A stretch of DNA of 37,925 nt from Alkalibacillus salilacus (GTDB lineage: Bacteria > Bacillota > Bacilli > Bacillales > Alkalibacillaceae), in the NCBI RefSeq assembly GCF_030812915.1, contig NZ_JAUSTQ010000017.1, positions 1-37,925 on the forward strand, read 5' to 3'. Under the pieces are notes generated by a model, which saw only the letters and a program-made list of their open reading frames with translations, did no database searches and had not been told where the DNA came from. Position numbers and translations under genes: made by a program. Below, piece by piece: positions 1 to 37,925 of this stretch; the stretch's first letter is position 1; each line of letters begins with the position of its first letter.

Positions 1-100
1 ACGACTACTCAAACCTCCAACACCCTCAAACATCTAAAGCATTGTATCACCCAAAGCCATAAACTATAATCGAATCATCACATATTGAAGGAGGCTAATT

Positions 101-352
101 ATGAACCAATCGTACATTGATTTTCCGGATCTTGTTAAGGAATTAAGCGATGAAACCCTGCTCAAAATTGGCAAAGCGACTGGCTCAACTGATTTTGGGG
201 TTCGCTTTTACTACAAAAAACAGCACCCAAAATTTTATAAGAATCGCTTTGCTTTAGAAAAGGCCATTAAACGTATGTGGGCCCATAATGCGTTTAATCA
301 TCGAGAGAGAACAGCTCGAATTCTCGACATCGATTTAGAAACGCTTCGTTAA
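101..352 (+). CDS. Small hypothetical protein, 83 aa
   Basis: I do not recognise this family. The ATG follows a strong AAGGAGG ribosome site at a good distance, so the start is well supported. The product is basic and has no signal peptide or membrane segment. The N-terminal third is acidic and the remainder is rich in Lys, Arg and aromatic residues (YYKKQHPKFYKNRF), which could suit a nucleic-acid-associated protein, but that is inference. It stands alone: upstream lies the window edge, and the next gene has its own promoter. Confidence 0.6.
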   Translation: MNQSYIDFPDLVKELSDETLLKIGKATGSTDFGVRFYYKKQHPKFYKNRFALEKAIKRMWAHNAFNHRERTARILDIDLETLR

Positions 353-612
353 CCAACATGGGGGGAATCGCCCCTATACATAACCTCAATCCCCACCAAA
401 TCAATATCATCACAGAAGATAGCAAACCTAATAACATCTCAACCCTCTAAATCACGTTCCAATCACCATTTCGTTTTCGATTGACTAAAATACGTCATAT
501 TATCATCTCACCACATTATACAAATGAAGGGAACAAAATATTTGACAAACAACTAATTATTCGACCTTGTATACTATATATAGAAATAATAAATATTTAA
601 CAACACTATATA

Positions 613-641
613 TTGATATATACTGCTCCTCTATTTATAAT
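613..641 (+). promoter_or_regulatory. Sigma-A-type promoter for the 39-aa gene
   Basis: TTGATA at 613-618 and TATAAT at 636-641 are separated by exactly 17 bp. The predicted start near 648 lies just upstream of two AAGGAGGTG-type ribosome sites (658-667 and 691-700). The remainder of 353-704 is AT-rich and shows no gene that I can support. Confidence 0.7.
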
Positions 642-704
642 ATAAACTGGAAATGAAAAGGAGGTGACAAAGGTTAAGAATCTATGATCAAAGGAGGTGG
701 AAAG

Positions 705-824
705 ATGGCGAGAATGAGCAAAGCACAACTAAAAAATAAATTGAAGCAACAGGAGCGAAAGATTAACCGTGCTAAAAGAGACTTGGAACGAGAGATTAGA
801 CGGATTAATCGCCAAACAAGATAA
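705..824 (+). CDS. Very small basic protein, 39 aa
   Basis: This gene starts at an ATG just after AAAGGAGGTGG. It encodes a strongly basic, helical peptide beginning MARMSKAQLKNKLKQQ and ending RINRQTR, with spacing of charged residues that suggests one amphipathic helix or short coiled coil. An in-frame ATG at 684 would add seven residues but would place the best ribosome site inside the gene. A sigma-A-type promoter lies at 613-641. The function is unknown. RNA or DNA binding is a guess based on charge. The good promoter and ribosome site argue that the gene is real despite its size. Confidence 0.6.
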   Translation: MARMSKAQLKNKLKQQERKINRAKRDLEREIRRINRQTR

Positions 825-828
825 AAAA

Positions 829-861
829 GCCCTTGTCTATGTAACGGCATAAACAAGGGGC
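829..861. terminator. Hairpin after the 39-aa gene
   Basis: CCCTTGT pairs with ACAAGGG around a 16-nt loop. The plus strand has an A-run before it and no clear T-run after it, so the T-run is on the minus strand. It may be a poor plus-strand terminator or a minus-strand terminator. No minus-strand gene lies close by. Confidence 0.4.
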
Positions 862-949
862 ATGAAAAAATATTGTTGTCTTATTGTATTACAAAATAAT
901 GATAATGTGAAATGCATTCAAAAATAAAAAAGGGGAGCTATTGATTATT

Positions 950-1177
950 ATGTCTCACCAAAATAATATACATGTATTACCTCATGATGACGGTTGGCAG
1001 GTGAAGAGAGCAGGTAATACAAGGGCAAGTAAAATCACACAAACACAACAAGAAGCGATAAATTATGGCGAAGACTTAGCCAAAAATTATAAATCAGAAC
1101 TTATCATACATGGTAAGGATGGCCGTATTCGCGAGAGACGTAGTTACGGTAACGATCCCTACCCTCCACGTGGCTAA
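950..1177 (+). CDS. DUF2188 family protein, 75 aa
   Basis: The sequence matches the DUF2188 pattern from memory: NIHVLPHDDGWQVKR at the N-terminus, a middle segment of the form TQTQQEAINYGEDLAKN, then ELIIHGKDGRIRER and a YGNDPYPP ending. Members are short, soluble and found in many bacteria, with no established biochemical role. The ATG at 950 is 12 nt after AGGGGAG. A TTG at 941 in the same frame is too close to that site, so I prefer the ATG. It is followed by a terminator-like hairpin and appears to be a single-gene unit. Confidence 0.75.
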   Translation: MSHQNNIHVLPHDDGWQVKRAGNTRASKITQTQQEAINYGEDLAKNYKSELIIHGKDGRIRERRSYGNDPYPPRG

Positions 1178-1198
1178 ACTTTAACTATAATCTTCATC

Positions 1199-1238
1199 AA
1201 AGCACTTACCTAACATCATTGTTTGAGGTGGGTGCTTT
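1199..1238 (+). terminator. Probable terminator of the DUF2188 gene
   Basis: AAAGCAC pairs with GTGCTTT and ACCT pairs with AGGT inside it. The T-tract after the stem is weak (TTTGCTTC). The rest of 1240-1492 shows no other gene. Confidence 0.5.
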
Positions 1239-1492
1239 GCTTCATAATTATGTGCTTTAAAACTTAGCTAAAACAATCTACCAAAACTACCGCTCATCCT
1301 CTTCCTATCACTACTTCCTAAATCAACACCATCCACACCTTGTGCCTGTTTTAACTTCCTTTTTGGTCTTTCACATCTAATTTATTACGATTTTGTGACT
1401 ATATACATACATCTATTGAACCCAGAAACTTTTTGAGCTATAACCATATAGGGTATTTAAATATTAAACAACACAACAGGAGGTCACAAACC

Positions 1493-1654
1493 ATGTTTCA
1501 ATTAGACGATCACGCTTTAATCAGGGCCTATAAAGGAGCTAAAATAGCCAAAGCAGAACAAGAATTTATTAATCTATTAGAGAAAGAGTTGCGATACAGA
1601 AAGTTTAATCCGGTTGATATAACAATTGATGAAACTCAACCACAAGAGGATTGA
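1493..1654 (+). CDS. sda: Sda-like inhibitor of sporulation histidine kinase, 53 aa
   Basis: The start follows AGGAGGTC, which favours the ATG at 1493 over upstream alternatives in the same frame. The core LDDHALIRAYKGAKIAKAEQ followed by FINLLEKELRYR fits the Sda helical hairpin, which in Bacillus subtilis binds the dimerisation domain of KinA and stops autophosphorylation when DNA replication is disturbed. The length is close to the usual 46-52 aa, with a short acidic C-terminal tail. Assignment to the family is by pattern recognition. Whether this copy acts on the host kinase is inference. Being in an accessory region, it may be a second copy of a chromosomal gene. Confidence 0.75.
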   Translation: MFQLDDHALIRAYKGAKIAKAEQEFINLLEKELRYRKFNPVDITIDETQPQED

Positions 1655-1747
1655 TATTGATTGATGTTCCTCTAAAAATATAGATATATTTACATATATT
1701 TCAATAAGACCCACCACTTAACCTCTCAGTGATATGACCTACAGCCA

Positions 1748-2950
1748 TTAGTCCTCTAAAGGCTCATCTTTGTATTCTTCAATCCAATAGTCATAATATG
1801 AGTTATCCCATGTCGAGCCGTCATAAAAATCAACTGTTTTGACGACTGAAAGTGCTTGTTCCGCATCATGTGGTGATTCGATTTCCCAACCATTGTCTCT
1901 TCCGAATGTTTCACCTGGTTGAACATTAATGGATTCAGCATTGCCTCTAAATTCGTGGACCTTCCCAGACACACTCATGCTCGGTCTTGTTTTTACGGGA
2001 TAACCATCTTCATCATACACTAAAAATCGCACTTCCATATTTTCAATGGTTTTATCAGATTCATTTCGCAATATCATTTGTAACATATCAGGATAAAGTG
2101 CTTTATGTTCTGCCGATTGTTCAACGATATTCGATTCTTGAACCACAACTAACTGATCTGATTTAGCTTTCTTTATTTCCTCAATACGTTCTTGCTCTTT
2201 AATTTCTGCTAAACGTTTATCATACTCGTCCAACAAAGTAGCAATATCATCGTTATCATCTAATACACGATCCGCTTTTTCTAATACATTAACAGCCTCT
2301 TCAAAGTCTTCCTCATTTGCTAATTGTTTCGCTTCATTCAGTGAATCGCTCTCTAATTCTTGGCTTAACTCATTAATATGTTCCTGTGCTTGTTCATAAT
2401 TTCCCTCATCCTTTTCATTAACGTCCTGAAATTGCGATATCGCACTATGTATTTCACCATCATTCATGAACGTTTCACCTTCACTAAATGCTTGTCGCGA
2501 ATCCTCAATCGTTTGAACATGAGTCAATGAATCATCAATCGTTGAGGCATTCATATCGAATTCTTTTAATTCATTAAGCCAAGATTCAGCATCTTCAAAG
2601 TCAAAGTCTTTCGATATATAACGCTTTTCAATGTTCTCACTTTCATTAAGGACAATGCTTTCAGCTTCATTCATATCCTCTTCACCTTCGAGTTCTTCTT
2701 CAAACACCACATGTGCTTCTTCAAACTCACGACTCTTTAAATGACTTTCAAAAGCATTTAACGGATTATTCAATATTACAGCAAACGATACGACAAGCCC
2801 TATAACAATAACAACAATAGAGGCCATCAGAATCATTGGCTTACGCTGTCTGATCGTTTCATATTTCGATTCATTGGAAGCAGTGTTTAACTCCTGACCA
2901 CATTTATTACAAAACTTACTCCCTTTCTTATTCTTATAATCACAAGTCAA
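1748..2950 (-). CDS. Zinc-ribbon-like, single-span membrane protein with C-terminal DUF5780-like domain
   Basis: The N-terminus carries a partial zinc ribbon (TCDYKNKKGSKFCNKCG). The second pair of cysteines (C-x2-C) is intact, but only one cysteine of the first pair is present. A single membrane helix follows at about residues 38-60 (ILMASIVVIVIGLVVSFAVI). Residues 65-270 are a very acidic, repeat-rich helical region with several FEEA/FEDA units resembling TPR-like segments. The last 120 residues (QMILRNESDKTIENMEVRF onward) look like the DUF5780 beta-domain found at the end of similar Bacillus proteins. The topology implies a cytoplasmic ribbon and an outside stalk and domain. The start is TTG after AGGCGG. 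Function is unknown. Confidence 0.65.
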   Translation of the reverse strand: MTCDYKNKKGSKFCNKCGQELNTASNESKYETIRQRKPMILMASIVVIVIGLVVSFAVILNNPLNAFESHLKSREFEEAHVVFEEELEGEEDMNEAESIVLNESENIEKRYISKDFDFEDAESWLNELKEFDMNASTIDDSLTHVQTIEDSRQAFSEGETFMNDGEIHSAISQFQDVNEKDEGNYEQAQEHINELSQELESDSLNEAKQLANEEDFEEAVNVLEKADRVLDDNDDIATLLDEYDKRLAEIKEQERIEEIKKAKSDQLVVVQESNIVEQSAEHKALYPDMLQMILRNESDKTIENMEVRFLVYDEDGYPVKTRPSMSVSGKVHEFRGNAESINVQPGETFGRDNGWEIESPHDAEQALSVVKTVDFYDGSTWDNSYYDYWIEEYKDEPLED

Positions 2951-3091
2951 TATAATCCGCCTAAAATATGCCTTACCCCCTCCTATTATCTGCTATTTTT
3001 CCTAATTTTTCAACATATTCTTCTGATCACTTGAGTCTAAATAACTATCTTGAAAGACTCTATTTCATACCAAGGTGATTATATTAATGGG

Positions 3092-3120
3092 TTGACATTA
3101 CTAAATCAGAAGCATTATAT
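3092..3120 (+). promoter_or_regulatory. Strong sigma-A-type promoter for a small RNA
   Basis: TTGACA at 3092-3097 and TTATAT at 3115-3120 are spaced by 17 bp. No open reading frame with a ribosome site follows before the terminator near 3211-3245. Confidence 0.7.
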
Positions 3121-3126
3121 TAAGAG

Positions 3127-3246
3127 CAAGCAGGATGCTGTTAACATCCTGCTTAGTAACCAAAACGTCACAAGACGTAGGTTGTTGTTATTCTTGAGTG
3201 TTTTTCTTTGAACTATCTTGCCCCGCCGAGCAAGGTAGTTTTTTTG
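3127..3246 (+). ncRNA. Candidate small RNA, about 120 nt
   Basis: The segment lies between a good promoter (3092-3120) and a good terminator. It can form three stems: AGCAGGATG/CATCCTGCT at 3129-3153, ACGTC/GACGT with a 4-nt loop at 3165-3178, and the terminator stem 3211-3220 with 3231-3240 followed by seven T. The terminator stem contains one G-U pair that works only on the plus strand, which supports this direction. I do not recognise an Rfam family. The remainder of 2951-3488 has no supported gene. Confidence 0.55.
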
Positions 3247-3488
3247 TCTACATAACCATAGGAAGGCAATAACAACTATTGCTAACCTTACCTATATGAA
3301 AAAATCCAGGGATAACATTAAGTAGTTCCGTTTCGGTGGAGAAACATACGAAATAGCATAATGTCAACAACTGTTGTCAATGTGCTTCTTCCTATGTGAA
3401 TTTGTATGTTATTTTCAATGCTGATTTTTTAAACCCAGAGGATAATTGTTATTTTATGTTAAAATAAATATAGAATTGGTGAAAGAAC

Positions 3489-3725
3489 GTGCTTAAACTA
3501 ACGGGCAGATTACTTGAAGAAGGGATTATAAAGGCGAGAGAAAATATGGGATGGTTATTGATTTCAGCCATAGTATTCATGGTCGGTTCATATTTCGTAA
3601 TTATTGGTCTATGGGAAATTAAAGAAGGTAAAGACAGAACAAAATATATAATTTATATGTTAATTGGATTATTTTTGATATTCGTTCTTCCACACATAAT
3701 GCAATTACAAAAGTTTATAGGATAG
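3489..3725 (+). CDS. Small two-span membrane protein, up to 78 aa
   Basis: Two hydrophobic helices are visible: WLLISAIVFMVGSYFVIIGLW and YIIYMLIGLFLIFVLPHIM, joined by a short charged loop (EIKEGKDRTK). The longest reading starts at GTG 3489, with only a weak ribosome site. An ATG at 3546 (20 codons shorter) follows a GGCGAG stretch and would still give both helices. No family is recognised. A perfect 22-bp inverted repeat lies 45 bp past the stop and may end its transcript. Confidence 0.5.
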   Translation: MLKLTGRLLEEGIIKARENMGWLLISAIVFMVGSYFVIIGLWEIKEGKDRTKYIIYMLIGLFLIFVLPHIMQLQKFIG

Positions 3726-3770
3726 TATGTTCTTTATTTTTATAACGGGTGCTTTTGTTCAACAAGAAAA

Positions 3771-3821
3771 TATAAAATAGTACGCTTGGGTAATAAAAAT
3801 ACCCAAGCGTACTATTTTATA
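3771..3821. terminator. Perfect 22-bp inverted repeat between convergent genes
   Basis: Arms 3771-3792 and 3800-3821 are fully complementary around a 7-nt A-rich loop. The stem lies between the plus-strand gene ending at 3725 and the minus-strand gene ending at 3847. AT-rich outer arms give T-tracts on both strands, so it can act as a shared terminator. The matching position in the second copy of this region (7085-7115) retains only one arm. Confidence 0.6.
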
Positions 3822-4201
3822 TCCCTAACATGACGATACTATTGCATTACGCCTCTTTTTCCTGTCTTTCATGACGGAGTAACTTTAAAGTGCCCACTGC
3901 AGATAAAACGACTCCCGCGCCTGCTACGAGGTATTGAAAAAGGCCGATTCCATCAAGAAAGGCTAAAGCCATCATGACTAACATAAGACCGATCATCGTT
4001 AATGTAAGATGAGCATTGTCCATCTAAATCACCTCCAGTTTTAGCGTTATGTTTATTTTAACGTAACATAATCTTTTTGGTAAAAAAAGGATACACAGAC
4101 ATCATTGGTTGATTTTTATGGTATGAAGGGCGATGTTGTCTATGGATGTAAACGTTAAAGCCAATAATGGTTGATATATTTAATAAAAGTTCATATACGT
4201 A
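3821..4201. repeat. Duplicated block A, copy 1 (second copy 7116-7496)
   Basis: This 381-bp block recurs at 7116-7496 with a constant offset of 3295 bp and scattered point differences. It contains the whole 58-aa membrane protein gene, its ribosome site and about 180 bp upstream. Both copies stop matching at the same point (…TACGTA / …TGCGTA), which suggests duplication of a defined unit followed by insertions next to it. Confidence 0.85.
3847..4023 (-). CDS. 58-aa membrane protein, copy 1
   Basis: The gene begins MDNAHLTLTMIGLMLVMM and ends RHERQEKEA, with two hydrophobic segments (about residues 8-24 and 29-47) and a charged C-terminal tail. The ATG follows GGAGGTGATTTAG, an excellent ribosome site. 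A near-identical paralogue lies at 7142-7318. Codon conservation between the copies, with changes mostly conservative, supports real coding. I do not recognise the family. Small two-span proteins of this shape include holin-like toxins, but nothing else here supports that role. Confidence 0.7.
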   Translation of the reverse strand: MDNAHLTLTMIGLMLVMMALAFLDGIGLFQYLVAGAGVVLSAVGTLKLLRHERQEKEA

Positions 4202-4202
4202 G

Positions 4203-4340
4203 TTCAGTTTTAGTATACAAACAATAGAGATATTGTATAAAACGAGGGTTGAATTGCATAGCAATTTGACGTGAATTTTCATCGCTATACCAACGTTTCT
4301 TACATTTTAAGTAGTTATTTACACAGGAAAATGCAACCCG
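4203..4340. repeat. Short structured repeat, copy a
   Basis: This element matches 5757-5872. The shared core includes GAATTG(C/T)ATAGCAATTTGA and TTATTTACACAGGAAAATG. Flanking arms differ between copies but keep complementarity: here GGGTTG (4246-4251) pairs with CAACCC (4334-4339). It begins directly at the edge of duplicated block A. Nothing else supported lies in 4341-4485. Confidence 0.6.
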
Positions 4341-4485
4341 ATTTCCAAAGCCCAAATAATTAATGAAGAATTGCAAAATCACGTGCAAAACTATTGCAAC
4401 TTTGAACTCAAAAAAGATTAATTTTCTTAATAGAAAGTGCTCACTCTTCTTCGATTAATACATCCATTAGTACAATATAGATGAG

Positions 4486-4875
4486 TTATCCTTCTCTTAA
4501 TCCTAAATATCTAATTTCTTTATTATTGACTTTCACGATATAGATATCACTTTTTTCTACCGTTTCGTATATGGTAGTTCCTACTTCTAATTTAGTTGCA
4601 GTGTGGTTTTCAAAATCAGCGCTACTTTCAGTCTGCTTTTTAATCTCGCCAATTTCATCACCTAAAGTTAATTCTTTATCATTAACCCATTCAATATCTT
4701 CTGCATTACTATATACAATATCATTTAAGACAAATATATCGGCATTTTCATTCTCTGTTAAAATTTCTTCGGGAGTTGGATTATCAATAACTGTCTTTTC
4801 TGATGTTGCTTGATTACTACAGGCCACCATTACCACTGATAACATTAAGACCACGGAAACAATTCTTTTTAACAT
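4486..4875 (-). CDS. Small lipoprotein, 129 aa
   Basis: A lipoprotein signal peptide is clear: MLKRIVSVVLMLSVVMVACS, with the lipobox Cys at residue 19. The mature part contains ADIFVLNDIVYSNAEDIEWV, LGDEIGEIKKQ, ATKLEVGTTIYE and a YLGLREG end. I know this pattern from many uncharacterised Bacillus lipoproteins, but have no function to give. The ATG at 4875 is chosen because it follows GGGGG at a suitable spacing. An in-frame ATG 15 bp upstream would put extra polar residues before the signal peptide. It stands alone on the minus strand, inserted between duplicated blocks A and B, in a place that has no gene in the second copy. Confidence 0.7.
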   Translation of the reverse strand: MLKRIVSVVLMLSVVMVACSNQATSEKTVIDNPTPEEILTENENADIFVLNDIVYSNAEDIEWVNDKELTLGDEIGEIKKQTESSADFENHTATKLEVGTTIYETVEKSDIYIVKVNNKEIRYLGLREG

Positions 4876-5004
4876 ATCACATGCCCCCATTTTAGAAATT
4901 AGACGTTGAACAAAAGGTTTTTGTTTCAGCTTATTAAACGCTATTGTTGAGATAGTTAAACAACATTTGATCTTGCTTTTACCTGCAGGCCTCTTTTCTT
5001 TTTT

Positions 5005-5029
5005 GGTAAGTTTGAGTTTTGAGGTGACA
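5005..5029. mobile_element. Remnant right end of the second Tn7-like end family
   Basis: GGTAAGTTTGAGTTTTGAGG followed by TGACA matches the right end of the 528-bp element at 7632-8159. No left end of this family is present nearby, so only a solo end remains. It marks the left edge of duplicated block B copy 1. Confidence 0.55.
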
Positions 5030-5189
5030 ACTATATGCCTTTTGCAGCCTATCTATCGCTCTACCGTCAAACGATTCACTGAATTACATAAGTCTTCCAC
5101 GCTGGTTTAAAAACGTCGTTAGTAGAATGAAACCTAACTCCCCTTACCACCTATATCCTTATAAAAACACCGTTTTTATGTCTCTACTA

Positions 5190-5427
5190 TGTGCATTCAC
5201 AATAAACTCGTAACACAAACCCCGATTTTTACCGATTTTGTTTCAAAAAAATTGTCATGACTTTATTCAAACGCACAATAAACTCGTAACACAAAAACGC
5301 CTGAGAAACGCAGGACAGCAACCTTTTATCCCTTATCTCTCAGACGTCTGTTCTATCTTTATTCTCACGAATTAGCTGATTTGTTATGACTTTTTTATGA
5401 ATGGTACAACTTTATTGTTGGGTTACA
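5190..5427. mobile_element. Mini Tn7-like element 1 (238 bp, non-autonomous)
   Basis: The left end is TGTGCATTCACAATAAACTC and the right end, read inward, is TGTAACCCAACAATAAAGTT. Both have TGT, then 6 nt, then ACAATAAA, the same layout as the Tn7 right end (TGT-GGGCGG-ACAATAAAGTC, from memory). Further TnsB-type sites lie inside (TAATAAA-type and TCATGACTTTATTC at about 5256-5270; ACAATAAACTCGTAACAC at about 5277). A terminator-like stem (ACG-CTGAGA with TCTCAG-CGT) sits between the ends. There is no gene. The flanks are TACTA and TAGTA, so there is no 5-bp direct duplication. Confidence 0.7.
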
Positions 5428-5544
5428 TAGTAGAGAAAAGGATTAGGAGTACAGGAGTAAATGCGTCAGTTAAGATTCTCTTTAGAAACCTCAACACATT
5501 ATCCTTTCAAGGTAAATGAGTCCAAGTTGAAAAAGATCTCTTAC

Positions 5545-5757
5545 TACCTAATAGTCTCGAGCTTATTGAGTATGGTATCAGTATCTCAATAAACTCTCTC
5601 GGGCATTTCATCCCAAAAATGCTTAGTTGAAGCAACATATGAATAAAGTTCATCTTATTTGATCTGTAATGAATATCCATCAGTTAAAACAGAAACATTG
5701 TAACTAATGGTATCTAACCCTGAAATACTAAAAAATCAGGGCGCATTTTACTAAGTA
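5545..5757 (-). pseudogene. Broken 3' copy of the 9029-9733 gene
   Basis: About 70 codons corresponding to the C-terminal part of the 241-aa-class protein are recognisable (for example the regions coding for KMRPDFF, SVLTDGYSLQIT and HFWDEMPE). One T is lost in the run after KMRPD, shifting the frame, and a stop (TAG) follows soon after. A further change alters the region around the original stop. The 5' part is absent and is replaced by repeat copy b. Confidence 0.8.
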
Positions 5758-5872
5758 GTTTAGTTTTGGAGTACAAACAATAAAAGTGTATTATAAAATG
5801 AGCATTGAATTGTATAGCAATTTGATGTTCATTTGTATTTTAAGTCGTTATTTACACAGGAAAATGCTCATT
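5757..5872. repeat. Short structured repeat, copy b
   Basis: This is homologous to 4203-4340. Here AATGAGCATT (5797-5806) pairs perfectly with AATGCTCATT (5863-5872), whereas copy a uses GGGTTG/CAACCC at the same place. The arms have changed together, as expected of a stem kept for structure. Confidence 0.6.
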
Positions 5873-5906
5873 CTTGTTAAACTAACGCCCTCTTTAGTTG
5901 AATAAC
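5873..5906. repeat. Interspersed palindrome, unit 1
   Basis: TTGTTAAACTAA and TTTAGTTGAATAA form the arms around a GCCC-rich centre. Related units occur at 6217-6248 and 6872-6904, and a partial one lies near 4881-4912. The units sit close to the ends or starts of the small minus-strand genes. Confidence 0.6.
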
Positions 5907-5977
5907 TAAATATCATCTAACCCCTATATAAAGGTCTAACATTTTAATCAGACAACGGTATCAATATTGATTAAGTA

Positions 5978-6190
5978 TCATACTTCTTTTATTAGTTTCC
6001 AATCAAGTTTAACTTTTTCAAATAAATCTTCAATATCTTCTCCTATAATCTCACTGGCCGAATCATAGAACTTCCAAAACATAAATTTACCGGTTCCATG
6101 ACCTATATAATAATTCTCGTCTCTATAAATAAAATGAACTTCACTTCCCAAATTTAAAACTTCAATAAATTCCTTATAACTGTAATCCAT
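5978..6190 (-). CDS. Hypothetical protein, 70 aa
   Basis: The ATG at 6190 follows AAAGGAG at 9 nt. A TTG 33 bp upstream in the same frame has no ribosome site. The protein has a compact pattern (SEVHFIYRDENYYIGHGTGK, FMFWKFYDSASE, then an acidic helix EDIEDLFEKVKLD) seen in many short Bacillus proteins of unknown function, some next to toxin or immunity genes. There is no signal or membrane helix. It may be co-transcribed with the upstream gene at 6252-6821 on the same strand, although a palindromic repeat lies between them. Confidence 0.6.
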   Translation of the reverse strand: MDYSYKEFIEVLNLGSEVHFIYRDENYYIGHGTGKFMFWKFYDSASEIIGEDIEDLFEKVKLDWKLIKEV

Positions 6191-6216
6191 ACTTATGAAC
6201 TCCTTTATGCTTTGCT

Positions 6217-6248
6217 TCTTCAACTATTGCCCCCGTTTGTTCAAGAAC
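6217..6248. repeat. Interspersed palindrome, unit 2
   Basis: TTCTTCAACTA and TTTGTTCAAGAA flank a GCCCCC core. The unit lies directly between the 70-aa gene and the upstream membrane protein gene, and it may act as a transcript-processing or attenuating hairpin. Confidence 0.6.
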
Positions 6249-6251
6249 AAT

Positions 6252-6821
6252 TTATTTAGTTTCCTTTTCTTGTAGCCATAGAAACAGGTTTGTAATAAGT
6301 TTCGATACAATGAAAAGTGCCACAAATAATAGAAATAAATGAACATAATTTACTCCCTTAAACATATGGAGCAAGTGGAGTTTTACCATAATTGGTTCTA
6401 ATACAAAGGCAATTATTGCTGATAATATTACAGCGTATAGATAGATATCCTTCTTATGAATTAACGTCCATTGATATAACAACATAAAACACACTGGTAT
6501 CAATGAAGCACTAAAGGAAAATCCCGGTAAAAAGGGGGCGATTTGATAAGGGTATTCCCACAAACCCAGGCTAACAGCGATAGAAGTAGCGTAAGAAAAC
6601 CATACATGATAATTAAGTCCAAAAAAACCAAGAAGTAACATTTTATTTTTATCAATTAAAATGAATAACACGATTAGGGGTACGATTAATAATAGAGTGT
6701 CTAACCAAAATTGCCATACACCAAAGTTCGAAAATGATGTCCAATACTCGTTTTCAAGTTGATTTACCTCTTCAGTCATAGACCTGATTTTATTTAATTG
6801 TTTTAACTGTTCTTCCTTCAC
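6252..6821 (-). CDS. Multi-span membrane protein, 189 aa (CBO0543-like)
   Basis: An N-terminal charged helix (about residues 1-30) is followed by five or six hydrophobic segments: FWLDTLLLIVPLIVLFILI, a second near 60-80, one near 100-120, LYAVILSAIIAFVLEPI and YVHLFLLFVALFIVSKLITN. The layout and the conserved aromatic residues resemble the CBO0543 family of Bacillota membrane proteins, which have no proven function. The GTG start follows GGGAGGG. That ribosome site is partly inside a CCCGATA/TATCGGG hairpin at 6833-6855, which may limit translation. Confidence 0.65.
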   Translation of the reverse strand: MKEEQLKQLNKIRSMTEEVNQLENEYWTSFSNFGVWQFWLDTLLLIVPLIVLFILIDKNKMLLLGFFGLNYHVWFSYATSIAVSLGLWEYPYQIAPFLPGFSFSASLIPVCFMLLYQWTLIHKKDIYLYAVILSAIIAFVLEPIMVKLHLLHMFKGVNYVHLFLLFVALFIVSKLITNLFLWLQEKETK

Positions 6822-6832
6822 TTACTATCCCT

Positions 6833-6855
6833 CCCGATAATGCATAACTATCGGG
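6833..6855 (-). promoter_or_regulatory. Hairpin overlapping the ribosome site of the 6821 gene
   Basis: CCCGATA (6833-6839) pairs with TATCGGG (6849-6855). On the minus strand the second arm joins the GGGAGGG ribosome site, so the stem could hide it. It could also be an upstream terminator relic, but no T-run follows. Confidence 0.4.
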
Positions 6856-6871
6856 TATTTTAACCATTTGT

Positions 6872-6904
6872 TTGTTAAACTATTCTGCCCATTAGTTGAA
6901 TAAC
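6872..6904. repeat. Interspersed palindrome, unit 3
   Basis: TTGTTAAACTA and TTAGTTGAATAA flank TTCTGCCCA. It is closely related to the unit at 5873-5906. The remaining sequence to 7115 holds no gene that I can support. Confidence 0.6.
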
Positions 6905-7115
6905 GTCCTTTAACTCATTTCACCATAAAAATACCAAATACTTTTAGATTTCCACATTTTGTTGTTCAATTATAATCACAATTAGCCCCACAAATTAGTC
7001 TACAATTCCATATGAAAAAAAGTAGTCCAATTAAGGGTGCAAATTACAATTTTGTACTCGAAAACTGAACTAATTATTGGATTACCCAAGCGTTTTATTT
7101 CATCGAAAGGATACT

Positions 7116-7496
7116 ATCCCTAACATGACGATACTATTGTATTACGTTTCTTTTTCCTTTCTCTCATGACGGAGTAACTTAAAAGTGCCCACTGCAGATA
7201 AAACGACTCCCGCGCCTGCTACAAGGTATTGAATAAGGCCGATTCCATCAAGAAAGGCTGAAGCGATCATAACTAACATAAGACCGATCATCGTTAATGT
7301 AAGATGAGCATTGTCCATCTAAATCACCTCCAGTTTTAGTGTTATGTTTATCTTAACGTAACATAATCCTTTCGGTTTAAAAAAGATACATAGACATCAT
7401 TGGTTGATTTTTATGGCATGAAGGGCGATGTTATCGATGGATGTAAACGTTAAAGCCAATAATGGTTGATATATTTAAAAAAAGTTCATATGCGTA
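7116..7496. repeat. Duplicated block A, copy 2
   Basis: This is the second copy of 3821-4201, carrying the second 58-aa membrane protein gene. Directly after it the two regions diverge. Copy 1 continues into structured repeat a, and copy 2 into the family-2 Tn7-like element. Confidence 0.85.
7142..7318 (-). CDS. 58-aa membrane protein, copy 2
   Basis: This is a paralogue of 3847-4023 with the same length, start and GGAGGTGATTTAG ribosome site. Differences are few (for example MMALAF to MIASAF, GLFQ to GLIQ, RQEKEA to RKEKET) and keep the two-helix layout. Retention of an intact frame in both copies suggests selection or a recent duplication. Function is unknown. Confidence 0.7.
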   Translation of the reverse strand: MDNAHLTLTMIGLMLVMIASAFLDGIGLIQYLVAGAGVVLSAVGTFKLLRHERKEKET

Positions 7497-7631
7497 TTCA
7501 TGTTTAGGATCAAATATTATGACCATGTTTGCTTGCATATCAATCGACTGATAGCTCACCATCTTTAAGATCCTTGACTCACCTATGCCTTACCTTCCCC
7601 CTCTTATAACCTTCTACTTTCATTTCTACTA

Positions 7632-8159
7632 TGTGCCTTTGAAACTCAAACTTACCACGCCTCAATTACCCTTAACCCCTCACCACAACAGCCCTCAACC
7701 CTTTTTTGTCTAATTTCCGATTTAACTCAAACTTACCACAAAATCACCGATTTTCCATGTCGAAACCTGTCGATTGCATAGCCTGAAATGGAACTCAAAG
7801 TTACCAAGAATAGAAGAGAAAAGGACAGAGGGAAAAGGAAGTAAGGGATGACAAGGAATAGATGATAGGGAAGCCGTAGGGCTTATGAGGTCGAAGGAGA
7901 AAAGGCCGCTTAAGGGTTAATTGAATAAGGATTGAGATTAGGCATGACATGGGATGAAGCGGTTGAGATGATCTCTTGAGATGAAGCGGGATAGAACACA
8001 AAAAAAGAACTGACATCGTCTGTTACAACGACATCAGCTCTTCCTGTTTTCCTTCTCTATTCCTGTTCTTACCTGCAACTCTCTACTCTCTTCTGGTAAG
8101 TTTCAGTTTCAAAAAGTAAATTTGAGTTCCAAATGGTAAGTTTGAGTTTTGGGGAGACA
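7632..8159. mobile_element. Family-2 Tn7-like mini-element (528 bp)
   Basis: The left end reads TGTGCCTTTGAAACTCAAAC followed by TTACC. The right end read inward is TGTCTCCCCAAAACTCAAAC followed by TTACC. Further sites ACTCAAACTTACC or close variants occur near 7694 and 7792 on the left and, inverted, near 8095-8131 on the right. The ends differ in sequence from the family-1 elements but share TGT and the number and spacing style of repeated sites. The left flank TTTCTACTA is shared with the family-1 elements. Inside is a purine-rich stretch (7800-8000) and a minus-strand terminator, and no supported gene. Confidence 0.6.
8000..8040 (-). terminator. Minus-strand terminator inside the family-2 element
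   Basis: Arms 8007-8019 and 8027-8040 pair fully on the minus strand only if G-U pairs are allowed. On the plus strand the same positions are A-C mismatches. Seven T follow on the minus strand. It would stop transcripts coming from the 9029-9733 gene. Confidence 0.7.
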
Positions 8160-8320
8160 GTCATGCGCCTTTTACAACCTATCTATTACTCTACCGTCAC
8201 ACGCTTCACTAAGTTACTTGGGACTTCCACGCTGATTTAAAATAATCGTTAGTTGAATGACCCCTAACCCCCCCTTACTTCCTATTTCCTAATAAAAACA
8301 CCGTTTTTATATCTCTACTA

Positions 8321-8614
8321 TGTGAATTCACAATAAACTCGTAACACTTTTCACCCCTTCAACCTGCTTTCCACCGTCGCCTTTCATAATAAAGTCGTAA
8401 CACAACCCCCGATTTTTACCGATTTTGTTTCAAAAATAGTGTCATGACTTTATTCACACACACAATAAACTCGTAACACAAAAACGCCTGAGAAACGCAG
8501 GACATCAACCTTTTATCCCTTATCTCTCAGACGTCTATTCTAACTTTATTCTCACGAATTAGCCGATTTGTTATGACTTTTTTATAAATGTTACGACTTT
8601 ATTGTTGGGTTACA
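8321..8614. mobile_element. Mini Tn7-like element 2 (294 bp)
   Basis: The left end is TGTGAATTCACAATAAACTC and the right end read inward is TGTAACCCAACAATAAAGTC. Internal sites include ATAATAAAGTCGTAACAC (about 8385), TCATGACTTTATTC (about 8442) and ACAATAAACTCGTAACAC (about 8462). Near the right end is TTATGACTTTTTTATAAATG. A minus-strand terminator stem lies between the end arrays. It is 56 bp longer than element 1 because it keeps one extra left-end segment. Confidence 0.7.
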
Positions 8615-8619
8615 TTTTC

Positions 8620-8913
8620 TGTGCATTCACAATAAACTCGTAACACTTTCCACCCCTTCAACCCGCTTTCCACCGTCGCCTTTCATAATAAAGTCGTAAC
8701 ACAAACCCCGATTTTTACCGATTTTGTTTCAAAAAATGTGTCATGACTTTATTCACACACACAATAAACTCGTAACACAAAAACGCCTGAGAAACGCAGG
8801 ACATCAACCTTTTATCCCTTATCTCTCAGACGTCTGTTTCAACTTTATTCTCACGAATTAGCCGATTTGTTATGACTTTTTTATAAATGTTACAACTTTA
8901 TTGTTGGGTTACA
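8620..8913. mobile_element. Mini Tn7-like element 3 (294 bp, tandem with element 2)
   Basis: It has the same structure and length as element 2, starting TGTGCATTCACAATAAACTC and ending in TTTATTGTTGGGTTACA. It is separated from element 2 by exactly five bases (TTTTC, 8615-8619), the length of a Tn7-type target duplication. The right flank TAGTAG is the same as that of element 1. Confidence 0.7.
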
Positions 8914-9028
8914 TAGTAGAAAAAAGGGGATTAGGAGAACAGGAGTAAATACGTCATTTAAGGTTCTCAAGATAAACCTTCACGCATTATCTTTTAAGGA
9001 AAAAATCCTACTTACACCAGATCCTCTA

Positions 9029-9733
9029 CTATTTATTAGTATTGAGTTTATTGATTATGGTATCAACATCTGAATAAGCTCTCTCGGGCATTTCATCCCA
9101 AAAATGTTTAGTTGAGGCAACATACGAATAAAGTTCATCTTCTGTGATCTGTAATGAATATCCATCAGTTAAAACAGAAACATTGTAACTCATGGTTTCT
9201 AACCCCGAAAAACTAAAAAAATCGGGGCGCATTTTACGAAGCCTCCTTGATGATTGTCCTTCACCATGTTTAATAGTGTTAACTAAGCACTTTAGCTCTT
9301 TAATTTTTTGCCAAGAATTAGTTTTTTCAATATCAACTTCATGTGCTTCAAAAATAGCTTTTGCTTCCCTGTACTCTAATGATCTACCTTGATAATCAAT
9401 GCGTCCATCAGTCTCTTTCAATGCGAATTTAACTACTTGCTGTTCCCACATATGGTAGAGCATTGAAATAGTCATTAATAGGTGATCCACCTTCATAATG
9501 TTAAGTCTATTATATTGATCCAGACCAATCTCCCAAGACTGTTCAGCCACTACACTCGGGTCTGTATCTTCATCGGCAAAGGATGAACTATATACATGGT
9601 CAGCATAACGTTGTGCCTCACCCTCGATATCACTAAATTGGACACGAGTCCTATCATAATACGTTTCCACCAATGAAAGCTCACTTTTAAACTTTTCCAT
9701 TAAGGGTTTCCAAAAATACAATTGTGTTTCCAT
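9029..9733 (-). CDS. Uncharacterised 234-aa helical protein
   Basis: The ATG at 9733 is preferred because AAGGAG lies 9 nt before it. The protein is soluble and helical, with a long aromatic-rich helix (LLMTISMLYHMWEQQVVKF) and a conserved-looking block LKCLVNTIKHGEGQSS-RRLRKMRPDFF. The VNTIKHG part recalls proteins annotated near defence genes, and is loosely like a HEPN-type helix, but the R-x4-6-H motif of HEPN nucleases is not present, so I do not assign that fold. A truncated, frameshifted copy lies at 5545-5757. The gene sits next to transposon ends and may be cargo. Confidence 0.65.
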   Translation of the reverse strand: METQLYFWKPLMEKFKSELSLVETYYDRTRVQFSDIEGEAQRYADHVYSSSFADEDTDPSVVAEQSWEIGLDQYNRLNIMKVDHLLMTISMLYHMWEQQVVKFALKETDGRIDYQGRSLEYREAKAIFEAHEVDIEKTNSWQKIKELKCLVNTIKHGEGQSSRRLRKMRPDFFSFSGLETMSYNVSVLTDGYSLQITEDELYSYVASTKHFWDEMPERAYSDVDTIINKLNTNK

Positions 9734-9848
9734 ACACATTATCTCCTTAATCAAATCCCATTCTTTAAAATTGACTTAGAATGACACATAACACCGCATT
9801 TTACGATAAACGAAAATGGATCAACTTATGGCTCGAAAACATATTAGT

Positions 9849-10982
9849 TTATTTTTCAAACAAATTTAACTCAGGCTCTGCCTCACTTAGATTTAATGTA
9901 CCTTGCTCTAAGTGGCATAACATTTCAATTTGATCTTGAGGTACTCCGATTTCTTGTATGATTTCTAATTCATTTTTGACGTTATTTTCTAAGAGCATGT
10001 GGATACTCTTGTTTAAAACCACCGGATGTTGAACAGGAAAAACATCATCAAGAGGCTCCTTTTTTCTCATCTTTTTCATTGAAATCTGTTTTTGAAGTGA
10101 CGTATACCTGCTTTCATCTATCAGTCCTATATCATAACTACGATAAATCATGGCGGCCATAGAGACATACCAATATTTTTTTAGTTCAATAAAATGTAAC
10201 AAAGAATCCGAGGTGACAGTCTTAATAAATGCTTCTGATGGCAATAAAAATGCAGAAGCAAATTTATTCGCCTGTTCCTCCATTCTCTTAAATTCGCTTT
10301 TAGATAAAACCTCTTGATTATCAACTGTTTTGTGCATAAGAATATGCCCTAACTCATGTGCTGCATCAAACTGTCTTCTAAAAGAGGAATCTTTATCGTT
10401 TCCTAAGAAAATAAATGGCTTCCCTTTTCGGTGTTGAGCAAACGCATCTACTTTTAATGAATCAGTGTCTACTGAAAAAATCATGATTCCATTCTTCTCA
10501 AAAAGGTGTACAACGTTCGATATAGGTTTATTACCAATTTCCCAAAATTCTCTTAGACGCAATGCCAAATCCTCAATCTCCTCGTCGGACCAGTCGCCAT
10601 TAAATTCTGATACATCTGGAAGATTTAGCTTTGGTAATTCAACGTACTCAGACAAATAATCATAAATGTAACCAGCTAATAAGGTTTTTGTGTATTGTCT
10701 CTCTTTATTTTTTTTCGTAGCAGTAGCATTGGCACGGAAAAAGGTGTTGCCAACAAACTGCTCATTATATTCTTTAAAGAAAAAGCTCTTAGGGAAATTA
10801 AGAGTATTTATTATGTTCATGATTGTTTCTTGTTTCGGAACACTTTCTCCAAGTTCAAATTGTGAAATCGCTTGTCGTGAAACATCAATTTCCATAGCTA
10901 ATTCACTAATAGTTAGTCCTCTGGTTAACCTCGCTTCTTTTAATCTTTTTGCATTGAAGTTCTCATCTTTAACTCTTACCAT
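9849..10982 (-). CDS. XRE regulator fused to ImmA/IrrE metallopeptidase, 377 aa
   Basis: Residues about 10-62 form a Cro/C1-type helix-turn-helix (LKEARLTRGLTISELAMEI, then SRQAISQFELGE). The middle carries the ImmA/IrrE (DUF955) zinc protease motif AAHELGHILMH near residue 215, with a later Glu in EEQANKFASAFLLPSEAF supplying the usual third ligand. Proteins of this type bind DNA or cleave a repressor in response to stress. The partner is often encoded next door. Here the 223-aa gene lies 33 bp upstream in the same operon, so it is the likely partner. ATG follows AGGAGA. Confidence 0.85.
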   Translation of the reverse strand: MVRVKDENFNAKRLKEARLTRGLTISELAMEIDVSRQAISQFELGESVPKQETIMNIINTLNFPKSFFFKEYNEQFVGNTFFRANATATKKNKERQYTKTLLAGYIYDYLSEYVELPKLNLPDVSEFNGDWSDEEIEDLALRLREFWEIGNKPISNVVHLFEKNGIMIFSVDTDSLKVDAFAQHRKGKPFIFLGNDKDSSFRRQFDAAHELGHILMHKTVDNQEVLSKSEFKRMEEQANKFASAFLLPSEAFIKTVTSDSLLHFIELKKYWYVSMAAMIYRSYDIGLIDESRYTSLQKQISMKKMRKKEPLDDVFPVQHPVVLNKSIHMLLENNVKNELEIIQEIGVPQDQIEMLCHLEQGTLNLSEAEPELNLFEK

Positions 10983-11015
10983 TTTACTTTTCTCCTATCG
11001 ATTTGATTCATCACA

Positions 11016-11687
11016 TCAGCTCTTTTTTAACTTCAGCGGTATTTCTTCATCTGCATCAGTCTTCAGTGATAACTCAATCTCATTTGGACTATGAGGATTC
11101 AAACGCTCAATTGTTTCAGTATTAAGTTGTGCAAACTCATTAATCTCTTCTTTATATAACCAATCTTGCTGATCAGGTCTTAATGCTCCTTCATAAATAT
11201 CATCCTTTTTGGCATCATAGCCAACTATAATGCCAAATGGTTGCATACCTTCACCTAAGTCTAATGAAAATTGATGTTCATAATCTTCTGGTAGATCGTT
11301 CTCCTCTAAGCCCATCTCCATTAAATAATCCACATTGGATGATGCAAACTCACCTCTATAACGGCTTGGTTTAAATATGTCTTTACCTGGCGGCAATTTT
11401 AAAACTAATACAAATATATTCCGCACAGTATCATAACATACTATATAAGGGTGGTGTCCTGCCTTTTTAACATCCACAATCATATTTAACCCTGGGTTTT
11501 CGTCGATATTTTTCTTAACCTCATCGTTAATTAAATCGTACAGTAAAAAAGGATTACTTTTATTTGTAATTGTTTTTCCTATAGCGGTGGATACTTCCTT
11601 GTACCTTTCTTTACCTTGCAAGACCCCCTCCACGATAGCCTTTTTCTGTTCGCCTAACAACATACACTTTTTGATTATTTCTTCCAT
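11016..11687 (-). CDS. Uncharacterised 223-aa protein paired with the ImmA/IrrE gene
   Basis: This is the first gene of a two-gene unit with the XRE-ImmA/IrrE protein. It is soluble. The N-terminal third is helical and the middle contains beta-rich segments (NMIVDVKKAGHHPYIVCYD, FVLVLKLPPGKDIFKP). The C-terminus is acidic. Similar partners of ImmA/IrrE genes exist (possibly the DUF5986 group), but I am not sure of the name. A toxin or substrate of the neighbouring protease is a reasonable guess only. ATG follows AGGAGC. Confidence 0.6.
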   Translation of the reverse strand: MEEIIKKCMLLGEQKKAIVEGVLQGKERYKEVSTAIGKTITNKSNPFLLYDLINDEVKKNIDENPGLNMIVDVKKAGHHPYIVCYDTVRNIFVLVLKLPPGKDIFKPSRYRGEFASSNVDYLMEMGLEENDLPEDYEHQFSLDLGEGMQPFGIIVGYDAKKDDIYEGALRPDQQDWLYKEEINEFAQLNTETIERLNPHSPNEIELSLKTDADEEIPLKLKKS

Positions 11688-11719
11688 TAAGATACGCTCC
11701 TTTTATTTATCTTTTCTCT

Positions 11720-11748
11720 ATTATTTACTATTAAATATCATTTGTCAA
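11720..11748 (-). promoter_or_regulatory. Promoter of the ImmA/IrrE unit
   Basis: On the minus strand TTGACA (11743-11748) and AATAAT (11720-11725) are 17 bp apart, about 30 bp upstream of the 11687 start. The XRE protein encoded downstream may regulate it. Confidence 0.5.
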
Positions 11749-11825
11749 GTATCAAAGAATATATTGCACAAATAGTAATGTATGGATGAATATTTATGAT
11801 ATAAAGTAAGTATCGAACCATGCAG

Positions 11826-11864
11826 AAAAAGGTGGCTCAAAATTGTATGAACCACCCTTTTTTC
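11826..11864 (-). terminator. Terminator of the tns operon
   Basis: The stem GGTGG-CTC with GA-ACCACC is fully paired on the minus strand through one G-U pair. Runs of A and T on both sides allow termination in either direction. It follows the tnsD stop directly. Confidence 0.75.
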
Positions 11865-13376
11865 TTATATCATTATTTCATTCATTGTTTTCTGGATCAG
11901 ACGCTTCACTTCTTGCTCACCACCAAACCCTATATGACGTCTAACTTTATATACCGATATCGACAACCCATTAGCCTTCATGTCATTAATAGCCCATTTT
12001 ATTTTTCGTTTACGATAATGTTCAAGGTCTTCAGTAAGTTGAGTTAGGTGTTCTTGAGTCTTAACCAGCTTAGGACTTCGAACAGAATGGCGATTTAGCC
12101 CAACCTCCTGAAATACTCTATTTGGTGTTACTCGTTCAGGCTTTCCAGCTTTATTCATCAAAGCCTTTTCACCTTGTATGATTAATTTTAGGTAATAATC
12201 GTCCTTTTCCTGCCAGTCAATTGATTCGGACCTTGTTCCTCGCCTCTGTTGTCTCGGAGTCACTTGATCATACCATGCAAAATCATGCTTACAAATCCAA
12301 GTATGTAAACCTTTTGCTTTCTCTTTTAGTTCAAGACGGTTAGCGCCAGGGTTCGCCTCTATTAGATTTAACCACTCCCGCTTTCTTTGCTCCATAGAAA
12401 ATTTGGGTTCGTGGTAGTGGGTGGATGATGAGCGCCCTTGAACTGATCCTGTTTCAAACAGATTATGAACAGATAATTTAAGAAATTGGTGAATCAAAAG
12501 ATGTCTTAAAGGGCTTTTATGTTTATAATTATTTCGAAAAAATCGACCCAGCCACCCAGCACCGTCTTTTTCATCAATTGAACTTTGCATTATGTCGAGG
12601 TAATCAGCAGCAAAGTAATCCATAAATGCTTCAGCAAATTCTTTCATATAGATATTGCCATTTGATGAAGCAAACCCTTTTTGACGTAATTGATCAACAT
12701 AATAGTTAACAATAAACGAAGATGGTTTTCTTTCAGGTGTTGCGTTCAACAATGATTCAGCATACCTCACATACTCTAAGTTCAATCGCGTCCATTTATT
12801 CGAAAACCAAGCATTGTCGATTTCTTCATTAAGACTCTCTTCATTTGGGACTACATAACTCAAGCGCCCATCATGCATTATGACTGAGCTTCTTTTATAA
12901 AAGACTTTATGTTTAGGACAAATAAAAACTCCAGGTAGCTGCGGTAATCTACGCCAGTAACTTTCTCCGAGCGTGTTGTAATCATCATGGACACAAGTCG
13001 GGCAATACTTCAAAAATTGACTGGGTTTAATCCCACTCGCCGTAATTCCTACCATATTCTCGATATTAGTTCGTGAACCCTTTTTCATTGCCTCTAAAAC
13101 TTGCTTTGCTTTTTCATCAGACAAATATGCTGTGTAAAATGGATACAATGTATGATTTTGAATTAACTCATCGCTTGTGATTTTTGAGTTAGGCGGTAAA
13201 TTGGCACACAATCCATCAATATCAATTGGGAGAAAGGCGGATTTTGTCATTCGTTTCTGACCAAACACATGATATTCTAATGATTTAACACTCCTGATAC
13301 CACTACGCATCCTGTATCGACTTATAGCACTAACTAAAAGCTCATCATCATAAAAAGTAGGGATGAAATTCATCAT
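11865..13376 (-). CDS. tnsD: TnsD/TniQ target-selection protein, 503 aa
   Basis: The N-terminal half is a TniQ domain. It starts FIPTFYDDELLVSAISRYRM and holds a CCCH zinc finger (CPTCVHDD near residue 120, then PGVFICPKHK). The long C-terminal part, with several basic helical blocks, fits TnsD, which binds a specific attachment site, rather than the short TniQ of CRISPR-linked elements. The start overlaps the tnsC stop by 4 bp (ATGA). In Tn7, TnsD recruits TnsC to the end of glmS. Here the target is unknown, because no recognisable attachment gene adjoins an end. Confidence 0.9.
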   Translation of the reverse strand: MMNFIPTFYDDELLVSAISRYRMRSGIRSVKSLEYHVFGQKRMTKSAFLPIDIDGLCANLPPNSKITSDELIQNHTLYPFYTAYLSDEKAKQVLEAMKKGSRTNIENMVGITASGIKPSQFLKYCPTCVHDDYNTLGESYWRRLPQLPGVFICPKHKVFYKRSSVIMHDGRLSYVVPNEESLNEEIDNAWFSNKWTRLNLEYVRYAESLLNATPERKPSSFIVNYYVDQLRQKGFASSNGNIYMKEFAEAFMDYFAADYLDIMQSSIDEKDGAGWLGRFFRNNYKHKSPLRHLLIHQFLKLSVHNLFETGSVQGRSSSTHYHEPKFSMEQRKREWLNLIEANPGANRLELKEKAKGLHTWICKHDFAWYDQVTPRQQRRGTRSESIDWQEKDDYYLKLIIQGEKALMNKAGKPERVTPNRVFQEVGLNRHSVRSPKLVKTQEHLTQLTEDLEHYRKRKIKWAINDMKANGLSISVYKVRRHIGFGGEQEVKRLIQKTMNEIMI

Positions 13377-14866
13377 AGACTTTCACCAGCCTTTACCCAA
13401 TACGTCATATCATCTATTAAGCCATGCTGTTTCAAAACATCATACGGATCTTGGTTTGGTTCAGACTTTAATAATCGTCTTATATCGTTATCAACAGATA
13501 CTTCATTTTGATGTCGTTGTGTTGCTAACACTTTCGAGTTCTCATGTGGCTTATCATTCGATTCTTCATTTGTTGATGATGTTTTCTTCTTAACACTATC
13601 AATCTGTCTATTTGATGGTTTCGATGACCTCAAATCATCCTTAACTTGTTCTTGATGCATAATGTCTTCATACTTCGCAATTTTATGAGGGTTACCAGAC
13701 TCAATAGCATCGAGCATTGGCTTTAATGATTTAAACCGTTTTTGCGCTACTTTTTTAATCAGTTCCGGTGTTATAAATTCCTTACCTGTTTCAATAGCAT
13801 ATTGTTGAACATAGATAAACAACTTAACCATCAAATCAGAAATACCCTGAGTTTGTTTATAAAACATCACTGAGATATCATCTTCGAGCGGTGTGAATTC
13901 TTTAGTCCATTGAAATGACCACATTGATTCCAATAAAAATCTAAACTCATCACCATATTCCATATTATTATAGATAATCTCGTGGTTAGCAGTTAAGCGT
14001 CTGGCAATCCTTAATTCGCCTTCAAATAAACGATATGCACCAGGTGTACCAACTAAAACGACATTAATGCCTGAATTAATCAGGTTAACGAAGAAGTTAA
14101 GGATTTGTGTTGCTCCGCGATTTCTAACGTTTTGAATTTCATCTATAACGAGAACACCCAATCCAACATTGTGTGCCAACTGAGCCATCACAGGCATTAA
14201 TGAGTCGACTGAGGAATTACGTGACACGTATGTTTTATAGTTATCAGTGCCTAATATTTCATCGATTTTAGTGAAAAATTGCAGGCACAACGCTTTTAAA
14301 CTTGAGTTGGATGGAGCATCTAATTTCAACCAAACCAGTTGTATTTGACTGAAATGAACGCCTTGATATTCGTTATGAACAATGACTTGAGGTAGGTGTT
14401 TGAGCACTTGATACACTGATGTTGTTTTCCCCATCCCTGAAAAGCCAATAAGTGTTCCCGAATTAGCAGTTGATTGATACTTGGAATTATCGTATACAGG
14501 TTTAGACTGATTGATAATGCTATTACCTGATTCAGTTAAGTAAGCAACATAGTCTTTATCAAAAGGGTTCCTTGATACATAACCCTCCATAATTAATCTA
14601 TTAAGCATATTCCATATTTCAATGTGGATTGGCATTGGCTGAAAAAAATGATTCAGTCTTTGAATCATAAATTGGCGATATGTTGAATTGAGTTTCCTCT
14701 CTTCCTGATCAAAATCGGGAAAATGCGTTAATGCTTGTATAATCTCCGCCTTACTCTTAGGATAAGGTAAGGCTTGAATGAAGGGATTATTATTGAACTC
14801 ATTTAATGGTGATTCATGGTATTCAGCTTCAACAGCTTCAGTGCCGTTTTCTAAATATATCTTCAT
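13373..14866 (-). CDS. tnsC: TnsC AAA+ regulator of transposition, 497 aa
   Basis: The Walker A motif GFSGMGKTT lies near residue 142 and Walker B GVLVIDEIQN near 240. A sensor-like segment VVLVGTPGAYRLF follows, as in TnsC/TniB ATPases. The C-terminal 100 residues are polar and probably disordered, with a short tail that may contact TniQ. TnsC forms ATP-dependent filaments on target DNA, links TnsD to TnsB and mediates target immunity. The ATG overlaps the last base of the tnsB stop (TAATG), with AGGAGG just upstream, so the two are translationally coupled. Confidence 0.92.
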   Translation of the reverse strand: MKIYLENGTEAVEAEYHESPLNEFNNNPFIQALPYPKSKAEIIQALTHFPDFDQEERKLNSTYRQFMIQRLNHFFQPMPIHIEIWNMLNRLIMEGYVSRNPFDKDYVAYLTESGNSIINQSKPVYDNSKYQSTANSGTLIGFSGMGKTTSVYQVLKHLPQVIVHNEYQGVHFSQIQLVWLKLDAPSNSSLKALCLQFFTKIDEILGTDNYKTYVSRNSSVDSLMPVMAQLAHNVGLGVLVIDEIQNVRNRGATQILNFFVNLINSGINVVLVGTPGAYRLFEGELRIARRLTANHEIIYNNMEYGDEFRFLLESMWSFQWTKEFTPLEDDISVMFYKQTQGISDLMVKLFIYVQQYAIETGKEFITPELIKKVAQKRFKSLKPMLDAIESGNPHKIAKYEDIMHQEQVKDDLRSSKPSNRQIDSVKKKTSSTNEESNDKPHENSKVLATQRHQNEVSVDNDIRRLLKSEPNQDPYDVLKQHGLIDDMTYWVKAGESL

Positions 14867-16971
14867 TATTCCTCCTCCTGTCTTAGACGTTTAAACAATT
14901 CTAAATCGGTCTCATCTTCAACACTTGATACTCCTCGGTCACTCTCTGGTTCTGTATGTCTATTATTCTTGCGATTGAGTTCTCTTTCAAAGCGGCGATT
15001 TTCTTGTATGTCATTCACTTTTTGTGATTTCGATACTTCTTCATTGAGTTCTTTCGATGTTTTCCCTGCCCCATCACGAACAATTTCCTCAATCTGATCC
15101 AACAATTGCATTTTAGCTTGTAGCTCATCTTCTTTTGCTGATTTATCCTTTTCATTTTCGGCTTGTAGCATCACATTCACCTCATCAATGCTCTTACTTT
15201 TATATTTTTCTAAATGATCTACTAACGAAAAGGTGATAAATGATTGTTCCTCTCTATTAAATATAAAAATGTGCGTTAGGTCAGTTGGATCGTACCAGAT
15301 TTTTTCTTTCCAAGTCTTATCTCGTGCCTGTTGAAACCAGTTTTGTTGCAAACCATACGATGAAACATAAAACATTTTCTTAAACTTAATCCCTTTTGCT
15401 GTAACCGTAGCTTCTGTTGTTGGTAACAAATGCATCTTAATAACGTCAGACGGAAGTTTTCTGATAGTGCCTTTTACATGACTAACCCCATATTGCCAAA
15501 TATCCATCGGTATTTTTTTGACACCTTGATTCATCATATCTTCACTTAATTCGTAATCGCTCATGAGATGGTGATTATTGTAAAAGATAATGCAACGAAT
15601 AAGGATCTTAGTTAAATCATGAACCGTAAGATTCGCATATAGACGATAATCCTTTTCGCCCCTTTCTTTAACACGATTACCACTTACGACAGCACCATCA
15701 ACATGAGGTGTAATACGTTGCATCATTTGATGAAAGGCTTGTTCAATTATTGCTTTTGTTTCTGGTCGATAGCCGGGGCTGTTTTGTATAGAAATGCCTA
15801 AATTAGTAATGGCATTCTCAATCTGCTTACCGCTTAACTCACCCCTATCAGTAAAAATCCTTTGAGGAACGCAATCAATATCCCATTCGCCTTCCAATTC
15901 AATGCCGAATCGCTTACAAAACTCATCTTTAGGTGTCATCGAATTATAAAGAGCATTCATGGCACCACTATACGCATTTAACGACTCGAAGCTTAAACTA
16001 AAACCTACAATCACACGTGAATAAACATCAATCACTAAATGAAGCAATGGTTTGCCCACAATTGCATTGCGATCAACACTTGATACACAATAAACATCTA
16101 ATGGTGTTGAATCCGTTTGCCATAGGTTGCCTGGCCCAAAACCAGCATCTTGCGTTGAATCACCAACTATTGGACGATATTGTTGGTAGTAGACTCTTGA
16201 CCCAAAACGCTTGGATATCTCATGCTTGGGATCGTTATATTTTTTGAACCAATATCGAAATTGATTGTATGTTGGTATTTCATTCTTAACAACTCTACTT
16301 TCTTGACCATATGAATCCTTGATAACCTCAGTAAAAAAATCTCGAATAGTTAACTCATAAGCTGTCATCAGGGTGTTTTGTTTATCCGTATAATAATGTC
16401 GATTTAACCCAGCCTTAATCTTCTTTTTAACTGTTTCATCTATATTAACTCCCTTTTTACCGTTAGAGCGCGGTCGACCCCTCTTGATGTTGCTATGTTT
16501 TCTTTCATGACCAGGCATTCCACATTTGAAATAATCGGGCAAAAGTGCATTCAATGTCATCCCACGCTGCCAATACTTAATCAGATACTTTTTGACAGTG
16601 CTATAACCAACGCCAAATCTTTCGTTCGTTTGCTTAATAGCTTTCTGTCGGTATTTCGAATCATAAATACGGTGTTCATCTACTTGACTGATAGTATATT
16701 GAACAATTTCCCACGCGTGATCACGCTTCGCCTTCTGTTTTGATGTTATTTGGCTATCGTCAACCGCAATCGTAAAGTAATCCTCTTTTATGATTTCTAA
16801 GTTACTCTGAGCGTATTGATGTTTTACTTCAGATTGATTTAAGACATATGGCAGTCGCTGAGAATGAAGTTCAATAACAATAAGTGTTTTATCAAAATGA
16901 TTGACATCAAGAACCCTCCATACTTCTCCGTCTTTATTCCGAAAGATCATATTTTGGTAATAATTCAACAT
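14866..16971 (-). CDS. tnsB: TnsB DDE transposase, 701 aa
   Basis: The protein has an N-terminal beta-barrel-like and helix-turn-helix region (YSTVKKYLIKYWQRG), then the RNase H catalytic core. The catalytic triad is visible: Asp in LWQTDSTPLDVYCV (about residue 287), Asp in RIFTDRGELSG (about 373) and Glu in ETKAIIEQAF (about 409). A C-terminal Mu-type barrel and an acidic, lysine-rich tail that would bind TnsC follow. TnsB binds repeated sites in the transposon ends and joins the 3' ends to target DNA. The ATG at 16971 is preferred over an upstream GTG because of AAGGG spacing. It lies 8 bp after the tnsA stop. Confidence 0.92.
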   Translation of the reverse strand: MLNYYQNMIFRNKDGEVWRVLDVNHFDKTLIVIELHSQRLPYVLNQSEVKHQYAQSNLEIIKEDYFTIAVDDSQITSKQKAKRDHAWEIVQYTISQVDEHRIYDSKYRQKAIKQTNERFGVGYSTVKKYLIKYWQRGMTLNALLPDYFKCGMPGHERKHSNIKRGRPRSNGKKGVNIDETVKKKIKAGLNRHYYTDKQNTLMTAYELTIRDFFTEVIKDSYGQESRVVKNEIPTYNQFRYWFKKYNDPKHEISKRFGSRVYYQQYRPIVGDSTQDAGFGPGNLWQTDSTPLDVYCVSSVDRNAIVGKPLLHLVIDVYSRVIVGFSLSFESLNAYSGAMNALYNSMTPKDEFCKRFGIELEGEWDIDCVPQRIFTDRGELSGKQIENAITNLGISIQNSPGYRPETKAIIEQAFHQMMQRITPHVDGAVVSGNRVKERGEKDYRLYANLTVHDLTKILIRCIIFYNNHHLMSDYELSEDMMNQGVKKIPMDIWQYGVSHVKGTIRKLPSDVIKMHLLPTTEATVTAKGIKFKKMFYVSSYGLQQNWFQQARDKTWKEKIWYDPTDLTHIFIFNREEQSFITFSLVDHLEKYKSKSIDEVNVMLQAENEKDKSAKEDELQAKMQLLDQIEEIVRDGAGKTSKELNEEVSKSQKVNDIQENRRFERELNRKNNRHTEPESDRGVSSVEDETDLELFKRLRQEEE

Positions 16972-16979
16972 AATCACCC

Positions 16980-17789
16980 TTATTTTATTAATGAAATAAG
17001 TGGTTGATTTAATTTAATAGGTTCTGTTAAATCAACTGTTAGCTTATGTGTTGCAATCAGATAGCGAAACAAGAATAAGCCTGTTCCATATGAAATTGAT
17101 TCACGTTCTTCAAATTCTGTTAAAAGAACATCTACATTTCGTTCAGATTTAAGGTACAAATGATCTAAAAGATGATCTGCATGTTCAAGATAATCCAACT
17201 CATCATGTTGATATAATAGCGTCTCCCTTATCCATTCAATATTTTGGGTTAACTTTTTAGGTAGTTGTTTATTTGTTATCACCTTCCAATCAACACCTTT
17301 TGCTTCCCAATAAAGGCGTTCAATCTCAAGCTTTTCCCAAGTTAACTTCCGCTTTAATTCCGAAGCATTTTTTACTGTTCTCGCAACATGACGAACATCA
17401 CCTTTTTCATCTTTAACTGTTAGAAGAAAGTTGGTTGTAATAACATATTGTTCCCCTGTTTCTTTATCTCGAAATTTCTCAAAACGAAGGTCGTCTTTTT
17501 GATCAATCGTTTCATCTATGTCCAATAAGGGATATGACTCTCTGATATCAATGACGTTTATGTTAAACTCAAACATCAAAAACGCACGATATTGGTTATC
17601 AGACTGAAAATGATGAATTCGATTTGTCTTTACACCTAAGATTCGCGTTGCTCGCCCTTTAGATGAAAACTCATGTGTGTACATTTTTGTCCAAGGCATA
17701 TAGTCACTTCCTGTACCTTGTCCTCGACCTTCTTTGATGAACCGTTTAGTCTCGTTTGAGTATTTTCGATTTGAATCTTTTTGTGTCAA
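16980..17789 (-). CDS. tnsA: TnsA-type endonuclease subunit with altered catalytic residue
   Basis: The TTG at 17789 follows GGAGGTG at six bases and gives 269 aa starting MTQKDSNRK. A longer frame to 17840 would run into the terminator hairpin. The N-terminus aligns with Tn7 TnsA (IKEGRGQGTGSDYMPWTKMY versus IKEGRGQGHGKDYIPW). Catalytic Glu is kept in LMFEFNINVIDIRE. The position of Tn7 Asp114 (STDFLV) is Asn here (TTNFLL, codon AAC at 17430-17432), and Gln130 is Thr in ARTVK, while Lys132 is kept. The C-terminal winged-helix part (LEIERLYWEAKGVDWKV) is complete. In Tn7 an Ala at Asp114 blocks 5'-strand cutting and gives cointegrates, so this enzyme may lack cutting activity. Confidence 0.88.
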   Translation of the reverse strand: MTQKDSNRKYSNETKRFIKEGRGQGTGSDYMPWTKMYTHEFSSKGRATRILGVKTNRIHHFQSDNQYRAFLMFEFNINVIDIRESYPLLDIDETIDQKDDLRFEKFRDKETGEQYVITTNFLLTVKDEKGDVRHVARTVKNASELKRKLTWEKLEIERLYWEAKGVDWKVITNKQLPKKLTQNIEWIRETLLYQHDELDYLEHADHLLDHLYLKSERNVDVLLTEFEERESISYGTGLFLFRYLIATHKLTVDLTEPIKLNQPLISLIK

Positions 17790-17820
17790 AATCAACACCT
17801 CCAAAATAGGCAAAATAAAA

Positions 17821-17880
17821 ACTGCATTTCTTATAGGCAAAATACCTCGTTTTTTTTTGAGGTCCTAAAAGAAATGCAGT
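17821..17880 (-). terminator. Long hairpin between resolvase and tnsA
   Basis: ACTGCATTTCTT (17821-17832) pairs with AAGAAATGCAGT (17869-17880), with an inner ACCTC/GAGGT stem. On the minus strand it is followed by TTTTTATTTT, so it should terminate resolvase transcripts. The direct repeat ATAGGCAAAATA at 17806-17817 and 17833-17844 (27-bp period) overlaps it and could be an operator for tns expression. Confidence 0.7.
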
Positions 17881-17895
17881 CATTCCGCATCATGA

Positions 17896-18513
17896 TTATT
17901 GAGTTGTTTCAATTTGTTTCTCATCCTCCATTTCTTTAACTTTTCGATAAAATGATGATTTTGAAATACCTAAATTTCTAAAGGATTGAGCAGCCGTTTG
18001 CTTGCCTGACACCCATTTTTGATACTCTCGTTTGAACTTGTCGTCCACTTCAATTGGTGGCCTTCCAAATTGAATCCCTTTTATTTTTGCCGTTTCAATG
18101 CCTTCTCGTTGTCTTTCTTTTATGCTCTCACGTTCGAGCTCGTACAACGCACCAAAGATTGTACAGATAAATCGACCTTGGACAGTTGATGTATCAATTT
18201 GTTCTTTCAAACTAATCACTTCGACTCCTGATTCAGTTAGGTTGTTAACGATTTCGAGGAAGTCTTTTGTGTTGCGTGCTAATCTCGATATCGATTCAAC
18301 GACAACCGTATCACCTTCTCGGACAAAATCGATCATTTCATTTAATTGATCACGATTTCTGTTTCGGCCACTCACTTTCTCAATGTAATACTTATCAATC
18401 TCTACTTTTTCTAAAAGTTGTTTTTGACGATCGACACTTTGACTCTCCGATGAAACACGGATGTATCCAATTCGAATAATAACCACTCCAATCAGAATAT
18501 GTGTTCTATTCAA
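17896..18513 (-). CDS. Serine resolvase/invertase family recombinase, up to 205 aa
   Basis: The resolvase fold is clear: IGYIRVSSESQSVDRQKQLL with the catalytic Ser in the first VSS, then DTVVVESISRLARNTKDFLE, RFICTIFGALYELERESI and a C-terminal Hin-type helix-turn-helix (QTAAQSFRNLGISKSSFYRK). The length is that of TnpR/TniR resolvases, not of large serine integrases. The start is uncertain. TTG 18513 and GTG 18486 are in frame, while a GGAGTGG ribosome site at 18483-18489 would suit an ATT codon near 18477. In Tn402/Tn5053 elements TniR resolves cointegrates. Its position beside tnsA suggests the same work here. Confidence 0.88.
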   Translation of the reverse strand: MNRTHILIGVVIIRIGYIRVSSESQSVDRQKQLLEKVEIDKYYIEKVSGRNRNRDQLNEMIDFVREGDTVVVESISRLARNTKDFLEIVNNLTESGVEVISLKEQIDTSTVQGRFICTIFGALYELERESIKERQREGIETAKIKGIQFGRPPIEVDDKFKREYQKWVSGKQTAAQSFRNLGISKSSFYRKVKEMEDEKQIETTQ

Positions 18514-18517
18514 ATTA

Positions 18518-18611
18518 TATTACGTTTCAAATCGTATGAGAAGGGCCTAAAACGTACCAAAAATGATTCTTAGGCTTTTTGATACACATTTTTTATTATG
18601 TTTCAAAACCT
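18518..18611. promoter_or_regulatory. Candidate res site of the resolvase
   Basis: A direct repeat ATTTGAAAC(G/A)TAATA (minus strand) occurs at both edges. Between them an inverted repeat GTACCAAAAA / TTTTTGATAC spans about 32 bp, and TACG/CGTA arms lie near 18521-18534. Position just upstream of the recombinase gene and roughly 30-bp paired sites fit a res site, but no crossover has been shown. Confidence 0.4.
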
Positions 18612-18800
18612 GTAGAAATTAACACGCTTATAGCAATTAGTCTATTTGAAAAAATATAGTGTGCAGGATTATTGTTAAAGATAATATGCTTAAAGTCAGG
18701 TTGGGGGTTCGGGGATATGTATTATGCGACATGTTAAAGTCGCATTTGAAGCTTCTTTCAATTGAATTGTTTATAACACTGTTAACTCTATTAATAACAC

Positions 18801-19094
18801 TTATGCTGCATCTGTTTGCTTCCTAAAATGTGCGTTAGTCAGCTTAATTACATGCGATTTCAGATTTTCTAAATCATCATCATGTTGACTGTCGAGTTGT
18901 TCTAAATAATGTTTCAATTCATTAAGCTTTTTGTATTTCACTTTCATATTTTGCGTCGTCAATGCTCGAGTAGCACACCTTAAAACGCTAACCGCATGCT
19001 TAATCAACGTCACATCATTGTATGATTTTAATACGTACTCAGTTAAATCAACGCTACGCTCATATAAAGCAGCTTCTCGAAAATCATAGTTCAT
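18801..19094 (-). CDS. 97-aa helical protein, probably a divergent four-helix-bundle relative
   Basis: This is the last gene of the three-gene unit. The sequence starts MNYDFREAALYERSVDLTEY and contains LIKHAVSVLRCATRALTTQN. The order of motifs (D-x-R/K-x-A-x-Y-x-R, then a helix ending in an R-A-T core) parallels the neighbouring Avd/S23-type protein, so it may be a shortened homologue. It is all helical by eye, slightly basic and without signal or membrane helix. The start ATG is preceded by GAGGAGGGAG-type purines. Fifteen bases separate it from the upstream gene, so co-translation is likely. Confidence 0.6.
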   Translation of the reverse strand: MNYDFREAALYERSVDLTEYVLKSYNDVTLIKHAVSVLRCATRALTTQNMKVKYKKLNELKHYLEQLDSQHDDDLENLKSHVIKLTNAHFRKQTDAA

Positions 19095-19109
19095 AAACTC
19101 CCTCCTCTT

Positions 19110-19466
19110 TTATGACTCAGACAACTTTTTGATAAGCGCTGTTAGCATTCTTCTTATCTCCCAAAGTGCCTGATCAAATTCTTCAAACGAATCGTTGGAT
19201 ACATAATGGAGTCTACTACTTAAATGAAGTAAAGCTTGTACTTCGCACGCGCTTCCTACTGCGATATCATAAAAGTCCTTTTCTTTTTTAGGGTATTGGA
19301 CGCCATTCCCCTCTGCGATATTTGCAACAATAGAGGTGGAAGCCCGTCTAATTTGGTCAATCAGGTTGTATTTCTGTTTAGCCGGAAATGTATCAAGCGT
19401 TGCTTCTACTGCTACACATAAGTCTTCTGCTTTCTGATAAACTTTCAAATCTCGTGCATCTTTCAA
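19110..19466 (-). CDS. Four-helix-bundle protein of the Avd / 23S-rRNA-insertion (S23) family, 118 aa
   Basis: The family pattern is unmistakable: DLKVYQKAEDLCVAVEATLD, then YNLIDQIRRASTSIVANIAEG-NG, then KEKDFYDIAVGSACEVQALL and a final EIRRMLTALIKKL helix. Members form pentamers with a basic central pore. Avd binds nucleic acid in diversity-generating retroelements, and others are encoded in 23S rRNA insertions. No reverse transcriptase or variable/template repeat is present here, so this is not a classical retroelement. The neighbour on one side is a 214-aa unknown, and on the other a shorter likely relative. Upstream lies a large structured non-coding region that could be its RNA partner (inference). 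Confidence 0.88.
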   Translation of the reverse strand: MKDARDLKVYQKAEDLCVAVEATLDTFPAKQKYNLIDQIRRASTSIVANIAEGNGVQYPKKEKDFYDIAVGSACEVQALLHLSSRLHYVSNDSFEEFDQALWEIRRMLTALIKKLSES

Positions 19467-19489
19467 ATAATCAACTCCTTAGACTATAA

Positions 19490-20134
19490 TTAAATCTCTT
19501 CTTGCAATACCCCGTAATGCGGTCGCACGTTAATGAAAGTCTTCATCTCTCTATCGCTATGGATGGAACTGAGTGTTGCAACTTTACCTGAGGAAGGTTT
19601 CTTAGTGTTCAGTTCAGGACTATTAAAAGACAAGTCTGTTCTGCGTTTGAAAAAATTAACGACTTTAGGATCATCCGGTAAATAATAAGCCACCACAACT
19701 GTTACTGCATACTCTTCATAGAATTCATTCAATAGATCAATTAATGAAGGAGAAAGCTGATCTAACGTTAAGTCTAAAATTAACCAATCAATCGATTCAC
19801 CCTCTATATGACGTTCCAAACGTTTAAGAATTCCCTTTGAATCAAATGATGTTAAATCGATATACTGCACATCTTTCAACACTGATATAGGATTATCCGC
19901 TTTACCTAAAAACTGGTGTCTTGATTGCGAGAATCGATCAATTTCCCTTGCCTCTTTTTTGGGAGAACCTAAATATATACCCATATCTTCTGCTTCCAAT
20001 TCGGAAATCAATTGAGATATTAGGATGTTTTTGAATTGAACGTCATTATAAGAAACAAACTCAAATGAATCTTGGCACATTTCTCTAAATATTGGGAGAT
20101 TACTAACATCGCTTTCCAGTAAATCTGTCAACAT
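19490..20134 (-). CDS. Unknown 214-aa protein heading the four-helix-bundle operon
   Basis: I do not recognise the family. The ATG follows GAGGTGA at 7 nt. The middle region has alternating strands and helices (MGIYLGSPKK, VQYIDLTSF, SIDWLILDLTLDQLSPSLID, AVTVVVAYYLPDD) like a RecA- or Rossmann-type fold, but there is no P-loop, so ATP hydrolysis is not supported. A degenerate ATPase of a RecA/DnaB or ParA-like type is one possibility. The C-terminus is short and polar. It stands 23 bp upstream of the Avd-like gene and directly downstream of the structured non-coding region, with no terminator between. Confidence 0.65.
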   Translation of the reverse strand: MLTDLLESDVSNLPIFREMCQDSFEFVSYNDVQFKNILISQLISELEAEDMGIYLGSPKKEAREIDRFSQSRHQFLGKADNPISVLKDVQYIDLTSFDSKGILKRLERHIEGESIDWLILDLTLDQLSPSLIDLLNEFYEEYAVTVVVAYYLPDDPKVVNFFKRRTDLSFNSPELNTKKPSSGKVATLSSIHSDREMKTFINVRPHYGVLQEEI

Positions 20135-20149
20135 AATCTGTCACCTCAT

Positions 20150-21398
20150 TTTTATTATTAGTTTGGTTTAATTAACCTGCCTGAGTAATATAAAGATATC
20201 TTATAGACAAACCGTCAACAACAGGTATTGTGTTCGAGGGTGTTTAACCTAACCCTTAACGTTTGAATGGCACTGAATAGATAATAAATCTATCTTTCAA
20301 TTAAAGAGGCCTCAAACGTCTACTATCAATTTAAACTAATATTTGTTTATACAAAACAGATTATACGTCGGACCCTGTTTGACGTTATTGCCTTCATTAT
20401 CAATAAACCGTTTCACCATAATTAACCCTCTTACCCAAGAGGATGCCACCAAACCTTTTGATATCATCAATTACGTTATCCATTGCTCAACATGTTATAA
20501 AAATATAACTGCTAACCGTTAATAGGATTGTAGATAAGAAGTTAACCCTTGGTCACTATTTAAACAACCCTTGACGATGGATATCACACGCTATTCTGAG
20601 GGATATTAATGTAATCCCGTAAAGACCGTTTAATTGAAAGACCATATGACATGGGCATAAACTCGTAATTATATATTTATATACAAGGGAGATGATATAA
20701 TACGAGTTTGTCGCTATATTCATATGGTTAAATGGCAATATAAATAACATGATATTAATGGTGTCCTATAACATCACCATATGAAATTGAATAACATGTC
20801 ATATATGGAGTGATATCAACAACGCCAGATGTTCAAACTATCATAGTTAGATGTTCCATCTTCACGTTGTTGATTTATTGAAAACTGCTTACCAATATTG
20901 AAAAAGGGGTTTACGAGCAAATGAATCCATCACATTAAAATTTGGTTGATGCCAACCCGCCATTTGCTCAATATTTTTACCATTACCGTATGTTCTCGGA
21001 ACACCACCACATCAGTTTTTTTGGAGTTGACGATTCACTATATTCAGCAATATATGATGTGGTGTATTAATATGAGCAACAAGAAAATCACCACTATCAT
21101 GATGGAAGATGCCACTAACCTGTTGCTCATTGTTAGCAAACCTATCCATTAACTTTATTCAACCGTTGCAAATGGTTATATAGTTTATGACTTATGACCA
21201 TATGTATCTCACCATATCATTTGCTCTGGTGTGATAGATTCCATTTAATGTATAGTGCTTACCCATAGATTGTTTGACACATAACTCAATACACTGCCAC
21301 TCAATTTTCAATAAACAGTCAATACGATATCAATGTTGTAGTGCACTACGTTATAAGTCGCTTTAAACGTTGACCATAACAAATGCGAGCTATACAAA
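20150..21398. ncRNA. Candidate large structured non-coding RNA (about 1.25 kb)
   Basis: No supported gene exists here, yet long inverted repeats are dense. Arm pairs include 20641-20649/20720-20728, 20659-20667/20701-20709 (nested, continuing into TTATAT/ATATAA with one bulge), 20815-20824/20865-20874, 20915-20923/20961-20969, 21005-21014/21055-21064, 21072-21081/21121-21130 and 21168-21174/21218-21224. Local hairpins include CCTCTT/AAGAGG at 20427-20442, ATAGAT/ATCTAT at 20277-20293, and a 12-bp palindrome GTAGTGCACTAC at 21338. TGGCATC and GAGCAAATG recur. The strand is unsettled: one stem extends by G-U on plus, another on minus. A minus-strand terminator at 21399-21429 and no terminator before the 20134 gene favour minus-strand transcription into the operon. 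An origin or partition region is the alternative. Confidence 0.6.
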
Positions 21399-21429
21399 CA
21401 AAAAAGCAACCCTTATTCCAGGATTGCTG
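21399..21429 (-). terminator. Minus-strand terminator upstream of the structured region
   Basis: AGCAATCC pairs with GGGTTGCT on the minus strand (one G-U) and is followed by TTTTTTGTTTG. It insulates the structured region from the restriction operon side. Confidence 0.7.
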
Positions 21430-21441
21430 TAAACGTTAAAC

Positions 21442-21585
21442 TAAAGTGCACTGTTATAATAACCTGACATCTTACTGACTTCATTAAATAGAATAATCCC
21501 GATTTGATTTCCACGATCATCCGACACCCTGTTTTTTGTAAGCTTTCGGAACCTTCTGGCTGTGCTCGTTGTCATTAAACTCATA
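21442..21585 (-). CDS. Possible 47-aa protein between two terminators
   Basis: The reading starts MSLMTTSTARRFRKLTKN and ends NEVSKMSGYYNSAL. It has protein-like composition with a basic N-terminal half. It fills almost exactly the space between the terminators at 21399-21429 and 21586-21620. No ribosome site precedes either ATG (21585, 21576), and no promoter fits between the terminator and the start. It may therefore be a gene remnant rather than an expressed gene. Confidence 0.3.
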
Positions 21586-21620
21586 AAAAAGATAGTTCCA
21601 ACACATCATGCTGGAACTAC
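21586..21620 (-). terminator. Terminator of the restriction-modification operon
   Basis: TAGTTCCA (21594-21601) pairs with TGGAACTA (21613-21620), and six T follow on the minus strand. It lies 33 bp after the last gene of the operon. Confidence 0.8.
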
Positions 21621-21652
21621 CTCTTGGCGTAAGCATTAAATCCATTTTTAAA

Positions 21653-22387
21653 CTACAATTCTCTCACAACTTCTTCATCTAATATCACTTTACGTTTCTC
21701 CCAATCTGGCATCAGAGCGTACAACATTTGATAAAATTGATCGCTATGATCGTTGTATTTAAAGTGAATCAATTCATGTAACACCACATACTCGATACAA
21801 TGTTTGGGTGCCTTAATCAATTCAACATTTAATAAGATGGTTTCTGAATCCTTTAAACACGATCCCCAACGGGCTCTCATCGTTCTAATCTGAATAGTTG
21901 GTTTCGGGACCTCATACTTTTCAAGCTTGGAGTAAGCTTTGTCCAATGCTTCTTGAAAAATAACACGAGCTCGCTTGCGATACCATTCCGTCATTAAAGC
22001 TTCTTTCTTCTCATATTGATCGGGGTCTGTCACATAAAGATAAAGAAAGCCTCGTAAATATTTTACGTGTTCATCTTCTTTTTGTTGAACCTTCTTGACG
22101 CGTAATCGATATTGTTTACCTAAATACTTATATGACTCCCCACTTACATATTCACGTTCACTTTTTTTCTCTGGTTGCACCTTTTCAAACTTCCCAAGAT
22201 GTTTAAGAATCCACGATGCTTTTTTCTGCACAAACCTTTGTATAAAATCAAGCGGAACATCCTGGTGAGCTGATACAACGACGGTCATATTGGGTTTAAT
22301 ATTTAAATTGACATGCTTTACATTTTTTCGTTCAATTTCATATTGGATGATGTGACTGCCGTATTCTAATTGATGTTGTTCTGTCAT
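21653..22387 (-). CDS. YgjP-like M48-family metallopeptidase of the hsd operon, 244 aa
   Basis: The C-terminal half carries the zinc motif HELIHFKYNDHSDQFYQML (HExxH with a downstream His), preceded by IRTMRARWGSCLKDSETILLN, the WGSC segment typical of the YgjP/DUF45 group. The N-terminal half is the family's beta-rich domain (VKHVNLNIKPNMTVVVSAH). Genes of this family are often the last gene of type I restriction operons, with no settled role. Here it begins 10 bp after the hsdR stop, after GGGTGAG, and is co-directional with it. Confidence 0.88.
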   Translation of the reverse strand: MTEQHQLEYGSHIIQYEIERKNVKHVNLNIKPNMTVVVSAHQDVPLDFIQRFVQKKASWILKHLGKFEKVQPEKKSEREYVSGESYKYLGKQYRLRVKKVQQKEDEHVKYLRGFLYLYVTDPDQYEKKEALMTEWYRKRARVIFQEALDKAYSKLEKYEVPKPTIQIRTMRARWGSCLKDSETILLNVELIKAPKHCIEYVVLHELIHFKYNDHSDQFYQMLYALMPDWEKRKVILDEEVVREL

Positions 22388-22397
22388 ATACTCACCC

Positions 22398-25300
22398 TTA
22401 ATATCGTCTTAGTGCAACAGTCTTAATGTGTTCAATCAATTTATCAATTTGATCATAATTCAGGTTCAAGGCATGTTGATCCACAAAATCACACAACAAA
22501 TCATCTAATTCCTGTTCAATCCCATTGTGTACATCTTGATTGTCGTGCCAATCCACCTTAGTCAGTTCATCAATAATTTGATCTATATCTAAAGCTAATT
22601 CACCAACAATTTCGTATGATGCAGACGGTTCCTTAACTTCATCAAAAAAGTCTTTTGCTATTCCATAAAAGGCTTGTGCATTGCCTTTTCCTTTAATATT
22701 ATCCGGATATTGATCTTCAGAAGCCCCTCTTCGGTATTCTTCTTTCATCTCATTCATGCGCTGCCAGTATTCTGCTTCACTGATCCGTTTTTCTTTGTAA
22801 TCTTCTAATGTTTCTTGGATTCGTTCTGAAAACTTTTTATAGTAAGCGGGGTTTTCATCCCATTTTTGATGGATACTTCTTGTTAACCTTGTTCGAATGG
22901 CATCGGCTTTCGCTCGTTTAGAGCCTAATCGGTTCATTTCTTCTTCAAAGCCTTCGCGATCTAAAATATCAACTGGTTTTGTAATTTGCATCATCTCTTC
23001 TGACGATATATATTGATCCATTAGTTTCTGCATTTTCGCTTCATACTCTTTATGATCAATGGAATCAGAGTAACGAAGTTTTACACTTTTCCTTAATTCC
23101 TGTAAAAATCTTAAGTCATTCTTATATTTATCTAACTCTTCAGCACCTAAACTGTTATATATTTGCTCCGATTCTAATGCAATTCCGACGTTTCTCCCGA
23201 ATTGACTTAATATATCATAAAAGTCATCTCGTAACTCCTCATCCGCTAACAATACCTCATATTCCTCGGTATCTTGCTTATTTTTCACAGGTGCGAATAG
23301 TTGCCATAAATCTGAGTAATGTTGACGTAATTCGCCCACAACTGAAACAACATCATGTAAAGCACCTTTTAAATCCTCAGGGTCAAAATTTTCAAGCCCA
23401 GCTCCTGAGTACATTTCCATTGCTTCATCTAACTTATCCAATAAACCTCGATAATCAACAATCACACCAAAGTCTTTTCCTTCATAAAGACGATTGACGC
23501 GGGCAATGGCTTGTAAAAGTGTATGTTCTTTCATTAACTTATCAACATATAAAACAGTCGCCTTCGGGGCATCGAACCCTGTTAAAAGCTTGTCTACCAC
23601 AATTAATATGTCTATGTCATCGCCATTCACAAATTCGTCCTTGATAGTATCTTCATATCTGTCTGGTGTTTGGTATTTATCCATCATTCGTTGCCAAAAG
23701 CGTTGAATACGATCTTTTGAAGCAACATCTACAGCTTCATGCCCTTCTCTTTCATCAGGTGGAGAAATCACAACCGCACAATTTAAATCACCTAATTCTT
23801 CAAATGCTTCTAAATAACGAATAGCTTCAATTTTACTATTCGTCGCCAACATTGCCTTAAAGTTGGAACCTTGCGTTTTATAGTTATCCATAAAATGATT
23901 ATTAATATCAAAGGCAATCATACTCAGTCGCTGATCCGATGATGCGATTCGCTCAAAAGTACTCCACTTTTTCATCACTTGATCCTTTTGCTCGTCATTC
24001 AAGTGACGCGTAATCATATCTAACTTATGATCAATCGCTTTTTGGTTAACGGTTTGTTCGACCATTCTCCCTTCATATAGGAGTGGCAAAATCGCTTTAT
24101 CTTCAACACCATCAGCAATCGTATATTGGTGAATCAATTTTCCGAAACGTATCATCGTATTTTTCTCTTTTTTCATGAGTGGTGTTCCTGTGAAACCTAA
24201 GTAGCTGGCATTCGGAAATACTTTTTTCATCTTTAGGTTCAGTTCACCATACTGTGTTCGATGACTTTCATCCACCAACACAAATATGTCTTTTGATGTA
24301 ATCGGTTCTTGATCTTTCGAGACCTTATCAAATTTATGGACGAGAGTCGTCACGACATCAGCATTGTTGTCATTGATTAAATCGATTAAATGATTACTTG
24401 TTGTTGCTCGTGTCGCTTTCAGTCTCGTATGGTTAAAAGTTCGGTGAATTTGTTTATCTAAATCAACACGGTCTGTTACGACGACAACTTTCGGGTTTGT
24501 ATTCCAAAGCTCTGATAAAATATATTTAGCCAACATGACCATCGTTAACGATTTCCCTGATCCTTGTGTATGCCAGATCACACCACTTTGACGATTTCCG
24601 TTTTCATCACGTTCTTCAATGGTATTAATGATCTCTTTAATCGCAAAATATTGTTGATAACGAGCAATCTTCTTAACATCTTTATCAAACAACACAAAAT
24701 ATCTTGTAAGATCTAATAGTCTTTCAGGATGAAACAACGAAATAATGTTGCGATCTTGGGTTGTCGGCATACGATCGGATACCGTTTGATTCAGTTGCTT
24801 TTCTAACCATTTCGAATTTTGTTCTTTCCAAATCGACCAGAATTTTTGTGGCGTATTGCAAGTCGCATATTGCGTTTCATTTTTATTCGTTGCCATCACG
24901 ATTTGAACAAACTTAAAAAGCTGTGGAACATAGTCTTTGCCTTGATTTCGTATCATTTGGCTAACACCTTGTGCCATCGATACGGAGGCTTTCTTACATT
25001 CAATCACCGAAAACGGAATCCCATTCACAAACAGCACGATATCTGGGCGAACTGTCCCCTTCCCATCTTGACGTTCAACGGTGAACTCTTCCACCACATG
25101 AAAATCATTATTTTCAAAGTGCTCCCAATCAATGAACTGGAGAGAAAATGATTTCTTCGATCCATCAGGTAAATTCTCCGTATAACTTCTCCCTAACATG
25201 AGTGATTCATAGATTTTTTCATTAGTCTTCACTAAGCCGTCCGTTAACGACTCATCTAAGTCACGAATCGCCTGCTCCACATTGCCGTCACTAAACGCAT

Positions 25301-25496
25301 GCGTTTCCCCTTTATATTCAAAGCCATTCAATTCGTTTAGTTTTTTCTTCAAAATATCTTTGAGTAACACATTATACAGGTTGCCCCGCATTTGTTCGGC
25401 TTCTTCTGTGGGTAAGTATTGATAATCCATACCTCTCAATACGTCAATCGCAGGTTGTTGACTCGTTGAAAGCTCATCACTCCTTGGCGAATGCAT
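22398..25496 (-). CDS. hsdR: Type I restriction enzyme R subunit, 1032 aa
   Basis: The N-terminal nuclease domain shows the PD-(D/E)XK motif in RPDIVLFVNGIPFSVIECKK (about residues 150-170). The motor follows with Walker A QGSGKSLTM (near 310), DEAH-like VLVDESHRTQYGE (near 410), the helicase motif FTGTPLM, and a second RecA domain ending with LLQAIARVNRLYEGKDFG. The C-terminal helical region is for contact with the M subunit. It translocates DNA with ATP and cuts unmodified DNA. Length is normal. The ATG at 25496 follows GGAGGTGATTGG closely. Confidence 0.95.
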   Translation of the reverse strand: MHSPRSDELSTSQQPAIDVLRGMDYQYLPTEEAEQMRGNLYNVLLKDILKKKLNELNGFEYKGETHAFSDGNVEQAIRDLDESLTDGLVKTNEKIYESLMLGRSYTENLPDGSKKSFSLQFIDWEHFENNDFHVVEEFTVERQDGKGTVRPDIVLFVNGIPFSVIECKKASVSMAQGVSQMIRNQGKDYVPQLFKFVQIVMATNKNETQYATCNTPQKFWSIWKEQNSKWLEKQLNQTVSDRMPTTQDRNIISLFHPERLLDLTRYFVLFDKDVKKIARYQQYFAIKEIINTIEERDENGNRQSGVIWHTQGSGKSLTMVMLAKYILSELWNTNPKVVVVTDRVDLDKQIHRTFNHTRLKATRATTSNHLIDLINDNNADVVTTLVHKFDKVSKDQEPITSKDIFVLVDESHRTQYGELNLKMKKVFPNASYLGFTGTPLMKKEKNTMIRFGKLIHQYTIADGVEDKAILPLLYEGRMVEQTVNQKAIDHKLDMITRHLNDEQKDQVMKKWSTFERIASSDQRLSMIAFDINNHFMDNYKTQGSNFKAMLATNSKIEAIRYLEAFEELGDLNCAVVISPPDEREGHEAVDVASKDRIQRFWQRMMDKYQTPDRYEDTIKDEFVNGDDIDILIVVDKLLTGFDAPKATVLYVDKLMKEHTLLQAIARVNRLYEGKDFGVIVDYRGLLDKLDEAMEMYSGAGLENFDPEDLKGALHDVVSVVGELRQHYSDLWQLFAPVKNKQDTEEYEVLLADEELRDDFYDILSQFGRNVGIALESEQIYNSLGAEELDKYKNDLRFLQELRKSVKLRYSDSIDHKEYEAKMQKLMDQYISSEEMMQITKPVDILDREGFEEEMNRLGSKRAKADAIRTRLTRSIHQKWDENPAYYKKFSERIQETLEDYKEKRISEAEYWQRMNEMKEEYRRGASEDQYPDNIKGKGNAQAFYGIAKDFFDEVKEPSASYEIVGELALDIDQIIDELTKVDWHDNQDVHNGIEQELDDLLCDFVDQHALNLNYDQIDKLIEHIKTVALRRY

Positions 25497-25545
25497 CCAA
25501 TCACCTCCGTAATAGTAGATTAAGAAGAAAGGAAGGAAGGAAGTA

Positions 25546-26814
25546 TTAGACCTTCACCCGAACCTTTCCTGTTAAAAGTAACTGCATAAGACCTCTTTTT
25601 TGTAACTTTATGTGTCGTAACTCTTCTTCCAAATAAAATATCTCTTTATCGCAAATACCAAGAGTTTCAGCTATTTTATTCTGTTCCTCTAAATCTGAAG
25701 GGACAAAGAATTTCATAGATTCTATATCTGAAGGCTTTAAATTATTTATATTAGATCCTGCAATTAAAATTGAAACGTAATAATCATATTTACTTGTCTT
25801 GAACAAATACTTGATGAGCCTCGATGAAACATTTTTCTTTGATCGAAAAATTGAACAAAACGCTCCAACTGTATAAGATTGATTTGAAGCATGCTTATAC
25901 TCTACATTTTTTCCTACTAATTTTTTAGAACCATTCGCCATACTAATGATAATGTCGTTTTCTTTAAGAATTTGTTTTTCTTTTACTTTTACTTTATCAA
26001 CATATTGAATATCTGAATAAAGAACTTTGTTTTCAAAAATATTATTTGACCTTAATAACCTACAAGTATTTGTGCTCTCTTCTGAATATAAATCACCTGG
26101 TTTATAACTCACACCTCGGATACAAAAACCTATATCTCCTAACCTGATCTCCTTCCACTCGCCATCAAATCCTGATACTCTCATTTCACCCGTCAACAAC
26201 TTCTGCATTAATCCATTTTTTCGTTCTTTTTTCTGCTCTATTAATTGCTCTTTTAATTCAATCGCTTTGTCCCAGGTGGAGAGAATCTCAGCTATTTTTT
26301 GTTGTTCCTCAATTGGCGGAAGTGCAATTATTAAATTCTTGAAAAAATTCAAACCTATAGTTTTAATTGTGCTACCAACAGCAAATTTTTCAAATATATA
26401 GTCTCTATATAAAAGATTATAGTAAAGATATACATTGTTTAACTTGGGCCCACATATATAATTAATAAAATGTTGGCTCGTAGCCATTTCTTGACCTGCT
26501 ATGGCCATCTTACCTATTGTAGCATCTCTTGATATCATAATTGTTCCTTTAGGGAGTAGAACTGCCGATGAATTATTGATACCTTCACACGTTGTGTTAT
26601 CAGTAGTATCATAGACATATTTTTGATTAAATTTATAGATATCTTTCAAGGATACCCAAGGAATGGTTCCATTCCAATATTCCCCTATTTTTTTATTAGG
26701 CGTATGACCTGATTTTCGAGTGGCAACATTGTCAATCAAAGTTATTTCCCAGTCTTCAGGTAAATTTTTTAATCCATATCTTTGTTTACTTCTATCTTTA
26801 ATCAAGCTTCTCAC
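25546..26814 (-). CDS. hsdS: Type I restriction specificity subunit, 422 aa
   Basis: Two target-recognition domains are present. The first runs from LKNLPEDWEITLIDNVATRK to the conserved helix IEEQQKIAEILSTWDKAIEL-KEQLIEQKK. The second runs from WKEIRLGDIGFCIRGVSY to LEEQNKIAETLGICDKEIFY. The paired helices form the spacer that sets the distance between the two half-sites. It is full length for a bipartite S subunit. The GTG start lies directly against the hsdM stop, with TTAGGA as ribosome site. A TTG nine bases later is also possible. Confidence 0.93.
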   Translation of the reverse strand: MRSLIKDRSKQRYGLKNLPEDWEITLIDNVATRKSGHTPNKKIGEYWNGTIPWVSLKDIYKFNQKYVYDTTDNTTCEGINNSSAVLLPKGTIMISRDATIGKMAIAGQEMATSQHFINYICGPKLNNVYLYYNLLYRDYIFEKFAVGSTIKTIGLNFFKNLIIALPPIEEQQKIAEILSTWDKAIELKEQLIEQKKERKNGLMQKLLTGEMRVSGFDGEWKEIRLGDIGFCIRGVSYKPGDLYSEESTNTCRLLRSNNIFENKVLYSDIQYVDKVKVKEKQILKENDIIISMANGSKKLVGKNVEYKHASNQSYTVGAFCSIFRSKKNVSSRLIKYLFKTSKYDYYVSILIAGSNINNLKPSDIESMKFFVPSDLEEQNKIAETLGICDKEIFYLEEELRHIKLQKRGLMQLLLTGKVRVKV

Positions 26815-28344
26815 CTACAATCCTAACTCTTTCAGATACTCTTGCAACTTATTCTCAATGCCTTGCAATTCAGACTTAATATTATTAATGTTCTGTTTCA
26901 CTTCAGCCATATCAACGGGTTCTTCTTCTTCAAACGTATCCACATAACGTGGGATATTTAAGTTATAATCATTCTCTTTGATTTCATCTTTAGTGGCAAC
27001 ATAGGAGTATTTCTCAATTGTTACATAGTTTTCATACGTATCGACAATCTTCTGAATGTCTTGATCACGTAGCTTGTTCTGATTTTTACCTTTTTCATAG
27101 TTATCTTCACCCGACGCATCAATGAATAAGACATCTTCACGTGTGCGATTCTTTTGGAAGACCATAATACATGCCGGGATTCCTGTTCCATAGAATAAAC
27201 CTTCTGGAAGACCAATGACTGCATCTAATAGATTCATGTCAAGGATCTGCTTCCGGATCTTCCCTTCACTTGACCCTCTGAATAACACACCGTGTGGTAA
27301 AATCGTCGCCATTTTTCCACCCTCATCTAACGAGTACAACATATGTTGAACAAAAGCATAGTCCCCTTTTGAACTTGGAGGAACACCCCATTCAAATCGA
27401 CGATAAGGGTCTAAGGAAGCATCCATTTTAAATTTATTATCTGCACTTGTTTCACCTGCAAATCCCATCGCCCATTTATCTAATGAGAAAGGCGGATTGG
27501 CAACAATACGTTGAAATTTCATAAGCTTATCATCTTTTAAGTGTAGTGGATTTGATAACGTATCACCCCACTCTAACCTTGCATCATCAATGTCATGAAG
27601 GTACATATTCATAATAGCTAAGGCGTGTGTTTGACCATTACGTTCTTGACCGTATATTTGTACCTTTTTACTCGGTACTTGATTCGCTACTTTAATAAGA
27701 AGTGAACCAGAACCACACGTCGGGTCATAAATTCGATCGTTTTCTTCAGGTTGAACAAGTCTTGCTAATAGTTCTGACACCATAGTTGGGGTAAAAAACT
27801 CTCCACCCTTCTTTCCTGCATCTGAAGCAAAGCGTTCAATCATATATTGATACGAATCGCCAATAACATCTTCTCTTCCAACAACAGAAGGTTTTAAAGT
27901 AAGTTTATTGAAATCTTCCAGAACTGAACGAAGCATCGAATTACGCTCTTTCGCTTTCCCCAGCACCGATTCTGAGTTAAAGTCGATGTTACGGAAAACC
28001 CCTCGGAGTTTTCCGGTGTTTTCATCTTCAAGTTTTTCTAACGCTTTGTTAATGATTTCACCGATTTTAGGGTCATTGCGTTTACTGTATAAATAGTCAA
28101 AAGTTACATCGTCTTCTAATACAAAACGCTCACGGGATAACGCACGTTGTATACGTTTTTCATCCCCATTGTATTTCTTTTTATATTCTTCTAAATGTTC
28201 CTTATTAGCATCACTCATATACTTTAAGAACAACATCGTCAATATGTAATCTTTATAGATGCTGGAATCAATCTTCCCTCGAAATGTATCGGCCGCCTGC
28301 CATAAAACGGAATTAATCTGTTCTTTAGTCACTTGTTCACTCAT
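26815..28344 (-). CDS. hsdM: Type I DNA methyltransferase subunit, 509 aa
   Basis: This is an N6-adenine methyltransferase. The N-terminal helical domain (VLWQAADTFRGKIDSSIYKD) is followed by the S-adenosylmethionine motif DPTCGSGSLLIKV (near 208) and the catalytic NPPF motif in RIVANPPFSLDKW (near 285). The C-terminal helix (ELQGIENKLQEYLKELGL) should contact HsdS. Length and order are normal for the M subunit. Two bases separate it from the upstream half-size S gene, so all five genes read as one transcript. Confidence 0.95.
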   Translation of the reverse strand: MSEQVTKEQINSVLWQAADTFRGKIDSSIYKDYILTMLFLKYMSDANKEHLEEYKKKYNGDEKRIQRALSRERFVLEDDVTFDYLYSKRNDPKIGEIINKALEKLEDENTGKLRGVFRNIDFNSESVLGKAKERNSMLRSVLEDFNKLTLKPSVVGREDVIGDSYQYMIERFASDAGKKGGEFFTPTMVSELLARLVQPEENDRIYDPTCGSGSLLIKVANQVPSKKVQIYGQERNGQTHALAIMNMYLHDIDDARLEWGDTLSNPLHLKDDKLMKFQRIVANPPFSLDKWAMGFAGETSADNKFKMDASLDPYRRFEWGVPPSSKGDYAFVQHMLYSLDEGGKMATILPHGVLFRGSSEGKIRKQILDMNLLDAVIGLPEGLFYGTGIPACIMVFQKNRTREDVLFIDASGEDNYEKGKNQNKLRDQDIQKIVDTYENYVTIEKYSYVATKDEIKENDYNLNIPRYVDTFEEEEPVDMAEVKQNINNIKSELQGIENKLQEYLKELGL

Positions 28345-28346
28345 AC

Positions 28347-28934
28347 TTATTCCTCCTCATTTAATAACAATTTGTTGGTGATTGCTTCAATGTATTTACC
28401 TTTTTCAATCACTAATTGTTCATATAATTGCTTTTCTTGTTGATATAATTCCAAAACCTCTGTAATGGTTTCTTGTCTCACCAGCGGAAGCTCTTTAATC
28501 TCCAAACCTTGTAATATATTTTTGTTTGTACTGGCAACCATTGATCCTGATTGAGCTCGTTCTAATTCGTGTTTAATAACGTTAGAATTCAAATACCACG
28601 CAACATACTCAGACATGAAGTTTGGATTGACTACTTGAATAATTCCGAAAGATGACGGAATCAACAACCCTTCATGTTGATTATCAATATAAAGAGCCGT
28701 ATAAGGGTACGTCAATCGAAAAAGGATATCACCTTTTTTAGTTAAATAACGTTCATCTAATATTGACTGACTGCCGAAGGTTTCAAACTGTTTAGCATTA
28801 AATATACCTTCTTCATCCAAATTCCCAAGCGAAACTAAAGGATATTTTTTCTTTATATCAAAGTCCATCCTCGCTTTCTTCCGCGAAAGAACTAACCCCA
28901 TTTTAATTTGAGCTATGTCCCCGAGTTTCATCAT
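28347..28934 (-). CDS. Half-size specificity-like subunit, about 195 aa
   Basis: Only one target-recognition domain is present: KLGDIAQIKMGLVLSRKKAR at the start, a central SLGNLDEEGIFNAKQFETF region, and one conserved helix (RQETITEVLELYQQEKQLYE). Two adjacent ATGs (28934 and 28931) follow GGGGGG. A TTG further upstream lies before that ribosome site and is rejected. It is the first gene of the hsd operon. It could dimerise to give a symmetric specificity, exchange with the full S subunit, or act as a regulator. It is not a truncated relic of the downstream hsdS, because the sequences differ. Confidence 0.8.
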   Translation of the reverse strand: MMKLGDIAQIKMGLVLSRKKARMDFDIKKKYPLVSLGNLDEEGIFNAKQFETFGSQSILDERYLTKKGDILFRLTYPYTALYIDNQHEGLLIPSSFGIIQVVNPNFMSEYVAWYLNSNVIKHELERAQSGSMVASTNKNILQGLEIKELPLVRQETITEVLELYQQEKQLYEQLVIEKGKYIEAITNKLLLNEEE

Positions 28935-28950
28935 ACACCCCCCTTTTTTT

Positions 28951-28996
28951 GTTATAAACAACTTATAACAAAATCATGTTATAAACATATTATAAC
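28951..28996 (-). promoter_or_regulatory. Twin palindromic operators and promoter of the hsd operon
   Basis: Two 19-bp palindromes of the form GTTATAA-N5-TTATAAC lie at 28951-28969 and 28978-28996, 27 bp centre to centre. The outer one extends to ATCATGTTATA arms. A TATAAT -10 box is inside the outer operator, with TTTACA upstream. A dimeric repressor at both sites would block transcription. The regulator is not identified. Confidence 0.7.
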
Positions 28997-29136
28997 ATGA
29001 TCTATACTTTGTAAAGAGTTTCAACGAAGAAACTTGAATATATATAAAGACTTAAAATATCAATTTTTAATCACTATACGTTAAAGGCAGTGAACCTACA
29101 GCACTGTGACTAATCACAACAAAACAAAATACTTCA

Positions 29137-29166
29137 TAAAAAAACAGCCCTATAAAGGACTGTTTT
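29137..29166 (-). terminator. Terminator of the helicase-like gene
   Basis: AACAGTCCT pairs with AGGGCTGTT on the minus strand with one G-U pair, followed by TTTTTTTATG. Confidence 0.75.
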
Positions 29167-29174
29167 ATTTAGCT

Positions 29175-30917
29175 TTATTGTCTAAACACAATATGATGAT
29201 GTTCCGGTTCAATACCATGTTGAGACATAAAGTATTGTAAGTCTTTTAAATACTTACTCAAATTCGAATTATCTTGAAGACCCAAGTTGTCTCTAAGTTC
29301 TTTTTTGGTAACTTGCGTGCGACCTTCTTTTTTGCATTGTAATAGATAGTCTCTAATACAATTTCTCCAATTTCTTTGTCTACCAGACTCCGTCTCTTTT
29401 TGATTTGTCTTAGGTTTAAAAGCATAATCATACCTATTAATTCCAGGTAACTCGCTCTCGATCATGTCAACTGCCTGTGAATTATCTGTAAATAATACAT
29501 ATTGAGCAGGTAATTGATTATCACGGTTAATACGTTTCAATGCTTGATAAAACTCACCCGCAATCATTGTTAAACGAATTGGTTCAACCCTTTCGTCGTT
29601 AAACATTGATATCGAGTCATCATGCTGTTCATTGTCATCAAAGAAATGCGATTGTAAAACATAATCAATATAATCAAAATTCGGTGTTTTTAAAATGACA
29701 ACCTTATCAAACATCTGATACGTGTTGACCCCAATAATATTACCGAAATAATCAATCGACACAACTTTGTCTATAAGCATCTCAGGATCTTTTAATGGTG
29801 AAATAGCACTTAGATGCCCAATTAAGCTCTCTCTTAAATCGTCAAAGTTATTTTTATCAGTAATAAATAACGTTCTTTGCTTTAGATCAATAGGCTCTTT
29901 TTCTAACACCTGATAATAAAAATTTACATAATTCGATAATGATTCCTTACTGGTCTTCACATCATAATGTATTAAGGATGAATTCGAATAATTATATTTT
30001 TTAGGTTGCTCTTTAACTTGGAATAGCGACGATAAGTTATAGCGGGCATCCAATCCCCCGTTAGCATCGAGTATAATATTATTATCTAACATTTTATATG
30101 CTACGTTATCATTAAACGTATGAAACGCTTGATTATTATAAAAACACCCGTTTTTCAACACAAATAATATTCTCTCTACAATACTTGCATCTTCACTCTT
30201 CTTATAGGTTGATAAAAAGTCTTCTAAATCATCAACCATATTGCCATTCGATACCTCATGGCTATAATAAGGAACATTTTGAATGTAATACGGATCTTTT
30301 TCAAACCTGTGCAATTGATCGCGTAATTCACGCGCCAGCATTTCAATTAATTCACTATTTATAAATTTGTGAGAATTGCTCCAAAGCCATTGAATATCAC
30401 TCATTTCAACTTTTATACGATCTAAAATATCAGGAAATTCATCTATGATTAAGATTTGTCGCCCAGAGATGATATCTTCATGTTCACTATAACAAACTTG
30501 CTCATACATCCGATGCGTGATTACTAATATCTGAGACTTTAACTTCTCCCTTCGCCGCTTTTTGGAACCTTTATTATCTTGGGAATCCAAGTAAGCTGCT
30601 ACTTCACATTTAGCATATTCATTTATTCTATCAACTGTCGACTGTAATTCACCGTCGCGCGAAAACTTCTGTACATATAGAACAGAATCATCTCTTTTTT
30701 GCGTATATAAACCTAATAGTAATTGTGTGATTCGACTTTTTCCTGTTCCAGCCTCATAATTAAAAACCTCAAAATGTTGATTGCTCCACATTTCCTTGTA
30801 TCTGATTTTGTCTAATAAGTCTTTGAAATTTTCTTCAATTTGTTTAGCTCCTTCAACAGAACTAAGATTATTATTGACGTCGGTTTGACGTTTTTCTATC
30901 ACAGGACTCTCAGTCAC
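29175..30917 (-). CDS. Helicase-like P-loop ATPase, 580 aa
   Basis: The GTG at 30917 follows GGAGGT at six bases and is preferred over in-frame ATGs further up. Walker A is in VFNYEAGTGKSRITQLLLG (near residue 55), a motif-Ia-like block is in DSVLYVQKF, and Walker B is ILIIDEFPDI (near 160). Motifs of a second RecA domain are weak (TLFITDKNNFDDLRESL; later a QALKRINRDN block resembling motif VI). The last 70 residues look like a winged helix (KKELRDNLGLQDNSNLSKYLKDLQ). It may be a replication or defence helicase. I cannot name a family. Its own promoter lies upstream, and ParM/ParR genes lie nearby. Confidence 0.65.
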   Translation of the reverse strand: MTESPVIEKRQTDVNNNLSSVEGAKQIEENFKDLLDKIRYKEMWSNQHFEVFNYEAGTGKSRITQLLLGLYTQKRDDSVLYVQKFSRDGELQSTVDRINEYAKCEVAAYLDSQDNKGSKKRRREKLKSQILVITHRMYEQVCYSEHEDIISGRQILIIDEFPDILDRIKVEMSDIQWLWSNSHKFINSELIEMLARELRDQLHRFEKDPYYIQNVPYYSHEVSNGNMVDDLEDFLSTYKKSEDASIVERILFVLKNGCFYNNQAFHTFNDNVAYKMLDNNIILDANGGLDARYNLSSLFQVKEQPKKYNYSNSSLIHYDVKTSKESLSNYVNFYYQVLEKEPIDLKQRTLFITDKNNFDDLRESLIGHLSAISPLKDPEMLIDKVVSIDYFGNIIGVNTYQMFDKVVILKTPNFDYIDYVLQSHFFDDNEQHDDSISMFNDERVEPIRLTMIAGEFYQALKRINRDNQLPAQYVLFTDNSQAVDMIESELPGINRYDYAFKPKTNQKETESGRQRNWRNCIRDYLLQCKKEGRTQVTKKELRDNLGLQDNSNLSKYLKDLQYFMSQHGIEPEHHHIVFRQ

Positions 30918-30977
30918 GTTATTACCTCCATAAGTGCATAATACTCTATTTAAATTGCCTAATATCTTACTCATCAT

Positions 30978-31005
30978 TGTATAATGACAAGAATAACATT
31001 TTCAA
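30978..31005 (-). promoter_or_regulatory. Promoter of the helicase-like gene
   Basis: On the minus strand TTGAAA (31000-31005) and TATACA (30978-30983) are 16 bp apart. The predicted start leaves a leader of about 50 nt before GTG 30917. Confidence 0.55.
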
Positions 31006-31076
31006 TGCTTATAAGCAATAAAATTAAAATAATTTTAAGTTGGACAATAAAGTTACGGAGGTAACAACATCAAAAA

Positions 31077-31102
31077 AACCAACTACAAAATGTAGTTGGT
31101 TA
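31077..31102 (-). terminator. Terminator of the XRE regulator gene
   Basis: AACCAACTACA pairs with TGTAGTTGGTT around AAA(A), and seven T follow on the minus strand. The stop codon of the regulator lies in the first arm. Confidence 0.85.
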
Positions 31103-31786
31103 GTCCAATAATGATACGACTTTAATTTGGCGATTGTATTTAACACATAAAACCTTTTTGTCTGGAAGGTCCAGAGTAAATGAATCATCGTGTATGTCAG
31201 CAATATCAGCTCTCTCATGGAGTGACGTCGAAATACTTTCTTTCAAATCACGAAGATAATCAATACGCTTGTAAACATCCGAATCTATATCTACATCGTA
31301 TTCATTACCATTAATGCTGACACTAAAGTGACTTCGTTCATTTAACAGACTTTTGAATTGCTCCGATTCTTCAATCACTTGGTAGATTTGTTCGTATGGT
31401 TCGGATATGTAGTGTGTTAGTGCTCTAATAATATGAATTAGTTTCTCTTTCTCGTTATAATGCAATTCTATTTGAAAATCTTCATCCTTCAAAGCTAAAT
31501 CGTTAACACGGATGATTTCGTCAATTGAAGTAGTTTGATCATCGATATCAATTTCCATATCTGTATACCCTAATGAAAACAGAACTTCTTTCAGATCGAT
31601 GTTTAACACTCTAATTAGATCCATCGCCAATGTGAAACTTGGATTCCGTTTTTCACCTCGCTCTAAACGGTTCAGGTACGGTGCAGACACATTTCCGATT
31701 TGTTTACCTAAATGGCTTAAAGACCAACCCAAGCCTAATCGATGACGTTGCACGATCTTACCGAAAACAAACTCTTCTGATTCCAT
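31100..31786 (-). CDS. XRE-family regulator, 228 aa
   Basis: The N-terminal helix-turn-helix is clear (FGKIVQRHRLGLGWSLSHLG, then SAPYLNRLERGEKRNPSFTL). The remaining 160 residues are acidic and helical, with SEQFKSLLNERSHFSV and SIDEIIRVNDLAL, and have no recognised fold. The ATG follows AGGAGGGG. The gene is divergent from the parM-like gene, with 132 bp between the starts that hold repeated ATTATGAA and TTATAA motifs, so it may control both its own gene and partition. It shares its design with the regulator at 35776-36237. Confidence 0.85.
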   Translation of the reverse strand: MESEEFVFGKIVQRHRLGLGWSLSHLGKQIGNVSAPYLNRLERGEKRNPSFTLAMDLIRVLNIDLKEVLFSLGYTDMEIDIDDQTTSIDEIIRVNDLALKDEDFQIELHYNEKEKLIHIIRALTHYISEPYEQIYQVIEESEQFKSLLNERSHFSVSINGNEYDVDIDSDVYKRIDYLRDLKESISTSLHERADIADIHDDSFTLDLPDKKVLCVKYNRQIKVVSLLD

Positions 31787-31918
31787 ATTATCCCCTCCTA
31801 TTATTATGAATTTATAAGAACGTCAAACAATCTCCCGCAAAAAATTATGAAAAATTATTATAAATCAGCTTTGCCAAGTCTATTATACATTAAATCATAT
31901 ATTAAAGGAGTTGATAAA

Positions 31919-32911
31919 ATGAAACCAAACGCACTAATAGGTGTCGATTCAGGTAAATACGCCACAAAAGGCATCTTAGAGGTGAATGGTACACAGTATG
32001 TAACATCATTTCGCACCAAAATACAAGCTATCGATGGTATGGGGATTGATTTACAGCCAGGTTCATTCCATGTTAAGCACAACGGTCAAGAATATTTAAT
32101 AGGTAATATGGTGTCTGAATCGATGATGGACAGTAACCTGAATAAGCACCTGAATATTCATCGAATCGCCATTTATACTGCTGTCATAGCCCTTTTTCAA
32201 AAAGCTAATCTTAATCCAGATGACTTCGATATTCATTTAGCCGCGAACGTCCCTGTAAACATGTATAAAGACAAGAATAGCAAAGAATCATACCAGTCTT
32301 ATATCAAACAAAAAAGTTATCCAGTGAGTATTCGAGTCAACGATATCCCTCAGATGTTTAGCATCAAAAGTGTTACCGTTGCTTTTGAAGGAGTTGGCAT
32401 GATATATAATAACCCCGAACAATTCACCAATGCTTCTTCAACCATCATCGATATCGGCGGGCTTAATACAAATTATTGCTCATTTTCAGGATTACAACCT
32501 GATTTTAATTCAATGATTGTAAACCAATTGGGCATCAACCATTTGAAATCTGACATCGAATCGGAGTTAAAGAGAAAATATAACTTAAACGTGTCAGCTA
32601 ATGATCTTGAACAAATCATAAAGGAAGGTTTTCTTATTCACTTTGGCGAGGTGCAACAAGAAAGTTCAGATCTGATCAAACAGTTCAAGCAAAACCATCT
32701 CGATAAAATCATTAGTTATGCACAAATAAATGGGTACACTTTCAACAACACAACCATCTACTTTATCGGTGGGGGCTCGAACCTTTTAAAAGGTGAAATT
32801 CAAGATAGGTTTGCAAATGCCTACGTGGTAGAAAACCCACAGTTTGCAAACCTTCAGAGCTTCATCTCGATTTTAAAGGTGAAAACTGGACATGACAAAC
32901 AAGTATCCTAA
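31919..32911 (+). CDS. parM: ParM/actin-like plasmid segregation ATPase, 330 aa
   Basis: The ATG at 31919 follows AAAGGAG. Actin-fold motifs are present: phosphate-1 GVDSGKYATKG at residues 8-18, phosphate-2 TIIDIGGLNTNYC near 180, and the adenosine motif FIGGGSNLL near 285. Length fits the ParM/AlfA-type group. Such proteins form ATP-dependent filaments that push plasmid copies apart through a DNA-bound ParR. The next gene overlaps its end by 20 bp and encodes the expected small DNA-binding partner. This strongly implies a low-copy plasmid or a plasmid-derived island. Confidence 0.85.
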   Translation: MKPNALIGVDSGKYATKGILEVNGTQYVTSFRTKIQAIDGMGIDLQPGSFHVKHNGQEYLIGNMVSESMMDSNLNKHLNIHRIAIYTAVIALFQKANLNPDDFDIHLAANVPVNMYKDKNSKESYQSYIKQKSYPVSIRVNDIPQMFSIKSVTVAFEGVGMIYNNPEQFTNASSTIIDIGGLNTNYCSFSGLQPDFNSMIVNQLGINHLKSDIESELKRKYNLNVSANDLEQIIKEGFLIHFGEVQQESSDLIKQFKQNHLDKIISYAQINGYTFNNTTIYFIGGGSNLLKGEIQDRFANAYVVENPQFANLQSFISILKVKTGHDKQVS

Positions 32912-33170
32912 AGCAACCATAAGCTTTCCGCCACGTGATTCAGACGTTTGGGAACACTTACAATCTATTAAAGCAGAGCATAATGTTAGTGACTATATTA
33001 GATCACTCATACGACAGGACATGGAAGGGCAAGGCTGTATGGATGAACAAAAGATTATCAACCAAGTGCTTCAGGCTCTCCAAGTGAATCAACAAGCCGA
33101 GTCACAGTCTGATGTTGAAAGGACACTCGTACACGATGAGACAAAGCACACAATTGATAACTTGTTTTAA
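32892..33170 (+). CDS. parR: ParR-like adaptor protein, 92 aa
   Basis: Residues 7-45 fit a ribbon-helix-helix domain (KATISFPPRDSDVWEHLQSI, then NVSDYIRSLIRQDM). The C-terminal half is polar and flexible (QVNQQAESQSDVERT), as in ParR proteins that contact the filament end with their C-terminus. It overlaps the parM-like gene by 20 bp, so expression is coupled. Its centromere should lie upstream of parM, in 31787-31918, where AT-rich short repeats occur. Confidence 0.75.
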   Translation: MTNKYPKATISFPPRDSDVWEHLQSIKAEHNVSDYIRSLIRQDMEGQGCMDEQKIINQVLQALQVNQQAESQSDVERTLVHDETKHTIDNLF

Positions 33171-33173
33171 AAT

Positions 33174-33201
33174 AAAATGCTGGCGATCTGCCAGCATTTT
33201 T
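33174..33201. terminator. Bidirectional terminator between parR and the AlbA_2 gene
   Basis: AAAATGCTGGC pairs with GCCAGCATTTT around GATCT, with A-run and T-run on the two sides, between convergent genes. Confidence 0.88.
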
Positions 33202-34345
33202 AATCACTATCATAGAGAGATTTTAAAATTTTACCTGTTGCAATTTTTTCCGCAAAGCCTTCTTCAATCCTGGATAACCAATTGCTATTAGCAATTCTTT
33301 GTTTCACCTCATTCATTGTCGATTGAATACGGTTACTAATATACTCTTCAAAGACTTCTTTATCATGGCTATCCTCAAAAAACATGACGACTTGTTTAAA
33401 TTGTTGTTGAGCCATTTCATATTCTAAATGATTATCATTAAAAAAATGATATAACAAGTGATTGAGGTCCCCTTTTATAAAATACTTGTACAATAATGAA
33501 TCGCCACAGTTATTACTGTCTTCTATATTTCCCCAATCTGGAACAGAAGTTTTAAATCTACCTCCATCCAATATCACAGCTCCAGAACTATAAAGTGTTG
33601 TTCCATGATACTTCAAACTAACTGAGCCCCACATCGTAGTTTGGTTTGGCATTAAATAAGAGTAGAATTCAGTCCTATCTGCCTCCCAATTCATGTCTAT
33701 TTCTATAGTATATTCAGGGGTATATCTGTGATACCAAAAATCGTCACCAGGGCGCTCAACCCAATGATCTTTTTCCTGCAATTTGTATTTAAACTGCTCT
33801 AAGGGGGATTGATTTAACCGAAACCTTTTTTTCCACAGATCTTCAACATTTTTAATATCCGCACCTTGATCAATTGGTGTATTGGTATCACCAACACGAG
33901 TATAAATATAATTAGCGTTAACCTGCATAAATCGACTTGATAAATAAAATGGCACATCATAGCTATTCTTAACCACTATTACATCCAATTCGCTTTGATT
34001 CACAGTCACAGTATGCAATTCAACAATAGGCCTAACCTCACCTGCAAATGGTTTATTTTTCATGAAATCGATCAGGTTTTGTTGATTTTTTCTACTTGGG
34101 TCCCCAGTTACACCTTTTAACTCATAATTATCAGTTACCCCAATGATAATATAAGCGTCTCTATCACTTAGAGTATTAGCCATGCAAATGATATCAAACA
34201 AAAGGTCGGACTTATTAGAGTAGTGTTTTTCTTTAAAATCCCAGTATTCTCCTTCACGTTCTAAAGAAATCAAATATTCTACTTCATTTTCTATCGAATT
34301 ACTTTTCTCTATTGGAGCCACCTCCTCTTGAAAAGATTGTGACAT
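33200..34345 (-). CDS. AlbA_2 (Schlafen-type) domain protein, 381 aa
   Basis: The N-terminal half matches the AlbA_2 domain: REGEYWDFKEKHYSNKSDLL, CMANTLSDRDAYIIIGV, and NANYIYTRVGDTNTPI near residues 25-155. The C-terminal half is unassigned, with WYHRYTPEYTIEIDMN and LKYHGTTLYSSGAVILDGGR beta-rich segments, and a helical tail. AlbA_2 proteins are found in regulators and in antiviral loci, and some bacterial Schlafen-like proteins are nucleases. This copy stands alone. The ATG follows AGGGTGAA at a short distance. No alternative Met occurs soon after. Confidence 0.75.
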   Translation of the reverse strand: MSQSFQEEVAPIEKSNSIENEVEYLISLEREGEYWDFKEKHYSNKSDLLFDIICMANTLSDRDAYIIIGVTDNYELKGVTGDPSRKNQQNLIDFMKNKPFAGEVRPIVELHTVTVNQSELDVIVVKNSYDVPFYLSSRFMQVNANYIYTRVGDTNTPIDQGADIKNVEDLWKKRFRLNQSPLEQFKYKLQEKDHWVERPGDDFWYHRYTPEYTIEIDMNWEADRTEFYSYLMPNQTTMWGSVSLKYHGTTLYSSGAVILDGGRFKTSVPDWGNIEDSNNCGDSLLYKYFIKGDLNHLLYHFFNDNHLEYEMAQQQFKQVVMFFEDSHDKEVFEEYISNRIQSTMNEVKQRIANSNWLSRIEEGFAEKIATGKILKSLYDSD

Positions 34346-34748
34346 TTCACCCTATTGTATCAAAACATCTAAACAATCACATAAAACAACATCAATCCAG
34401 CTCGGAATGACTTTTAGTCTATCAAAATTCTTCACCACTTTATTGCCGTTATAGTAACGAATTATTTGGTTATGTTTCCTACCAAACGGTATCCAACTCA
34501 AACATTCTATTTAAGACTAAGAAAACAATTATTTAGGCTTTATCATTATAAATCATTAGTGGGTGTCGTAATTGAATAATGACAAATCACGCTCAACACT
34601 AAGACCTTCTTCTTTTGCCAATAAAGATGGTCCATTTCTATTGTATTAAGACAAATCAATATACCGATTATGATTACATGTTATGCTTTATGTACGTCAT
34701 CTCATTATTCCCCTTTCATAATAATGACGATGGCTCAACACAAAAACA
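34346..34748. other. Intergenic, no gene seen
   Basis: About 400 bp of AT-rich sequence with no open frame that I can support, no repeat shared with the remainder of the window and no clear hairpin before the terminator at 34749. Confidence 0.5.
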
Positions 34749-34775
34749 CAGGTATCCTTAAAATAAGGATACCTG
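34749..34775 (-). terminator. Terminator overlapping the end of the DUF4268-like gene
   Basis: CAGGTATCCTTA pairs perfectly with TAAGGATACCTG around AAA. TGTTTTTG follows on the minus strand. The stop codon is inside one arm. Confidence 0.8.
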
Positions 34776-35744
34776 CTCTTCCTTTATGATTGGCTGGCTC
34801 TCTTGATGATTTAAAATGGGCTCATAAATGCTATAGAGCCATTCAAATTGATCAATCAGTTCTTCAACGATACTTGAAAAATCATCCGAAAAGGTATAAT
34901 ACATCAATATACGATGATCAACTGACCAGTTCGTTTGCTTCAATCGTTGCGATGCTACATCATTTAGAACTTGTTCAAACATTGCTTTTTCATACTGCTT
35001 TGGGTTGGTGATAGAGAATTCTATATAAGGTTGCTCCATACGATTCACTAATGAGAAAGCTAATCGAATAGACGTGCGTCCTGTCCCGAAATTGAGCTGA
35101 TTAGACTTTAACTTTTTATAGCGATGGACATTCAAAAAATAAGGCATCCGTTTCGATAACCGTCTCATAAAATACTGATTTTTATAATACGTTGAAATCG
35201 TTGGATTATCAGGTACCCATATTGAATGGTCGTCTCTCGCTTGGTAATGGTCTGGCATCGTAGACGCACATCCGACAACCGAAAGCTCAGGTAACACGAC
35301 CAAACCAGCGCTTAAACGTTCCCAAAATGCCATATCTGTTAATTGATTCAGATGCGTTAACTCATCCAAAAAACTGTCATTCAACTCAACGAAATACAAC
35401 TTTATCGGCTTAATCGTTTGAAAGTGAACCAGCTTTGACAAGGCGCTAATATGCTCTGTTCGAAAACTCGGTGCAAACCAAGCAATGATACCTTCATTCG
35501 TCTCATCAATTAAGCGCTTCACTTTTTTAAAATGATTATCATCGCTTTGATTTAATTGGCTTTCAATCATAACGGGCAAACCCGACTGCTGATCCAATCC
35601 ATTCATATCCATATAGCCATCTTGAACCGGTTTTTCTAAATTATCATGCTGATAATCAACATCCCACAATTGCTTCAGCAATTGTGGGTTCTCCTTCAAC
35701 ATGATATGAAACAAAAACTCCTTTCTTGAGCCTTTTTTACTCAA
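34758..35744 (-). CDS. DUF4268-like protein with PD-(D/E)XK nuclease-like N-terminus, 328 aa
   Basis: The block GYMDMNGLDQQSGLPVMIES-QLNQSDDNHFKKVKRL followed by GIIAWFAPSFRTEHISALSKL matches the nuclease-like domain of DUF4268 proteins (usual form: D…VIENQL…TDHDHL…IWIA..FR.EH). The E-x-Q reading (ESQ) replaces the more common E-x-K. The C-terminal part (TGRTSIRLAFSLVNRMEQPY, then ILMYYTFSDDF) fits the DUF4268 region itself. The start is TTG, 10 nt after AAGGAG. A perfect 11-bp inverted repeat with loop TTCA lies inside the gene at 35663-35688. It is downstream of an XRE gene by 31 bp, an operon layout like controller plus nuclease. Confidence 0.75.
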   Translation of the reverse strand: MSKKGSRKEFLFHIMLKENPQLLKQLWDVDYQHDNLEKPVQDGYMDMNGLDQQSGLPVMIESQLNQSDDNHFKKVKRLIDETNEGIIAWFAPSFRTEHISALSKLVHFQTIKPIKLYFVELNDSFLDELTHLNQLTDMAFWERLSAGLVVLPELSVVGCASTMPDHYQARDDHSIWVPDNPTISTYYKNQYFMRRLSKRMPYFLNVHRYKKLKSNQLNFGTGRTSIRLAFSLVNRMEQPYIEFSITNPKQYEKAMFEQVLNDVASQRLKQTNWSVDHRILMYYTFSDDFSSIVEELIDQFEWLYSIYEPILNHQESQPIIKEEQVSLF

Positions 35745-35775
35745 TCAAGATCAACTCCTTCACACAACAAATCGC

Positions 35776-36237
35776 TCAAGCTGAATGGAATTCTGACACC
35801 AATTTCGATAGCGTTGACGCGTCATCAATCGTCACCTTTTCGCTCATCTCATAGACAACAAGCTCGACCATTTTGATGAGCGCCTGTTTAGCTTGTACAT
35901 TATCGATTTTAGTCTCGCCAATCGTGAACTCATGAGCCATCAATAGTTCCTCTAAGCTCGGCGTTGCGTTCCAATCACCATCCACATCAATAAACAAGTT
36001 GAATAGTTGATACGGCGTAAACTCTAACGCCTTCGCCAATAACAACACGACGGTTAACGATGGATTTTGACGTTCCGTCGTTTCAACGCGATGGATGTAC
36101 GATGCCGACATCCCCGTTAGCTCTCCTAATCTCTGTAAAGACAACCCCTGTCGTTTGCGTTCATGCTTTAACATGACTGCAAATCGCGTTGTGATCTTGC
36201 GCTCTTCTTGATCCACATAAAACGTCTGATCCTGCAT
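35776..36237 (-). CDS. XRE-family regulator, 153 aa
   Basis: A Cro/C1 helix-turn-helix is visible (FAVMLKHERKRQGLSLQRLG, then SASYIHRVETTERQNPSLT) at residues 18-75, followed by an 80-residue helical tail. The ATG is preceded by AAAGGAGGC. It is the first gene of the unit with the DUF4268-like protein. Two palindromes upstream (36260-36313) are natural sites for autorepression. Confidence 0.85.
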   Translation of the reverse strand: MQDQTFYVDQEERKITTRFAVMLKHERKRQGLSLQRLGELTGMSASYIHRVETTERQNPSLTVVLLLAKALEFTPYQLFNLFIDVDGDWNATPSLEELLMAHEFTIGETKIDNVQAKQALIKMVELVVYEMSEKVTIDDASTLSKLVSEFHSA

Positions 36238-36259
36238 ACAAAATGCCTCCTTTTAAAAT

Positions 36260-36313
36260 TTGTTGATCAACAACAACCTGATTGATTCGGCTGTATTTCA
36301 TATTAGATATGAA
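36260..36313. promoter_or_regulatory. Palindromic operators upstream of the XRE gene
   Basis: TTGTTGATCAACAA at 36260-36273 is a perfect 14-bp palindrome. TTCATAT-TAG-ATATGAA at 36297-36313 is a second one. Both lie within 80 bp of the regulator start. The remaining 36314-36534 shows no gene. Confidence 0.55.
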
Positions 36314-36534
36314 CAGACCATTTAATAACAAAATGTTGCTTGGATAGAACGTTTGTTTTGCTATTGATTTTATGATATCAAACGTATGTTCTTAATTTAG
36401 ATTGTTGCTTTTAAACAATAGAAAAATTTTGTTGACCGATATAAGAGGCGATTCTTGATGATGCAATCAAGGCAACACAGTCTGATTATGTAAAGACCAT
36501 AACAGAATCAAAGCATGAAAGGGTTAGTACACAA

Positions 36535-36568
36535 CAAAACCTCCCAAGCTATTTAGCTCAGGAGGTTA
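36535..36568 (-). terminator. Terminator of the chemotaxis receptor gene
   Basis: AACCTCC pairs with GGAGGTT, with an inner AGCT/AGCT stem, followed by TTTTGTTGTG on the minus strand. Confidence 0.8.
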
Positions 36569-36609
36569 GAGGGTTCCGTATTTATTTATACGCCTAATAG
36601 TGATTCTGC

Positions 36610-37925
36610 TTATTTAAGTTTAAATTCACGAATCAATCCATTTAGATCCTCTGCTAACCGAGATAACTCATCCGAACTGGACGCGACTTCTTGCATCGAA
36701 CTTGAGGATTGTTCTGCTGATGCTGATGCCTCTTCAACACCTGCCGCTGATTCTTCTGCAACTGAGGCGATTTCTTGGACATTCGATGTCATCTCTTGCG
36801 TGTTTGAAGCCATATCAGATAGATTATCTTTGACGGTTTGAATTTGATCTGACATGTCGGTAACGGCATTAGCGATTTGCTCGAATGTTTCACCTGTCGT
36901 TTGAATCTGATTTGAGCCTTTTTCCACTTCACCATAACCAGATTGCAATGAACTAACGACATTAGTTGATTCGTTTTGAATTGAGCTCACAATACCTGTA
37001 ATTTCATCGACTGAATTTGATACCTGCTCTGCTAATTTTCGGACTTCATCTGCTACAACCGCAAAGCCCTGACCATGCTCACCAGCACGTGCTGCTTCAA
37101 TAGCTGCGTTTAACGCAAGTAAGTTCGTTTGTTCCGCAATATCTTGAATAACCGAAACGAGTTTTGAAATCTGTTGCGATTGTTGATCTAAACTATTCAC
37201 TTTCTCAACAGCATCTTTAACAATTTGATCTACTTCAGCCATTTGGTTAACCGATGATTTCATCATATTACGCCCTTCATTCGTTAATGATAGGACATCT
37301 TGGGATGACGCATGAATCGCCTCACCTTTATGATTGGATTCCTGAACTTTTCCATCAAATGATGTCATATTTTCTGAAAGCTGACTGGCGTTATTGGCCT
37401 GTGTTTCAGCACCTGATGACATCTCTTCCATTGTAGACGAGATTTGCTCGGAGCCTTCTCGAACTTCATTAGCTGATTGTGTTAATTCTTCACTTTGGCT
37501 ACTTACCGTTTCTGATATGTTAGAAATCTTATTGACCATTGTTCGTAAGTTTTCAACCATCGTATTTGTAGCCGTTGCCATACGCCCAATTTCATCTTTG
37601 CCATCATAGGCGATTGGTTCAACAGCTAAATTATTGTCAGCAACTTGATTACTAACGGCTACAACCTCGTCAAGATTTCGTGATACGATCCGACTAATCA
37701 TAACCATCAATACAATACCAATAACAAGTGCAGCAGCCATAGATATTAGCAACGTCATCATCGTTGTTCCCTGACTATTTTGCGCAGTTGTTACACCCGT
37801 TGCCCGTTCTTCGCTCACAGTTGTTTCTAATTCATCTAATAAAGTTACCGTTTCACTTCGCAATTCATCTGCTTCAGATACAATCATTTCCATTTGTGAG
37901 TTACTATTTGTATTTACAAGATCTT
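36610..37925 (-). CDS. Methyl-accepting chemotaxis protein, C-terminal part (cut by window edge)
   Basis: The reading frame is open to the last base, so the N-terminal sensor domain lies outside the window; an internal ATG at 37893 is not the true start. What is visible is the end of an outside domain, a membrane helix ([20 protein letters not shown]), a HAMP domain ([20 protein letters not shown]…GKDEIGRMA) and the long coiled-coil signalling domain. The hairpin tip [20 protein letters not shown] and [15 protein letters not shown], which bind CheA/CheW, are intact. Glu/Gln-rich adaptation helices flank the tip. It is a normal chemoreceptor in the host style. Confidence 0.95.

Follow-up and report, generated by a model that had tools for sequence, protein, structure and literature searches.

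A possible cis-acting DNA control region built of inverted-repeat units in a plasmid-like Tn7 element of Alkalibacillus salilacus

Analysis of a window comprising bases 1-37925 of one contig of the 2.73 Mb Alkalibacillus salilacus genome (30 contigs) identified an array of inverted-repeat units in a structured non-coding region (20135..21404, minus strand; defined by arm counts, folding and a frame scan) located beside or within a Tn7-like element that has plasmid-type genes. We favour reading this array as a cis-acting control region in the DNA of a plasmid-like Tn7 element rather than as an ornate RNA, and give the DNA explanation about an even chance of being right. Speaking for DNA are a preferred band of arm spacing, invariant arms in relatives, arms that are the best conserved part of the units, a core of the transposon-end repeats within the array, a switch of the strand that folds best and the lack of a promoter excess. 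Speaking against it are the absence of a single over-represented k-mer in the window array, the folding of units 1 and 4 on the gene strand, the absence of sequence homology of the array to the corresponding gaps, uneven gaps and the abundance of arms at other spacings in other non-coding DNA.

On the minus strand, towards lower coordinates, the window encodes p600, an HsdS-like protein, HsdM, HsdS, HsdR and a YgjP-type metallopeptidase, followed by the non-coding stretch and then by a 214-aa orphan, an S23/Avd-type protein, a 97-aa orphan, a small serine resolvase (17896..18513, minus strand; profile scan) and TnsA, TnsB, TnsC and TnsD (11865..17840, minus strand; profile scan), the last four genes together placing the element among the Tn7-like transposons. 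Its left-end region (8321..8914, plus strand) contains 22-bp repeats around ATAAACTCGTAACA with the core ATAAACTCGTAA(CA), a 299-bp duplication and, by eye, a TGTG tip, and a related copy lies at about 5190-5415, while no right end was recognised in the window. Left-end sequences are duplicated further (3820-4221 versus 7115-7514, 5004-5755 versus 8134-9241, and within 8321-8914), several copies having TGTG tips and 22-bp repeats and one duplication, of 299 bp, being in tandem. The element thus shares with Tn7-like transposons of Bacillales (TnsABCD) the order TnsA, B, C, D/TniQ and left-end 22-bp repeats with a TGTG tip, but differs in adding an actin/ParR pair, a DinG-like helicase, S23/p97 and the internal inverted-repeat array.

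The plasmid-type genes include an actin-like ALP with a 92-aa ParR-type partner (31847..33170, plus strand; ALP_N match), that is, an actin-like ATPase with a small partner as in ParMRC-type segregation pairs. ALP and a ParR-like partner occurred together in at least 10 of the 26 sources scanned; besides the window, the pair was seen in L044, L046, L047, L048, L052, L054, L089, L093 and L096, so that Tn7-like elements of Bacillales carrying it look as if they were current or former plasmids. Gene p600 (29175..30977, minus strand) was assigned a DinG/XPD-like helicase fold from its structure model (pLDDT 78; best Foldseek match 6fwr, E 9.9e-11, TM 0.47). An HTH protein is encoded at 31100-31786. 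Because of the helicase and actin/ParR genes, we regard the element as plasmid-like. In the window p600 is 7.8 kb from the array, and the DNA between them includes a type I restriction-modification cassette (21653-28344). A related cassette is present in another S23-bearing Tn7 element (L094:10973-15846; YgjP 62% and HsdR 73% identical), and the cassette may therefore travel with these elements. No tRNA was found in the window.

Within the non-coding stretch the longest stop-to-stop frame has 75 codons. Between 20135 and 21652, eight pairs of perfectly complementary arms of 9 bp or more were counted (spacer 3-80; the pairs of the window have 9-10 bp), whereas 500 dinucleotide shuffles gave 0.85 on average and never more than 4. 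Their arms start at 20641/20720, 20659/20701, 20674/20738, 20719/20776, 20815/20865, 20915/20961, 21005/21055 and 21072/21121, and the pairs below 20790 overlap and are partly alternatives of one another. Complementary 7-, 8- and 9-mers at any distance also exceeded all 300 shuffles (8-mers 77.5 vs 37.7), and the statement in an earlier note on this DNA that the structure goes beyond chance is thus borne out. We describe the array as six units: unit 1 (21072..21130) with arms ATGAGCAACA/TGTTGCTCAT and a centre spacing of 49, unit 2 (21005..21064) with CACCACATCA/TGATGTGGTG and 50, unit 3 (20915..20969) with GAGCAAATG/CATTTGCTC and 46, unit 4 (20815..20874) with ATCAACAACG/CGTTGTTGAT and 50, unit 5 (20719..20785) with TTCATATGGT/ACCATATGAA and 57, for which 20641-20728 is an alternative pairing, and unit 6 (20657..20709), an inverted pair of AAACTCGTA with a centre spacing of 42, whose plus-strand copy is ATAAACTCGTAA.

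Short motifs recur, as the same note had pointed out: on the minus strand TGGCATC and CATATGG are each found three times and GAGCAA four times, and the number of 7-mers present at least three times is 21 against 8.0 expected (reached in 0 of 300 shuffles). The commonest single 7-mer and 8-mer on both strands were, however, matched in 37 and 30 of 200 shuffles, respectively, and units 1-5 have differing arms with no single over-represented k-mer, unlike the relatives L095 and L096. The DNA of the region had no match among plasmids and phages at E 1e-5 and matched only itself in its own genome. Among 149 relatives it gave matches in five genomes, one being its own; those in the other four (28-41 nt, E 4.6e-5 or worse) were taken as chance, and permissive searches with E up to 10 returned only matches of E 1 or worse. 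Outside the array, between the resolvase and tnsA, lies an inverted repeat with 12-bp arms (17821-17880), which may be an attenuator, yet has the spacing of the array (48 nt between centres).

The operon that follows the array starts with the 214-aa protein (p214; 19490..20134, minus strand), which takes the place of the RecA-like genes of L095 and L096. It is possibly a divergent RecA/KaiC-like protein without a P-loop, its homology to the L095 and L096 genes being unproven by sequence: identity to RecA-like proteins is 15-19%, a profile built without p214 did not find it (E 4.1), and its best match among the open reading frames is a 283-aa RecA-like protein of L048 (E 0.066). Its low-confidence model (pLDDT 54) matches FlaH, KaiC and DnaB-type folds, one of them with E <0.001. 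Scans of genome contigs, viral contigs and plasmids gave no homologues of p214, and in 397 genomes one weak match (E 1.7e-4) was obtained besides the protein itself.

The second gene encodes the S23/Avd-type four-helix-bundle protein of 118 aa (19110..19466, minus strand; PF05635, E 1e-31), which confirms the family named in the earlier note, and the arrangement partly recurs in related elements. With 109.7 bits against a curated cut-off of 33.8, it is a clear member of PF05635, the family of S23 or 23S rRNA-intervening-sequence proteins (IVP), to which it is compared here together with Avd. It differs from these known systems in standing beside Tn7 genes, in having the diverged partner p97 and in lacking a reverse transcriptase, none being present among the 30 window proteins scanned; its score against the Avd NCBIfam equivalog was 33.3 bits, under the cut-off of 80. 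The solved S23 relatives 2rld and 2gsc contain five chains each, and S23/Avd proteins form pentamers; a correspondence between five chains and five hairpins was discarded as numerology. In other loci S23-containing proteins of 355-366 aa were seen (L038/L051, 361 aa; L049, L092, L093, L094), the L038 protein having two S23 stretches by Pfam. The third gene, p97 (18801..19094, minus strand), is similar to the gene after S23 in L047 (blastp, 9e-6), L095 (2.8e-7) and L096 (0.001). A search of 397 genomes with p97 found only itself, and these relatives were later matched through neighbouring genes.

The linkage of S23 to Tn7-like genes extends beyond the window. TnsA relatives were found in 76 of the 397 genomes of the order and an S23 match in 26; 12 of the latter (own genome included) had it within 15 kb of TnsA and 16 had TnsA anywhere (hypergeometric P 8.5e-7, with a TnsA list covering 73 of the 76 genomes). 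Among 13 TnsA-selected loci, taken from the genome collection with a TnsA alignment, S23 homologues lay upstream of TnsA in ten (that of L057 is interrupted) and were not found in three, namely L050 and L058, with less than 4.1 kb of upstream DNA, and L054, with the full 10 kb. Six relatives have a gap in the place corresponding to the array, directly after p600. Genome G025 contributes two of these loci, L095 and L096; there p600 is followed by a long gap, then by a gene for a RecA-like protein (306 or 297 aa), S23 and a p97-like gene, with a second S23 between in L096; in L052, L053 and L056 the gap lies between p600 and S23, and in L054 it follows p600 and no S23 was found. Small open reading frames occur within several gaps (up to 182 aa in L052). 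The gaps of L095 and L096 are 67% identical over 879 nt, whereas the window array has no sequence homology to the other gaps, and their kinship therefore rests on place and geometry. Rfam at the gathering threshold gave nothing relevant in seven related loci. The gap of L052 also contains three 78-bp tandem repeats (L052:5586-5817) with short inner inverted arms seen by eye.

Counted in the same way (9 bp or more, spacer 3-80), arm pairs exceeded the shuffles clearly in three of the seven gaps, namely the window (8 vs 0.8 expected), L095 (10 vs 1.3) and L052 (4 vs 0.7), each count being reached in 0 of 100 shuffles. For the remaining gaps the counts were 4 vs 1.6 in L096 (reached in 9 of 100), 2 vs 0.8 in L053 (20 of 100), 1 vs 0.7 in L054 (49 of 100) and 1 vs 0.2 in L056 (18 of 100). 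By centre spacing, 16 pairs over the seven gaps fall at 44-52 nt against 0.61 expected, with 2 and 2 in the adjacent bands, although the band was picked after looking at the data and the 16 pairs are not independent, since there is homology between L095 and L096 and likewise among the AAAGTTGTA units described below. The window alone contributes 4 vs 0.09, L095 5 vs 0.2 and L096 3 vs 0.08 (all 0 of 100 shuffles), and at least one pair falls into the band in six of the seven gaps, the exception being L052, which has one at 42. A second rise at 89-97 nt (6 vs 0.77) is near twice the spacing. The seven gaps are those of loci with p600; L089, L092 and L093, which are without p600, were left out, and L093 has a pair in the band. 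In 51.9 kb of non-coding DNA from elsewhere in the window and related loci, the 44-52 nt band held 4 pairs vs 1.85 expected, and the excess lay at 12-23 nt (24 vs 4.1) and 53-61 nt (10 vs 2.6). Arms as such are thus common in these loci, while this spacing is not. Arms above shuffles in that other DNA, like the ordinary folding of 400-nt pieces of the array, would fit decayed intergenic DNA with accidental structure; as the arm counts of the array exceed all shuffles and corresponding gaps that lack sequence homology show the 44-52 nt spacing again, we regard such decay as very improbable.

The conservation of the units points to DNA sites. In L052, L053, L054, L056 and L095 (twice), a AAAGTTGTA unit, AAAAGTTGTA...TACAACTT, has arms that are invariant rather than covarying. 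Among 249 genomes of the order, no more than two, G025 and G049, contained its exact pattern, in each case within these gaps, while a reversed control pattern had one site, in G117; the AAAAGTTGTAT unit had no match in viral contigs. Between L095 and L096, a pair not homologous in sequence to the window, four units were compared, one of them an imperfect hairpin chosen by eye, and identity was 88% in the arms (88/100 columns), 62% in the loops (92/149) and 71% between units (165/233). In L095 the motif ATAGAAG occurs 11 times on both strands (mean shuffle maximum 5.2; reached in 0 of 200).

A further link to DNA binding comes from unit 6, where the 12-mer ATAAACTCGTAA at 20657 is identical to the core of the repeats at the end of the element and has an inverted AAACTCGTA partner at 20701. 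Of the 15 occurrences of the 9-bp core AAASTYGTA in the 37.9 kb, 11 are in the end regions and two are the pair 20659/20701. The array site was not among the matches to the full 22-bp end repeat with up to 6 mismatches. The variant AAAGTTGTAA, an arm of the relatives, is also present in the left end of the window, at 8890. The relatives' AAAGTTGTA units were considered as TnsB sites as well, which was not confirmed: no cluster of AAAGTTGTA sites was seen on the TnsD side of three elements, which come from two genomes, and the link to TnsB therefore comes only from the window.

The earlier note had likened the region to giant ornate RNAs of the GOLLD, ROOL or OLE type. In its RNA form, the proposal is a large structured minus-strand RNA starting at about 21380, in which hairpin modules of about 60 nt follow one another and to which S23/p97 would bind to give an undescribed RNA-protein system. 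Folding of the 1.25 kb gave z values of -7.75 (20 shuffles) and -5.5 (30 shuffles) on the minus strand, compared to -3.9 and -3.7 on the plus strand; for 20400-21400 with 60 shuffles they were -4.0 on the gene strand and -3.3 on the opposite one. Pieces of 400 nt of the array are ordinary (z -0.7 to -2.7; intergenic 400-nt pieces of related loci, mean -0.87, sd 1.64, 114 strand-pieces), and another stretch of the window, 2951-4201, with strong hairpins including a perfect one of 23 bp, reaches -6.3. Fold z was consequently dropped as proof of an RNA, and the arms rather than z are the robust signal. The single units are in part more favourable to RNA: on the minus strand, units 1 and 4 become hairpins with almost all bases paired, and they pair less fully on the plus strand (unit 1, -21.9 on the gene strand vs -14.5 kcal/mol on the other; unit 4, -22.0 vs -16.9 kcal/mol), whereas for units 2 and 6 the better fold is that of the strand opposite the genes. 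Likewise, GU-containing stems in the window favour the minus strand (4, expected 0.7) over the plus strand (1, expected 0.25), but the totals for the seven gaps are 12 for the gene strand and 10 for the opposite one. The strand preference is moreover reversed in L095 and L096, where the larger fold excess is on the opposite strand, and L052 and L053 have no clear fold excess (z between -1.5 and 0).

Comparison of L095 and L096 speaks for both sides. Of the 46 stem pairs of L095, 43 are kept in L096, with two double and two single changes and three pairs broken, whereas slid control versions keep 14 to 24 of 45 to 48; the stems come from the same four units, including the hairpin chosen by eye. 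This pair of relatives, not homologous in sequence to the window, is the one in which the covariation asked for in the earlier note could be followed, no homologue of the window region having been found. Against RNA, the loops are the least conserved part and the arms of the shared unit are invariant. Transcription signals do not favour it either, with 9 promoter-like sites in the stretch vs 10.8 expected. The terminator scan (2 found vs 0.8 expected) gave an intrinsic terminator upstream of the region (21405..21428, minus strand) and a weaker terminator-like hairpin within the array (20944-20957), and none between the array and the 214-aa gene; a hairpin at 21587-21625 followed by T's is a terminator by eye and absent from the scan list. 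Rfam, the check the note had proposed, returned no family at the gathering score on the window and, with E up to 10, three other families at E 3 or worse, in agreement with the note's failure to match a known large RNA.

GOLLD, ROOL and OLE likewise consist of hundreds of nucleotides of consecutive paired domains (background on ornate RNAs in PMC5643018), and PMC12286853 places GOLLD and ROOL in mobile DNA too. The array differs in that no covariance model matches it, that its relatives have invariant arms, that the favoured strand varies and that the window has no tRNA. With the varying strand preference, the lack of a promoter excess, the poorly conserved loops, the invariant arms and the end-repeat core, the idea of a giant ornate RNA is not supported, and the array is not to be classed with GOLLD, ROOL or OLE. 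As the window has no single over-represented arm motif and two of its units fold better on the gene strand, and as S23 relatives include Avd of diversity-generating retroelements, an RNA keeps some plausibility; overall we judge it less probable than the DNA explanation, yet a serious rival. A more elaborate version, in which a modular RNA of about 1.2 kb would dock S23/p97 oligomers and the RecA-like protein on its 60-nt hairpins and serve as a replication or target choice machine of a plasmid-like Tn7 family, appears unlikely to us.

Within the preferred DNA explanation, two subtypes can be distinguished, and the weight given to them overlaps with that given to the explanation as a whole. 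In one, the element would replicate from the array, whose DNA would open beside p600, the DinG-like helicase; this would agree with the position of the gap beside p600 in six relatives and with the segregation genes on the element. The earlier note had named a match to a known plasmid origin built of inverted repeats as counter-evidence to its own reading; for an origin of iteron type the evidence is negative: direct repeats of at least 9 nt in the stretch are not above shuffles (7-mers are), and one DnaA box was found, with 1 mismatch to the DnaA consensus. The G+C content of 31-36% is little under that of the flanking genes, p600 is DinG-like by fold and not a known initiator, and its distance in the window is against this subtype too, which we consider improbable. 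Alternatively, the units could be regulatory only, as paired operators around promoters of the p214-S23-p97 operon. The region directly precedes this operon, and several AAAGTTGTA units have, by eye, a box resembling TATAAT or TATATA between their arms, but 1.25 kb with about six units exceeds the need of a promoter and promoter-like sites are not above shuffles; this purely regulatory role seems to us no more probable than the origin. Iteron and parS/parC-type plasmid control sites resemble the array as repeated sites in plasmid-like DNA beside maintenance genes, whereas the units here are inverted pairs with a preferred spacing and not direct iterons.

Read as a cis-acting DNA region, the array consists of inverted sites in pairs, and in several pairs the centres are about 50 bp (about five helical turns) apart. 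It stands before the 214-aa/S23/97-aa operon in the window, and the corresponding gap of six relatives directly follows p600. An element-encoded protein, as a dimer or higher oligomer, would bind each pair, and the pair 20659/20701 may bind TnsB because of its transposon-end repeat core. Through such binding the array might start or control the replication of the element, or regulate the operons on either side.

Among the literature matches listed (titles and abstract openings, with few subscription journals covered), none dealt with S23 together with Tn7 or with this array; 23S rRNA IVP is named in a figure legend on CRISPR-linked proteins (PMC10910872). The S23/IVP proteins are widespread and, to our knowledge, without known function. 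Their linkage to Tn7-like elements, together with a defined nucleic-acid array, offers a concrete substrate for them. The inverted-repeat spacing of about 50 nt provides a searchable signature for a Tn7 family that apparently carries plasmid-maintenance genes, and through the site of the array that shares the transposon-end core, transposition could be linked to the replication or expression of the element.
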